From a bacterium (GTDB lineage: Bacteria; UBA4055): a DNA stretch of 55,751 nt. Positions within the stretch are counted from its first letter, which is position 1, and each line of letters opens with the position of its first letter. Made by a program: the position numbers and the translations under genes. The DNA is taken from the NCBI GenBank assembly GCA_029559475.1, contig JAKQBN010000007.1, forward strand, positions 1-55,751, given 5' to 3'. The notes below the pieces were generated by a model, which worked only from the letters and a program-made list of their open reading frames with translations, did not search any database and was not told where the DNA came from. Below are positions 1 to 55,751 of this stretch, piece after piece.

Positions 1-747
1 GGAGATTATCTGGATATTCCGGTCAGTCAGGAAAGATATAACACTCTGGTTCAGAATGATTCAGCAGTCATCGTTTCAGAAAATAAGATATGGCAGCTTA
101 AACCTTTCGGCGATAACAGAGACATATATTCCAGCCATGAAAAAACAGGAATTTATTCTTACACCTGCACGAAAGATACTATCAGCATAACTTACGGAAC
201 AGATTCAGTAGTAACCGCAGAAGTATTCAGCTACAGATTCGTTCTTCACAACAAACTTTTAGGTTCACAGTGTTTCGTTGCGGTAACAGCATCCGACTTC
301 GGCGATCCCGGGACCGGTGTCCCCTCGCTAAAATCCAATCCTTCCGTAAACGGAACTTCAGTTGTACCCTCTTTAATTAAAGAAAAAGACGTAGTGATGG
401 TAGTTCCAAACCCCTACCGCGGAGATATTGATTACGAATCTATAGGATGGGAGAACAAAACCGGCGGAGATAAATGGGAAGAACAGGACAGAAAAATCGC
501 ATTCCTGAACCTGCCCGAACGGTGCGTAATAAGAATTTATACCCTGGCCGGCGACCTCGTAAAGACGATAGGCCATAACTCAGGCGCAAGATACAGCGAT
601 CCTTATATGTATGGATCTAACGGAGCCTCCTGGAACCTTATCAATGATAACAGACAGGCTTGTTTATCCGGACTATACCTGTTCAGCGTTCAGGATGTCG
701 ATAAAAAGAAAGATGACTTCGTCGGTAAGTTCGTAATAATTAAGTAA
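1..747 (+). CDS. Secreted array protein 1, C-terminal part (5' end outside window)
   Basis: The reading frame is open from base 1 to a TAA at 745-747, so this is the last 248 residues of a longer protein. It aligns along its whole length with the ends of the three complete paralogs downstream: the segment ending in IWQLKPFGDNR, a fibronectin-like beta region (VAVTASDFGD), then a sorting-type domain from about base 394 that begins VVPNPYRGD, passes through VIRIYTLAGDLVK and WNLINDNRQA, and ends DDFVGKFVIIK. Such tails are known in FCB bacteria as type IX-like C-terminal sorting or FlgD-like Ig domains, so export to the cell surface is inferred. The cargo function is unknown. The last 90 bases are nearly identical to the end of the fourth array member (11731-11821), which suggests recent duplication or gene conversion. 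Confidence 0.85.
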   Translation, partial: GDYLDIPVSQERYNTLVQNDSAVIVSENKIWQLKPFGDNRDIYSSHEKTGIYSYTCTKDTISITYGTDSVVTAEVFSYRFVLHNKLLGSQCFVAVTASDFGDPGTGVPSLKSNPSVNGTSVVPSLIKEKDVVMVVPNPYRGDIDYESIGWENKTGGDKWEEQDRKIAFLNLPERCVIRIYTLAGDLVKTIGHNSGARYSDPYMYGSNGASWNLINDNRQACLSGLYLFSVQDVDKKKDDFVGKFVIIK

Positions 748-782
748 TTTTGTGCATAATTATGGACATATTGTAAATCTGA

Positions 783-811
783 TTGACAATTTGTCTAAAT
801 ACAATTATATT
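783..811 (+). promoter_or_regulatory. Promoter for the DUF4143 ATPase gene
   Basis: TTGACA at 783-788 and TATATT at 806-811 are separated by 17 bases, ending 29 bases before the ATG at 841. This is the best sigma-70-type match in the gap. Since the next array gene overlaps the ATPase stop codon, this promoter probably also drives that gene. Confidence 0.6.
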
Positions 812-840
812 ATGTATAAATAAATTGATCAGGATTATTT

Positions 841-2007
841 ATGCAGTATATCAAAAGAGAATTATCCGGTAAACTATCAGAACTTTCCCGGAAGTTCCCT
901 GTCATTGCTGTTACAGGACCGAGACAGTCGGGAAAAACTACTCTCGCAAAGCTAACTTTTCCTGAATATAAATATGTCTCGCTTGAGGACAGAGACAACA
1001 GAGAATTTGCCTCGACTGACCCGAGGACATTTCTATCGCAGTATAAAGGCGGCAGCATTATTGATGAAATACAAAAATGTCCCGATCTGCTTTCATATAT
1101 TCAGACGCATACTGACAAAAATAAAATGCCCGGAGAATTCATAATAACAGGTTCTGAAAATCTTCTGATGGCACAGAGCATATCTCAAACGCTTGCAGGG
1201 AGAGCAGCTTATATCAAACTTCTTCCGTTCAGTATAAATGAACTTCATAGGCACTCAGACTTTAATGATTATGAAGAATATATTTTCAGAGGTTTTTACC
1301 CCAGGATATACGATCTTAAAATAAATCCTACAGACTGGTATCCGAACTATATCAATACGTATATCGAAAAAGATGTGAGGCAGCTAAAAAACATAGACAA
1401 ACTTAATGTTTTCGAAAAATTCCTTAAATTATGCGCTTCAGGATGCGGCCAGATACTGAATTACAGCTCGATGGCGAATGACTGCGGTGTCTCACATAAC
1501 ACAATAAGCTCCTGGATAGGAATTCTTGAAGCCAACTACATAGTGTATCTTTTGAAACCGCATCATAACAATTTTAACAAACGAATAATTAAAATGCCCA
1601 AGTTGTACTTCTACGATACCGGTTTAGCCTGTTCGCTTCTCGGATTAAATTCAACTGATGATGTTAATAAATACTTTCACAAAGGCGCATTATTTGAAAA
1701 TCTGATCGTTTCCGAGCTTTTAAAAAAAAGATACAATGCCGGTAAGCCCGATAATCTGTTTTTCTGGAGAGATAAAACAGGTCATGAAATTGACCTTGTA
1801 ATTGATAACGGCGCAGAACTGGTTCCTGTTGAGATCAAATCTTCGAGAACGGTCAGCGCGGAATTCTTCAAGAATTTAAAATTTTACTGCAATGTCTCAG
1901 GAATTGACCAGATTAAATCGGCTGTTGTTTACGGCGGTGAACAAAATCAGAACCGTGCGTATGGGTGCGTTTTAGGATTCAAATCCGCCGAAGGTTTGTT
2001 GAAGTGA
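841..2007 (+). CDS. AAA ATPase with C-terminal DUF4143 domain
   Basis: The 388-residue protein has a Walker A motif GPRQSGKTT (residues 26-34), a Walker B IIDE (73-76) and a sensor-like ITGSE (102-106), followed by a winged-helix region. The C-terminal DUF4143 region holds a PD-(D/E)xK-like arrangement, D318 followed by E331-x-K333. Proteins of this AAA_14/DUF4143 family are common and scattered in bacteria and archaea; their biological role is not established, and the nuclease-like motif often persists. Here the gene sits inside a tandem array of secreted-protein genes, with its own promoter. Its TGA (2005-2007) overlaps the GTG start (2004-2006) of the next array gene. The location and sporadic distribution of the family suggest insertion into the array. 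Confidence 0.9.
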   Translation: MQYIKRELSGKLSELSRKFPVIAVTGPRQSGKTTLAKLTFPEYKYVSLEDRDNREFASTDPRTFLSQYKGGSIIDEIQKCPDLLSYIQTHTDKNKMPGEFIITGSENLLMAQSISQTLAGRAAYIKLLPFSINELHRHSDFNDYEEYIFRGFYPRIYDLKINPTDWYPNYINTYIEKDVRQLKNIDKLNVFEKFLKLCASGCGQILNYSSMANDCGVSHNTISSWIGILEANYIVYLLKPHHNNFNKRIIKMPKLYFYDTGLACSLLGLNSTDDVNKYFHKGALFENLIVSELLKKRYNAGKPDNLFFWRDKTGHEIDLVIDNGAELVPVEIKSSRTVSAEFFKNLKFYCNVSGIDQIKSAVVYGGEQNQNRAYGCVLGFKSAEGLLK

Positions 2008-5000
2008 AGAAAATAGTCACATATTTAATCATTTTAGGCATAATTCAGTTATGCGCGAGATCGTTTTTAGAATTAAATAAACCAGATAAAATAATTCAGT
2101 CCGCACAAGCTGAGACTAAATCAACATTTAAACCTTACCCAGAAAATCGTGTGCACAGAGCTGGCATCTTTTGGATAAACATGACTAATTGCGGTTATTT
2201 TGGGAACCCCCTCGACGAAATGCTTGATCCTTGTACTCAAAAATCAGCATCTTCAGGAGAATTACCAGGCGGATCAAATATTGAGTTCCTATGCGTTTCA
2301 GGATTTATATTCGGAGGTTATTTGGACTCTGCAGTTGTCGATGTAGATGGTGTAAACGGTAAAATATTCCAAGGACCTCTTGTATCAACTGGATTCGAAG
2401 GATGGAAAGGACTGAACGGCTACATTGATACTCCAAGAGAATTATGGCCCGTAAATTTTACGGATGATCCAGAGGGTGCTCTATATGGTAAAATTACAGA
2501 AACTTCAAATACTGCCGGTAAGCAAAATTGCCTTTTTGAAGAAGTCTATGACCCGGCTGCTACAGCAGAAGAACAGTTCAACATAAACTATACTGATAAA
2601 TTTACAGATAGAATATTTACAGGCATGGATGACTACGACAAAAGAAATCACATCCCTCTCGGAATAGAAGTTAAACAGAAAAGTTACGCGTGGTCGTATC
2701 CGTATGCGAAAAAATATATTATCATAGATTACACTCTATACAATAGAAATGAAGACAGTAAAGATATTTACGATTTTTTTATGGGTATGTATTTTGACTG
2801 CGATGTAGGTAATGATATATACACAAGTACAGGATCTCATATCTCAACAGCTGAAGATGATATCGGAGGTTATATAGAATTGTGGGATAAATATATAGAT
2901 CCTGCAACTGGTGAAAATGAATCAGTTAATCTTAATCTTGCTTGGGTTGCTGACAACGACGGTAGGAGATGTTATTTTAATCCTGTAACATCAGAAATAA
3001 TTGAGAATGGAGCGGGTTATCCTCTAGATGATGCTTTAGGTATTGCTACGATACGTGTTTTAAGGAACCCAAATCCTGACTTGAGTTATTCTTTTAATAC
3101 TTTTGTAGCTGATTCATGGAATGAAACTTACGACTGGGGTCCTCGTTGGAAAACAGGGTTGCATTCCGGCTGGCAGTATGATCTTAGTTCTACTCAAAAA
3201 GGTTATGACGATTCAAACAGTGATAGTCTCTATAATGATTACGGAGAGTTCATGTTCGGAGGCCGTACAGAAGGCAGGCCGATCGGAGATAAAGGCAAAT
3301 ATATGGTAATGTCCAATAATGAGCTTGATTATAATCAGACTTCGATCCGGGAAGTATATATTGGAATGAATACGCAGGCAGACGGTACACCGATAAGACA
3401 GGCGGAAAAATGGCAAAGATGGACTACAATCTCAGATATCGGTGGTGATGGATTCTCTCCTGATATTCCCGATGGAAATATTGCAGCAATGAATAATCTG
3501 GCTAACGGAAAAGATAATAAATTTATTATTTCTTTCGGTCCTCTTGGCATGGAAAGTTCGGTTAATGTAGCATGTGACTTGAACAAAGATAACGAGCCCG
3601 ATTCTGTTATAACAAATAAGAAAATCTGGCGATTTGCCTACGGTGACTCATTAAAACTAACTTTAGCATTTATTGTGAACGATAATTTTCATACTTCTCT
3701 TATGCAAGATGCTAATTATCTTGATAGTAATAAAATCGATCTTTCAGACGGGCTAGATATTACTTTATTTAATCAGGGTTGGTACGATGCGCTTTACAAT
3801 GTTAAATGGGCAGAAAGGTTGTATGACATCCCGATGTGGGATACACCTGTTAAAAAGTGGGGTGTAGAAAAGACCGACGGCTGGTTTGGAGAAGATGTCG
3901 GCAAAGACGGCGTTTTAGCTGATCATATTGGAGAAATGTGCTGGTGGAATACATCTATATACAACAATCCTGACGAAGCTGAAAGAGATTACGAGTTGAC
4001 AGAATTCGATAATCCCGTTACCGATATATACGGCTTTACTTCAGGCAGCGAAGATAATCTTCTTCCTTTCGGAAATAAAGACGGTGCAGGCGATTTCGGA
4101 ATAACCGGTTCGGAAACATCAGGTGAAGGCTACGGTTATATGGTAAAGTATCCTAAACCTGACGGTGTATTTCCACAGGGTACATGGGTAAGATACGGAT
4201 TCGACAACGGCGAACTCGATATGGGAGACGGAGTTCCTGACTTTACCGCCCCGCCACCCCCTCCTTCTCCTAAACTAAATGTCTCGTACATTGATAAGGA
4301 TGTAATCGTCGAATGGTCTTCGCATGAACTGTATAATGAAGGTGGTATTACAGGCGCGGCGGGATCTGAACATTTTAGAGATCCTTTTACAGGTAAAATC
4401 GACTTCGAAGGCTACCAGATAATGTTTTCGCAAACCCAGTACGCTCAGGATTATGTCGAGCTTTACAGCGTAGATAAATGCAATTACACTTACGAAAACA
4501 CTGCAGTCAAAGGTCAGTATTTAACAGATCCTATACCTGCCGATACGATATATGCTTATCCCGAGTCATATCCGGCGACTAAAATCGTCAATGGAAAGAT
4601 CTGGCAGCTTATACCTTTCGGAGAAAACCGAAGTTTATACGAAGATTATGAAAAACCCGGACTTTTCAGCTATTCAGTAACTTCTGATTCAAGTATGGCG
4701 GAAGAAGTAGGAATTATTTACAACTATAAATTTGTATTCAAAAACAAACTTCCGGCGGATGAATTCTATATTGCGGTAACCGCATCCGATTTTGGTGACT
4801 CGAAAAGCGAGACTCCGCCTTTAAGATCAAGCCCTATAAATAACGGACGATCTATAATCCCGGTAAAAATCAGCGGAAAAGACGAAATTATAGTTGTTCC
4901 TAATCCGTATCGCGGCGATGTTGACTATGAAGAAATGGGATGGGAGAATACCTACGGATCGCATCATTGGAGCGAACACGACAGAAAGATAGTTTTCATG

Positions 5001-5240
5001 AATTTACCTTTACATTGCGTTATCAGGATCTATACGCTCGCAGGTGATCTTGTTAAAACAATTACCCACAACGGCAACGCCAAAGAAAACACTCTTTGGC
5101 AATACGGGGAATATGGCGCATACTGGAACCTGATCAATGATAATCATCAGGCTGTTTATTCAGGACTATACCTGTTCAGCGTGCAGGATGCAGATAAGAA
5201 GAAAGATGATTTTGTCGGCAAGTTCGTGGTAATAAAGTGA
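2004..5240 (+). CDS. Secreted array protein 2, type IX-like sorting tail
   Basis: A 1078-residue secreted protein. The open frame extends back to 1965, but the GTG at 2004 gives VKKIVTYLIILGIIQLCARS, matching the signal peptides of the two following paralogs residue for residue, so GTG is the start. The likely signal peptidase site is after LCA. A large beta-rich body follows, then a DGVPDFTAPPPPPSPK linker (about residues 746-762), a fibronectin-like region with VAVTASDFGD, and a sorting-type tail from about residue 962 ending DDFVGKFVVIK. Unlike the paralogs it lacks its own TTGAC/TATATT leader and overlaps the ATPase stop codon, so translation is probably coupled to the ATPase. Function is unknown; surface display or secretion is inferred from the ends. 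Confidence 0.85.
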   Translation: MKKIVTYLIILGIIQLCARSFLELNKPDKIIQSAQAETKSTFKPYPENRVHRAGIFWINMTNCGYFGNPLDEMLDPCTQKSASSGELPGGSNIEFLCVSGFIFGGYLDSAVVDVDGVNGKIFQGPLVSTGFEGWKGLNGYIDTPRELWPVNFTDDPEGALYGKITETSNTAGKQNCLFEEVYDPAATAEEQFNINYTDKFTDRIFTGMDDYDKRNHIPLGIEVKQKSYAWSYPYAKKYIIIDYTLYNRNEDSKDIYDFFMGMYFDCDVGNDIYTSTGSHISTAEDDIGGYIELWDKYIDPATGENESVNLNLAWVADNDGRRCYFNPVTSEIIENGAGYPLDDALGIATIRVLRNPNPDLSYSFNTFVADSWNETYDWGPRWKTGLHSGWQYDLSSTQKGYDDSNSDSLYNDYGEFMFGGRTEGRPIGDKGKYMVMSNNELDYNQTSIREVYIGMNTQADGTPIRQAEKWQRWTTISDIGGDGFSPDIPDGNIAAMNNLANGKDNKFIISFGPLGMESSVNVACDLNKDNEPDSVITNKKIWRFAYGDSLKLTLAFIVNDNFHTSLMQDANYLDSNKIDLSDGLDITLFNQGWYDALYNVKWAERLYDIPMWDTPVKKWGVEKTDGWFGEDVGKDGVLADHIGEMCWWNTSIYNNPDEAERDYELTEFDNPVTDIYGFTSGSEDNLLPFGNKDGAGDFGITGSETSGEGYGYMVKYPKPDGVFPQGTWVRYGFDNGELDMGDGVPDFTAPPPPPSPKLNVSYIDKDVIVEWSSHELYNEGGITGAAGSEHFRDPFTGKIDFEGYQIMFSQTQYAQDYVELYSVDKCNYTYENTAVKGQYLTDPIPADTIYAYPESYPATKIVNGKIWQLIPFGENRSLYEDYEKPGLFSYSVTSDSSMAEEVGIIYNYKFVFKNKLPADEFYIAVTASDFGDSKSETPPLRSSPINNGRSIIPVKISGKDEIIVVPNPYRGDVDYEEMGWENTYGSHHWSEHDRKIVFMNLPLHCVIRIYTLAGDLVKTITHNGNAKENTLWQYGEYGAYWNLINDNHQAVYSGLYLFSVQDADKKKDDFVGKFVVIK

Positions 5241-5260
5241 TTTCATTAAATTAATGAGTG

Positions 5261-5288
5261 TTGACTATATTTTTTTTTATCTTATATT
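5261..5288 (+). promoter_or_regulatory. Promoter of array gene 3
   Basis: TTGACT (5261-5266) and TATATT (5283-5288) are 16 bases apart, 21 bases before the ATG at 5310. About 65 bases around this promoter are nearly identical to the leader of array gene 4, so the promoter was copied with the gene. Confidence 0.65.
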
Positions 5289-5309
5289 CCTTGTTGAGCG
5301 GAAAATATT

Positions 5310-8300
5310 ATGAGAAGAATAGTTACATATTTAATCATTTTAGGCATAATGCAGTTATGCGCGAGGTCTTTTGACTATAGAAATAATTCTGAAAAACCGA
5401 CACTGGATCAAGCAGCTGAAAAAGACACAAGATCATACATTCCGTACGAAGAGAACCGGGTGCATCGTGCTGGCTCTTTTTGGCTTAATGTTTCTAATTG
5501 CGGTGTATTAGGTAATAATGGTTTTGGACCAGAAAATGAAACATTTTTAGATCCTTGTACTGGTAAGAAAGCGGCCAGCGGTGATTTTCCCGGAGGATCG
5601 GATTTTGAATATTTATCTTTATCAAGTATCTGGTGCGGAGGGTATTTAGATTCTGCTCATATTGATATAAACAGTAATAATTCGAGCATCTTTCAAGGAC
5701 CTCTAGTTTCTACAGGATCAGATGGCTGCCTTGTTTGGGGATGGTCAAATGAACTGTGGCCTGTTTTGATGATAGAGGATCCTTCCGGATTGACTTTAGG
5801 AAGAATCTCAGAAACTTCAAATATCGAAGGACGTATGAATTGTCTTTTCGAAGAAGTTTACGATCCGAAAACAACAGCTTATGAACAATTTTCTACAATG
5901 TTTACAGACAAACATCAAAGTCCGGATAATTGGGATCCTTTCGGCAGGCAGTATCATGTCCCATTGGGTATAGAGATCAAGCAAACCAGTTATGCGTGGC
6001 CTTATGATTATGCTAAGAAGTTTATTATTATTGATTATACAATATACAATCGAAATTCAGATAAAAAAGATATCTATGATTTTTTTATCGGAGTCATAAA
6101 CGATTCGAATATCGGTAAAAGAGATACATATTGTTATAGAGATGATATCTGCGGGTTTATTCCTAAATGGAATGGGTATATTGATCCGGCAACCGGTGAA
6201 AGCAAGACCGTTGATCTTAATTTAGTCTGGACAGCAGATAATGATGGAAGGAGTTATATTTCTGGCGATGAGTGGGGATTAACAATAGGTTCTGAACAAG
6301 CATCAGGCAATCCGTTAGATGAAGCAACAGGCGTCCTTTCAATAAGAGTACTTAGGAATCCTAATCCCAATTTAAGATATTCTTTTAACATATATTCTAT
6401 GGATTTTTATAACGAAAGCCTAGACTGGGGTCCGCGCTGGAAATCAGGTATGCATACGGATTGGAAATTTGATTTGACACTTAAACAAAGAGGCTATGAT
6501 GATACGAATTATGATAGCCTTGAGACAGGTGAACCGTACTTTCAGAAAATGTTTGGCGGAAGGACAGAAGGTACACCTTTAGGTGACAACGGAAGATACA
6601 TGGTAATGTCCAATGATGAGTTTGATTATGATCTAACAACAATAAGAGAAGTCTATCTCGGTATGAGTACCCAGTCGGACGGAACTCCAATTCCACAGGC
6701 TGATAAATGGCAGTCTTGGATTGTTACAGGTACTGAACAGCAGTACGAAGTCCCTGACGGGAGAATAGAAGAATTAAACAACGTTGCAAATGGATCTCCA
6801 CAAGAATTTCTTCTCTCATTCGGCCCTCTTGGTAATGAGTCGTATGTCAATGTTGCTGTTGATACTGATCACGATTCACTAGGCATGCCTGATGATTTTA
6901 TAAACAAGAAAGTCTGGAAGTTCGCGTACGGCGATTCGCTTAAATTGACTTTAGCCTTTATGGTTAGTGAGAACTTTCACACTTCACTCGAACAGGATCC
7001 GAACTATCGAGACAGCACGATCGTCGATCTTTCCGACGGGCTTGATGTGTCTCTCTTTGATCAGGGCTGGTACGATGCCTATAACAATGTTATCTGGGCA
7101 GAACGAGTTTTTGATACACCTATGTTCGACACGCCTTTTAATAGATGGGGAACGACAAGAAAAGACGGCTGGTACGGTGAGGATGTCGGAGCTGATGCCA
7201 CGTTCGGCGATCTTGTAAGCGACACTTACTGCTGGTGGCTGGACAAAGCTTATCCCGGCCCTGATGAAGGCGAAGGCGATTTTGAAATGACTACATTTAC
7301 GGCTCCGGTAACCGATTGCTACGGAAACACAGCTTCAAATGAAGATAAACTTCTAAGATACGGACGTCAGCATGCTGATGGTGATTACGGAATAACTGGC
7401 GACCTGGATGATGGCGAAGGCTTCGGCTATATGGTCAAGTATGACAAGCTTGACGGCTCAGTTCCACAGGGAACCTGGGTAAGATACGGTTATGATAACG
7501 GCAGGCTTGATGCGGGAGATGGCGTACCTGATTTTACTTCGCCTCCTCCACCGCCTTCACCGAAGATCAAAGTTTCAGAAAGAGATAACGACATTATTGT
7601 TGAGTGGATAAGCCATGAATTCTACACCGGCGATGACGGCTCGATCGGAGTGGCAGGACCTGAGTTCACTTACGATCCGTACACAAGGCTGTATGACTTT
7701 GAAGGCTATAATATTGAACTGTCGCCTGACAGGCAGTTGGGCAATTTTACTACAATCTTCAGCGTTGATAAAATTAATTACTCTTATCAGAATGTTGCTG
7801 ATGTTCATGATTATCTTGATAATCCAATTCCGGCCGATACACTTTCTGCACATCCTGAAGATTATCCTGCGATGCGTACTGTCAACGGGAAAATATATCA
7901 GCTTGTACAGTATGGCGACAATACTGATCTAACTCAGGATTATATTAAACCTGATATTTACAGCTACACATGTAAACTGGATTCAAGCCAATTCGATCAA
8001 TGGGGCGAGATCAGGTATTACAAGTTCATACTTCATAATCAGACATTAGCTGAAATGAAATATATAGCCGTAACAGCAAAGGACTTCGGTGCGCCGAAGA
8101 TGGGTGTACCTGCCATCAAATCCAGTCCTGAATCGAATGCTACTGCAACGGTAACGGCAACTCTAACTACGACCGATGATGTGATAGTAGTTCCTAATCC
8201 ATACAGAGGTGACGTAAAATATACAGAAATAGGGTGGGAAGACCTTGACGGCGATTATACTTACGCTGAAGAATACCGCAAGATCGCATTTTTGAATATA

Positions 8301-8534
8301 CCTGAAAGATGCGTGATCAGGATCTACACGCTTGCAGGCGATTTGTGTAAAGTAATTGCGCACAACGGCAACTCCGATTCCGATGCGCATTACTGGTACG
8401 GGAGGAATGGAGCCTGCTGGAACCTTATAAACGATAACCGGCAGGCAGTTTTATCCGGGATATATCTGTTCAGCGTTCAGGATGTTGACAAGAAGAAAGA
8501 TGATTTTGTGGGTAAGTTTGTGATTATTAAGTAA
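5310..8534 (+). CDS. Secreted array protein 3, type IX-like sorting tail
   Basis: A 1074-residue paralog of its neighbours. The signal peptide MRRIVTYLIILGIMQLCARS is followed by YIPYEENRVHRAGSFWLNVSN, shared by all members. Conserved blocks include LFEEVYDPKTTAYEQF, the GIEIKQTSYAWPYDYAKKFII segment, YIDPATGES, IRVLRNPNP and GRTEGTPLGD. A proline linker (PPPPPSPK, near residue 750) precedes a fibronectin-like region and the sorting tail (about 957-1074) that begins VIVVPNPYRGD. No enzymatic motif is recognised. It is closest to array protein 4: the second half is almost the same apart from scattered substitutions, while the first half differs more. Start is the only ATG matching the shared signal peptide; the RBS is weak (GCGGAAAA). 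Confidence 0.88.
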   Translation: MRRIVTYLIILGIMQLCARSFDYRNNSEKPTLDQAAEKDTRSYIPYEENRVHRAGSFWLNVSNCGVLGNNGFGPENETFLDPCTGKKAASGDFPGGSDFEYLSLSSIWCGGYLDSAHIDINSNNSSIFQGPLVSTGSDGCLVWGWSNELWPVLMIEDPSGLTLGRISETSNIEGRMNCLFEEVYDPKTTAYEQFSTMFTDKHQSPDNWDPFGRQYHVPLGIEIKQTSYAWPYDYAKKFIIIDYTIYNRNSDKKDIYDFFIGVINDSNIGKRDTYCYRDDICGFIPKWNGYIDPATGESKTVDLNLVWTADNDGRSYISGDEWGLTIGSEQASGNPLDEATGVLSIRVLRNPNPNLRYSFNIYSMDFYNESLDWGPRWKSGMHTDWKFDLTLKQRGYDDTNYDSLETGEPYFQKMFGGRTEGTPLGDNGRYMVMSNDEFDYDLTTIREVYLGMSTQSDGTPIPQADKWQSWIVTGTEQQYEVPDGRIEELNNVANGSPQEFLLSFGPLGNESYVNVAVDTDHDSLGMPDDFINKKVWKFAYGDSLKLTLAFMVSENFHTSLEQDPNYRDSTIVDLSDGLDVSLFDQGWYDAYNNVIWAERVFDTPMFDTPFNRWGTTRKDGWYGEDVGADATFGDLVSDTYCWWLDKAYPGPDEGEGDFEMTTFTAPVTDCYGNTASNEDKLLRYGRQHADGDYGITGDLDDGEGFGYMVKYDKLDGSVPQGTWVRYGYDNGRLDAGDGVPDFTSPPPPPSPKIKVSERDNDIIVEWISHEFYTGDDGSIGVAGPEFTYDPYTRLYDFEGYNIELSPDRQLGNFTTIFSVDKINYSYQNVADVHDYLDNPIPADTLSAHPEDYPAMRTVNGKIYQLVQYGDNTDLTQDYIKPDIYSYTCKLDSSQFDQWGEIRYYKFILHNQTLAEMKYIAVTAKDFGAPKMGVPAIKSSPESNATATVTATLTTTDDVIVVPNPYRGDVKYTEIGWEDLDGDYTYAEEYRKIAFLNIPERCVIRIYTLAGDLCKVIAHNGNSDSDAHYWYGRNGACWNLINDNRQAVLSGIYLFSVQDVDKKKDDFVGKFVIIK

Positions 8535-8554
8535 TTTCTTTAAATTAATGAATG

Positions 8555-8582
8555 TTGACAATCTTTTTTTTTATCTTATATT
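8555..8582 (+). promoter_or_regulatory. Promoter of array gene 4
   Basis: TTGACA (8555-8560), 16-base spacer, TATATT (8577-8582), 20 bases before the ATG at 8603. The leader from the preceding stop codon to the start codon is a near copy of 5241-5309. Confidence 0.65.
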
Positions 8583-8602
8583 CCTTTTGAACGGAAAATA
8601 TT

Positions 8603-11600
8603 ATGAAGAAAATAGTCACATATTTAATCATTTTAGGCATAATGCAGTTATACGCGAGATCGTTTGACTATAGAAATAATTCTGAAAAATCGATCCCGGA
8701 TTCGACAGCTTTTGAAAAAAATACCAGATCATCATATATTCCGTACGAAGAAAACCGTGTCCATCGCGCCGGTATATTCTGGCTTAATGTGAGCAATACC
8801 GGATGGTTCGGCGACCCGTTGTCAAGCGCTCTTGACCCATGCACAGGAAAAACCGCGCCCAGCGGTGAATTGCCCGGTGGATCAGGTATTGATTATTTAT
8901 ATCTAGCAGCTTTGTGGTTCGGTGGTTACATCGATTCTACAACAGTTACCGTTGATAATGTTCCTTCAGCTATTTTTAAGGGACCGCTTGTTAGTACAGC
9001 AACGGACGGAACACCGTCGTACAGCGGCGAAATACAGCCTTATTATTTCGATGACGATCCTTCCGGTATTAATATGGGAAGAATAAAGGAGACATCCAAT
9101 ATTGAAGGCAAATTAAGCTGTTTGTTCGAGGAAGTGTATGATCCCAAGGCAACTGCTTACGAACAGTTCACTGTAAGATTTACAGATAAAGGAACCGATC
9201 AGTACACTTTTAACAGCTACGATAACAGAGGGCATATTCCGCTTGGAATTGAAGTTAAGCAGGTAAGCTACGCATGGCCTTATGATTACGCCAAAAAATT
9301 CATCATTGTGGACTATACAATATATAATAGAAATAAAGATAAAAAAGATATTTACGATTTCTTTATGGGCCTTTATGTCGATTCGGATGTAAAGAATACA
9401 AATGTTCACCCATACGGTCACTTGGATGATCTTTGCGGTTTTATTGAAAAATGGAACGGCTATATTGATCCCGCTACCGGAGAAAATAAGTCTGTTGATA
9501 TGAACCTGATCTGGTCAGCCGATAATGACGGAAGGGAATATATTGCCGATGAAACAGGCTGGTTTTTAGTGAGCGAACCTGAATCAGGCAGTCCTATTGA
9601 CGGTGCTGCTGGAATTTTTTCAATACGTGTGCTTAGAAATCCTAATCCTAGCCTGAAATACTCTTTCAATCTGTACAATTCAGGATGGACAAGTGAGAGC
9701 CTTGACTGGGGGCCCCGTTGGCAGACAGGTATGCATTCTGACTGGCAGTACGATCTAACTGTAAAGCAAAAAGGATATGATGACACGAACTATGACAGTC
9801 TTTTTTGGTACTCAAATGAACCGGCTTACGGAGGCAGGACAGAGGGAACTCCGCTGGGAGATACCGGAACGTACATGATCATGTCAAACGACGAGTTCGA
9901 CCATAACCAGACCAGCATAAGAGAGGTGTATCTCGGTATGGACACTCAGACTAACGGGTCACCGATACCCCAGGCGGATAAGTGGCAGAGATATACTACA
10001 CCTGAAACTCTAGGCCAGCAGGGATTTTCCTCTGATATAATTGACGGGTCAGTGTCCGACATTAACGACATAGCTAACGGTACAGATGAAAGATTCGTTC
10101 TATCATTCGGGCCGCTTGGAAGTGAGAGTTATATTAATTTGGCTGTCGATACTAACGGTGATTCTCTCGGATTGCCTGATGATTACATAAATAAAAAACT
10201 ATGGAAGTTCGCTTACGGCGATTCTTTAAAGCTGACTTTAGCATATATTGTAAGCGAGAACTTTCACACATCTCTCGAGCAAAACCCTAACTACAATGAT
10301 ACTACTGTCGTTGATCTTTCAGAAGGAATTAATGTTTCTCTGTACGATCAGGGCTGGTACGACGCTTTTTACAATGTGGTCTGGGCGGAAAGGGTTTACG
10401 ATACGCCGATGTTCGATACGCCAGCAAAGCGATGGGGAGCAACTAAAAAGGACGGATGGTTCGGCGAGGATGTCGGAGCTGATGCCATGTTTGGTGATCT
10501 TGTAAGCGACACATACTGCTGGTGGATGGACAAAGCTTATCCCGGTCCTGATGAAGGAGAAGGCGATTTTGAAATAACTTCATTTACAGCTCCGGTAACC
10601 GATTGCTACGGAAATACAGCATCGGGCGAAGACAAGCTGCTGCCGTTCGGCAGACAACTGGCAGAAGATAATTACGGTCAGACAGGGAATTCCGAAAACG
10701 GCGAAGGCTACGGTTATATGGTCAAGTATGACAAACTCGGCGGTGATCCGCCTCAGGGAGCCTGGGTAAGATATGGTTATGATAACGGCAGACTTGACGC
10801 AGGTGACGGAGTGCCTGATTTTACTTCACCGCCGCCGCCGCCTTCACCGAAGATCAAGGTGACTGAGCTCGATAACGAAATTATCGTTGAATGGACGAGC
10901 CACGAGTTCTATGCCGGTGATGACGGAAGCGTCGGTGTTGCCGGTCCTGAGTTCACTTATGATCCTTACACAAGGCTGTATGATTTTGAAGGTTACAACA
11001 TAGAAATATCTCCCGACAGGCAGTTGAATAATTTTACTACAATATTCAGCGTTGATAAAATGAATTATTCATATCAGAACGTCGCTGATGTTAAAGATTA
11101 TCTCGATAATCCTGTACCTGCTGATACTTTGGCCGCACATCCTGAAGATTATCCTGCGATGCGCACTGTCAACGGGAAGATATACAGTCTTGTACCGTAT
11201 GGAGACAACAGAGATCTGACACAAACCTTTGAAAAGGAAGGTTTGTTTCGATATTCCTGCATTACAGCGGCAAGCGCTTATCCTAAATGGGGCAGCATAA
11301 GATATTATAAATTCGTGCTTTATGATCAGACTCTTGCAGAAAAGAAATATATCGCTGTAACGGCAAAAGACTTCGGAGCGCCGAAGATGGGAGTTCCTGC
11401 TATAAAATCCAGCCCGGAATCGAACGCAACAGCTACTGTAACAGCCACACTTTCAAATACTGATGAAGTTATTGTTGTGCCTAATCCGTACAGAGGTGAT
11501 GTGAAATATACAGACATGGGCTGGGAGGATCTTGACGGCAGCTATACTTACGCTGAAGAATACAGGAAGATCGCGTTCTTAAACATTCCTGAAAGATCCG

Positions 11601-11821
11601 TGATCAGGATCTACACGCTTGCAGGTGATCTGTGCAAGGTAATTACACATAACGGCAACTCCGATCCAGATGTTCCTTACTGGTACGGCAGGAACGGAGC
11701 CTACTGGAACCTTATTAATGATAACAGACAGGCTTGTTTATCCGGACTATACCTGTTCAGCGTGCAGGATGCGGATAAGAAGAAAGATGACTTCGTTGGC
11801 AAGTTCGTGGTAATAAAGTGA
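8603..11821 (+). CDS. Secreted array protein 4, type IX-like sorting tail
   Basis: A 1072-residue member of the array with signal peptide MKKIVTYLIILGIMQLYARS; the Cys found here in members 2 and 3 is Tyr, so this is a signal peptidase I substrate and not a lipoprotein. The order of parts is the same: beta-rich body, GRTEGTPLGD and DKLLPFGRQ blocks, DGVPDFTSPPPPPSPK linker, fibronectin-like region, and sorting tail from about residue 955 ending in VGKFVVIK. It differs from member 3 mainly in the first 350 residues and in a short stretch before the tail. The final 90 bases are close to those of the partial member 1. Function unknown; probably exported and surface-attached. Confidence 0.88.
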   Translation: MKKIVTYLIILGIMQLYARSFDYRNNSEKSIPDSTAFEKNTRSSYIPYEENRVHRAGIFWLNVSNTGWFGDPLSSALDPCTGKTAPSGELPGGSGIDYLYLAALWFGGYIDSTTVTVDNVPSAIFKGPLVSTATDGTPSYSGEIQPYYFDDDPSGINMGRIKETSNIEGKLSCLFEEVYDPKATAYEQFTVRFTDKGTDQYTFNSYDNRGHIPLGIEVKQVSYAWPYDYAKKFIIVDYTIYNRNKDKKDIYDFFMGLYVDSDVKNTNVHPYGHLDDLCGFIEKWNGYIDPATGENKSVDMNLIWSADNDGREYIADETGWFLVSEPESGSPIDGAAGIFSIRVLRNPNPSLKYSFNLYNSGWTSESLDWGPRWQTGMHSDWQYDLTVKQKGYDDTNYDSLFWYSNEPAYGGRTEGTPLGDTGTYMIMSNDEFDHNQTSIREVYLGMDTQTNGSPIPQADKWQRYTTPETLGQQGFSSDIIDGSVSDINDIANGTDERFVLSFGPLGSESYINLAVDTNGDSLGLPDDYINKKLWKFAYGDSLKLTLAYIVSENFHTSLEQNPNYNDTTVVDLSEGINVSLYDQGWYDAFYNVVWAERVYDTPMFDTPAKRWGATKKDGWFGEDVGADAMFGDLVSDTYCWWMDKAYPGPDEGEGDFEITSFTAPVTDCYGNTASGEDKLLPFGRQLAEDNYGQTGNSENGEGYGYMVKYDKLGGDPPQGAWVRYGYDNGRLDAGDGVPDFTSPPPPPSPKIKVTELDNEIIVEWTSHEFYAGDDGSVGVAGPEFTYDPYTRLYDFEGYNIEISPDRQLNNFTTIFSVDKMNYSYQNVADVKDYLDNPVPADTLAAHPEDYPAMRTVNGKIYSLVPYGDNRDLTQTFEKEGLFRYSCITAASAYPKWGSIRYYKFVLYDQTLAEKKYIAVTAKDFGAPKMGVPAIKSSPESNATATVTATLSNTDEVIVVPNPYRGDVKYTDMGWEDLDGSYTYAEEYRKIAFLNIPERSVIRIYTLAGDLCKVITHNGNSDPDVPYWYGRNGAYWNLINDNRQACLSGLYLFSVQDADKKKDDFVGKFVVIK

Positions 11822-11830
11822 TATAAGTTA

Positions 11831-11859
11831 TTGGAGATATACATTATTAATGGTATATT
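11831..11859 (+). promoter_or_regulatory. Promoter of the FGE-like lipoprotein gene
   Basis: TTGGAG (11831-11836), 17-base spacer, TATATT (11854-11859), 33 bases upstream of the ATG at 11893. It lies in the 71-bp gap after the array, so the lipoprotein need not depend on array transcription. Confidence 0.45.
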
Positions 11860-11892
11860 AAATAAAGATACTTAACGCATGAGGTACAGTTT

Positions 11893-13407
11893 ATGCGGAT
11901 CGTAATGAACAAATATTTCTTATCGCTCATCGTACTTCTAATTTTCTCATCCTGCGAAAAAGCGACGGATTCGAATGATGAAAATGATCCTTTGAGGATC
12001 ATATCTCCCTCACAAGGATCTGTATGGGAAGCGGGAAAGGCATTTTTAATCAGATGGGTTAATGAAACGGGAAAACCGGTAAGTATCGATCTATACCGTT
12101 CAGACAGCCTTATTACTCAACTTGGTGTTTTCGCGCACATCATGAATGAATTTGAGTATCAGGTACCCGCTTCATTCATTCCGTCAGAGAATTATACTTT
12201 ATCTATCTATGTATGCGATAAACCTGAAATGCAGGCGGTATCAGGCGAATTCAGGATAAATGAAACCGCTAATCTTACTCCTTCCTGCAGTATCACAGAT
12301 CCGAGAGACGGAAAATATATACTTAAAGGCGAGACAGTTTATGTTTCTATTGAAGCCGATGACCCCGACGGTGAAGTTTCTTCGATAAAGATCTACATAG
12401 ACGGCGAATTTGAAGGGCAGGTGCAGAAATCTTCATATGTATTTCCCTGGGGTACTTCGAACACAGAAAAAGGGCTTCATACAATTGAAGCTTGCGCCAT
12501 AGATAATGATAATGCCGAAAGTCCGGTTTCAAAGGTTGTAGTCGTTATCAGAGACGAAATGTCCCCTGTTGAGCTTGTTGCGGTGCCCGGCGGAAATTTC
12601 AATATGGGCTCATACAACGGAGATTATGATGAAATGCCGGTAGTACAGGTATACATTACCCGCGATTTCTATATGGGAAAGTATGAAGTTACCAACAGGC
12701 AGTATGCCGATATACTTACTTATGCTTTGTCTCAGGGTGAGTTAACGGGCGATTATCAGAACAATATAACCGTCAGAAATCTGAAAGGAGTTTCACAGGA
12801 GCTGATAGACATTGATGATTCCGACTGTGAAATAAGCTATAACGGTACGGTTTTTGTGCCCGATAACGGTAAAGAGAACAGGCCGGCTGTAGAAATGACA
12901 TGGTGGGGAGCCGCGTTCTTCTGCAATATGCTTTCGAGGCAGCTGAATGTGAATGAATTATATGAACTTGATACTTGGAAATGTAATTTTGAGAATACCG
13001 GATTCAGGCTCCCGACAGAAGCCGAATGGGAGTATGCTGCGAAATACAACTCGGAAAGATCATATCCGTGGGGCGATTCCGCTCCAAATTTGACTAAGTG
13101 CAATCATGCAAACAACTTTCTTCATACTACTGACGCGGGATCATTTTCTCCGCAGGGAGATTCTCAGCTCGGTATCTGCGATATGGCTGGAAATGCCTGG
13201 GAATGGTGTAACGACTGGTATAACTATTATCCTACAACATACCCTATGCTGACTGATCCCACAGGATACGACGCTGGATACCTGAAAGTTCTCCGCGGCG
13301 GTAACATTCACAGCTCAGACTATAATATAAGAACTACTTACAGGAACTGCTACTCGATGGGGAGCGGGGTTTTTCACGGTGCGCGTGTTGTTTTGAGCAT
13401 CAGATGA
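11893..13407 (+). CDS. Lipoprotein with Ig-like domain and FGE-sulfatase-like domain
   Basis: A 504-residue protein starting with a lipoprotein signal (ILLIFSSC-type lipobox; Cys at residue 21), so anchoring to a membrane is expected. The gene starts 8 bases after a GAGG. Residues about 130-220 resemble a bacterial Ig-like domain (DPDGEVSSIKIYIDGE). From about 225 the formylglycine-generating-enzyme/SUMF1 fold is clear: VPGGNFNMGS, YMGKYEVTNRQYADIL, FRLPTEAEWEYAAK, YPWGDSAP, GICDMAGNAWEWCNDWY, VLRGGNI and a final GARVVLS. The Cys pair that binds copper in true FGE is not seen in the C-terminal segment, and no sulfatase gene lies in the window. It is therefore better called an FGE-fold surface lipoprotein than a sulfatase activator. 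Such proteins are numerous in FCB genomes. Confidence 0.85.
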   Translation: MRIVMNKYFLSLIVLLIFSSCEKATDSNDENDPLRIISPSQGSVWEAGKAFLIRWVNETGKPVSIDLYRSDSLITQLGVFAHIMNEFEYQVPASFIPSENYTLSIYVCDKPEMQAVSGEFRINETANLTPSCSITDPRDGKYILKGETVYVSIEADDPDGEVSSIKIYIDGEFEGQVQKSSYVFPWGTSNTEKGLHTIEACAIDNDNAESPVSKVVVVIRDEMSPVELVAVPGGNFNMGSYNGDYDEMPVVQVYITRDFYMGKYEVTNRQYADILTYALSQGELTGDYQNNITVRNLKGVSQELIDIDDSDCEISYNGTVFVPDNGKENRPAVEMTWWGAAFFCNMLSRQLNVNELYELDTWKCNFENTGFRLPTEAEWEYAAKYNSERSYPWGDSAPNLTKCNHANNFLHTTDAGSFSPQGDSQLGICDMAGNAWEWCNDWYNYYPTTYPMLTDPTGYDAGYLKVLRGGNIHSSDYNIRTTYRNCYSMGSGVFHGARVVLSIR

Positions 13408-13487
13408 TGATTTTATTTCTCCAAACAGGCACTCAACAAAATGAAAAAGACAGTACAATACCTGCCTTTTCTTTAAGTTTTAAATTA

Positions 13488-15791
13488 CTAGCTGCACTTT
13501 GAATATCCGCATGTCCTGCAGGTCATACAGCCTTCCTGCATTGCCATCTGTCCGTTGCATTTAGGGCAGATCACGCCTTTCTTTGCCGTAGAAGATTTAG
13601 GCAGTTCTTTTATCGTTTCGGCTTTGCCTTCTTCTGCTTTATTATGATCAAGGTAGTATTTCTTTAATATCTTGCCGATCGCATCAGGGGTGGAAAGTAT
13701 CTGCTCGCCGTTATGCCATACGGGTGTCGGGCTGCCTATTCCTATCAGCTGTTTGACGATCACGCTCAGATCTATATCCGACCTTAATGCCAATGATACC
13801 ATCCTGCTGATAGCTTCGCTCTGCGCGGCCGCATTCCCGCCTGCTTTCCCGATGGACGCGAAAAGTTCGAAAGGTTTACCGTCGAATGTATTGACCGTAA
13901 CGTACATCACGCCTTCGCCGGTGTTGACCTTATAGGTTTTTCCTTCCATTACATCCGGCCTGACTTTCGGCTTATGAACGTCTTCATCCTGCTGTTCGGC
14001 TTTTCTGTCCTCGTTGGTCTTTGTGCCTGTGTTCATTACCTGATACGGCCTGCATCCGTCCCTGTATACGGTTATTCCCTTGCAGGCTGAATCGTATGCC
14101 TGAATATATGCGTTCTTGATATCATCTTCGGTGGCTGAATTGTCGAAATTGATCGTTTTCGATATAGAGCTGTCAACGAATTCCTGGAAAGCCGACTGCA
14201 TCGCCACGTGATAGTACGGATGAATTTCCTGCGCGGTCACGAATACTCTTCTGATATCTTCAGGGATCTCTTTGATGTCCGACAGTTTGCCGGTAACTGA
14301 AATTTTTTCCATCAGCTCTTCTGAATAGATCCCTCTTTCCTTTAAAGTCTCCTCGAGTATCGGATTCAGGTACAGCAGTTTTTTATCGTCCATAACCTGC
14401 TTGACATAAACGAGCGCGAAATTAGGCTCTATTCCGCCTGATGCCTCCGCCAGCATTCCTATTGTTCCTGTAGGGGCTACGGTGGTCACGTTTGAATTCC
14501 TCATCGGTGTAGTATAAACGGATTTGTCGATATTCGGGAAAGAACCTCTTTCTTCGGCGAGTTTTCTCGAAGCTTCCTGCGCGTTTGAATGTATGTATGC
14601 CATCAGCTTTTTGCCGAAAGTAACACCCTCGTCGCTGTCGTAGGGCAGTCCCATTTTATATAAAAGATCAGCGAATCCCATTACACCCAGACCGATATTT
14701 CTGTTAGCTCTTGCCATTTCGTGGATCTTTTTAAGCGGATATTTTCCGACTTCTATAACGTTGTCAAGGAAAAGAACGCAGTCCTCCGTCACTTCTTTAA
14801 GCCTGTCCCAGTCGACGGAATTGGTCTCTTTAACATAAAAATTAGCCACATTGATCGATCCCAGATTGCAGCTTCCGTAAGGAAGTAAAGGCTGTTCGCC
14901 GCACGGATTTGTTGCGGCTATCTTTCCTACGCCGGGAAGAGTGTTCTTCGCATTCACCTTGTCGATGAAAATGATGCCCGGTTCGCCTGTTGACCACGCG
15001 TGATGAACTATCGCGTCCATAACTTTTTTCGCGTTCATTGCTCCTACGGGCTTTTCCTTGTGATACAGGATATAATCCGTTCCGGCTTTATACGCTTTCA
15101 TGAATTCATCTGTTATGGCTACGGAAATGTTGAAGTTGGTAAATTTTGAAGTATCCTCTTTGCAGCTGATAAAATTCATTATCTCAGGATGATCGACGCG
15201 CATTATTCCCATATTCGCGCCTCTTCTTACGCCGCCCTGCTTAATGGTCTCGGTAGCCGCGTTGAAAACGGACATGAACGATATCGGACCGCTCGCAGTA
15301 CCGGCCGTTGACTGTACGTTCGAACCTGAAGGCCTCAGATTGCTGAAATCAAACCCCGTGCCTCCGCCTGATTTATGGATCAGCGCAGCTTCCTTTACCG
15401 CGTTGAATATGCCTTCCATGGAATCTTCGACCGGTAGAACGAAACACGCGCTTAAATTAGGAAGTTCGCGTCCCGCGTTCATTAATGTAGGCGAATTGGG
15501 CATAAAGTCCTTGCCGGCCATCAATGCGTAGAACTTGTCCTCGATCTCCATTATCTCTTCATCCGAGATCGCCGGGTTAGAAGCTCTGCTTCCTTCAGCT
15601 ATCGCTTTTGCGACCCTTATAAAAAGATCGCGCGGGGTTTCTTTAGGTTTTTTTGTATCAAGATCCTTGATCAGGTATCTTTTTTCTAATATGACCAGCG
15701 CGTTGTCGGAAAATTCTATCTCCGGGAACCTGTCGTCAGGATTTTCGTATTTCTCTGCAGTTCTGGTCATTTTTTTAGTTTTTTCGGTCAT
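13488..15791 (-). CDS. nrdJ: Adenosylcobalamin-dependent (class II) ribonucleotide reductase
   Basis: A 767-residue enzyme converting ribonucleotides to deoxyribonucleotides with a B12-generated thiyl radical, so it works with or without oxygen. Visible motifs are PNLSACFVLP (Cys116), the substrate loop SGGGTGFDFSNLRP, NPCGEQ (295-300, with the radical-site Cys297 and Glu299) and YGSCNLGSINV. A TSCPD-type domain occupies about 610-720, and the C-terminal tail is a Cys-rich zinc-ribbon and redox region (CPKCNGQ, CRTCGYSKCS) that would deliver reducing electrons. No N-terminal ATP-cone is evident. It is transcribed divergently from guaA; its upstream region carries a promoter overlapped by two NrdR boxes, so repression by NrdR is likely. 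Confidence 0.95.
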   Translation of the reverse strand: MTEKTKKMTRTAEKYENPDDRFPEIEFSDNALVILEKRYLIKDLDTKKPKETPRDLFIRVAKAIAEGSRASNPAISDEEIMEIEDKFYALMAGKDFMPNSPTLMNAGRELPNLSACFVLPVEDSMEGIFNAVKEAALIHKSGGGTGFDFSNLRPSGSNVQSTAGTASGPISFMSVFNAATETIKQGGVRRGANMGIMRVDHPEIMNFISCKEDTSKFTNFNISVAITDEFMKAYKAGTDYILYHKEKPVGAMNAKKVMDAIVHHAWSTGEPGIIFIDKVNAKNTLPGVGKIAATNPCGEQPLLPYGSCNLGSINVANFYVKETNSVDWDRLKEVTEDCVLFLDNVIEVGKYPLKKIHEMARANRNIGLGVMGFADLLYKMGLPYDSDEGVTFGKKLMAYIHSNAQEASRKLAEERGSFPNIDKSVYTTPMRNSNVTTVAPTGTIGMLAEASGGIEPNFALVYVKQVMDDKKLLYLNPILEETLKERGIYSEELMEKISVTGKLSDIKEIPEDIRRVFVTAQEIHPYYHVAMQSAFQEFVDSSISKTINFDNSATEDDIKNAYIQAYDSACKGITVYRDGCRPYQVMNTGTKTNEDRKAEQQDEDVHKPKVRPDVMEGKTYKVNTGEGVMYVTVNTFDGKPFELFASIGKAGGNAAAQSEAISRMVSLALRSDIDLSVIVKQLIGIGSPTPVWHNGEQILSTPDAIGKILKKYYLDHNKAEEGKAETIKELPKSSTAKKGVICPKCNGQMAMQEGCMTCRTCGYSKCS

Positions 15792-15897
15792 TCGGTCATC
15801 TCCAGTAGGGTTAAAGTCACAGTATTTCGGTCTGAGTTAATCAGAACTCCAATATAATAAAAACCGAAAGCGCTTGTCAAGTCATTTTTAACAAAAA

Positions 15898-15913
15898 ACA
15901 CAATATATTGTGG
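15898..15913. promoter_or_regulatory. NrdR box 1
   Basis: The 16-mer ACACAATATATTGTGG matches the known NrdR consensus (acaCwAtATaTwGtgt) at 15 of 16 positions. It covers the -10 element (TATATT, minus strand, 15902-15907) of the distal nrdJ promoter. Confidence 0.85.
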
Positions 15914-15930
15914 TGTGTCGAACTTGTCAA
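15902..15930 (-). promoter_or_regulatory. Distal nrdJ promoter
   Basis: Read on the minus strand: TTGACA (15930-15925), a 17-base spacer and TATATT (15907-15902). NrdR box 1 covers the -10 and NrdR box 2 abuts the -35. A second minus-strand candidate lies closer to the gene: TTGACA at 15880-15875 and TATATT at 15856-15851 with an 18-base spacer. Confidence 0.7.
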
Positions 15931-15945
15931 CACTATATAATGTGG
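15930..15945. promoter_or_regulatory. NrdR box 2
   Basis: ACACTATATAATGTGG matches the NrdR consensus at 14 of 16 positions. It starts exactly 32 bp from box 1, about three helical turns, the usual spacing of paired NrdR boxes. The rest of the 344-bp gap (15792-16135) contains promoters for nrdJ and guaA and nothing else I can identify. Confidence 0.8.
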
Positions 15946-16085
15946 TTTCTTCTCATTTTTTATAAAAATATCCCTGAGGATAAATAAACTGCCGCTCTAT
16001 AAATTTCTAATAATTGGAGATTTAGAAAACATAATAATTTTAAAAACCGGGAACGTGAATAAATGCCGGAAACCTTCTCTTGTAA

Positions 16086-16114
16086 TTGACAATTTAAATC
16101 CTTATCTTTAAATC
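16086..16114 (+). promoter_or_regulatory. Candidate guaA promoter
   Basis: TTGACA (16086-16091) with TAAATC at 16109-16114 after 17 bases; the -10 is weak. It ends 21 bases before the guaA ATG. No purine riboswitch was recognisable here. Confidence 0.4.
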
Positions 16115-16135
16115 TTTCTAAAACGGGAGGACGAT

Positions 16136-17701
16136 ATGAAGCACGACAATATCTTAATATTAGATTTCGGAAGCCAGTATAATCAGCTTATAGCGAGAAG
16201 GATCAGAGAGAACAGCGTTTACTGCGAACTTAAACCTTATTTCACACCCATTGAAGAAATAAAAAAATTCAATCCGAAAGGAATAATTTTTTCAGGAGGG
16301 CCGAATTCGGTTTACGCTTTAAATTCTCCGGACGTTCCTGATGAGATATTCAGCCTTGGCATCCCGATATTGGGGATCTGCTACGGAATGCAGCTTATTA
16401 CGAAAAAGCTGGGCGGTAAAGTAGAACGGAGTTCGGAGCAGGAATTCGGGTTCGCTGAAGTTAAAATCACCTACGATGACCCGATATTTTCAGGGGTTAC
16501 TAAGCCTAAAAAGGGCTGGAAGGTATGGATGAGTCACGGAGATAAAGTGGTAAAGATCCCGAACGGATTCGAAAGTATAGGTTACAGCGAAAATACTCCG
16601 GCTGCGATCATCCGAAATAAAAAAGGCACGGTTTACGGAGTTCAGTTCCACCCCGAGGTTAATCATACCGAGAACGGGAGGAAGTTCTTAGATAATTTCG
16701 TGAAAAAGATCTGCGGATGCAGCGGCGACTGGACAGCTTCGAATTTCATAAAAGAAAGCGTCGATAAAATAAAAAAAGAAGTTAAAGATAAAAAAGTCGT
16801 GCTGGGATTTTCCGGCGGCGTTGATTCATCAGTAGCGGCGCTTCTTCTGCATAAAGCTATCGGGAAAAACCTTATAAACGTGTTCGTGGACAACGGGCTT
16901 TTAAGGCTGAAAGAACGCGAAAAGGTGGTTAAGACATTCAAGGAAAAGCTCGGATTGAATCTTATCGTTGTAAACGCCGAAGAACAGTTCCTGAAAGAAC
17001 TTAAAGGCGTGAAGGATCCCGAAAGGAAGAGAAAGATCATCGGTAAAGAGTTCATTGAGGTTTTTCAGGCTGAAATAGATAAGATCAAGAAAAAAGAGGG
17101 TCGTACTGTAGAATTTCTGGCTCAGGGAACGATCTATCCGGACGTGATCGAATCAGTCAGCGCAAAAGGCGGACCTTCAGCTACTATAAAATCGCATCAT
17201 AACGTCGGCGGGCTGCCCAAAGAGATGAAGCTAAAAATAATCGAACCTCTAAGGGACCTCTTTAAAGATGAAGTAAGAAGAGTCGGCCATGAGCTCGGTC
17301 TGCATGACAATATCATTAAAAGGCATCCGTTCCCTGGACCCGGGCTCGGAGTTAGAGTTATCGGGAATATTACGAAAAAGAAATGCGACATTCTCAGAAA
17401 AGCAGATGATATTTTTATTGAAGAGATCCTCAGAGAAGGAATTTACGATTCTATCGGTCAGGCTTTCGCTGTTTTCCTTCCTGTAAAGACGGTCGGTGTT
17501 ATGGGAGATGAAAGGACTTACGATAATGTTATTGCCTTAAGAGCGGTGAGAACGATCGATTTTATGACCGCCGACTGCTATCCGTTCACCCATGAATTTC
17601 TTTCGAGAGTATCGACAAGGATAATAAATGAGGTTAGGGGAGTGAACAGAGTGGTTTATGACATAAGCACAAAACCGCCTTCAACTATCGAATGGGAATG
17701 A
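16136..17701 (+). CDS. guaA: GMP synthase (glutamine-hydrolysing)
   Basis: 521 residues, the normal length for the single-chain enzyme that aminates XMP to GMP, the last step of guanine nucleotide synthesis. The class I glutaminase domain comes first, with nucleophile Cys82 in GICYGMQLI and the His/Glu pair in [11 protein letters not shown]. The PP-loop ATP pyrophosphatase motif GFSGGVDSS follows near residue 222, and the C-terminal XMP-binding dimerisation domain ends [11 protein letters not shown], as is typical. A strong GGGAGG lies 6 bases before the ATG. It is divergent from nrdJ, so two nucleotide-supply genes share one regulatory region. Confidence 0.97.
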
Positions 17702-17719
17702 TCAAGATTGATTTTTTTG

Positions 17720-17748
17720 TTGATTTATTGAAATTATGAAAGTATAAT
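17720..17748 (+). promoter_or_regulatory. Promoter of the response-regulator/plsC pair
   Basis: TTGATT (17720-17725), 17-base spacer, TATAAT (17743-17748), in the short gap after guaA. This is one of few sites here with TATAAT instead of TATATT. Confidence 0.55.
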
Positions 17749-17780
17749 TCTGATCTGTTTTAAAGGAATGTTTGAAATTT

Positions 17781-18149
17781 ATGGCTGACACAAAAAAAAT
17801 ACTTGTAGTAGATGACGAAGCGATAATGAGGGATCTTCTGACTGATTATTTTGAGATGATGGATTATGCCGTCGCTTCGGCAAAAGACGGTTCAGTAGCC
17901 TGGGAAATGCTTAACGGATATCAGGAGAACGGATTCGATCTTGTTATTACCGATATCAATATGCCCAATATGGGCGGGATCGAGCTTTCTAGGCTTATCA
18001 AATCCAAATACCCCGATCTGCCTATTATTCTTATGACCGGCTACGGAATCGAAAAGGTCAAACAGGATGTTGAAAAGGCGGAAGGGTTTCTCGCCAAGCC
18101 TTTTGAACTCAATGTTCTTCAGGACCTTGTTGATAAAATCTTAAGTTGA
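17781..18149 (+). CDS. Single-domain CheY-like response regulator
   Basis: A receiver domain of 122 residues with nothing attached: acidic pocket DDE (11-13), phospho-acceptor Asp58 in VITDINMPNMGG, Thr in LMTGYG, and Lys106 in FLAKPF. It has no DNA-binding or enzymatic output domain, so it probably relays a phosphate or acts by protein contact. Two starts are possible: ATG 17781, giving MADTKKILVVDDE, and an upstream in-frame TTG at 17772, nearer the AAGGA sequence at 17763-17767. I chose the ATG because it places the first beta strand normally. The plsC-like gene begins 12 bases after its stop, so they are probably co-transcribed. No cognate kinase is adjacent; a hybrid kinase is encoded at 35238-37829. 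Confidence 0.9.
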   Translation: MADTKKILVVDDEAIMRDLLTDYFEMMDYAVASAKDGSVAWEMLNGYQENGFDLVITDINMPNMGGIELSRLIKSKYPDLPIILMTGYGIEKVKQDVEKAEGFLAKPFELNVLQDLVDKILS

Positions 18150-18161
18150 TAATTTTATTAT

Positions 18162-18878
18162 ATGAAATTAATTTTTATTAAGATCAGATTTTTCCTGTTT
18201 ACTTTTTCTCATTTTTTAATCCTTCCTTATGTTTATTTTAAAAAACTGACACTTTCTCAAAGCGAATTCCATGAATTTATTCATAGATATCCTGTTAAAT
18301 GGGGATCGTCTATTATGAAATGGGTTCGCACTGATGTTAAGGTCATCGGATCGGAGAATATTCCCGATGTGCCCGTCGTCGTGATCTCTAATCATCAGGC
18401 GGCATTCGATATTCCGCTGCTTTTTTCAGTGCTTACCAACAAACCCTCTTTTATCGCGAAGATCGAACTCTCCAGAATTCCGCTTTTTGCTTCATGGATG
18501 AGAATGCTCGGTTGTCTTTTTATTGACAGATCAAGCCCGCGAAAAGGACTTGAGTCGTTTAAAAAAGCCGCAGAGATGATTAAAAAAGGACAGAGCGTCA
18601 TCCTTTTCCCTGAAGGTACAAGAAGGCCGACAATAATCCCGTTTAAGAAAGGGAGTTTCAAGCTTCCTTTGATGGCTGAAGTGCCTATCCTGCCTGTCAC
18701 GATCACCGGCACAGAAAAGATCACGGCTAATTTTAAGGCTGGTAAAAGAAGCGGCGTGACCGTTATTATCGATAAGCCCGTTAATATTTCAGCGCTTGAT
18801 AAAGACAAACGAAATATTATTCATGAAGATATCCGCGCTTTGATACTCGCTAATTTCGAAAAGTATTCTGATAAGTAG
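18162..18878 (+). CDS. plsC: 1-acyl-sn-glycerol-3-phosphate acyltransferase
   Basis: A 238-residue membrane-bound LPLAT-family enzyme that adds the second acyl chain to lysophosphatidate, making phosphatidate for phospholipids. An N-terminal hydrophobic segment (FLFTFSHFLILPYVYF) is followed by the catalytic HX4D motif in SNHQAAFD, the FIAKIEL block, and the substrate-binding FPEGTRR, with PILPVTITGTE later. Length and motif order are normal for bacterial PlsC. It follows the response-regulator gene by 12 bases. A related acyltransferase with another acceptor cannot be excluded, since LPLAT subfamilies are hard to separate by motif alone. Confidence 0.9.
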   Translation: MKLIFIKIRFFLFTFSHFLILPYVYFKKLTLSQSEFHEFIHRYPVKWGSSIMKWVRTDVKVIGSENIPDVPVVVISNHQAAFDIPLLFSVLTNKPSFIAKIELSRIPLFASWMRMLGCLFIDRSSPRKGLESFKKAAEMIKKGQSVILFPEGTRRPTIIPFKKGSFKLPLMAEVPILPVTITGTEKITANFKAGKRSGVTVIIDKPVNISALDKDKRNIIHEDIRALILANFEKYSDK

Positions 18879-19269
18879 TTTTATTGCTCGACATAAGTTC
18901 ATTCAGGATCTCATCCTGCAGCCATCCGTTCAATTACTTCTTTGAATTTAACACGTACCGGCTGGATCAAATTCGTAACGGATGTCGATCCTTCATGAAT
19001 TATGTCTCCCCTCATCACCGGCAGAGGTTATCCTTCGATTCATATATTTTGAGAAACGGAAGTGCATCCTCGTTTTGTCGCAGGTACTCGTTATCTCCAA
19101 ATCATTATGCAATTAATGCCGGCTTTAGCCGGTTGCAGACCGTTTCGAAAAATGATATGACGAGAAATATCTTAAAGAAAAAACATTATAGATCATACCC
19201 AGTATATATTAATACCGTTTATCTAACAATGTTATTTTTTTAAAAAATATGACGAGTGATATTTATAAA
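18879..19269. other. 391-bp gene-free stretch with several inverted repeats
   Basis: No convincing gene lies between plsC and the barrel-protein gene; the longest open frame (119 codons from 18884) has no RBS and a composition unlike a protein. The stretch does hold inverted repeats: a 6-bp hairpin with 3-base loop (18904-18918), an 8-bp pair CATCCGTT/AACGGATG (18923-18930 with 18977-18984), a 7-bp pair GAAACGG/CCGTTTC (19053-19059 with 19140-19146) enclosing a CCGGC-TTTA-GCCGG hairpin (19119-19132). An imperfect 16-bp direct repeat lies at 19155-19170 and 19247-19262. It could be a structured RNA or a decayed element. Confidence 0.4.
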
Positions 19270-19827
19270 TTAAAAATTGAACCTGGCTCCTATGCAGGGC
19301 TGAAACCACAGTTCAAAAAAATCATCGTATACTTCCATTTCGAGCGTCAGATCTCCAAATAGAGCGATAGGAGCATCAGCGAAATTATACTCCAGACCGA
19401 GAACTCCGTCTGCACCGAGATCGAAATTAGTGATCTTCTCTTTGTCGCCGTCTTTATAATATACAGTATAAGAATCCGTAACTATCTGACCGCCAAGACC
19501 GTAATACCAGTCAAGACCGCGAAGATCTCTGATCGGCTTAGTCCATAGATAATGTACTTGGATCCCGATAGGATCATTATCCCTGTCATAATAGTCATAA
19601 TCATCGTAAATATCATTGTAATAATCATTGTACCAGCGGTCATTCTTAAAAAAGTGAGATCTGCCTATAGAGAACTCCCACGCGTTCTTTCCCATATATT
19701 TTTTAACAGAAATGCCTGACGGATCACCAAGCCTTAAACCGATCCCCCAGTTCTTCTTCTGCCCGTAAAGATCAGGAATTAATAACGTTACTGCTATAAT
19801 AAGAGTAAAAATAAATATTTTTTTCAT
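19270..19827 (-). CDS. Small outer-membrane beta-barrel-like protein
   Basis: 185 residues with a signal peptide (MKKIFIFTLIIAVTLLIPDLYGQ, cleavage probably after LYG or GQ), an opening strand WGIGLRLGDPSGISVKKYM, alternating aromatic and polar strands, an Asp/Tyr-rich loop around residues 66-85, and a last strand WFQPCIGARFNF ending in Phe, the typical end of outer-membrane barrels recognised by the BAM machinery. The probable location is the outer membrane; no specific substrate is suggested. The GGAGG sequence 7 bases before the ATG and a good minus-strand promoter show an independent transcription unit. Confidence 0.75.
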   Translation of the reverse strand: MKKIFIFTLIIAVTLLIPDLYGQKKNWGIGLRLGDPSGISVKKYMGKNAWEFSIGRSHFFKNDRWYNDYYNDIYDDYDYYDRDNDPIGIQVHYLWTKPIRDLRGLDWYYGLGGQIVTDSYTVYYKDGDKEKITNFDLGADGVLGLEYNFADAPIALFGDLTLEMEVYDDFFELWFQPCIGARFNF

Positions 19828-19854
19828 AAAGGCCTCCGTTTTTTACACATCATG

Positions 19855-19883
19855 AATATAATTGATTTAGTGCCTGATGTAAA
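19855..19883 (-). promoter_or_regulatory. Promoter of the barrel-protein gene
   Basis: On the minus strand TTTACA (19883-19878), 17-base spacer and TATATT (19860-19855), 27 bases before the ATG at 19827. Confidence 0.6.
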
Positions 19884-19904
19884 GAATATTATTTAGGAAT
19901 AACC

Positions 19905-20252
19905 TTAGAAAGTTTCGAATATACTGCTTGCAGGCGTAACAAAACCGCAGTAAAGGCATTTCTCAAATTTAGGATTAAGCGCTTTACCGCACTTTCCGCA
20001 TTTCCTGATGCCTATCTTAAGCTTTCCGTCTTTAGATCCGTCAAAAGCATCGATTTCTTTTACCCTTTCCATAAGCTGATCTTCTGTTATACCCTTTTCA
20101 TCCCTGACAAAAGTCCAAAGAGCCATAGTAACAAGCTTCAGCCTGTCGAACCTGTCCTGTAGAACTTCTAGATCGCTTCTTGTTGAATTTGGTTCCGGGG
20201 CAGACTGAGGGGGCTGATTCCCGCTCATTCCCGTAACGTTAAAATAAACCAT
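19905..20252 (-). CDS. Zinc-ribbon protein downstream of MutL-type gene
   Basis: A 115-residue protein with a disordered Pro/Ser/Asn start, a helical middle (LEVLQDRFDRLKLVTMALWTFVRDE) and a C-terminal four-Cys zinc ribbon (CGKCGKALNPKFEKCLYCG). It begins 9 bases after the stop of the MutL-type gene on the same strand, so the two are almost certainly co-transcribed. I do not recognise a named family. The ribbon may bind nucleic acid or a protein partner, and the pairing suggests a role connected with the MutL-type protein. Confidence 0.75.
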   Translation of the reverse strand: MVYFNVTGMSGNQPPQSAPEPNSTRSDLEVLQDRFDRLKLVTMALWTFVRDEKGITEDQLMERVKEIDAFDGSKDGKLKIGIRKCGKCGKALNPKFEKCLYCGFVTPASSIFETF

Positions 20253-20261
20253 GTCAGTCCC

Positions 20262-23198
20262 CTATGATATCAGAACTCTCGGCCTGATCACGCCCGCCCT
20301 TACTCTAGTGCGGCCGTTAATGCTCGCTATCCTGCCTTCGTTCGTTTTAAAATATTCAATATAATCATTGTTCATTTCTTTGCTTCCGAAACCTTCCGTA
20401 AGCATAAAAGTGAACCCGATTTGCTCCTTTCCGGTAATTGCTATCCCGATCTCCCTGCCTGAGAATTCCACCCAGTCCCTGTTATTTATTGAAGGCGCAA
20501 TAATTCCTTTTACTTTGAATATAGCCGCATCCTCAAGTATCTTTCTGGTTACAGACTGTGAAAAAACGATTATATTATCCCGATCGCTCTCCGAGATCCC
20601 TCTGTTGATACTGCTGATTTTTATTTTACCGTAATTCTCGCCACCGAACCCGATAAGACAGTAAGCGTATGAACCTGATACTTTTATATCGGCGGAAAGG
20701 TTTTTGTGAACCCCTGTAACCTCGCCATTAACGAAAGATCTGAGTATAAAAGGATTGGATCTATACTGAAAAGTGATCTCGCCTGTTTTAAAATCCGTTT
20801 TAGTTATATAGCCTGTAACAGGTGCCTTGAATGAAAAATGCTTTCCCTGGCTTCCGGTCATAGCACTGTGCTTTTCGCGTTTAGATTCAAATATCGAACT
20901 GATAATATCATCAACCGAGCTTCCAGTCGTTTTTTGAGCTATGATCTGTCCCTGTTGTACGAAATCGCCCTCATGATATTTAAGATATTTATCCATCTCT
21001 TTGGGCTTTATACTCATATCTGCAGCCATATTAACACTCACCGGTTCGTCCCCGTAATCCTGGATCTCCTTCAGTATTATCATACCGTAATCATCTATCT
21101 TTACTACTTCGCCCCGGACGTTGGAGTAAAAGTGAGAAACTAACTGATCTCCTTTCTTTTTGTATGAAAATATAGCCTGACCGTATTCAATCCTATCGCC
21201 TTTTCTGACCGACAGACCTGTTTTTATATCCTCCTGAGACAGTTTTTGCTCAATGCCTACCTGCTTGCGGATGTCTATCATATATATTTTGGGCGGATTG
21301 AAAAGATTTCTTGCGATCACAGTCTCGATCTGAACTTTTTCGCCTTTATGAACAAGCACTTCACCTTTGTATGGCAGAGACCTGCTTATCTCGAATTCAC
21401 CGTTAAATATCTCGTTCCTGCCCTTGATATAATCATAGCTTAGATGCATATCTTTCGGATCTCCGTATAGCGCATGGAAAACAGAGAAAGTTTTCCTGTC
21501 TGCGCATGTCCTGCAGTCCAGAAGTATTGGATCTGTAGTATTTATCTCGCACGAATCGCCGGAAACTCCGAAAACATATCCGTTGAGCGCTTCGAATTTG
21601 AAATATCCCCCTTTTTTCATAAAGAAGACTTCGTCCGAACGCATTACCGAAGATGTATTTTCTTTCAGGTCGGTAATTCTAATGATCTCCGCAGGTTCTT
21701 TCGATTTGCCTGCGACCGAGACGACCGTACAAACTTTTTTTAGAGACTCACGCTCGAATGTTTCTACAGCTTTTTCGCTGTCTATCATCGTGAACATACC
21801 CATCTGCGGAGCCTTGAAATACTTATCGACGTATAATTCCGTTATCCCGACAGGTCTGAACCCTTCGTTAAGAATAAATACGATATCTTCTATCCTTTTT
21901 GAGCAGGAAATGACCCCGCCGGCCCCGATTATCCTGTCAATATGAGAAAACTGAAAGATAGCTTCTTTGTCGGCAGTAAGATTAAAAACCTCTTCGAACG
22001 GACACAGCTTATGCTCCATAACATCTTTTCTTCTTTTATCCAGAAATCCCATATGATTAACTTCAAGGTTCATCGATATATGATGATCCCAGGCTATCCT
22101 GATACCTTCAGCGGCGCACGAAAGCTCGATAAATCTTTCGCCATCTGTTTGAGGAATATATTCCGGATTTAGAGTCTTATTGGAAACATAATTCCTGATA
22201 TCGTCCTCAGGTATCTTTCCGCCTATGTTGGACATTATCCTTTCAATGCCTGCTTCTTTCAGAATGTTCGATATCGAATAACTCATGCCAATATTAGCAG
22301 AAACAGTCCTGTTCACATTAGATCTTATGCATGAAAATATGTCAGTTGTAGCTCCTCCGATATCAACGAGAAGTGTATTTTCCTTATGTTTCTCATAATA
22401 TTTTTTCATAATAAGCTCAACTCCGGCCGGAGTCGGCAGAATATCTTTGACCACGGATTTCTTAACTTCCTTATATCCCGGAGCGTTCTCCATCACGTTT
22501 TCCATGAACAGCTGATGCACTTTATATCTGACAGGCTCGAAATTGAATTCCTCCAGAGTAGGTCTTACGTTATCCGTAACATGAACCTGAAAGCTTTCGC
22601 CGAGAATGTCTTTCACGAACTCTCTCGCTTCGATATTGCCGCAGAAAACGAGAGGTATCTGCTCTTCAGGCATGAACTTGGATCTCGGTTCAGCTAACGT
22701 CAGTATTTCCGCCTGCCTCAAGATTCCCCACAATCCGCCGCCGTCTATGCCTCCTGCCATGAGTATCATATCGGGATGTATTTCCCGAATCATCCTCATT
22801 TTTTCCATTTCAGTAACCCCGTCATCCACGGTAAATGTTCCGGTAACAATAGCGCCTGCGCCGTAAGCTGTAGCCTCTGCAGCTTTCCCGGTCTCTGATT
22901 TTGTAAGACCGAAAACTATCATCTGCAGGCCGCCGCCGGCTGAACTTGTAGCAAGGAACGGAACGGTAAGCTTTTTATCAGCATCGAACAGCTTTAGTCC
23001 ACAGCTTTTCTCAATGTCGAGAATGACTCTCTCGATTCCGATATTAACATCCTCATAAGGTCGTTCAACCGTTGTCGGAGCATCAGATATGGCCTTAAAA
23101 AAATATTTTTCGCCGTCCCTTTCAAGCAGAAGCCCTTTCGTCGTAGTGCTGCCGATATCGACGATGAGAATATGCTGTTCGTTTATATACCTGTTCAT
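20262..23198 (-). CDS. MutL/GlmL-type ASKHA protein with long beta-rich C-terminal extension
   Basis: 978 residues. The first half matches the MutL/GlmL family (chaperone-like ATPases associated with B12-dependent glutamate mutase): phosphate-1 motif VDIGSTTTKG (13-22), a second nucleotide motif LLVDIGGATTDIFSC near residue 275, SSAGGGLQM and MAGGIDGGG. Ordinary GlmL proteins are about 460 residues. The second half adds about 490 residues with repeated beta turns of the type KGEKVQIET, RKGDRIEYGQAIF and HEGDFVQQGQIIAQK, resembling barrel-sandwich hybrid folds. No glutamate mutase subunits (glmS, glmE) are in the window; the partner gene encodes a zinc ribbon. The start ATG follows a GGGAG. 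A role in reactivating a radical or B12 enzyme is possible but unproven. Confidence 0.85.
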   Translation of the reverse strand: MNRYINEQHILIVDIGSTTTKGLLLERDGEKYFFKAISDAPTTVERPYEDVNIGIERVILDIEKSCGLKLFDADKKLTVPFLATSSAGGGLQMIVFGLTKSETGKAAEATAYGAGAIVTGTFTVDDGVTEMEKMRMIREIHPDMILMAGGIDGGGLWGILRQAEILTLAEPRSKFMPEEQIPLVFCGNIEAREFVKDILGESFQVHVTDNVRPTLEEFNFEPVRYKVHQLFMENVMENAPGYKEVKKSVVKDILPTPAGVELIMKKYYEKHKENTLLVDIGGATTDIFSCIRSNVNRTVSANIGMSYSISNILKEAGIERIMSNIGGKIPEDDIRNYVSNKTLNPEYIPQTDGERFIELSCAAEGIRIAWDHHISMNLEVNHMGFLDKRRKDVMEHKLCPFEEVFNLTADKEAIFQFSHIDRIIGAGGVISCSKRIEDIVFILNEGFRPVGITELYVDKYFKAPQMGMFTMIDSEKAVETFERESLKKVCTVVSVAGKSKEPAEIIRITDLKENTSSVMRSDEVFFMKKGGYFKFEALNGYVFGVSGDSCEINTTDPILLDCRTCADRKTFSVFHALYGDPKDMHLSYDYIKGRNEIFNGEFEISRSLPYKGEVLVHKGEKVQIETVIARNLFNPPKIYMIDIRKQVGIEQKLSQEDIKTGLSVRKGDRIEYGQAIFSYKKKGDQLVSHFYSNVRGEVVKIDDYGMIILKEIQDYGDEPVSVNMAADMSIKPKEMDKYLKYHEGDFVQQGQIIAQKTTGSSVDDIISSIFESKREKHSAMTGSQGKHFSFKAPVTGYITKTDFKTGEITFQYRSNPFILRSFVNGEVTGVHKNLSADIKVSGSYAYCLIGFGGENYGKIKISSINRGISESDRDNIIVFSQSVTRKILEDAAIFKVKGIIAPSINNRDWVEFSGREIGIAITGKEQIGFTFMLTEGFGSKEMNNDYIEYFKTNEGRIASINGRTRVRAGVIRPRVLIS

Positions 23199-23222
23199 AA
23201 GAGCTCCCGATATTATTGTGTA

Positions 23223-23252
23223 ATTATACTCAAAAAAACATCCCGAAGTAAA
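23223..23252 (-). promoter_or_regulatory. Promoter of the MutL-type/zinc-ribbon operon
   Basis: Minus strand TTTACT (23252-23247), 18-base spacer, TATAAT (23228-23223), 24 bases before the ATG at 23198. Confidence 0.5.
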
Positions 23253-23277
23253 GAAAAAATAAATAATTTTTAAGTTG

Positions 23278-23306
23278 TTGATTCATCGATATCTTTGCCG
23301 TATATT
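23278..23306 (+). promoter_or_regulatory. Promoter of the GLUG surface-protein gene
   Basis: TTGATT (23278-23283), 17-base spacer, TATATT (23301-23306), followed by AGAGG at 23323-23327 and the ATG at 23335. Confidence 0.6.
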
Positions 23307-23334
23307 GTTTTCTAAAGATATTAGAGGTAAAATC

Positions 23335-25728
23335 ATGTGCAGAAAAGTTGTATTCTTTTTATCAATGTTACTCTTTATCAATTCTTTCGCCCAGTTTGCA
23401 GGCGGAAGCGGAACTTATGAGGATCCATGGCTTATCAGAACACCGGAAAATCTTGACAGTATCAGATTTTATCTGGGAACCGACAATGATGATAAATACT
23501 TCAAGCAGATCGCTGACATAGACCTTGGAGTAGCTCCGTGGAACGAGGAAACTGGGTGGGAGCCTATCGGAAGGGATACAATCAGTTACAACAATTTTAT
23601 GGCTTCCTATGAAGGCAATAATTTTTCAATCAAGAACTTGTACATTAATAGACCCGATTTAGATTATATAGGGTTATTCGGATATTTAAATGAATATTGT
23701 GCAATTCAAAATATCACCTTAAGAAATGTAAATATTACCGGCGGGAACAAAGTAGGCGCTATAGCAGGTTATACGGATTTTGCAGGATTTACTAAATGCT
23801 TTGTGACAGGCAATATAACAGGAAAAAATGAAATCGGTGGCTTTATAGGAAAGTGTAATGGAATTATAATTTTTAATTCATGGTGCAATGCAATTGTGAA
23901 TGGCTTAAAATATGTCGGAGGATTGATAGGAAAAACAGCTTGTATGCCATATACATATATTTATAAAAGCTATTCTAAAAGTAATGTTACGGGATTTGAG
24001 AATACAGGTGGTTTGATTGGTCATTCAGAAAATCCTAACATCGTATTCAGCTATTGGGATATTGAAACTAGCGGACAATTAACTTCCGCAGGTGGAGAAG
24101 GAAGAACAACAGTCGAAATGACTTGTGATTTTTCTTCTGAGACTTATAAATATTGGGACTTTTCTAACACATGGTCAGAAGATTTCGAGAGCAAAAACAA
24201 TGGTTATCCTTTTCTAATGAACAGCCTTTCGCCATTAGTACCCGGTGCTCCATCAAATCTTACATCTTCATGCGGTAACGGACAATATTCTATCAAGCTT
24301 TCGTGGAATAACCCCGATACCTTATTAGATGGCAACCCTGTCACTGAATTGACGGCTGTTCATGTATATCGTAATTTTGATCTGATCTACACAATCAACT
24401 CTCCGTTACCAGGGAATTCTGAAAGTTATTCCGATATTGTTGCTCTGACTGGAAATTATACATATAAAGTGATTGGTGTTAATTCAAATGGTTACGGTAT
24501 AAATGCAAGAATAAATCAGCCTGCAGGAGATCTCTTTGCCGACGGTTCAGGGACACAATCAGATCCTTATATTGTCAGCAATGCTGAGCATCTGAATAAT
24601 ATCAGATATTATACAGGTAAAGACAGTATATGCTTCAAACAGACAGATACTATAAATCTGGGAGTTGCCCCTTGGAATGAGGGGAAAGGCTGGATTCCGA
24701 TCGGTCATGATGAAAGTGAGTTCAAGGGATCTTACGAAAGCAATAAATCTAATCTTATTTCAGGTTTAACAATAAATGATTCAACCAGAATCTACACAAG
24801 CCTTTTTGGGGCAGTAAGAAATGCCATAATAGATCATGTGCATTTGTATAATGTAAATATTTCCGGTAAAGCTGGGTGCGGATCTTTAACCGGTGCTAGT
24901 TTGTTTTCTATGATCACAAACTGTTCAGCAGAATTTGGCTCAGTTGAAGGGGTTGAAAATGAAATAGGTGGTCTGATTGGATCCTCATTGGGTGACTCTA
25001 TTTCTTGTTGTTATTCGACTTGTAGTGTATCCGGACTTGATCATATCGGAGGTTTGATCGGTCTAATCTGGTTGAACACTCTAGTTTCTGATTGTTATTC
25101 TCAGGGAAAAGTCAGTGGTTCGGATTATGTAGGAGGACTTATCGGTGTCAATGATGAATCGTATATTAAAAACTGTTATTCTACTGGTTTTGTGTCTGGG
25201 AATACGACTTACACTGGCGGATTGCAATGCGGATTTTCTACTAATACGGTAAACAGCTATTGGAATACCGAAACCAGTGGACAGTCAACCTCTGCAGGCG
25301 GTGAAGGTAAAACAACATCTGAGATGTGGAATTATGATACTTATATAGATTGGGATTTCGAGAATATCTGGCAAAAACATTATCAGTCAGGCCATCCTGA
25401 TTACCCTGTCCTTTTTTGGCAGTCAGTAGGAATTGAAGATGACACCAACTCAATTCCAAGTGAATTTACTCTTGAACAGAATTATCCGAACCCGTTCAAT
25501 CCTACAACAAATATTTCATATTCGCTTCCGCAGGGATTCAGCGGTGTCGTAAAGTTATCAGTATATAACGCAAACGGACAGCTTGTAAAAGAGCTGTTTC
25601 ACGGGAAACAGACACCCGGAAATCACAGTGTTGAATTCAATGCTTCTGAGTTAAACAGTGGTTTGTATATTTACCGCCTTGAAACAACAAAAAGCATTTT
25701 GTCTAAAAAAATGATACTGTTAAAGTAA
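23335..25728 (+). CDS. Secreted GLUG-repeat protein with fibronectin III domain and type IX sorting tail
   Basis: 797 residues from the ATG at 23335, chosen because AGAGG lies 7 bases upstream and the signal peptide (RKVVFFLSMLLFINSFAQ) starts there; the open frame extends further to 23275, but a promoter occupies that part. Two similar modules of about 280 residues, each beginning GSGTxxDPxxI and containing LGVAPWNE and several GLUG-type GGLIG repeats, flank a fibronectin III domain (about 300-390). Each module closes with a YWxxETSGQxTSAGGEG block. The last 90 residues are a type A sorting domain (EQNYPNPFNPTTNISYSLP, ending KKMILLK). It is probably a type IX secreted, surface-attached adhesin-like or carbohydrate-binding protein. 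Confidence 0.9.
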   Translation: MCRKVVFFLSMLLFINSFAQFAGGSGTYEDPWLIRTPENLDSIRFYLGTDNDDKYFKQIADIDLGVAPWNEETGWEPIGRDTISYNNFMASYEGNNFSIKNLYINRPDLDYIGLFGYLNEYCAIQNITLRNVNITGGNKVGAIAGYTDFAGFTKCFVTGNITGKNEIGGFIGKCNGIIIFNSWCNAIVNGLKYVGGLIGKTACMPYTYIYKSYSKSNVTGFENTGGLIGHSENPNIVFSYWDIETSGQLTSAGGEGRTTVEMTCDFSSETYKYWDFSNTWSEDFESKNNGYPFLMNSLSPLVPGAPSNLTSSCGNGQYSIKLSWNNPDTLLDGNPVTELTAVHVYRNFDLIYTINSPLPGNSESYSDIVALTGNYTYKVIGVNSNGYGINARINQPAGDLFADGSGTQSDPYIVSNAEHLNNIRYYTGKDSICFKQTDTINLGVAPWNEGKGWIPIGHDESEFKGSYESNKSNLISGLTINDSTRIYTSLFGAVRNAIIDHVHLYNVNISGKAGCGSLTGASLFSMITNCSAEFGSVEGVENEIGGLIGSSLGDSISCCYSTCSVSGLDHIGGLIGLIWLNTLVSDCYSQGKVSGSDYVGGLIGVNDESYIKNCYSTGFVSGNTTYTGGLQCGFSTNTVNSYWNTETSGQSTSAGGEGKTTSEMWNYDTYIDWDFENIWQKHYQSGHPDYPVLFWQSVGIEDDTNSIPSEFTLEQNYPNPFNPTTNISYSLPQGFSGVVKLSVYNANGQLVKELFHGKQTPGNHSVEFNASELNSGLYIYRLETTKSILSKKMILLK

Positions 25729-25739
25729 TTATTTTGTAG

Positions 25740-26132
25740 CTATTCCAGATTGAAAACTTTCGTCTCGGCTGATGCATAGACTTCGCCGTCAATTAGAAGA
25801 TCGGCGTGAACAAAAATGAGTTTTCTTTTTATCTCGATCACCTTCGATTGAAGTGTGATCTCCCGCTCAGTAGGAACAGATTTTTTGAATTTGACATCAA
25901 TTTCGGCTGTAACGCCTTTCAAAGTTATTTTTCTGCATGCGTAAATGCTCACTTCATCGAGCAGCGTTGAAATAATCCCGCCGTGAACTATCCCTTTCCA
26001 TCCCTGAAATCTTGACGGGATGACCAGATGAGCTGACGCGGTGTTGTCATCATTTACGGTAAATTCCGCATGGATACCGGTTTCGTTCTTATCTCCGCAG
26101 ACAAAACAAAAATCATCGTCTTCGATCTTCAA
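25740..26132 (-). CDS. PaaI-family hotdog thioesterase
   Basis: 130 residues with a single hotdog domain: FCFVCGDKNETGIHAEF at the start, the substrate-site segment WKGIVHGGIISTLLDEVSIYAC, and V.F.KSVPTEREITLQ. The HGGxxxxLLDE pattern is the signature of the PaaI/YbgC-like acyl-CoA thioesterases, which hydrolyse CoA thioesters in the cytoplasm. The acyl substrate cannot be read from the sequence. It is the last gene of the long minus-strand run and converges with the GLUG gene, only 11 bases apart, with no obvious terminator between them. Confidence 0.85.
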   Translation of the reverse strand: MKIEDDDFCFVCGDKNETGIHAEFTVNDDNTASAHLVIPSRFQGWKGIVHGGIISTLLDEVSIYACRKITLKGVTAEIDVKFKKSVPTEREITLQSKVIEIKRKLIFVHADLLIDGEVYASAETKVFNLE

Positions 26133-26162
26133 CTTTTCGCCTCGAATGTTATATAAATATTT

Positions 26163-29039
26163 TCATCTCTTTTTCTTACTTTTCTCTTTTGTAAATAAAT
26201 CGGCTGTATATTTTTCATAAAGCTCGAATAAAAATTCCATTCGATTAGCTTCACTGACGAACGGCTGAGAACGGTAAGCCAGGTCAACGGCTTTATCGAG
26301 TTCGTTATGAGCTTTTACAAGTTCTGGCGGCATTGATAAAGGGTCGTATAGCTCAGCCAGTGAACTGTTTGGGAATAAAGCTCTTGTATCAAGTACCTTT
26401 TGTGCTGCTTTCTCGATATTAATTTCCTGAACTTTGGTTGTGTTTTCAGGCCATGGAAAGTTGTTGTAAACAATGCTTGCTGAATATTGAAAATCACTTT
26501 TCATTCGACCGCAAGTTGATTTCATCCATACTGTATGCATAAACGAAGTCATTACGCCAAATATGAATAAATTAGCATTTGGAATTATCAAAGCACTTCC
26601 GCTTGTAATTGTTGTTGGTTCTAAAATTCCTATAGGAATATATTTCCTGTATTCTGAAGAAACTTTTGGAATGATAATGTAATTGGTAATAGGTTGTCTT
26701 ATTTCTCCAAAAAGCATTGGCGTATCAGCAAGTCTGTTCGTTGCTGCTCTTTTACTGCTTAGTCTAAATTTCTTTGTTTTTTCTATTCGGTCAAGAATGA
26801 AATTTGATTTTCTTAAAAAATTAGGTTCAGCATTTTTTAACCATAAACACCACCGTTTCTTATTGTTTATGAATTCATCACCACCGGTGTAGCGCTTAAT
26901 TACATCATTGATAAAAGGTTCCTTCTTTAAAGCATATTCTTTCTCTTCATCAGACAAAATGAGATTACCTTCATCAATAGGCATACTGCCATAGTTCATT
27001 TCAGGTACTCTACAAATAGGTGATTTTCTATTTTCAAGAGTTATCTCTTTCCCGTCTATCAAATAAGGGCTTATATTTTTTACTATTTTTTGGTGTGCTA
27101 CACCTTTTACGTCTTCATACTCAAAAATGCTTTTATTATTTGTATCATAGTGAGCAAAGCTGATTATTACGCAATGGACAGCAGCTTTTCCTCTCGCTTC
27201 GTTACTCCATTTGAAGGTTCTATGAGCAAAATGAATCTTAATATTATATCTACTAAATAACTGGTTCCATAATACTCCTACTTGTTCCCCTTGTGAAATA
27301 GAATTTGTAGAAACAAAAGCGACTTTTGATTTAGAATTTTGTATATACTGAGCCGCTTTTATATACCATGAAGTTACATAATCGAGTACTCCTGCGCCTT
27401 TAACTCCTGTCCAGATTAATTCCATATCTAATTTCTGTTCAATATTCTGTTCTTTCTTACCAACAAACGGCGGATTACCCAATATGTAATCGAACATTAC
27501 CTGAGATTCAGGCTGAGGTTTTTTGCCTTTATAAATTTTGACGGATTCTGCTTCGATGTTTACGGTTCCGTATTTAACCGGTTCCGGTTCATTGACCATA
27601 TAAACATTCGCGTGTTTTGCTACAATATCAACAGTATTTACAGGGTTCAATAGGCTCTGCCAGTCTATTCTGAGAGCATTCCCGTTCACGATCATTGCCG
27701 ATTTTTTTAGCGGCAGCCTGATAAAATACTGCCCGAATTCATTGCTGATCTGCATATTCATCTGATGGTCTATCAGCCACATCGCGACCTCAGCTATACG
27801 CGCGGGAAATTCTTCGATCTCAATTCCGTAAAACTGATCGACATCAAGCCAGATAATCTCTCTTACATCGAGAACCCGGTCGGTATTTTGTAATACCCTT
27901 AATATCTCAAGTTCAAGAAGCCTCAGTTCGCGATATGTAATGACAAGGAAGTTGCCGCAGCCGCAGGCCGGATCGAGAAATTTAAGCGTGCTAAGTTTTT
28001 TATGAAATTCTACAAGTTTATTCCTGTTGCTTTTTACGGCTTCAAATTCAGCCCAGAGTTCATCAAGAAACAGAGGTTTGATCAACTTTAGGATGTTGGT
28101 TTCGCTCGTGTAATGCGCTCCAATGTTTCTGCGTTCAGTCGGGTTCATCACGCTCTGGAACATTGATCCGAAGATCGCAGGGGATATCTTGCTCCATTCG
28201 ATATTGCAGCAGTCCAACAGCGCCTGTCTCATCTTGGAATCAAAACTGGCGGTAGGCAATATCTCTTCAAAAAGTTTACCGTTCACATAAGGAAAATCTG
28301 CAAGCTGCTCATCAAGATTCTTATACCGTTTTTCGTTAGGCGTATTCAGTACCTGAAAAAGTTCCTGCAGTTTTGCCGCAAGGTCGCTTCCGTCAACATT
28401 AGTCCGCTGCTCAATATAATCCTGAAACTGCTGTTTATTGAAAATGGTTGTATCTTCCGAGAACAGACAAAAAAGAATACGAACAAGATAAACTTCTAGC
28501 GGATGACCAGAATACCCGATCTCTTTCAACCTGTCATGAAGCCTGCCCATAAGTTCGGCCGCCTTAATATTGGCCGGATCCTGCTCCTTATAGATCTTCT
28601 TCTGATAACCAAGCAGATGTCCGAAATGCTGAACATTATTAACAAGCTCATTCAGTTTAAACTCGATCAGCTTGTCTTCTTCGAGATCGAATAGCCTGAA
28701 ATATTCAAAGTCAGAAACAAGAATGAATTTCGGCAACTCTTCCTGTCTTATGGCTTTCAAATAATCCCTTGCCTGTTGATATGCCTTGTCGAGGTTTTTC
28801 CCTCTGCTTTTCATTTCGATAAGGATCATCTGAGGCCAGAAAAGATCAATATAGCCTTCATGATCGTCGAGCTTTTTCACTCTGTGCTCAAAATTGGAAA
28901 CTTTCCGCTGGCTTATCCCGAAAACATTGAAAAATTCAAACAGAAAAGTTTTCGCTTCCGCATCCTCATTAAAAGCATTTCCCCACTCTTTTGAAAAGTG
29001 GGTAGCGCGTTCTTTTATTTCATTCCAGCTTAGAGCCAT
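26163..29039 (-). CDS. MmeI-like single-chain restriction-modification enzyme (Type IIL/IIG)
   Basis: A 958-residue protein combining cleavage, methylation and recognition. The N-terminal PD-(D/E)xK nuclease has Asp65 and E75-M-K77 in DLFWPQMILIEMKS. A helical linker carries the IGAHYTSETNILKLI segment. The adenine methyltransferase follows with SAM motif I DPACGCGNF (356-364) and catalytic motif IV NPPF (522-525). The target-recognition and C-terminal helical parts occupy the last 350 residues. In this family one chain cuts, methylates one strand for protection and sets specificity, so no separate hsdS or methylase is needed, and none is present. All key residues are intact, so it should be active. 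It sits among housekeeping genes on the same strand, probably a later arrival. Confidence 0.9.
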   Translation of the reverse strand: MALSWNEIKERATHFSKEWGNAFNEDAEAKTFLFEFFNVFGISQRKVSNFEHRVKKLDDHEGYIDLFWPQMILIEMKSRGKNLDKAYQQARDYLKAIRQEELPKFILVSDFEYFRLFDLEEDKLIEFKLNELVNNVQHFGHLLGYQKKIYKEQDPANIKAAELMGRLHDRLKEIGYSGHPLEVYLVRILFCLFSEDTTIFNKQQFQDYIEQRTNVDGSDLAAKLQELFQVLNTPNEKRYKNLDEQLADFPYVNGKLFEEILPTASFDSKMRQALLDCCNIEWSKISPAIFGSMFQSVMNPTERRNIGAHYTSETNILKLIKPLFLDELWAEFEAVKSNRNKLVEFHKKLSTLKFLDPACGCGNFLVITYRELRLLELEILRVLQNTDRVLDVREIIWLDVDQFYGIEIEEFPARIAEVAMWLIDHQMNMQISNEFGQYFIRLPLKKSAMIVNGNALRIDWQSLLNPVNTVDIVAKHANVYMVNEPEPVKYGTVNIEAESVKIYKGKKPQPESQVMFDYILGNPPFVGKKEQNIEQKLDMELIWTGVKGAGVLDYVTSWYIKAAQYIQNSKSKVAFVSTNSISQGEQVGVLWNQLFSRYNIKIHFAHRTFKWSNEARGKAAVHCVIISFAHYDTNNKSIFEYEDVKGVAHQKIVKNISPYLIDGKEITLENRKSPICRVPEMNYGSMPIDEGNLILSDEEKEYALKKEPFINDVIKRYTGGDEFINNKKRWCLWLKNAEPNFLRKSNFILDRIEKTKKFRLSSKRAATNRLADTPMLFGEIRQPITNYIIIPKVSSEYRKYIPIGILEPTTITSGSALIIPNANLFIFGVMTSFMHTVWMKSTCGRMKSDFQYSASIVYNNFPWPENTTKVQEINIEKAAQKVLDTRALFPNSSLAELYDPLSMPPELVKAHNELDKAVDLAYRSQPFVSEANRMEFLFELYEKYTADLFTKEKSKKKR

Positions 29040-29074
29040 AAAATTCTCGTATTAACATTCATCGTCTTCTACTC

Positions 29075-29794
29075 TCATATCATAGCCTCTGCGAATTTTC
29101 TGACAATTTCTTTGTCATCTGACTTTTCAAGCACATTGCCTACAACAATAAAATCAGCTCCGGCATCTACAAGAGTTGCTGCATATTCCGGCGTCCTGAT
29201 GCCTCCGCCCACGATCAGCGGAACTGATATTTCGGCTTTCACGGCTTTGATGATCTCGGGTGAAACCGGATTCTTCGCTCCGCTTCCCGCTTCGAGATAA
29301 ACATATTTCATGCCTATCATTTCCCCGGCGAGGGCGTGAGCAACGATGTTCGGTATATTTGATGATGGCAAAGGCTGAGTTTTACTGACGCGTTCGACTG
29401 AAGTCCTGTAGCCGCATTCGATAAGAATATATGCTGTCGGTAATACTTTAAGCCCGAGCTTTTTAACGAACGGGGCAGCTTTGACGTGATGCTCTATGAG
29501 AAAATCAGGATTCCTGCCGCTGATTAAAGTAATGAAAAGTATCCCGTCAGCGTAAGGCGTGACCTGCTCTGATGAACCCGGGAAAAGGATGAATGGAACT
29601 TTTGCGCACGATCTTATCTCTTTCGCGATCGCGTTGAAATCGTTTTTTACAGGCTGACTGCTCCCGTAAAAGAAAACGTCAGCCCCATGTTCCTGATACT
29701 GACCGACCTTATGTTTTACACCTATGGGACCTATCTTATCGGGATCTATCAGAACGATCAGACCCGCTCTGTTCCCGCTTTTTTTTTCAAGCAC
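29075..29794 (-). CDS. Geranylgeranylglyceryl phosphate synthase family (PcrB/GGGPS)
   Basis: A 239-residue TIM-barrel prenyltransferase. Recognisable blocks are LIDPDKIG near the start, FFYGSSQP, FILFPGSSEQV, TAYILIECGYRT, the MKYVYLEAGSGA segment (active-site YLEAGSGA), VSPEIIKAVK and LIVGGGIRTPE phosphate-binding loops. The family joins a polyprenyl diphosphate to sn-glycerol-1-phosphate, making an ether link as in archaeal lipids; bacterial homologues occur in Bacteroidetes and other FCB phyla and, as heptaprenyl enzymes, in Firmicutes. Start is GTG at 29794, 6 bases after an AGGA that overlaps the end of the LysM gene. Chain length of the prenyl donor cannot be settled by eye. Confidence 0.92.
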   Translation of the reverse strand: MLEKKSGNRAGLIVLIDPDKIGPIGVKHKVGQYQEHGADVFFYGSSQPVKNDFNAIAKEIRSCAKVPFILFPGSSEQVTPYADGILFITLISGRNPDFLIEHHVKAAPFVKKLGLKVLPTAYILIECGYRTSVERVSKTQPLPSSNIPNIVAHALAGEMIGMKYVYLEAGSGAKNPVSPEIIKAVKAEISVPLIVGGGIRTPEYAATLVDAGADFIVVGNVLEKSDDKEIVRKFAEAMI

Positions 29795-29802
29795 AAAAAT
29801 TC

Positions 29803-31338
29803 CTAACTTTTTTTAACTATATATTTTCTTCCCTTTATGACCGTGTTTTTGGTCATATTGTTTATCTTTTTGAAATCCTGTTCGGTCATTCCGAATTTAT
29901 TAGATATTCTTCCTACGGAATCGCCGGATCTTGCCGTGTAATACTGATATTTATAACCTTTTATCAGCAGAACGACGCCCGGTGTCAGGTATTTTTTTCC
30001 TGTGTCTTTCGGATTCCATTCCTTTAAATCGCTTACGCTAACTCCGTATAGATCGGCTATCTTCTGAAGATTATCGCCTTTCTTTATCTTATGATTGATC
30101 CTTATGAACGATTTTGAATACTTGGACTTCTGAGAACCCGCCTTTTTCTTACTGCTTTCTTTCTCAGGCACGAATTTTTTCGGATCTTTAATATAATCCT
30201 CATAAGAAGCAAGATAGCCGTCACCTTCTTCCGCTTCCGGACCGGCGCTTTTCAGGTCATGGTCATCAGGATTGGTCAGTATAATCACCATAGCGGCGAA
30301 ATTTGAAAAATTCTCTGTAAGAACATCTTTTTTCAAATCTTTTTGTTCCAGACTGTATTTCTCTGTTTCGACAATTGTGGCGATGATATTAAATTCATTG
30401 CCTTTTCTGCTAACAGATTTGATGCGCCTGATAACTTCTGCCGTAGAAGCGCCTGTATTGTTTCTGATGTTTTTGTAGGCTTTTGTGTTCTCAAGCCTCC
30501 AAATGCTCCCGTTCTTCGTACCTTCATAATAAGATGTCATTACGGCGGGTATGTAGGCGTAAATTTCGCTCAAACCATTATCTTTCAGCCTGTTCTTGAT
30601 GAATTTTACATATTTAAGAGAGCGGATATAAGTTTCTTTTATACCTATTCTGTCGCTCAGGTAATTTATATAATTTTCATAAACTGATTTGATAAACTCA
30701 TCTGTGGGCTTTAGATCGGTTTTTTCGAAAAGCGCTTTCGTCTTCTCTTCGGCATACGTGTAATTCGCGTTATTCTGCTTTACCTTATATACTTCAGTGT
30801 TCTGCTCGATCACGACTTCGTTCGGGTCTTTCCCGTTCGATAAAAGCTCTTCGTCGAAATACAATGACTCGTAAATATCGAAGATATTCGGACTTGATTC
30901 CTTTACGCTTTTGTCGCTGAACTCAGCCCAGAAATTCTCGAGCATGACTCTGTCGGACAGCTTCAGATCGCCGTAAAGATACTCGAGAGACTCAAGAAGA
31001 TTATCGAACATCAGTTTGGCTTTTGTAAGCTCTGCGTTCTGATAAAATGAAAGCAGATCGAAAAATTTCCTTTCGCAGTTGTCCTGTATCTCGTCCCTGT
31101 ATATCTCGACTATCCTGCTTTCACCCGTATCTTCGCGTATCACAAGATCGTTCGCACCGAGCATATCCTCATCGGCGTTGCTGATCTCTTCCGGAGTTAC
31201 TGTCTCAGCTTTTGAAGTACTGTCAGCAGCCTGAACGGTCTCCGGCTTCCTCATTTCGGTACTTAGCACACATGAATAAAAGACCAGTTGCAGAATTATC
31301 AGACATGCGTAAAATGTTTTTCTTTTATATTCAGCCAT
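29803..31338 (-). CDS. LysM lipoprotein with degenerate transglycosylase-like domain
   Basis: 511 residues starting with a lipoprotein signal (lipobox ending YSC, Cys23). A charged helical region runs to about 210. Residues about 215-370 follow the outline of MltD-like lytic transglycosylases (IYAYIPAVMTSYYEG at 259-273; FAAMVIILTNPDDHDLK later), but where active enzymes have a VES motif with the catalytic Glu this protein has VMTS. Two LysM repeats (about 412-460 and 466-511) provide peptidoglycan binding. It is therefore probably a wall-binding, envelope-localised protein that no longer cuts glycan. The gene is 15 bases downstream of eno on the same strand. Confidence 0.8.
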   Translation of the reverse strand: MAEYKRKTFYACLIILQLVFYSCVLSTEMRKPETVQAADSTSKAETVTPEEISNADEDMLGANDLVIREDTGESRIVEIYRDEIQDNCERKFFDLLSFYQNAELTKAKLMFDNLLESLEYLYGDLKLSDRVMLENFWAEFSDKSVKESSPNIFDIYESLYFDEELLSNGKDPNEVVIEQNTEVYKVKQNNANYTYAEEKTKALFEKTDLKPTDEFIKSVYENYINYLSDRIGIKETYIRSLKYVKFIKNRLKDNGLSEIYAYIPAVMTSYYEGTKNGSIWRLENTKAYKNIRNNTGASTAEVIRRIKSVSRKGNEFNIIATIVETEKYSLEQKDLKKDVLTENFSNFAAMVIILTNPDDHDLKSAGPEAEEGDGYLASYEDYIKDPKKFVPEKESSKKKAGSQKSKYSKSFIRINHKIKKGDNLQKIADLYGVSVSDLKEWNPKDTGKKYLTPGVVLLIKGYKYQYYTARSGDSVGRISNKFGMTEQDFKKINNMTKNTVIKGRKYIVKKS

Positions 31339-31353
31339 ATTTTACACTAGATC

Positions 31354-32670
<1,317 letters not shown>

Positions 32671-33354
32671 TTATTTAAAACTATTCATATCCGGCAGATT
32701 ATGTTTCGGCGCTTCCAGTTTTATGCCGTCTTCATTTTCTTCTTCGGTTTCTTCCTTAGGCGGAGTATAAACATAACCCTCTGTCCAAGGTACATATCCT
32801 GTAACTTTGGTTTCTTCGAGCATCTTCTCTTTTGAAACATAAAGATCCTCAACGCTGGCCTTGGATGTTTTTAGGTAGAGAGAATACACTGTTGATCTGT
32901 AAAAATCTATCGGTTCGTTAACCGTCATATTCACAAAATTATTCTTCATCATATTTGTCATGCCCTCTGGCGCGGCTTTATCCACAAAGGTGATACCGTA
33001 AAGCATTATAAGTAGAGCTGCTATGCAGAATCCCTTGAACATTCCCACAAAAAATCCGAGAGTTCTGTCGGCGGGAGTGTATTCATATTCCGGAATTTTT
33101 GTTATCTTTCCGAGAATATAAGTCAGGATCATAAAGACAACGAGAGTGGCTATAAGTACGCTTATAAAAGCCGCCAGTCCTTCAAGACCTGCCATATATT
33201 TCAGAAGCAAACCCTTAAGAAGTGTGGCAAGACCGGGCATAAATCCAAGGGTTAGAAGCAGTTTCTCAACACCGAATTTGTAATTGACCACACCTCTCAC
33301 TTTTCCGTTCCATCCGAAGAATATCATCAGTACCAAAGTAATTAAAGACATCAT
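32671..33354 (-). CDS. cvpA: CvpA family membrane protein
   Basis: 227 residues with four hydrophobic segments in the first 125: LITLVLMIFFGW, LLLTLGFMPGLATLLKG, FISVLIATLVVFMILTYILG and MFKGFCIAALLIMLYGITF, and the family-typical (A/D)RxLGFFVGMFKG turn before the last one. The remaining 100 residues are a charged cytoplasmic or periplasmic tail without a known domain. CvpA proteins are inner-membrane proteins linked to colicin V production and envelope stress; exact function is unresolved. A second Met directly follows the first. Confidence 0.8.
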   Translation of the reverse strand: MMSLITLVLMIFFGWNGKVRGVVNYKFGVEKLLLTLGFMPGLATLLKGLLLKYMAGLEGLAAFISVLIATLVVFMILTYILGKITKIPEYEYTPADRTLGFFVGMFKGFCIAALLIMLYGITFVDKAAPEGMTNMMKNNFVNMTVNEPIDFYRSTVYSLYLKTSKASVEDLYVSKEKMLEETKVTGYVPWTEGYVYTPPKEETEEENEDGIKLEAPKHNLPDMNSFK

Positions 33355-33366
33355 TTTATTTTCCCT

Positions 33367-34368
33367 TTATTTAAATAATTTTTCAGTTTTTACTTTCAGA
33401 CGCTGAAGAACTCCACTGTCTATTCTTTGGTCCGGTTCTGTTCGGGGCAGAGAATTAATAAGTTCTACTAGTTCCCTGTTCAGCTCTGAAACCGATCCTT
33501 TTGCGCATCCCGTGTCCGCGACCAATGAAAGTATATAATATATCTCCATAAAATCTTTAAATGTCAAGATATCATAATTAAAAATTCGTTCGCATTTCTG
33601 CTTTAATGACCCGATCTCCGCAATTTTATTTTTAACGATCCCGCTGCAGATATTATCTAATTCACGGATAATATTTCCGAAATATTTAACAAATTCGTCA
33701 GATGTTTTTGAGATAGAATCTTTTCCGGTAATGATCGTTAGATAATTTATATCTTTGGAAAAATAACCTGATGAATCTATGCAGTAAGCTTTTAAATCTG
33801 ATAAAATCTCCTCAGCACTTCCGAATAATCTTATCGCAGGTATTGTCAAGACTGAAAAACATTTGAGTCCCGTACCGAAATAATCAAGTGAAGCCGTAAG
33901 ATAGTTTCCGTTTTTATCTGCAGCGAATTCGCTGTAGTCGAACAATTTTATAAATTTTAGGCATCTGCCGTAAGCGATCTCTATGTCTTTCCCTGTCGCA
34001 TGGGCGAAAAAGGTTAAATGATCGTTATAGTTAGTAAGCAGATAAGAATCAGTCGTTTCGTAATGATACAATTTCATGCGGCTGAGAATTTCTTTACTCC
34101 TGTTCGGAAGTATCCTGAATTTCTGAAGTCTTGTAATATCTGCATCATCTGACGAAGATATGTCAATTACCTTTACTTCGCCTTCGCCGATCATTTTCTC
34201 AAGAACTTCATCGGTTTTTTTCCCGATCTGCCTGACTGCACTTAAGTCAGCCTGATCGGGGAAATTTATATATTTAAAATTCCGTACTATTTTTACAGAT
34301 GAATACAATGATACCCGGTTATCGTCTGACATGAACCAATCAGGTATACGCCTTGTTAGATCAGGCAT
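33367..34368 (-). CDS. McsB-like phosphagen-kinase fold protein lacking catalytic arginines
   Basis: 333 residues that follow the protein-arginine kinase McsB through most of its length: PDWFMSDDNRVSLYSSVKIVRNFKYINFP (10-38) against the usual SSRIRLARN; NYNDHLTF (113-120) against NEEDHxRI; NYLTASLDYFGTGLKCFSVLTIPA (155-178) against GYLTxxPxNxGTGLRASVxxHLPA. The ATP-phosphate-binding Arg of SSR is Val25, the Arg after DHx is Thr, and the RGTYGE loop is absent. Known phosphagen kinases need those arginines, so the protein probably lacks kinase activity and may bind arginine phosphate or a partner. It overlaps the lipA stop by 8 bases; mcsA, clpC or ctsR are not nearby. Confidence 0.75.
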   Translation of the reverse strand: MPDLTRRIPDWFMSDDNRVSLYSSVKIVRNFKYINFPDQADLSAVRQIGKKTDEVLEKMIGEGEVKVIDISSSDDADITRLQKFRILPNRSKEILSRMKLYHYETTDSYLLTNYNDHLTFFAHATGKDIEIAYGRCLKFIKLFDYSEFAADKNGNYLTASLDYFGTGLKCFSVLTIPAIRLFGSAEEILSDLKAYCIDSSGYFSKDINYLTIITGKDSISKTSDEFVKYFGNIIRELDNICSGIVKNKIAEIGSLKQKCERIFNYDILTFKDFMEIYYILSLVADTGCAKGSVSELNRELVELINSLPRTEPDQRIDSGVLQRLKVKTEKLFK

Positions 34369-35251
34369 TTTTCAAATCCTTCCTTATTGATGCGATAATT
34401 TCAGAAGCGTTGTATGAGCTTCTTGTAAATGGCGACGCATAAACATTTTTTATTCCGTAAGATCTCGCTGTTTCGGCAAATCTTTCGAACCATTCGGGTT
34501 CAAGATACTTTTGTACTTCAATATTTAATTTGGAAGGCCTCAAATACTGCCCGCAGGTAAATATATCTACTCCCGTTTCCGCCAGGTCGGAAAGCAGTCT
34601 TTTCAGCTGCTCGTCCGTCTCGCCCAGACCTACCATTATACCGGATTTTGACAGCATGTTCCTGTTATCATTCTTTATCCCCTTGAGAAAAGCCAGTGAT
34701 CGGTCGTAATCGGCCTCAGGACGCACTCTGGAATAAAGTTCCCTTACGGTTTCGACGTTATGATTAAATATTTCCGGCTTTTCGATCGAAACTCTTTTTC
34801 TGTCCTTTTCCACTCCTTTAAAATCAGGCGTCAGAACTTCAATCGTAGCATTAGATACCTTTCTTATTTCTTTTATCGTTTCGGCAAAATGACCCGACCC
34901 GCCGTCGGGTAGATCATCGCGGGTTACTGAGGTTATTACCGCGTGCAGTAAACCCATACTCCGAACCATTTCAGCGATCTTTGCGGGTTCGTCCGGATCG
35001 ACTTTTTCAGGAGTTGTATGGTTTATATTGCAGAATCTGCAGTTGCGCGAGCATTTATCACCCAGTATCATAAATGTAGCCGTTTTCTTTTTACCGAAGC
35101 ACTCGCAGAGGTTGGGGCATCTCGCTTCTTCGCAGACTGTGTGAAGATTCTTTCTTCTAAGCTCCTTTTTTAATTCAAGGACTTCCCCGTCATGCCTGAA
35201 ATCAATTTTTATCCACGGCGGAAGTTTGTTGCTTTTTTCATTTCCTGTCAT
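34361..35251 (-). CDS. lipA: Lipoyl synthase
   Basis: 296-residue radical SAM enzyme that inserts two sulfurs into protein-bound octanoate, making the lipoyl cofactor of 2-oxoacid dehydrogenases and the glycine cleavage system. Both iron-sulfur sites are visible: the auxiliary cluster CEEARCPNLCECF (CX4CX5C pattern) and the radical SAM cluster CSRNCRFCN (CX3CX2C). VTRDDLPDGGSGHFAETI, NHNVETVRELY and GQYLRPSKLN follow as in all LipA, and the C-terminal RSSYNA serine is present. No lipB lies in the window. It overlaps the histidine-kinase stop by 14 bases and the McsB-like start by 8, so the three are one transcription unit. Confidence 0.96.
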   Translation of the reverse strand: MTGNEKSNKLPPWIKIDFRHDGEVLELKKELRRKNLHTVCEEARCPNLCECFGKKKTATFMILGDKCSRNCRFCNINHTTPEKVDPDEPAKIAEMVRSMGLLHAVITSVTRDDLPDGGSGHFAETIKEIRKVSNATIEVLTPDFKGVEKDRKRVSIEKPEIFNHNVETVRELYSRVRPEADYDRSLAFLKGIKNDNRNMLSKSGIMVGLGETDEQLKRLLSDLAETGVDIFTCGQYLRPSKLNIEVQKYLEPEWFERFAETARSYGIKNVYASPFTRSSYNASEIIASIRKDLKNA

Positions 35252-37829
35252 TGTTTAAAACCTCGTATACTTTTTTTGTCAGCCCTGATATAGTGTACGG
35301 TTTCTGAATGAAATCCTTTGCTCCCGCCTTTAATACCTCCTCGACCCTGCTGTCCTGAGTAAAACCCGAAGTGACTACAACTTTAACACTTCCATTAATG
35401 CTGTATATTTCCTCAAAGGTTTCTTTTCCGTTCTTATTAGGCATCATCATATCAAGAAGAACCAGATCTATAGCCTTAATGTTCGTCTTATATTTTTCGA
35501 TTCCTTCTATCCCGTCCTCTGCAAGAATGACATTATATCCCGCCTGATTAAGCATAGCTCTCGCCAATTCTCTCAATACTGGTTCGTCGTCTATGACGAG
35601 TATCGTTCCTGAACCTTTTATGATGTTCTCGTTCTCTTTCTTAACCTGTGAGGCCGTTTTTTTATTGTATTTAGGGAAATATATAATGAATTCCGTGCCT
35701 GATCCGGGAGTTGATTCGACATCAATATGGCCTCCGAACTGCTGTATGATGTTGTAAACAATGGTAAGACCGAGGCCTGTTCCCAGACCTTTCTCCTTTG
35801 TTGAAAAGAAAGGTTCGAATATCTGCTTTATCACATTTGCGTCCATCCCGACCCCTGTATCTTTGATCGAAATTTTTAAATACTCTATTTCAGCAGATCC
35901 TGAAAATCCAATTGATTCTGAGCTCGGCACATTATCTACTATCTCGATCGTGAGAATACCCCCGGGTATTTCATGTTCTTTCCTCATTATCGTCATTGCA
36001 TGGTTCGCGTTAATAGCAAGATTTAATATCACCTGTTCGAGTTGTGTGAAATCAGCGAGAACCATTGTTTTGCTCTCAAGATTGAGCCCAAGTATCTTAA
36101 TTGATTTATCAAAGGTGTTCGAGCATATTTTTACTACATGTTTTAGAACCTCGCCTATCATAACAGGTTCGATCGTCGTATTCTGTTTTCTGGACAGGGT
36201 TAAAAGCCGCTGTACAATGTCTCCTGCCCTTTTTCCAGACTGTTCCATTATATTCAAATACTCATCAAGCTGGTCTTTTGTTATCTCCTGATCTTTATCG
36301 AGCTTGTATTTCAGAATTGATACTACCCCGACTATCCCACTGAGAATATTGTTGAAATCGTGAGCTATCCCGCCTGCAAGAGTACCGATAGTTTCCATTT
36401 TCTGGGCCTGTCTGAGCTGGTCTTCCTTCTTTCTGAGCTCGGTTATGTCGTCGATTCTTATGACCGATCCCTTAACACCGTTGGCAATAAGGGGGAACAT
36501 ATGGATGTTGACATTTATCTTTTCTCCGTCCCTGTAAGGCTCTCTGTATATTTCTATATGACCTTTCTCGTTGATAACTTTTAACAGTTCGTCCTTATAA
36601 ATTCCCAGCTTGGAAATCGATTTCCAGATCTCGTCCCCCTGTTTCATGCCGGTTTTAAGGTCTGAATATTTCTCGGCCGACCTGTTCCACTGTGTTATCT
36701 TTCCGCTGCTGTCTACAGCTATGAGAGCGGAAGGCATTGACTCGAAAATGTTCCACAGATAGTTCTGCAGATACTTTATCCTCGAAAAACTTCTTCCCAG
36801 GCTGGATGCCATTTTATTGTATTCATCCGCAAGTTTTCCTATCTCGTCATGACTCTTGACCTGAAGCGTTTCTATCGGCTGCCCGCTTTCTATCTGACCG
36901 GATGCATTCCCGATGCCTTCGAGAAGGTCAGTGATCGGACTGACCAGTTTGTTTTTGATAAATATACCCAGCAGCAGAATAAGGCCGATAAAAGTAAGTA
37001 TCAGGGCAGTAAAATGCTTTTTGGCCGTCTGAATATATTCCGGATCATCGTCAATGCTGACTGCTCCGTAAAGATCATCGTGAAAATCAGAGAGACGGAA
37101 CACGAGTATCTTTCGCTTTTTCCCAGATATAGTCCCGTCACGTACATATCCGTCATCTTCTCCATTCCTGTCGAGAATGAAAGTTCCCGGAGTAATATTA
37201 AAACCGTATTCGTCTGAAATAGTAGAAAATTTGTTAAGAAGCCCTTTATCGCTTTTCTTGAAGATAGTGAAATCGAAATGAAGTATCCTGCTTAATTCAA
37301 AGAAATTTTCCGCATCTATCAGTTTACCCACCGTGATCTCTGTTTTCTTTCTGTCTGATCCGTAGTGTAATTTTACTATTGAAAGAAAGTTTCCCGATGA
37401 ATAACATATGGACGGTTCATCTTTAGCGAAGCCGAAATCAGCCCCCGAAGATTTCTTGAGCTTTTGAGAATAAAATGATTGATCCATATCCTCTTCGCTT
37501 TTGATAAAAAGGAAATCGAACCCGTAGTTCGATTTTAAATACTCGAACACCTGTTCGTAATCAGGTACTGCTCCATGATCGAAAAAACTTCCGAACTCGT
37601 AATCGTCTCTCAATTTTATCATATTCGCGGACAGCAGATCTGTATTGCGGTCGAATAAAGATTCTATATAAGTTTTCCCTTCGGTTAATGATCTTTCTAC
37701 GCCTGAATAATAATTGTCAGATACGAGATCATACACGAAATAAGTTATTATGCATATCGGAGTAAAAACAATAAGGATAAAAAGAAGTATGAGTTTAAAA
37801 AATAGTTTTTTCTTAATAATATCAAGCAT
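35238..37829 (-). CDS. Hybrid sensor histidine kinase / response regulator
   Basis: 863 residues. A first membrane helix (11-33), an extracytoplasmic sensor region (about 35-270), a second helix (273-291), HAMP (about 292-345, VSPITDLLEGI), PAS (about 358-465, WNIFESMPSALIAVDSSGKITQWN), a HisKA domain with phospho-acceptor His490 in GGIAHDFNN, a HATPase domain (NLAINANHA, DTGVGM, FFSTKEKGLGTGLGL) and a C-terminal receiver with Asp793 in LLDMMMP. The sensor domain belongs to no family I can name. It probably passes phosphate to its own receiver and on to a separate regulator, perhaps the solitary receiver at 17781-18149. The gene overlaps lipA by 14 bases. Confidence 0.93.
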   Translation of the reverse strand: MLDIIKKKLFFKLILLFILIVFTPICIITYFVYDLVSDNYYSGVERSLTEGKTYIESLFDRNTDLLSANMIKLRDDYEFGSFFDHGAVPDYEQVFEYLKSNYGFDFLFIKSEEDMDQSFYSQKLKKSSGADFGFAKDEPSICYSSGNFLSIVKLHYGSDRKKTEITVGKLIDAENFFELSRILHFDFTIFKKSDKGLLNKFSTISDEYGFNITPGTFILDRNGEDDGYVRDGTISGKKRKILVFRLSDFHDDLYGAVSIDDDPEYIQTAKKHFTALILTFIGLILLLGIFIKNKLVSPITDLLEGIGNASGQIESGQPIETLQVKSHDEIGKLADEYNKMASSLGRSFSRIKYLQNYLWNIFESMPSALIAVDSSGKITQWNRSAEKYSDLKTGMKQGDEIWKSISKLGIYKDELLKVINEKGHIEIYREPYRDGEKINVNIHMFPLIANGVKGSVIRIDDITELRKKEDQLRQAQKMETIGTLAGGIAHDFNNILSGIVGVVSILKYKLDKDQEITKDQLDEYLNIMEQSGKRAGDIVQRLLTLSRKQNTTIEPVMIGEVLKHVVKICSNTFDKSIKILGLNLESKTMVLADFTQLEQVILNLAINANHAMTIMRKEHEIPGGILTIEIVDNVPSSESIGFSGSAEIEYLKISIKDTGVGMDANVIKQIFEPFFSTKEKGLGTGLGLTIVYNIIQQFGGHIDVESTPGSGTEFIIYFPKYNKKTASQVKKENENIIKGSGTILVIDDEPVLRELARAMLNQAGYNVILAEDGIEGIEKYKTNIKAIDLVLLDMMMPNKNGKETFEEIYSINGSVKVVVTSGFTQDSRVEEVLKAGAKDFIQKPYTISGLTKKVYEVLNNDRK

Positions 37830-37847
37830 CAGTCCATATTCCTTTTT

Positions 37848-39365
37848 TTAAAGTTTGGAAATATCGGTCATCCTGTTATTCTCACGCATTCCGACAGCCG
37901 ATGTTTCTATTATATAGTCCTTAAGGATCTCCCGCATCTGTTTCTGATAGGTTTCCTTCAGTATTATCCCCATTTCACCGAATTCAGTATATGAATCTCC
38001 GCCCTGAAATATATAATCGGTCATAGAAACTGAATATACGGTATCTTTATCAAGCGGCTTTCCGTTCACTTTGATCGAGTTCTTTACAACTCTGTTCATG
38101 GGCGGCTTGGACGAATCGTAGCTGAATGATATTCCTGAGACCTGAAGAAAGCTTTTACCCATTTTTATAGCGCAGGAACTTTCCAGAATTGTTATCAACT
38201 GGCTGCCTTTGAGATCAGCTGATACCAGATTTCCTTCATAAGGCAGAACGTTGTAGAGATCCTGCAAAGTAACGGGACCTTTTTCGAAGCCGTTCCTGAC
38301 TTTTCCGCTATTCATCACAAAGATGTCGGTCTTTGTATATTCCCGCATAATATCGCAGATAAGATCTCCGAGCGGTGTTTCCGAAGTGAATCGGTCGGTC
38401 TTTGCATGTGGTATGTCTTCAACAGCAGTTCCGAGTACGGTTCCTGTTATTGATTTGATCATCTGCCCGATCTCCGCCATTTTTTTTGTAAGGTTCACAT
38501 CCGGCTCTATTACATCAGAATTCACCGGGTGCCGTCTCGGGTTGACAATTAAGCCTTTCTTGATCTCAAATGATACTATTTCGGATCCGTTGATCCCGCA
38601 GCTGAGTATCGGTTTTTCCTTCGACATTTCGTCGTATTTATTTTTTTCTATAGTCGTTAAAAAAAGTGATACTTCTTTAACCGAGAAAAGGTTCTTGATC
38701 TCTTCGTCTGTCAGGTTAGACGACGAACTTATATTACTGTCGAAATCACCGGCAACGATAATATTCTTGATCCCTTTAGCCTTTAATTCAGCAGTATATT
38801 TTATGACAGAGGAAGCAGGATCGGATATTATGATCTCGCTCACGTCCCGGGCAAGATTGGCTTTGATCACCTTGCCTGAGCTGATCCCGATCACTGCGGA
38901 AATGCTGTCGTTCAGGATAATGTAGGGTTTTATAAAATCGAGCCTTGAAGAATCTTTTGAAATAAGATTAGCGGAGACGAACGGGAATTTAGCTGTTTCT
39001 GAAAGTTGTTTCAGCCTTTCGAATCCGAAATAAAACTCTCTATGTCCTATTACCAAGCATGAGAAACCGAGCTCGTTCATAAGGTCTATCACTGCTTTTC
39101 CTTCAGTAAAATAAGCCTCTGATGTTCCGTAAATGAAATTAGAGTTCCCGATGAGCACTGTACCGCTGTTCCCGCTCTTGTTCCTGATATCATTTATTCT
39201 TGAGGAAATAAGACTGAATCCGCCGGTTCTCAGACTGTCTTTTTCTATCGGAAAAATATTCCCGTTAAGAGAACTTACGGATACTACGTCCAGATCCGCT
39301 TTTACCCCTGAACAAGATAAAATAACAGCTGCTGCTGCAAGCGCGGCCGAAAATAATCTCTTCAT
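37848..39365 (-). CDS. UshA/5'-nucleotidase-like lipoprotein with degenerate phosphoesterase domain
   Basis: 505 residues with a lipoprotein signal (lipobox VILSC, Cys18). The C-terminal domain (from about residue 300) is clearly the 5'-nucleotidase C domain: ETPLGDLICDIMREYT, NSGKVRNGFEKGPVTLQDLYNVLPYEGNLV, and IFQGGDSYTEF. The N-terminal metallophosphoesterase has the right outline but not the metal ligands: the usual DxH near the start is SSLNGN, the GD of DAGD is IGNS (72-75), and GNHEFD is GHREFY (107-112). Catalysis is therefore unlikely; ligand binding by the C-domain remains possible. A GGGAGG precedes the ATG. It lies between the histidine kinase and the DUF4175-like gene. Confidence 0.8.
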   Translation of the reverse strand: MKRLFSAALAAAAVILSCSGVKADLDVVSVSSLNGNIFPIEKDSLRTGGFSLISSRINDIRNKSGNSGTVLIGNSNFIYGTSEAYFTEGKAVIDLMNELGFSCLVIGHREFYFGFERLKQLSETAKFPFVSANLISKDSSRLDFIKPYIILNDSISAVIGISSGKVIKANLARDVSEIIISDPASSVIKYTAELKAKGIKNIIVAGDFDSNISSSSNLTDEEIKNLFSVKEVSLFLTTIEKNKYDEMSKEKPILSCGINGSEIVSFEIKKGLIVNPRRHPVNSDVIEPDVNLTKKMAEIGQMIKSITGTVLGTAVEDIPHAKTDRFTSETPLGDLICDIMREYTKTDIFVMNSGKVRNGFEKGPVTLQDLYNVLPYEGNLVSADLKGSQLITILESSCAIKMGKSFLQVSGISFSYDSSKPPMNRVVKNSIKVNGKPLDKDTVYSVSMTDYIFQGGDSYTEFGEMGIILKETYQKQMREILKDYIIETSAVGMRENNRMTDISKL

Positions 39366-39376
39366 AAAAGCCTCCC

Positions 39377-42300
39377 TCAGTTTTCAAGTTCTTTAAAGTA
39401 ATTTTTTATTTTAACTTTATATTTGTTCGTATAACCGTCCTTCAATGATCTGAGCATCATCTCTCTTAAGTCCTGGCCGTTTTTTATTTTTAGCACTCCG
39501 GGATCTACCGCTATCTTATCACCTGATGAACTTTCTCTTTTATTCTCATATTTTTCCCTTTTCGCCGACTCTATAGCGTCAAGAAGTTTATCGAGCGCCT
39601 GATTCTGATTAGCCATTAATGATTCTGTGAGTTTTTTGTCTTTGAGCTGCTTTTCTGCTTCTTTCATGGATTCTGCCGCGTTGCCGAGTTTTTTCCCCAG
39701 TCCGGAATTTCCAGCCATTCCGCCTTCACCGCCCGGTCCCTGCTTTGGACTGCCGCTGCCGCCCGGTTTTCCGTTATCACCCGGTATATTTCCGCTCATT
39801 CCGTCCATCGGAGATCCCTGATCACCCGGCTGGCCTTCTTTTCCGGGCTGCTGCATCTTAGACTGCATTTTCATTAAAGCTTCGTATAATTGAGCCTGCT
39901 CCATTGCAAGCCTGTTCATCATCTGCTGCATCTGCGACATGCTCATCTGCCCCTGTCCGCTCTGCATGGACGATGTCTGAGAGTTGAGTTCAGCTTGCTT
40001 TCTAGCCATCTCCTCCATCTTTTTGATCATTTCATCCATCCCGGATGCGGAAGAGGAATTATCCATCTCGTCTTTCGCGTCATTCAGCAGTACTGCGAGT
40101 CTGTTCAGACCACCCATAAGAGCGTTGTTCCTGTCGTAAGTTGCCGAGAACTGACGGTTTTTGATTATTTCCGACATCTGACCGAAAAGAGATGAGATCC
40201 TTCCTAACTGACCTATAGTAAGATTGTTTATGAAAAAGGTTCTTTTAGCGATCGCGAATATCTTCTCGGTAACAGAATTAAACGAGCTTTCCGCTCTTGA
40301 GAATTTTTTCAGAACTTCAGATGAATGCGATGACCCTGAAGACAGGTCTTTTGAAAAATTCTTGACCTCTTCAACTCTTTCAGAAACCAGAATTACTTCC
40401 GAGATCACCTTCTCGATCTCTTTTTTCATTTCTTTCTTCTGCTTTTCATTCATTTCATCCTTTAATTCGGCCAGGCTCTTTTTTGTTTTAAGAAGCTCTG
40501 ATGCTATTTCAGTCCCTTTATTTTTAGCGTTTTTAGCGTCATTTTTTTCCAGGCTTTTCTTCATTTCCGCAAAATCATTTTTTGTTCCGTCTTTATCAAG
40601 CTCAGACATAATTTCACCGACACTGAGCTCTTTTGAATCTTTATTCAGTTTGTCGAGTTCTTTTTCAAAGAAACTGAACGATGATTCTATCTTTTCTTCT
40701 TTGGTGACCTCCTTTTTCGCGTCATTCGCTTCTGATAATGCGGAATTAACTTCATTCTGCCTTGTTATCATATCGTCCAGCTGCCTGATAAGCCTTTCGA
40801 TCATATATTCGTTCTTTATCTGCTCCAGAATCTCAATCGATTTCTCGAGTTCTTCGCCGAACTGCTTCTGCTGCTGTTCAAAATCGCTCAGCAGTTCAGC
40901 ATATTTGTTCTTATCGAATTTTCCCGCATCCGACATCTCGCTCAGCTTCTTAAGCTTTTCTTTCATGTCATCAGGAAAAATACCGTCGATCAGCTCCTTC
41001 AACTTCATGTATTTCTGCATTGTTTCTTCGCTGATTATCGAGTTTTCGTCAAGCGTAGAAATATTTTCGCTGATATCTTCTTTAAGTTCGTCAAGTGTTC
41101 TGTTCATTCTCTCCTGATCATCCGCCATCTGCTTTAATTTCTTTTCATCCTCCCATCCCAGCTGCTGATTCTTTTTTAATTTTTCTGCGATATTGGAAAG
41201 TTTTTCAATCACCTCATTACTTTTTTTAAGCTCTTCTTTCAGCACCCTGTCCTGTGTCTCATAATTTTGTTCTGATCCCGCTAGCAACTGCTCCATAGAG
41301 GGGAGCATAACTGTCCTAATCTCTGAATCGGTAAATTTTGGCCCTGATACACCGTCGTTGTCGAAAACCCTTATGAACACTTCGACTTTATCTTCGGGAA
41401 GAAGGTTAAGATCAGCACAAGAAAACGAAGTGTTTATGGCGTATACGCCGTCTGAGTTCTCCTTTACAGGGATACGTATCTTTGCGTATCCGGATCTTTC
41501 AGTCTTGCCCGCGAACTCCAGAAAAGAAATTTTCCTATAGTTGACGAATGCTGAACTAAGCTCGAAGTCATCCGCGGCTGCAGCTAGAACCGGAACGTTC
41601 AGCGACTGATCGATCAGATAACCGTCTTCGGGAAGAATAAAGTTGACTACCGGGAATTCGTCTTTTATTATCTCTGCTTTCTGAACAACAGGATCGAAAT
41701 TTTTAAGTACTATCCCGCGCTCGCTCGAGTAAAGTCTGAAAGTGAATTCGGAATCAGACAGAAAGCTAATTTCATTAAAATACGATCCGTCTGAATTTCT
41801 GATCAGTTCTTTTCTTTTCCCGTCTGTAAACTCAATAAAAGCCGAATCGAGTTCATTTACCGTAGTTTTTATATTGAATTTTACTTTTGAACCTTTATAA
41901 AGTGAGATTTTCGAAATGATCTCGTTATATTCTTTTTCCGGAATTCTGGTATAATCCGGAGATATAACTTTTACAGACATCGAGGATATGTCTGGTCTTC
42001 TGATAACCGAGACGAACCCGGTATCGGATACGGTTTCTGACGATTCGAAATAATAGTAGAAACTCGTATTTTCTGCAGTTCGGATCCTGAACAATCCCGG
42101 ATCCGCAGGCATTACCTCCCTGCTTATGAATACATCGCTGTTGACGTACCTTTTCTTTAATCTGATAATTCCGGGTACGTCGCCATCAGATCTGCATACA
42201 AGCTCGATCGAATCCATTTCTGCTGTTAAAATATCTTTGCTGATCAGCTTTAGAAAGTGGCTTGGAGGAACTGAATAATCCCTGCTGAAATTTATAAGCC

Positions 42301-42841
42301 GTTCGCCTGCTGATATAGCGGAATTTATATTTAAGATCGCAGCCGCAGTCAAACCCGCTGCCGCCAGCCTGAACCACGATAGATATGTCTGCCGGTAAGA
42401 AAAGAACACAGGTTTTTCCCTTTTTTCGTTAAACCTTTGGGCAAGATCGTTGAAGGCGATATCATAAAGAGCTGAATTCTCTTTTTTAATGCTCAGATCG
42501 TGCATCATCAGCAGATTGAGGTCAGGATATGCAGAGTCGATTTCGGAAACTGTCTCTCTTTTACTGAGCCTGTGTTTTTTATAGCTTCGAAAAAAGAATA
42601 TCAGGTAACGGATCAATATTATTAGAACCGCGGCGGTACCTGCAAAGAACAGGATCCTCCTTGCTGATGTGCCGAACCGGTAAGACATTTCAATCATGAT
42701 CAAAATTACGATTATAATTGCAGAAAAGAATACTGTTCCAGACAGTTTTGCTATGTTGGCTCTAATAAAATTCAGAGAAACATACCTGCCGATCAGTAAA
42801 GAAACATTATCCCGGATATTTTCAGTAATTTTTTTGTGCAC
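39377..42841 (-). CDS. Large membrane coiled-coil protein (DUF4175-like)
   Basis: 1154 residues. Two membrane helices lie in the first 85 residues (SGTVFFSAIIIVILIMIEM and ILFFAGTAAVLIILIRYLIFFF) and a third near 155-178. A beta-rich extracytoplasmic region (about 195-520) follows, then about 350 residues of Lys/Glu-rich coiled coil, and a Met/Gln- then Gly/Pro-rich stretch (about 990-1065) of MQSGQGQMSMSQMQQMMNR type before a basic tail. The layout is that of DUF4175-family proteins of unknown function. Start is GTG at 42841, overlapping the kinase gene by 20 bases, so translation is coupled to the kinase. Proposed role: an envelope scaffold; this is inference. Confidence 0.75.
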   Translation of the reverse strand: MHKKITENIRDNVSLLIGRYVSLNFIRANIAKLSGTVFFSAIIIVILIMIEMSYRFGTSARRILFFAGTAAVLIILIRYLIFFFRSYKKHRLSKRETVSEIDSAYPDLNLLMMHDLSIKKENSALYDIAFNDLAQRFNEKREKPVFFSYRQTYLSWFRLAAAGLTAAAILNINSAISAGERLINFSRDYSVPPSHFLKLISKDILTAEMDSIELVCRSDGDVPGIIRLKKRYVNSDVFISREVMPADPGLFRIRTAENTSFYYYFESSETVSDTGFVSVIRRPDISSMSVKVISPDYTRIPEKEYNEIISKISLYKGSKVKFNIKTTVNELDSAFIEFTDGKRKELIRNSDGSYFNEISFLSDSEFTFRLYSSERGIVLKNFDPVVQKAEIIKDEFPVVNFILPEDGYLIDQSLNVPVLAAAADDFELSSAFVNYRKISFLEFAGKTERSGYAKIRIPVKENSDGVYAINTSFSCADLNLLPEDKVEVFIRVFDNDGVSGPKFTDSEIRTVMLPSMEQLLAGSEQNYETQDRVLKEELKKSNEVIEKLSNIAEKLKKNQQLGWEDEKKLKQMADDQERMNRTLDELKEDISENISTLDENSIISEETMQKYMKLKELIDGIFPDDMKEKLKKLSEMSDAGKFDKNKYAELLSDFEQQQKQFGEELEKSIEILEQIKNEYMIERLIRQLDDMITRQNEVNSALSEANDAKKEVTKEEKIESSFSFFEKELDKLNKDSKELSVGEIMSELDKDGTKNDFAEMKKSLEKNDAKNAKNKGTEIASELLKTKKSLAELKDEMNEKQKKEMKKEIEKVISEVILVSERVEEVKNFSKDLSSGSSHSSEVLKKFSRAESSFNSVTEKIFAIAKRTFFINNLTIGQLGRISSLFGQMSEIIKNRQFSATYDRNNALMGGLNRLAVLLNDAKDEMDNSSSASGMDEMIKKMEEMARKQAELNSQTSSMQSGQGQMSMSQMQQMMNRLAMEQAQLYEALMKMQSKMQQPGKEGQPGDQGSPMDGMSGNIPGDNGKPGGSGSPKQGPGGEGGMAGNSGLGKKLGNAAESMKEAEKQLKDKKLTESLMANQNQALDKLLDAIESAKREKYENKRESSSGDKIAVDPGVLKIKNGQDLREMMLRSLKDGYTNKYKVKIKNYFKELEN

Positions 42842-45800
42842 TCGGCATCCTGTTGTCCTGTTTCATTTCCTCCTCTTCTATCACTCTTGAAGAGTAACGC
42901 AGTTCGGGGTAATCTTCCGAATATTTTTCGAATTCCTTTTTGGCCAGTTTGAAGCAGGATAGCGCTCTGTAATTTTCTTCCATGTCCATATATACCCTAC
43001 CGAGATTGTAATTGACCTGAGCTTTATAAAAACTCAGTTCGTGGTTTCCGAGGAACTGAATTATGTTCGACATGTCTTTTATTCCGTTAGCCTGATCACC
43101 GGCATAGCATCTTATCCTGTCATAAAATATCATAAGTTTCAGATTTAGCAGTTTATTTTCTTTGAGTATCTCATCATTCTGAACATAAAGAGAATGTGCA
43201 TGACTGACGGTCTGAACTGTACGATTGTAATCTTTCATTTTATCGTAGACCAGAGCTTTTATGACTCTAAACATTATTCTTCTGTGGAGCATGGCGAAAG
43301 ATTCGACCGTCTTCTCTATCTTCTGCAGTGTTTTCAAAGCTTTTTTATGTTTGCCGGACTGCATCGAAACAAGAGCTTCAAGTATGTGGAACTCTATGAC
43401 GAAGTTCCTGTTCTCCTTCGTAAAATATGCTTCTGCCATCTGAAGAATTTTTCGGGCTTCCTCTGTTTTGTACATCCTTAGAAGAATCCTGCATTCCAGA
43501 AAAAAACATTCAGTCAGTTTTACATTTCTTTTTAAAAGAGCTCTAATTTCTTTGGACCTGTTTATACTGAAAATCGCGTCTTCCGTCTGACCGGTCTGAT
43601 AATATATAAGCGCTCTGTTGTAATAAATATCTCCTGAAAGGTCTGCGATGTTCACGTCCTCGGGTTTTTCCACGCCGCAGTTGATGAACTCCAGAGCTTT
43701 ATCTATATCTACTTTATTCATCTCGAATTCGGCTATCCTGTGAGACGATTTTACTTCGTATGTAATATCGTTTTGATCCTTGGCCAGAGCATTGCATTTT
43801 TCGTAATACTCCAGAGATGTGCTCTTGTCGTTTAACCATCTGCAAATATCTCCAAGCGAGCAGTATGTGTCAAGCATATGCTCGATCTCATTGTAACGTG
43901 TAAAAACATCAAGAGAATAAAGCAGGTCGCCGTATATATTTTTTAAATTTCCGAGAAGTATCTTGATCTTGCAGATCTTAAGCAGTGTTTTTGTCTTCAA
44001 AAGCTCGTTTCTGCTCTTTTTGTAAACTCCCATCGCTTTTTTATAAAAACTCAGGGATTTTTCATATCTGCCGTTGTTCTTGTTGTGATCGCCAAGCCAC
44101 ACAAAGTAAGACGCTTTTATTTCCTTAGGCATATTTCTTTTGATCTTGAAATTGATAAGCCATTCTCTTGTATTGTCGAGATGGTCATATCTGCCTGCTT
44201 TTGAAGCGCAGTCGAATTTAATAAGTTTTATTTTTAAAAGGTCGATATCTGAGACTGTGTGCTTCTCGTTCTCGAATTTCACAAGCTGATCGAGCACGGT
44301 GTCATAACTTCCGAGGATCGTCTGATTCTGAATTATCTTGATGAATATATCTATGTTCTTCTGAGGATCGGTCTCAATAGTCTGCAGCCTCTTCAGGTTC
44401 GTGACAGCGAACTCGAGGTTATTCTCCTCGAAGGATTTATTGATAGCTGATCCAAGCATGACGATCGCTTTGTCAACACGGTTCTGACACCGGAAGTAAT
44501 AATCGGCAAGTGCATATATGTTGTTACCTGTAACTCCGAATTTTTTCTCGATCAGTCTTGCGGTCATCTCGTTCCATCTCGGATATTCGTCTTTCTGGAA
44601 ATCCTTGACGACAGAATTGTGAAAAAGTTTATTCCCCAGATAATAACGGTAGCCGTCGTAGTATTTGATCTTTTCTATTACTTCACTGTCAGTAAGTTTC
44701 TGGAGAAATTTTATTATTATCTGCCGATTGACCATCGTTACTTTAGCGATTATTTCTACAATATCGAAAGCGGCCGGTCTTCCGATTATCATCAGCTCTT
44801 TAATAATGGCTTGTTCTATTATTGAAAAACGCTTGAAATTGCTGAAAGTGATCTCACGTAATCCGAGAGTGAGTTCAGACAAGAAAGACGGATTCAGTAT
44901 CCATTTCATCTTATAGCGATTCAGATAATTGTTGTTGAAAAGATATATCATGAGCTCGTTTATATAGTAAGGCACACCGCCCGTAAATTTATGGATGAAA
45001 CTGACGACTTCTTCCGGGATCGACGTTTCCATTAATAGCTGTGTCACATATTCCCTCGTTTCTACAAGGGCCAGTGGATTAATATCGAGTTTGTGAATGT
45101 TCTCTCTCAGCCTTTTTATAGTTATCTTGTGGTATGACTTAAGGTTTTCGATCTGAACCGTTGTAACTATCATGAATGCCATCTGTTTTTCAGGATATTT
45201 GCGCATTTCCCCGGCCAGACGTTCCAGCAGGTTTATAGACGGCGAATTGGAATTGTCAAAATCCTTAAGCTCCAACACGAATTTATTCTTTCTCGAAATA
45301 CTGCAGATAAATTCAGCCATGGCATCAACTTCTTCGATCCTTTTCAGCTTCGATCCCGCCATATCGTCGTAATTTTCTATCTCATCGTCGTTCTCGAAAA
45401 GGAATTTCAGCCTGGGAAACTCCTCGAGATTTAGCCTGTAAACCCTGAACATCTCGAGTATGATTATCTCGAATGCCTGATAAGTCGTTTCGTCACCCCG
45501 GATGAAATTAGCAGTAAAATAATCAATGTTCTCATTCAGCTGTATCAGGTATTTATATTCTCGGAGTATAGATGATTTTCCGTTACCGTATCTTCCAATC
45601 AGAAATATCGGTTTATTATCGTAAAATATCTTTTCCTTGAATACTTTGGATGATATCTCCATCAGAAAGCTCAGCTCCTTCTTTCTGCCTATGAGTTTGC
45701 CTGAAGAAATATAAGATCTTATGCCCATCCCTGTAAAAAGATATTGTACCGAACTTTTTTTCTGAGGATCTTCAACAAGATCCATTATTATCTCGTCGGC

Positions 45801-46553
45801 GTTGTCATATCTTTTATCGGGATCCGGCTGCATCATCTTCGATATGACCCTGACAAGTTTCTTCGGAATGTCTTTTCTTATTTCTTCAAGCGGTACGAAT
45901 TCTCCCTTTATCGCATTTGAGATTATTTCCTGCTTGTCTTTTCCTTTGAAGGGCAATTTTCCGGTAATGCTGAAATAGAAAGTGACGCCGAGTGAAAAGA
46001 AGTCTATCTTATGCGTGACGTTTTTTTTCTGAATAAGTTCAGGAGCTATGAACTGCATCGTTCCCCTGATTTCGGTAGTGTTCTTTGACCCCGCAAAACC
46101 GAAATCCATTATTTTTAATTTACCGTAATCATCGATAAAAATGTTGTCAGGCTTAATATCATAGTGTATTATCTCTTTTGAGTGGATGTAGGATAAAGCT
46201 CTAGATGCCTGTATAAGGTTATTCTCCACTTTTTCCCATGAAAAACTTTCCTTAAGAGACTTGAAGAGCGATTTTCCCTGAATGTACTCCATCGTAAAAA
46301 AAAGCTCATTCGTGTCCTTATCGATATCGAAATCGTAAACTTTTACAAGATTCGGATGTACAAGCGAGATAAGAAACTTGAACTCGTGTTTGAATACATT
46401 TATAGCCTTAGTGGATATGACATCCGATTTTATTTTTTTCAGAGCCAGTGTTTTGCCGTATTCGAACTGATCAGCTACCCTGAATACGCTGCCGAAACCG
46501 CCCTGACCCAGTATCTGCAGGGTCAGATATCTCTGATTAATTAATTTATCCAT
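42822..46553 (-). CDS. Ser/Thr protein kinase fused to AAA ATPase and TPR repeats
   Basis: 1243 residues from ATG 46553 (MDKLINQRYLTLQILGQGG); an upstream GTG at 46577 is less likely because kinase domains of this type begin with this segment. Kinase domain (1-265): glycine loop GQGGFGSV (16-23), Lys in LALKKIK, catalytic loop HYDIKPDN (130-137, HRD changed to HYD with Asp132 kept), DFG (150-152), and FIAPELI. An AAA/STAND-like ATPase follows with Walker A GRYGNGKSS (320-328). The second half (from about 670) is helical with many TPR-like repeats (LEYYEKCNALAKDQ, YYNRALIYYQTGQTEDAI). Architecture matches large PknK-like signalling kinases. It heads the minus-strand run and overlaps the DUF4175-like gene. 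Confidence 0.9.
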   Translation of the reverse strand: MDKLINQRYLTLQILGQGGFGSVFRVADQFEYGKTLALKKIKSDVISTKAINVFKHEFKFLISLVHPNLVKVYDFDIDKDTNELFFTMEYIQGKSLFKSLKESFSWEKVENNLIQASRALSYIHSKEIIHYDIKPDNIFIDDYGKLKIMDFGFAGSKNTTEIRGTMQFIAPELIQKKNVTHKIDFFSLGVTFYFSITGKLPFKGKDKQEIISNAIKGEFVPLEEIRKDIPKKLVRVISKMMQPDPDKRYDNADEIIMDLVEDPQKKSSVQYLFTGMGIRSYISSGKLIGRKKELSFLMEISSKVFKEKIFYDNKPIFLIGRYGNGKSSILREYKYLIQLNENIDYFTANFIRGDETTYQAFEIIILEMFRVYRLNLEEFPRLKFLFENDDEIENYDDMAGSKLKRIEEVDAMAEFICSISRKNKFVLELKDFDNSNSPSINLLERLAGEMRKYPEKQMAFMIVTTVQIENLKSYHKITIKRLRENIHKLDINPLALVETREYVTQLLMETSIPEEVVSFIHKFTGGVPYYINELMIYLFNNNYLNRYKMKWILNPSFLSELTLGLREITFSNFKRFSIIEQAIIKELMIIGRPAAFDIVEIIAKVTMVNRQIIIKFLQKLTDSEVIEKIKYYDGYRYYLGNKLFHNSVVKDFQKDEYPRWNEMTARLIEKKFGVTGNNIYALADYYFRCQNRVDKAIVMLGSAINKSFEENNLEFAVTNLKRLQTIETDPQKNIDIFIKIIQNQTILGSYDTVLDQLVKFENEKHTVSDIDLLKIKLIKFDCASKAGRYDHLDNTREWLINFKIKRNMPKEIKASYFVWLGDHNKNNGRYEKSLSFYKKAMGVYKKSRNELLKTKTLLKICKIKILLGNLKNIYGDLLYSLDVFTRYNEIEHMLDTYCSLGDICRWLNDKSTSLEYYEKCNALAKDQNDITYEVKSSHRIAEFEMNKVDIDKALEFINCGVEKPEDVNIADLSGDIYYNRALIYYQTGQTEDAIFSINRSKEIRALLKRNVKLTECFFLECRILLRMYKTEEARKILQMAEAYFTKENRNFVIEFHILEALVSMQSGKHKKALKTLQKIEKTVESFAMLHRRIMFRVIKALVYDKMKDYNRTVQTVSHAHSLYVQNDEILKENKLLNLKLMIFYDRIRCYAGDQANGIKDMSNIIQFLGNHELSFYKAQVNYNLGRVYMDMEENYRALSCFKLAKKEFEKYSEDYPELRYSSRVIEEEEMKQDNRMPSAQKNY

Positions 46554-46656
46554 ACTAACCCGATAACATCTAAACACTATAAACTAATAAAAAATACTTA
46601 TAAAAAGCAATAAAAAAAACCTTAAGAATAATTCGTCAAAACGTTAAAAATTTTTC

Positions 46657-46685
46657 TTGCAAATGATTTTTTCAGGTATTATATT
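46657..46685 (+). promoter_or_regulatory. Promoter of the tRNA cluster
   Basis: TTGCAA (46657-46662), 17-base spacer, TATATT (46680-46685). It ends 11 bases before the first tRNA, so the 5' leader would be only a few bases. Confidence 0.65.
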
Positions 46686-46696
46686 ACCCGACCTAA

Positions 46697-46768
<72 letters not shown>

Positions 46769-46777
46769 CTTTTTTTT

Positions 46778-46849
46778 GGCGACGTAGCCAAGCGGTAAGG
46801 CAGAAGTCTGCAAAACTTCTATGCACCAGTTCAAATCTGGTCGTCGCCT
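46778..46849 (+). tRNA. tRNA-Cys (GCA)
   Basis: 72-base cloverleaf: acceptor GGCGACG with CGTCGCC, D arm GCCAAGCGGTAAGGC, anticodon stem GAAGT/ACTTC around CTGCAAA (anticodon GCA at 46810-46812), and T arm ACCAG/CTGGT. Discriminator T, no encoded CCA. Confidence 0.95.
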
Positions 46850-46867
46850 CTTTAAGTATGTGTGGCT

Positions 46868-46952
46868 GCTGGAGTGGTGGAATTGGTAGACACAAGGGAC
46901 TTAAAATCCCTCGGTACCTAGTACTGTACCGGTTCAAGTCCGGTCTTCAGCA
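46868..46952 (+). tRNA. tRNA-Leu (TAA)
   Basis: 85-base class II tRNA: acceptor GCTGGAG with CTTCAGC, anticodon stem AGGGA/TCCCT around CTTAAAA (anticodon TAA at 46902-46904), a long variable arm (46912-46927) with a GTAC/GTAC stem, and T arm ACCGG/CCGGT. Discriminator A, CCA not encoded. Confidence 0.94.
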
Positions 46953-46953
46953 C

Positions 46954-46980
46954 AAAAAAGGAGATTAGTCTCCTTTTTTT
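46954..46980 (+). terminator. Intrinsic terminator inside the tRNA cluster
   Basis: Six A, a GGAGA/TCTCC stem with a TTAG loop, then seven T; the A and T runs extend the stem to 11 bp. It directly follows tRNA-Leu and precedes tRNA-Gly(CCC). The shape works in both directions. Confidence 0.8.
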
Positions 46981-46990
46981 AAAGTATCAA

Positions 46991-47062
46991 GCGGGAATAG
47001 CTCAGTGGTAGAGCATCAGCTTCCCAAGCTGAGGGTCGCGGGTTCAACCCCCGTTTCCCGCT
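46991..47062 (+). tRNA. tRNA-Gly (CCC)
   Basis: 72-base cloverleaf: acceptor GCGGGAA with TTCCCGC, the same D arm as tRNA-Gly(GCC), anticodon stem TCAGC/GCTGA around TTCCCAA (anticodon CCC at 47023-47025), T arm as in the first glycine tRNA. CCA not encoded. It lies beyond the terminator, and no separate promoter is visible in the 10 bases between them. Confidence 0.95.
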
Positions 47063-47117
47063 CTTTCTCAAAGATGCTCCATTTAAAGTTAAACTATTAT
47101 AATATTAAGGTTAATTG

Positions 47118-47146
47118 TTGACTTTTTATAATTAAAAATTTATTTT
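47118..47146 (+). promoter_or_regulatory. Promoter of the pheST operon
   Basis: TTGACT (47118-47123), 17-base spacer, TATTTT (47141-47146), 39 bases before the pheS ATG at 47186. Confidence 0.6.
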
Positions 47147-47185
47147 TAGCATCTTAATGTTAACAGGGAGATTAGGTTAAACATA

Positions 47186-48184
47186 ATGGAAAGTTTACAG
47201 CAGATAAAAGAGAGGATCATAAACGACATAAACAACTCTGCAAATTTCGCCGAGACCGAGGAAAAAAGAATAAAATATCTTTCGAAAAAGGGCGAGATAA
47301 TGCTGCTTTTAGATCAGATCAAGGAAGTCCCGGTATCTGACAGAAAGGAGTTCGGTCAGGTCCTTAACGCTTTAAAAGACGAAGCGTTATCATTGATAAA
47401 CGGTCTTAAGGAAAAATATTCCGAAAAAGTGTCGGAAAAGATAGACCTTACGCTTCCGGGCAGAAAATACGACACGGGAAGTTATCATCCGCTGAATTTG
47501 ATGAAAGACGAACTCAAAAAGATCTTCAGGCAGATGGGGTTTTCTGTAGCTTCAGGACCGGAAGTCGAGACAGAATATTACATATTCGACGCGCTGAACA
47601 TGCCTTCGTGGCATCCCGCAAGGAAAGTAACCGATTCTCTTTATGTTGAAAAAGATAAACTGCTTAGAACTGAGACCTCCTCCGTTCAGATTAGAACGAT
47701 GGAGAAAGGAAAGCCTCCTTTTAGGATAATATCACCCGGCAGGGTCTACAGGAATGAAAAAGAAAACGCTACTCACACAGCGATGTTCCATCAGTGCGAA
47801 GGTCTGTACGTTAATAAGGGTGTTACGTTCTCAGAACTGAAAGGTACGCTGAAAGAATTTTTCAAGACACTTTACGGAAAAGATACTGTCGTCAGATTCA
47901 GGCCGCATTATTTTCCGTTCACCGAACCTTCAGCTGAAGTTGACGTAAGCTGTTTTAAATGTAAGGGTAAAGGATGCGCTCTCTGTAAAAAAAGCGGATG
48001 GCTTGAACTCGGAGGGTGCGGAATGGTACATCCTAAAGTTCTTGAAAATGTCGGGATCGACAGCGAAATTTACACAGGATTCGCGTTCGGTCTCGGTATC
48101 GAAAGGCTCGCTATGCTTAAATACAGCGTAAACGACATAAGATCGTTCACTGAGAACGATTTGAGATTTTTGGATCAGTTTTAA
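47186..48184 (+). CDS. pheS: Phenylalanyl-tRNA synthetase alpha subunit
   Basis: 332 residues, normal length. An N-terminal coiled-coil arm that contacts tRNA is followed by the class II catalytic core: motif 1 region LMKDELKKIFRQMGFSVASGPEVETEYYIFDALN, motif 2 RIISPGRVYRNE, FHQCEG, and motif 3 GFAFGLGIERLAMLKY near the end. A CFKCKGKGCALCKKSGW four-Cys insert, as in many bacterial PheS, is present. It forms an alpha2-beta2 enzyme with the next gene, 22 bases downstream. Confidence 0.97.
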   Translation: MESLQQIKERIINDINNSANFAETEEKRIKYLSKKGEIMLLLDQIKEVPVSDRKEFGQVLNALKDEALSLINGLKEKYSEKVSEKIDLTLPGRKYDTGSYHPLNLMKDELKKIFRQMGFSVASGPEVETEYYIFDALNMPSWHPARKVTDSLYVEKDKLLRTETSSVQIRTMEKGKPPFRIISPGRVYRNEKENATHTAMFHQCEGLYVNKGVTFSELKGTLKEFFKTLYGKDTVVRFRPHYFPFTEPSAEVDVSCFKCKGKGCALCKKSGWLELGGCGMVHPKVLENVGIDSEIYTGFAFGLGIERLAMLKYSVNDIRSFTENDLRFLDQF

Positions 48185-48206
48185 ATAATAACGGATTGAA
48201 TATAAA

Positions 48207-50594
48207 ATGAAAATTTCATCGAACTGGCTTAAGAAATATATAGATCACGATATAAATGAATCGAACATTGACGGCATCGTAAAAAAACTTGCTATTCTGG
48301 GTTTCGAAACTGAGACCGTCGAACATATTAAAAGAGAATACGATAAATTCGTCGTCGGAAAGATTCTGGAATGCTCAAAACATCCTAACGCCGACAAACT
48401 GACGCTTTGTAAAGTGGATACCGGATCGGAGATCCTGCCTATCGTCTGCGGAGCTCCCAACGTTAAAGCAGGTCAGACGGTCCCTGTCGCTCTAGAAGGC
48501 TCAAAGGTAAAAGATTTTATCATCAAAAGATCAAAACTCAGAGGCGAAGAATCGTGCGGAATGATCTGCGCGGAGGATGAACTCGGCCTGTCGGATGATC
48601 ATTCCGGTATAATGACACTTGACGATAATATTAAAGCAGGTACTCCTCTCAACGATCTCTTCGGTTACGAAGATATAGTCTTCGAACTTGAAGTAACGGC
48701 CAACAGAGCTGATGCGCTGGGGTATCTGGGATTCGGAAGGGAATACGCTTTCATGACCGGATCAGAACTGATTATTCCTGAAATAAAGCTCCAAGAATCT
48801 GGCGAACATACATCGGATTCGGTAAAGATCGAGATCAAAGACCCCGAAGCATGCCCGAGATATTGCGCAAGGCTGATCAAAAACGTTCAGATCAAAGAAT
48901 CTCCTGCATGGCTGAAAGAGAGACTGACATCAATAGGATTAAGGCCGATAAATAACGTTGTCGATTTAACAAATTTTGTAATGCTGGAGACCGGACATCC
49001 GCTTCACGCTTTCGATTTTAACAATATCGAAGGAAAGAAGATCGTTGTCAGAAAAGCAGTGACCGGCGAAAAGTTCATCACTCTCGACGGAAAAGAATAT
49101 GAATTGAACGATAAGATACTGATGATCTGCGATGCTGTAAAACCGGTAGCGCTGGCAGGCGTAATGGGCGGTCTTCACAGTGGAGTTACAGAAAAAACCA
49201 CAGATGTTCTTCTCGAAGTCGCGTATTTTAATCTCGCGGACATTAGGGAGACGGTCAAATATACGAACATACATACCGATTCATCGAAGAGATTCGAAAG
49301 AGGGGTCGATCCGAACGACGCCGAATTCATTGCGGACAGGGCGGCGTCTCTAATAAATGAGCTTGCCGGCGGTGAGATCCTGACCGGACGTGCAGATGTT
49401 TATCCTTCAAATATCGAACAAAAAGTGATCGATCTCAGATTATCCAGAACTGAAAAGGTTCTCGGATTCAATATACCTGCTGATGATATCGTCAGAACTT
49501 TCAATAAAATCGCTTTGAAAACATCTGTTAAAGATGCGGACACGTTATCTGTTACTGTTCCAACTTTCAGACCGGACATCACAAGAGAGATAGATCTCAT
49601 TGAGGAAGCGGTCAGGCTGTACGGTTATGACAGGATCCCTGAAATGGCTTTTTCTAATGTCAGCCTTGAATCAGACGAGAATCTTGAAGAAGAACTTATA
49701 GATCAGATAAGGGGCAGATTCAAAGATCTCGGACTTGTCGAAACGGTGAGTAAAAGTATGGTCGACCGAAAATTCTGCTCGGTTTTCGAAAGAAAACCTG
49801 TCAGGATCGAACATCCTCTAAACGAGGAGATGAACCATCTTAGAAATTCGATCCTGCTGTCGCTGCTTCAAACTGCTGACAGGAACATAAGAAGAAAAAA
49901 TGAAAAAATTAATATCTTTGAAACCGGCAAGATCTTTTATTATGGAGATGACGGAATTAACGAGATCAATTCAGCAGGAGTTCTAATAACGGGTATCAAC
50001 AGAGCTCAGTCGTGGAACGAGCTGGAGCTTAAATATGATTTTTATGATATTAAGGGAATAGCGGAATCTTTCTTCTGCGGATTCGGAAAATACAGTCTAA
50101 AATATGACGGTTCGGATATTCCCGCCTATTTTGATAAAGACCGTGCGGTATCAGTGTGCTTTGGAGATAAAAAGATAGCGGTTTTCGGCAAGATCAGCGC
50201 TAATACAGCTTCTTTGTTCGAGATAAAACAGGAAGTTTATTGCCTTGAAGCAGACATTCCTGAAATTCTCGAACTCGCCGGAAAAACCCCATCCTTAATA
50301 AGCGAACTGTCGAAATTCCCGCGTGTTATCAAAGATATTTCCGTATTGATGGATATTTCTGTTGATGCAGAAGCTGTCTCTTCGTTCATAAAAAAGACCG
50401 CAGGAAAAGAGCTCACCGATATTACGGTTGTGGATATTTACAGGGGCGAGCAGGTCGGTAAAGATAAAAAATCATATACTTTCAGGATGTCTTTCCAGTC
50501 TTTTGAAAAGACTTATACAGATAAAGACATCGAAAAACTTCTTGATAAAATAATTAAAGGTCTTAAAAACGACCTTAACCTTGAAATAAGATAA
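48207..50594 (+). CDS. pheT: Phenylalanyl-tRNA synthetase beta subunit
   Basis: 795 residues, full length. Domains in order: B1, an OB-fold tRNA-binding domain (about 40-150, KILECSKHPNADKLTLCKVDTG), B3/B4 editing domain (PINNVVDLTNFVMLETGHPLHAFDF; AGVMGGLHSGVT), B5 (RLSRTEKVLGF, VPTFRPDITREIDLIEEAVRLYGYD), the catalytic-like core, and the C-terminal FDX-ACB anticodon-binding domain (LSKFPRVIKDISVLMD, ending NDLNLEIR). The editing domain removes mischarged tyrosine. It lies 22 bases after pheS. Confidence 0.97.
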   Translation: MKISSNWLKKYIDHDINESNIDGIVKKLAILGFETETVEHIKREYDKFVVGKILECSKHPNADKLTLCKVDTGSEILPIVCGAPNVKAGQTVPVALEGSKVKDFIIKRSKLRGEESCGMICAEDELGLSDDHSGIMTLDDNIKAGTPLNDLFGYEDIVFELEVTANRADALGYLGFGREYAFMTGSELIIPEIKLQESGEHTSDSVKIEIKDPEACPRYCARLIKNVQIKESPAWLKERLTSIGLRPINNVVDLTNFVMLETGHPLHAFDFNNIEGKKIVVRKAVTGEKFITLDGKEYELNDKILMICDAVKPVALAGVMGGLHSGVTEKTTDVLLEVAYFNLADIRETVKYTNIHTDSSKRFERGVDPNDAEFIADRAASLINELAGGEILTGRADVYPSNIEQKVIDLRLSRTEKVLGFNIPADDIVRTFNKIALKTSVKDADTLSVTVPTFRPDITREIDLIEEAVRLYGYDRIPEMAFSNVSLESDENLEEELIDQIRGRFKDLGLVETVSKSMVDRKFCSVFERKPVRIEHPLNEEMNHLRNSILLSLLQTADRNIRRKNEKINIFETGKIFYYGDDGINEINSAGVLITGINRAQSWNELELKYDFYDIKGIAESFFCGFGKYSLKYDGSDIPAYFDKDRAVSVCFGDKKIAVFGKISANTASLFEIKQEVYCLEADIPEILELAGKTPSLISELSKFPRVIKDISVLMDISVDAEAVSSFIKKTAGKELTDITVVDIYRGEQVGKDKKSYTFRMSFQSFEKTYTDKDIEKLLDKIIKGLKNDLNLEIR

Positions 50595-50613
50595 AAAAAA
50601 TGAGGAATGCTTT

Positions 50614-50982
50614 ATGGATTATAAAGACATTAAGGAAAAAATCGCACTCGCGGCAAACAAGATCAAGGCTCTTCAGGCAGAGCTGAAAGATAAAGAATCC
50701 GAAATTTCCGGGCTTAATTCAGAACTTGAGGATATGAGAAAAAAGCACCAGACTCTAAACGAAGAGAATATAAAACTGAAGCAGGAGAACGATAAATTAT
50801 CAAGGGACAATCAGAAGGTCGTAACCGAGATAGAGGAGAAGTTCGCCGAACTGGATGCTCTTCTTTCGGACGATCAGCCTGCTGCTAAACCTAAAACCGC
50901 ATCAAAAAAGGAAGATAAAATAAAAGCCGAAGACAATGTCGGCGTCGAGAACGAACTGGAAGAGCTCGACAGGCTTTTATAA
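50614..50982 (+). CDS. Small coiled-coil protein, ZapB-like
   Basis: 122 residues, nearly all coiled coil for the first 85 (heptads of KIKALQAELKDKESEISGLN type) with an acidic, Ala/Lys-rich tail. It sits 19 bases after pheT and 13 bases before zapA. Small coiled coils in this place in FCB and proteobacterial genomes are often annotated ZapB-like, and in E. coli ZapB bridges ZapA to the division machinery. Sequence similarity of coiled coils is weak evidence, so the division role rests mostly on the neighbour. Confidence 0.7.
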   Translation: MDYKDIKEKIALAANKIKALQAELKDKESEISGLNSELEDMRKKHQTLNEENIKLKQENDKLSRDNQKVVTEIEEKFAELDALLSDDQPAAKPKTASKKEDKIKAEDNVGVENELEELDRLL

Positions 50983-50995
50983 AGACTGAATTTAT

Positions 50996-51259
50996 ATGGC
51001 ATCATCAATTAAAGTAAATATTCTGGGAGAGGAATTTCCCGTAAAAGTGAACACCGATCAGGAAGAATACATCAGAGAAGTCGTTCAGTATGTAATAGAT
51101 AAGATGGAGGAGGCTAAAACGATTACGAAAGAGAACTCCACCAAACGAATCGCTGTACTCGCGGCTCTCAACATTACCGCGGAATTCTTGAAAAGAGATA
51201 AAAATTACCGTGATAATGCTTCGGAAATAGAAAGGATCCTGAAAGAAATCGGACTTTGA
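50996..51259 (+). CDS. zapA: Cell division protein ZapA
   Basis: 87 residues with the ZapA layout: a short beta region VNILGEEFPVKVNTDQEEYIREVVQYV and a long C-terminal helix carrying RIAVLAALNITAEFLK. It binds and bundles FtsZ filaments at mid-cell. The usual companion order, zapA then a 6S RNA then rny, is seen here. Confidence 0.88.
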   Translation: MASSIKVNILGEEFPVKVNTDQEEYIREVVQYVIDKMEEAKTITKENSTKRIAVLAALNITAEFLKRDKNYRDNASEIERILKEIGL

Positions 51260-51269
51260 ACATAGAACT

Positions 51270-51443
51270 CCGGCTCTTTAATGTAGTAGTATCAAAAATA
51301 AAAAACAAGGGTTTCGACAATGATATACCGCGCCATAAAGCCTCTTCCGATGAAAAATGCGGCCCTTTTTAGGGTAGTGGACTATGAACCGGTCAGCGCG
51401 ATTCCCAACTTTCCAAAGTAGTTGCTTCTACTATAAGAGCCGG
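51270..51443 (+). ncRNA. ssrS: 6S RNA candidate
   Basis: The 275-bp gap between zapA and rny can fold into one long rod. The closing stem pairs CCGGCTCTT (51270-51278) with AAGAGCCGG (51435-51443) and continues, past a small bulge, with TAGTAG (51284-51289) and CTACTA (51428-51433). A further CGCGC/GCGCG pair lies inside, with an open central region. At 174 bases the size is right for 6S RNA, which mimics an open promoter and binds the housekeeping RNA polymerase in stationary phase. The position after zapA is the known 6S locus in many bacteria. No covariance search was possible, so the call rests on fold and position. Confidence 0.65.
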
Positions 51444-51534
51444 ATACTTTTTTACTTTAATCGAAAGCCACAGTGAATTCAAAAGAACAACGCGGGTAAA
51501 TTCCCGTTTAATATAAATATTACGGAGTATGCAA

Positions 51535-53115
51535 ATGAACTGGACCACACACATAATTTATCTGATAACAATACCGGCGGCTTTTACGCTCGGTCTTTTA
51601 TTTTTTAAATGGAGAAGCGAAAGCAAGATAGGAAGGGCGAGATCACACGCGGAACAGATCAGGTCGGAAGCGAGAAAAGAAGCGGAAATGATATTAAAAG
51701 ACGCTCAGGCTAACGTTCTGAAGGAAGAAATAAAACTTAAAGACCAGATCTCTCTTGAAAAGGATAAATTTGAAGACGAGATCAGAAAAAAAGAGGGCGA
51801 GATATTCAAGGAACAGCTTCTTATAAAAGACAAGCAGAACAGCATCAAACAGCAGCTCGAAGAGATTGTTAAAAAAGAAAAAGAGATCAAAAGCAGTCAG
51901 CAGTCGATAGAAGACAAGAAAAAATTCCTTGAAGCTAAGCAGGAAGAAGTTGACCTGAAGCACAAGGAAGCTCTGGACAAACTTCAGAAGATCTCCGGAC
52001 TTACAAAAGAGGAAGTGATCGAAGAGCTGAAGAACCAACTCATAAATGATGCGAAAAACAGCGTGGCCAAGATCATTAAGGAAATTAAGGATCAGGCGAG
52101 GGACACAGCGGACAAGGAAGCGAAGAACATCGTTGTTAACGCAATTCAGAGAACCGCCGCAGATCACAGCGCTGATACGACACTTTCAGTGATCAACCTT
52201 CCAAATGATGAGATCAAGGGAAGGATAATAGGACGTGAGGGAAGAAACATAAGGTCGTTCGAACAGGCAACAGGCATCGAAGTTATCGTTGATGATACTC
52301 CCGGAGCCGTCGTTCTTTCCGGATTCGATCCGTACAGAAGGGCTATCGCAAAAAACGCTCTTGAGAAGCTCATTCAGGACGGCAGAGTACATCCCGGCAA
52401 GATAGAAGAGATCGTTGAGAAAGCTAAAAAAGAGCTCGAGAACGAGATCAAGGAGCTAGGACAGGATACTGTTATGGAACTCGGAGTTCACAACCTTCAT
52501 CCTGATCTTATCAAACTTATTGGAAGGCTTAATTACAGAACAAGCTACGGACAGAACGTTTTGCTTCACTCGATAGAATGCGCCAAATTATGCGGTCTTA
52601 TGGCGGCGGAACTCGATTATGACGTAAAACTAGCCGTTCGCGCAGGACTTCTGCACGATATAGGAAAAGCTGTCGACCAATATCAGGAAGGCACTCACGT
52701 CGAGCTTGGCATCGAGCTTGCGAAAAAATATAAAGAACATAAGATAATTATCAATGCCATAGCCGCTCATCATGAAGATGCGCCGATAATGCATCCTATT
52801 GCATCGCTCGTAATGGCTGCCGACGCAATTTCATCGTCAAGACCGGGAGCAAGAAGAGAGACCTTGGGGAACTACCTGCAGAGGCTTGAAAAACTTGAAG
52901 CGGTCGCGATGGGATATGAAGGCGTGACAAAATCTTACGCTATCCAGGCCGGAAGAGAGATCAGGGTGCTTGTCGAGAACGAGCAGGTAGATGACGCTAG
53001 AGCGGACATGCTGGCGAGCGACATAGCCGAGAAAATACAGAACGAGATGAAATATCCCGGACATATAAAAGTTACCGTTATCAGGGAATACAGAGCGAGC
53101 AGCATAGCCAAGTAA
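51535..53115 (+). CDS. rny: Ribonuclease Y
   Basis: 526 residues from the ATG at 51535, chosen over the in-frame ATG at 51529 because CGGAG at 51523-51527 is 7 bases upstream of the former and only 1 from the latter. An N-terminal membrane helix ([18 protein letters not shown]) is followed by a long coiled coil (about 25-200), a KH RNA-binding domain ([18 protein letters not shown]) and an HD hydrolase domain with HSIECAKL and [10 protein letters not shown] metal ligands. It is a membrane-tethered endoribonuclease that starts mRNA decay. ymdB follows 15 bases later, a common partnership. Confidence 0.96.
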
Positions 53116-53130
53116 ACCCGCAAGGAAAAA

Positions 53131-53931
53131 ATGGAAACAAAAATACTATTCGTCGCGGATGTGGTGGGTGAACCCGGAATGAACATTCTCGAAAAATCCC
53201 TGCCCGGTCTGCGGCTGAAATATTCGCCCGATCTTATCATAGTCAACGGAGAGAACACCCGCGCGGGAAAAGGTCTTTCCGAAGGGCTTGCAAGAAAATA
53301 CTTCCAACTTGGAATTAATGTAATTACGAGCGGGAACCACATCTGGGATTTCGCCGCATTCCATAATACTCTGAACAATCCTGCCTATACGAACATCATA
53401 AGGCCGATGAACTATCCCGAGGGAGTTCCCGGCAGAGGATATTATATCGCGACCGCATCGAACGGAGTAAAGGTCTGCGTGATCAATCTTCAGGGCAGGA
53501 CTTTTATGGCTCCCATCGACTGCCCTTTTAAAAATACAAGGGAGTTTTTAACTAAGATCAACACGCAGGCAAAAATAACGGTAATCGATTTTCACGCTGA
53601 GGCAACTGCGGAAAAGATCGCTTTGGGAAAACATCTTGACGGCTACGCGACAGCTTTTATCGGCACTCATACGCATGTTCAGACAGCTGACGAAGAGATA
53701 CTTCCTAAAGGAACTGCATATATAACGGACGCAGGTATGACGGGGCCTTTTGACGGCGTCATAGGCATGAAGACAGAAACAGCTGTCAACAGATTCAGAT
53801 TCCAGACGCCTTTCAAGTACGAGATAGCGGAAGGTGACGCAAGATTGAACGGTGTTGTAATTTCAGCCGACAGCGAAACCGGAAAAGCCCTTTCGATCGA
53901 AAGATTGAATTTTAAAGAAAAAGATCTATGA
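53131..53931 (+). CDS. ymdB: YmdB-family metallophosphoesterase
   Basis: 266 residues, standard family length (YmdB/TIGR00282-type). Metal-site motifs are ILFVADVVGEPG near the start, IIVNGENTRAGKG, ITSGNHIWD and IGTHTHVQTAD. In Bacillus YmdB hydrolyses cyclic nucleotides and affects motility and biofilm choice, and it is regularly encoded directly after rny, as here. Confidence 0.92.
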   Translation: METKILFVADVVGEPGMNILEKSLPGLRLKYSPDLIIVNGENTRAGKGLSEGLARKYFQLGINVITSGNHIWDFAAFHNTLNNPAYTNIIRPMNYPEGVPGRGYYIATASNGVKVCVINLQGRTFMAPIDCPFKNTREFLTKINTQAKITVIDFHAEATAEKIALGKHLDGYATAFIGTHTHVQTADEEILPKGTAYITDAGMTGPFDGVIGMKTETAVNRFRFQTPFKYEIAEGDARLNGVVISADSETGKALSIERLNFKEKDL

Positions 53932-53952
53932 TAATAAATCACGGAGGCAACA

Positions 53953-55182
53953 ATGAAACGATCAGCTTTGATAATCGTTCTGGCAATTATCTCTGTTTTC
54001 GGAATGGAACTTTTCAGCGGGGATCCGGAACTGTCAACCAAGCAGACGGATCCTAAAATGATCTCCGAAGGCAACAATATTTTCATGATGAAAGCGTATA
54101 AAGTGCTCGCAGAAGAAGAAAAGAACATTTTCATTTCGCCCTACAGCATTTCATCTGCTCTCGCAATGACTTTTGCGGGATCGGTAGGAAATACTGAAAA
54201 AGAGATGGCAAAAGCACTTGAATTCTCAGGTAATAATAAGAATTTTCATGAGAATTTCGGTAAAGTTACTCAGTCTATAAATGATCTTTCGTCAAAAGGC
54301 GACATGGTTTTAAGCATCGCTAACAGCCTGTGGCTTGCTGAAGGCTATAAATTCACTGATGAATTCCTCAGCATTAATAAAACCTGTTACAAGACCGAGA
54401 TGACGAACCTTAATTTCGCCGAATCTGAAAAAGCGAGAACGACCATTAATGACTGGGTGGCGAAACAGACTAAAGACAAGATAAAAGACTTGATACCAAA
54501 GAACATTCTTGATGCGCTCACTAAGCTTGTACTAACAAACGCTGTTTATTTTAAGGCTGAATGGGCTGAGCAGTTCAAGAAACACAATACTGCAGAATCT
54601 GATTTTTATGCTTTTGGAAAAAATCCCGTAAAAGCTGAAATGATGAAGCTTAAGCATCATTTCAATTACATGGAAAATGACGATATACAGTTCGTTGAAC
54701 TTCCTTATAAAGGAGGCGATGCTTCGATGTTCGTTCTTCTGCCGAAGAAAAAAGACGGACTGAAATCAGTTGAGAAAAAGCTTACTTTTGAAAATATCAA
54801 AAGATACACCGACAGTATGAAAAGAACCGAAGTCGAACTCCATTTTCCAAAATACAAGATAACTCTTTCTTACGAACTCAGAGAACTTATGAAAAAGCTC
54901 GGAATGGAAGATGCTTTTACAGGCAGCGCGAATTTTTCAAAGATGGATGAGAAGAACAAGCTTTATATCTCTGCTATCATACATAAAACCTTTATCGCTG
55001 TTGATGAAGAGGGAACTGAAGCTGCTGCTGCTACGGCAGTCGTAATGAGGATGAAATCAATGCCTCCTTCATCTGATCCTATAATTTTTAAAGCCGATCA
55101 TCCGTTCTTCTATTATATTCAGGAAAAAACGACCGGCACTATTCTTTTTGCGGGAAGACTGATGGATCCGTCTAATAAGTAA
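53953..55182 (+). CDS. Secreted serpin, predicted trypsin-like protease inhibitor
   Basis: 409 residues with a signal peptide (RSALIIVLAIISVFGMELFSG). The serpin body shows NIFISPYSISSALAMTFAGS, ANSLWLAEGYKF, INDWVAKQTKDKIKDLI, LVLTNAVYFKAEW, MMKLKHHFNYMEN and the closing DHPFFYYIQEKTTGTILFAGRLMDP. The reactive loop begins with the hinge EEGTEAAAATA, small residues that inhibitory serpins need. Counting from the hinge, P1 is Lys368 and P1' is Ser369, predicting inhibition of trypsin-like proteases. Bacterial serpins are sporadic and often thought acquired. Its gene follows ymdB by 21 bases with a CGGAGG ribosome-binding site. Confidence 0.93.
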   Translation: MKRSALIIVLAIISVFGMELFSGDPELSTKQTDPKMISEGNNIFMMKAYKVLAEEEKNIFISPYSISSALAMTFAGSVGNTEKEMAKALEFSGNNKNFHENFGKVTQSINDLSSKGDMVLSIANSLWLAEGYKFTDEFLSINKTCYKTEMTNLNFAESEKARTTINDWVAKQTKDKIKDLIPKNILDALTKLVLTNAVYFKAEWAEQFKKHNTAESDFYAFGKNPVKAEMMKLKHHFNYMENDDIQFVELPYKGGDASMFVLLPKKKDGLKSVEKKLTFENIKRYTDSMKRTEVELHFPKYKITLSYELRELMKKLGMEDAFTGSANFSKMDEKNKLYISAIIHKTFIAVDEEGTEAAAATAVVMRMKSMPPSSDPIIFKADHPFFYYIQEKTTGTILFAGRLMDPSNK

Positions 55183-55751
55183 ATGCCGGAAAAAAGAAAA
55201 GACAGATCGCACCTTATACAGCTCGCTAAAGATAACGAAGCTGAAATAAATTTACTGCCCGAAAATTATCACGGATATTTTCCGGATGAGCCTGATCTGA
55301 TCCCGGTAGAAGACTGGATCGAACATTATCGGAATGATAAAAACATCATAACAGTCGATGTGCGCTCTGAAGCTGAATTTGAAGAAGATCACCTTCCAGG
55401 AGCGATAAACTTTCCGATACTCGACAATACAGAGCGGGATGAAGTCGGATTTCTGTATAAACAGGTCTCACCGAAAGCTGCGCTTTTTCTCGCTCTAAAA
55501 GTTGCAGATTGTAAGGCTGATAAAATATCATTTTTTTGCGAAACACTTAAATCCAAAAACATTTTTGTTTACTGCTGGCGCGGAGGCGGAAGAAGTTCTG
55601 CAGCCTGTCATTATTTTTCGCAATACGGCATTAAATGCATCAAGATCCGCGAAGGATACAAAGCTTACAGACATAAAATATTTGAACTCTTCTACGAAGA
55701 TCCCTCCAGCCTGAACTTTATCATCCTTTCAGGACTGACAGGATGCGGCAA
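55183..55751 (+). CDS. mnmH: tRNA 2-selenouridine synthase, 5' part (cut by window end)
   Basis: The frame runs from ATG 55183, immediately after the serpin stop, to the window end without a stop: 189 residues. It contains the rhodanese domain (VDVRSEAEFEEDHLPGAINFPIL; VFLYKQ-type block; catalytic YCWRGGGRSSA with the Cys of YCW) and the start of a P-loop (LSGLTGCGK) at the cut. MnmH (SelU) replaces sulfur by selenium in 2-thiouridine at the wobble position of tRNAs for Lys, Glu and Gln, using selenophosphate. The order, rhodanese then P-loop, separates it from simple rhodaneses. Its presence implies selenophosphate synthetase (selD) elsewhere in the genome. Confidence 0.9.
   Translation, partial: MPEKRKDRSHLIQLAKDNEAEINLLPENYHGYFPDEPDLIPVEDWIEHYRNDKNIITVDVRSEAEFEEDHLPGAINFPILDNTERDEVGFLYKQVSPKAALFLALKVADCKADKISFFCETLKSKNIFVYCWRGGGRSSAACHYFSQYGIKCIKIREGYKAYRHKIFELFYEDPSSLNFIILSGLTGCG

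Follow-up and report, generated by a model that had tools for sequence, protein, structure and literature searches.

A conserved Delongbacteria gene cluster with a kinase-dead McsB homologue, possibly kept as a phosphoarginine-independent scaffold

McsB is defined by arginine phosphorylation, which marks proteins for ClpCP. Here, we report a conserved gene cluster of Candidatus Delongbacteria, a little-studied bacterial phylum, whose McsB homologue no longer has its catalytic residues and yet remains under selection, and we tentatively suggest, with somewhat less than an even chance of being right, that this kinase-dead protein is kept as a scaffold or adaptor independent of phosphoarginine, by a mechanism that we infer. 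The cluster was found in the window, i.e., the whole stretch of DNA that was analysed (55,751 nucleotides), which comes from a contig of a 2.28 Mb metagenome assembly. On its minus strand, between 46553 and 29803, nine genes follow one another with overlaps or with 11-18 bases between neighbours, and a PcrB gene extends the close-packed run by one gene past LysM (gap of 8 bases). The genes, with the short names used below, are as follows.

42822..46553, minus strand: Kin, Ser/Thr kinase with an AAA_16-like ATPase and TPR, 1243 aa, ATG start (Pfam domains, motifs)
39377..42841, minus strand: CC, 1154 aa, three N-terminal TM helices and a long coiled coil, GTG start inside Kin
37848..39365, minus strand: NT, exported protein or lipoprotein, pseudo-5'-nucleotidase with 5_nucleotid_C (domain and motif reading)
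35238..37829, minus strand: HK, membrane hybrid histidine kinase, PAS-HisKA-HATPase-REC (domains, motifs)
34361..35251, minus strand: LipA, lipoyl synthase homologue, radical SAM/LIAS_N (domains)
33367..34368, minus strand: pseudo-McsB, kinase-dead protein-arginine-kinase homologue, 333 aa, ATP-gua_Ptrans (domain, residues, fold)
32671..33354, minus strand: CvpA-family membrane protein, Colicin_V (domain)
31354..32655, minus strand: Eno, enolase (domain)
29803..31338, minus strand: LysM, lipoprotein with an MltD-like domain and two LysM (domains, fold match)
29075..29794, minus strand: PcrB family (prenylglyceryl phosphate synthase) (domain)

The open reading frames of the window agree with the span, overlap, and spacing given in the original prediction; the overlaps between adjacent genes are 20 bases for CC/Kin, 14 bases for LipA/HK, and 8 bases for McsB/LipA. 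Its gene descriptions were accurate too, except for the label DUF4175 on CC, as the match scores 24.2 bits (Pfam cut-off 27.3) and is confined to the C-terminal part of CC. Its three pseudoenzymes, i.e., NT, LysM, and McsB, are also seen as such, with the metal motifs, the catalytic Glu, and the catalytic residues gone, respectively. A promoter and terminator scan of the run gave promoter matches at the level of shuffled sequence and nothing usable to define transcripts.

Pseudo-McsB matches PF00217 with 36.7 bits (cut-off 22.4) and stays below the NCBIfam equivalog cut-offs (50.6 vs 385). The predicted model has a pLDDT of 85, its best PDB matches in Foldseek are McsB over both the phosphotransferase and the dimerization domain, and it aligns with 6fh1_A at a TM of 0.81 over ~350 columns. 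For the active site, eight residues were scored in 12 Delongbacteria McsBs, i.e., five phosphate-binding Arg, two substrate Glu, and one Cys, a set that we take to be that of Limulus arginine kinase. This phosphagen-kinase set is confirmed in part by PMC12467219. None of the eight is left in the window protein and only 0-2 are left across the 12; Lys replaces the GTGLR Arg in all 12, and this Lys together with Ser172 is newly invariant among Delongbacteria McsBs. The phosphoarginine receptor motif (RDxxRA; R337/D338 in B. subtilis McsB, PMC8370763) is absent in main-clade McsBs, its D and R being kept only in the outgroups G004 and G006. Assembly decay was rejected, since 12 relatives have open reading frames and dN/dS lies at 0.08-0.20; pseudo-McsB is under purifying selection, less strict than that on lipA (0.05-0.06) or eno (0.01-0.02). 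A second, active McsB elsewhere in the genome was likewise rejected, by a PF00217 search (E 0.1) that found one PF00217 gene each, and no second guanidino kinase, in 13 of 13 genomes.

Relatives were found via the McsB-like protein and belong to Candidatus Delongbacteria (family UBA4055-like), with one outgroup labelled Cloacimonadota. The order Kin-CC-NT-HK-LipA-McsB-CvpA-Eno is kept in five genomes from several genera (G001, G005, G008, G007, G012), and five more (G002, G003, G009, G010, G011) keep the block order as far as their contig ends, with G002 reaching McsB and with NT missing between CC and HK on the G003 contig. A set scattered in relatives, with no two of the five signalling or pseudoenzyme genes together, would have spoken against the original prediction; it is not what was seen, as the block is colinear across several genera. 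Upstream of Kin, pheS-pheT lie divergently in relatives with the colinear block; LysM-PcrB-thioesterase come after Eno in genera g1, g4, and g7, and PcrB follows LysM in all main-clade relatives covering that stretch. The flanks on both sides are fairly syntenic in near relatives (pheS-pheT, pcrB, thioesterase, mutL-like), so part of the colinearity seen among the nearest genera is background. Since this synteny extends far past the run, the informative comparisons are genus g6 and the outgroups. In g6, PheST-to-Eno is intact, synteny is broken directly after Eno, and LysM is located elsewhere. In g3 and g5, the two outgroup genera, linkage is reduced to McsB-CvpA-Eno, and a thioesterase gene lies immediately upstream of this trio; CC and LysM are present at other places, and a search for orthologues of Kin and NT found none in these two genera. 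CvpA adjoins pseudo-McsB in every relative whose contig reaches that far. As only this trio is linked in the two outgroup genera, the run appears to have been assembled from modules, i.e., pseudo-McsB-CvpA-enolase would be the oldest core, to which the main clade would have added the Kin-CC-NT-HK-LipA module upstream and some genera LysM-PcrB downstream. Eno, formerly taken as a possible passenger, belongs to the most deeply conserved trio. Cross-genus colinearity, mostly intact frames, and dN/dS well under 1 make the run more than chance.

The partners of McsB are also found in these genomes. In 10 genomes, McsA was read and carries four CxxC motifs plus a UVR motif; the window genome has an NCBIfam McsA match at E 1.3e-21 over residues 1-173, and McsA was not found in G009 (86% complete). 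There is also a ClpC-like ORF that carries two Clp_N repeats together with UVR, and ClpC was not found in G012 (79% complete). The three genes mcsA, mcsB, and clpC lie at three separate places in Delongbacteria genomes; mcsA overlaps or abuts lolD-like genes, away from mcsB, and in the outgroup G006 it lies beside tig-, clpP-, and clpX-like genes. Directly before clpC, six main-clade genomes carry a CvpA paralogue (Pfam Colicin_V). Compared with the McsA-McsB-ClpC system of B. subtilis, G. stearothermophilus, and S. aureus (6fh1, 6tv6, 8gqd), Delongbacteria share a homologous McsB, the predicted two-domain fold, and McsA and ClpC in the genome; in contrast, their McsB keeps 0-2 of the eight catalytic residues and has lost the receptor motif, and mcsB has moved from mcsA/clpC to a CvpA-enolase neighbourhood. 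A further difference is that no YwlE-like phosphatase was seen among the readable LMW-phosphatase genes (one Pfam family; most genomes' matches read), those LMWPc genes that are readable in full looking ArsC-like (HNSARSQMAEAF...CDxxxxERCP). The equivalent of the S. aureus McsA-contact loop in pseudo-McsB has a conservation of 0.61 vs a protein mean of 0.53, which is weakly above the mean, and it was rejected as proof of McsA binding. At the E32-equivalent position of ClpC, main-clade sequences have Gly or Thr and outgroup sequences have Glu, and the E106-equivalent Glu is kept in all Delongbacteria examined. Pseudo-McsB genomes outside Delongbacteria keep both phosphoarginine-site Glu (E32, E106); a general coupling of the loss of McsB catalysis with the loss of these Glu was therefore rejected, as only the Delongbacteria main clade lost E32. 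Retention of these Glu is not informative, since they have a further role in the ClpC resting state (PMC12583610).

Degenerate McsBs are not confined to Delongbacteria. Among 386 genomes searched, McsB was found in 146, of which 135 are outside Delongbacteria, and 90 of these 135 McsBs were inspected, weak matches chosen first. All eight residues are kept in 55 of the 90, 6-7 in eight, and five or fewer in 27 (three or fewer in 21). The 27 degenerate McsBs come from 21 family codes; 24 adjoin or are fused to a McsA-like sequence and 14 adjoin ClpC. Their share, at least 27/135 (20%) of the non-Delongbacteria McsB genomes, is a lower bound for the sample and not an unbiased estimate. A quick tree requires six or more switches between the intact and the degenerate state, with Delongbacteria as one clade; as long branches meet in this tree, we claim more than one loss, not a number, i.e., McsB catalysis appears to have been lost more than once, how often being uncertain. 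CvpA was found beside McsB at none of 91 loci outside Delongbacteria. Neither a published report of a degenerate McsB nor a published link of CvpA with ClpC was found, an absence that is weak evidence as subscription papers were thinly covered.

Given a McsB that is kinase-dead yet selected, in genomes that have kept McsA and ClpC, a scaffold or adaptor working without phosphoarginine marking is the simplest reading. Pseudo-McsB would bind McsA and substrates or ClpC, and would thereby feed or regulate the ClpC(P) machine. CvpA may, more weakly, tether the system to the inner membrane, since in the main clade clpC, too, has a CvpA paralogue as its neighbour; this weaker link draws on two independent adjacencies, McsB-CvpA and CvpA-ClpC. 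The upstream Kin and HK genes would probably make expression or activity depend on a stress or envelope signal, and Kin, CC, NT, and HK appear linked to McsB by colinearity only. Several observations count against the scaffold reading: the adaptor role of McsB in B. subtilis is held to require kinase activity (PMC5506225), mcsA, mcsB, and clpC are unlinked in Delongbacteria, the McsA-contact loop is conserved only slightly above the protein mean, and the E106-equivalent of ClpC is kept in all. Taken more broadly, and this we consider doubtful, kinase-dead McsB might form a functional class that recurs in Delongbacteria and in no fewer than 21 further families, a non-enzymatic adaptor usually with McsA and ClpC, which in Delongbacteria would be paired with CvpA membrane proteins as a membrane-linked ClpC system; if so, the adaptor function would be separable from phosphoarginine marking. 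A phylum whose sole McsB is dead yet maintained by selection, McsA and ClpC still being present, would, along with the degenerate McsBs elsewhere beside mcsA/clpC, show that the scaffold is useful without the chemistry, and the old question of McsB as adaptor or kinase becomes directly testable. The annotation "protein arginine kinase" in genomes does not imply phosphoarginine.

Two further genes of the run encode degenerate envelope enzymes. NT aligns along its whole length with 5'-nucleotidases (best match 3ivd, E 2.9e-33), and its metal motifs are gone in nine of nine orthologues, GNHEF having become GHREF and D-x-H and HAH being lost. It shares with the UshA/NadN/CD73 5'-nucleotidases (3ivd, 1ush) the two-domain architecture and the C-terminal nucleotide-binding motifs (NSGKVR, FLQVSG, GGDSY), and it differs in an N-terminal domain without metallophosphatase motifs. 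For the LysM protein (model pLDDT 70), the best fold match is MltD with LysM (8rhf, E 2.4e-8, ~360 columns), with which it also shares C-terminal LysM repeats; in contrast to MltD, the catalytic Glu position holds Thr or Ser in 11 of 11 orthologues covering it (alignment by eye), and the overall fold similarity is weak (TM 0.2-0.4, multi-domain model). The signalling proteins of the run look intact: Kin motifs GxGGFG, ALKK, HYDIKPDN, DFG, and APE are present in every orthologue covering them, and HK keeps the H-box, N, G1, G2, and the REC Asp/Lys. Kin has no TM and is cytosolic. Three N-terminal hydrophobic segments occur in every full-length CC relative, and these three helices would put the coil in the periplasm, beyond the reach of the cytosolic Kin; ~970 residues of CC, including the long coiled coil, are probably periplasmic, and only a ~77-residue loop between helices 2 and 3, at about residues 82-158, would probably be open to Kin. 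Phosphorylation of the CC coiled coil was dropped as a decisive test, since most of CC is probably periplasmic.

The original prediction took the run as an envelope-signalling locus. Its conserved cluster and its three pseudoenzymes stand; a single envelope-signalling pathway is at most partly supported, given the cytosolic Kin versus the probably periplasmic CC coil and parts that are separable in outgroups. A pathway in which Kin signals through CC, NT and LysM are envelope ligand sensors, and HK gives a second input would be in line with the conserved translational coupling of Kin and CC, with the active-site motifs kept in Kin and HK, and with the nucleotide-binding C-terminal domain retained by NT. 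LysM proteins usually bind peptidoglycan, which also suits such a sensor. We nevertheless consider this pathway quite unlikely, as CC topology would place the coil in the periplasm, the outgroups have CC without Kin, and LysM is apart from the run both in g6 and in the outgroups. The pseudo-arginine kinase itself is more suggestive of ClpC protein quality control than of envelope signalling.

Another explanation is a conserved superoperon whose genes have unrelated functions and have stayed together because they share transcription and because rearrangement is slow in a small phylum; McsB/CvpA/Eno would then have no mechanistic link to the upstream signalling genes, and each pseudoenzyme would have its own unrelated role. 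The housekeeping genes lipA and eno inside the run, the flanks that are colinear in near relatives as well (pheS-pheT, pcrB, thioesterase, mutL-like), and the spread of the parts over three or more loci in the outgroups are what such a superoperon would give; on the other hand, synteny in g6 breaks right after Eno while PheST-to-Eno stays whole, and McsB-CvpA-Eno survives in outgroup genera where the remainder is dispersed. We regard this explanation as a real possibility, appreciably short of even. That the McsB homologue has remained an enzyme of altered chemistry or altered active site would agree with the kept predicted fold and the newly invariant Delongbacteria positions (Lys for the GTGLR Arg, Ser172), but it seems very improbable when all catalytic classes are replaced, i.e., the phosphate-binding Arg, both Glu, and the Cys. 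Our preferred reading stays with pseudo-McsB as a possible scaffold or adaptor.

The layout of Kin, i.e., an N-terminal Ser/Thr kinase, a central ATPase, and a TPR tail, presumably resembles the PknK-like architecture, from which Kin differs in its many paralogues and in having no regulator domain that we could see. In its ATPase domain, whose AAA_16 match is below the cut-off, Walker A is kept and Walker B is altered. Orthologues of Kin in the main clade are 60-79% identical, and each genome has roughly five further paralogues that are similar in size but more distant, the Kin of this locus being the most conserved.

The minus-strand run includes a gene for a PcrB-family prenylglyceryl phosphate synthase, whose place after LysM is conserved; archaeal-type lipid genes in FCB bacteria are of interest. 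In the window this gene is separated from a thioesterase gene by a large ORF; in the relatives, the PcrB and thioesterase genes adjoin directly without such an ORF between them, and a copy 74% identical to it is found at another place (L118) in the Delongbacteria relative G005. A protein with a sorting domain is also encoded in the window, and its presence suggests that bacteria of this lineage secrete proteins through a type IX-like system.

23275-25728: protein carrying a Por_Secre_tail sorting domain
26163-29039: large DNA methyltransferase/restriction-like ORF
29075-29794, minus strand: PcrB-family prenylglyceryl phosphate synthase gene

Each genome holds several paralogues of the kinase-AAA-TPR protein Kin (in the window's genome, G000, on contigs C22, C39, C42 and others), of nearly equal length (1253-1413 aa) and about 26-31% identical in the N-terminal half. 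The gene for the membrane coiled coil is split in G001 (L089:4222-7700) and has a stop within the matched stretch in G003 (L052); these breaks, which lie close to contig ends or frameshifts, are probably assembly errors.

Outside the run, clpC is directly preceded by a second CvpA-family gene in six main-clade Delongbacteria genomes, the two genes overlapping in the window's genome; the pairing is absent from the two outgroups. Upstream of mcsA, lolC/E- and lolD-like genes lie in most genomes read, and in G006 tig-, clpP- and clpX-looking genes are found just upstream on the same strand.

G000:C60 (L156:4531-7690); also L158, L160, L162, L164, L172: CvpA paralogue and clpC
G000:C47 (L157:3721-6172); also L161, L166, L168: mcsA after lolC/E- and lolD-like genes

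Among the genomes of the wider McsB survey, L223 (G128) and L227 (G259) encode apparent McsA-McsB fusions of 541-558 aa with a degenerate McsB portion, and L219-L221 (G042, G185, G311) encode a ClpC with Leu at the first phosphoarginine-site Glu, adjoining a near-intact McsB.
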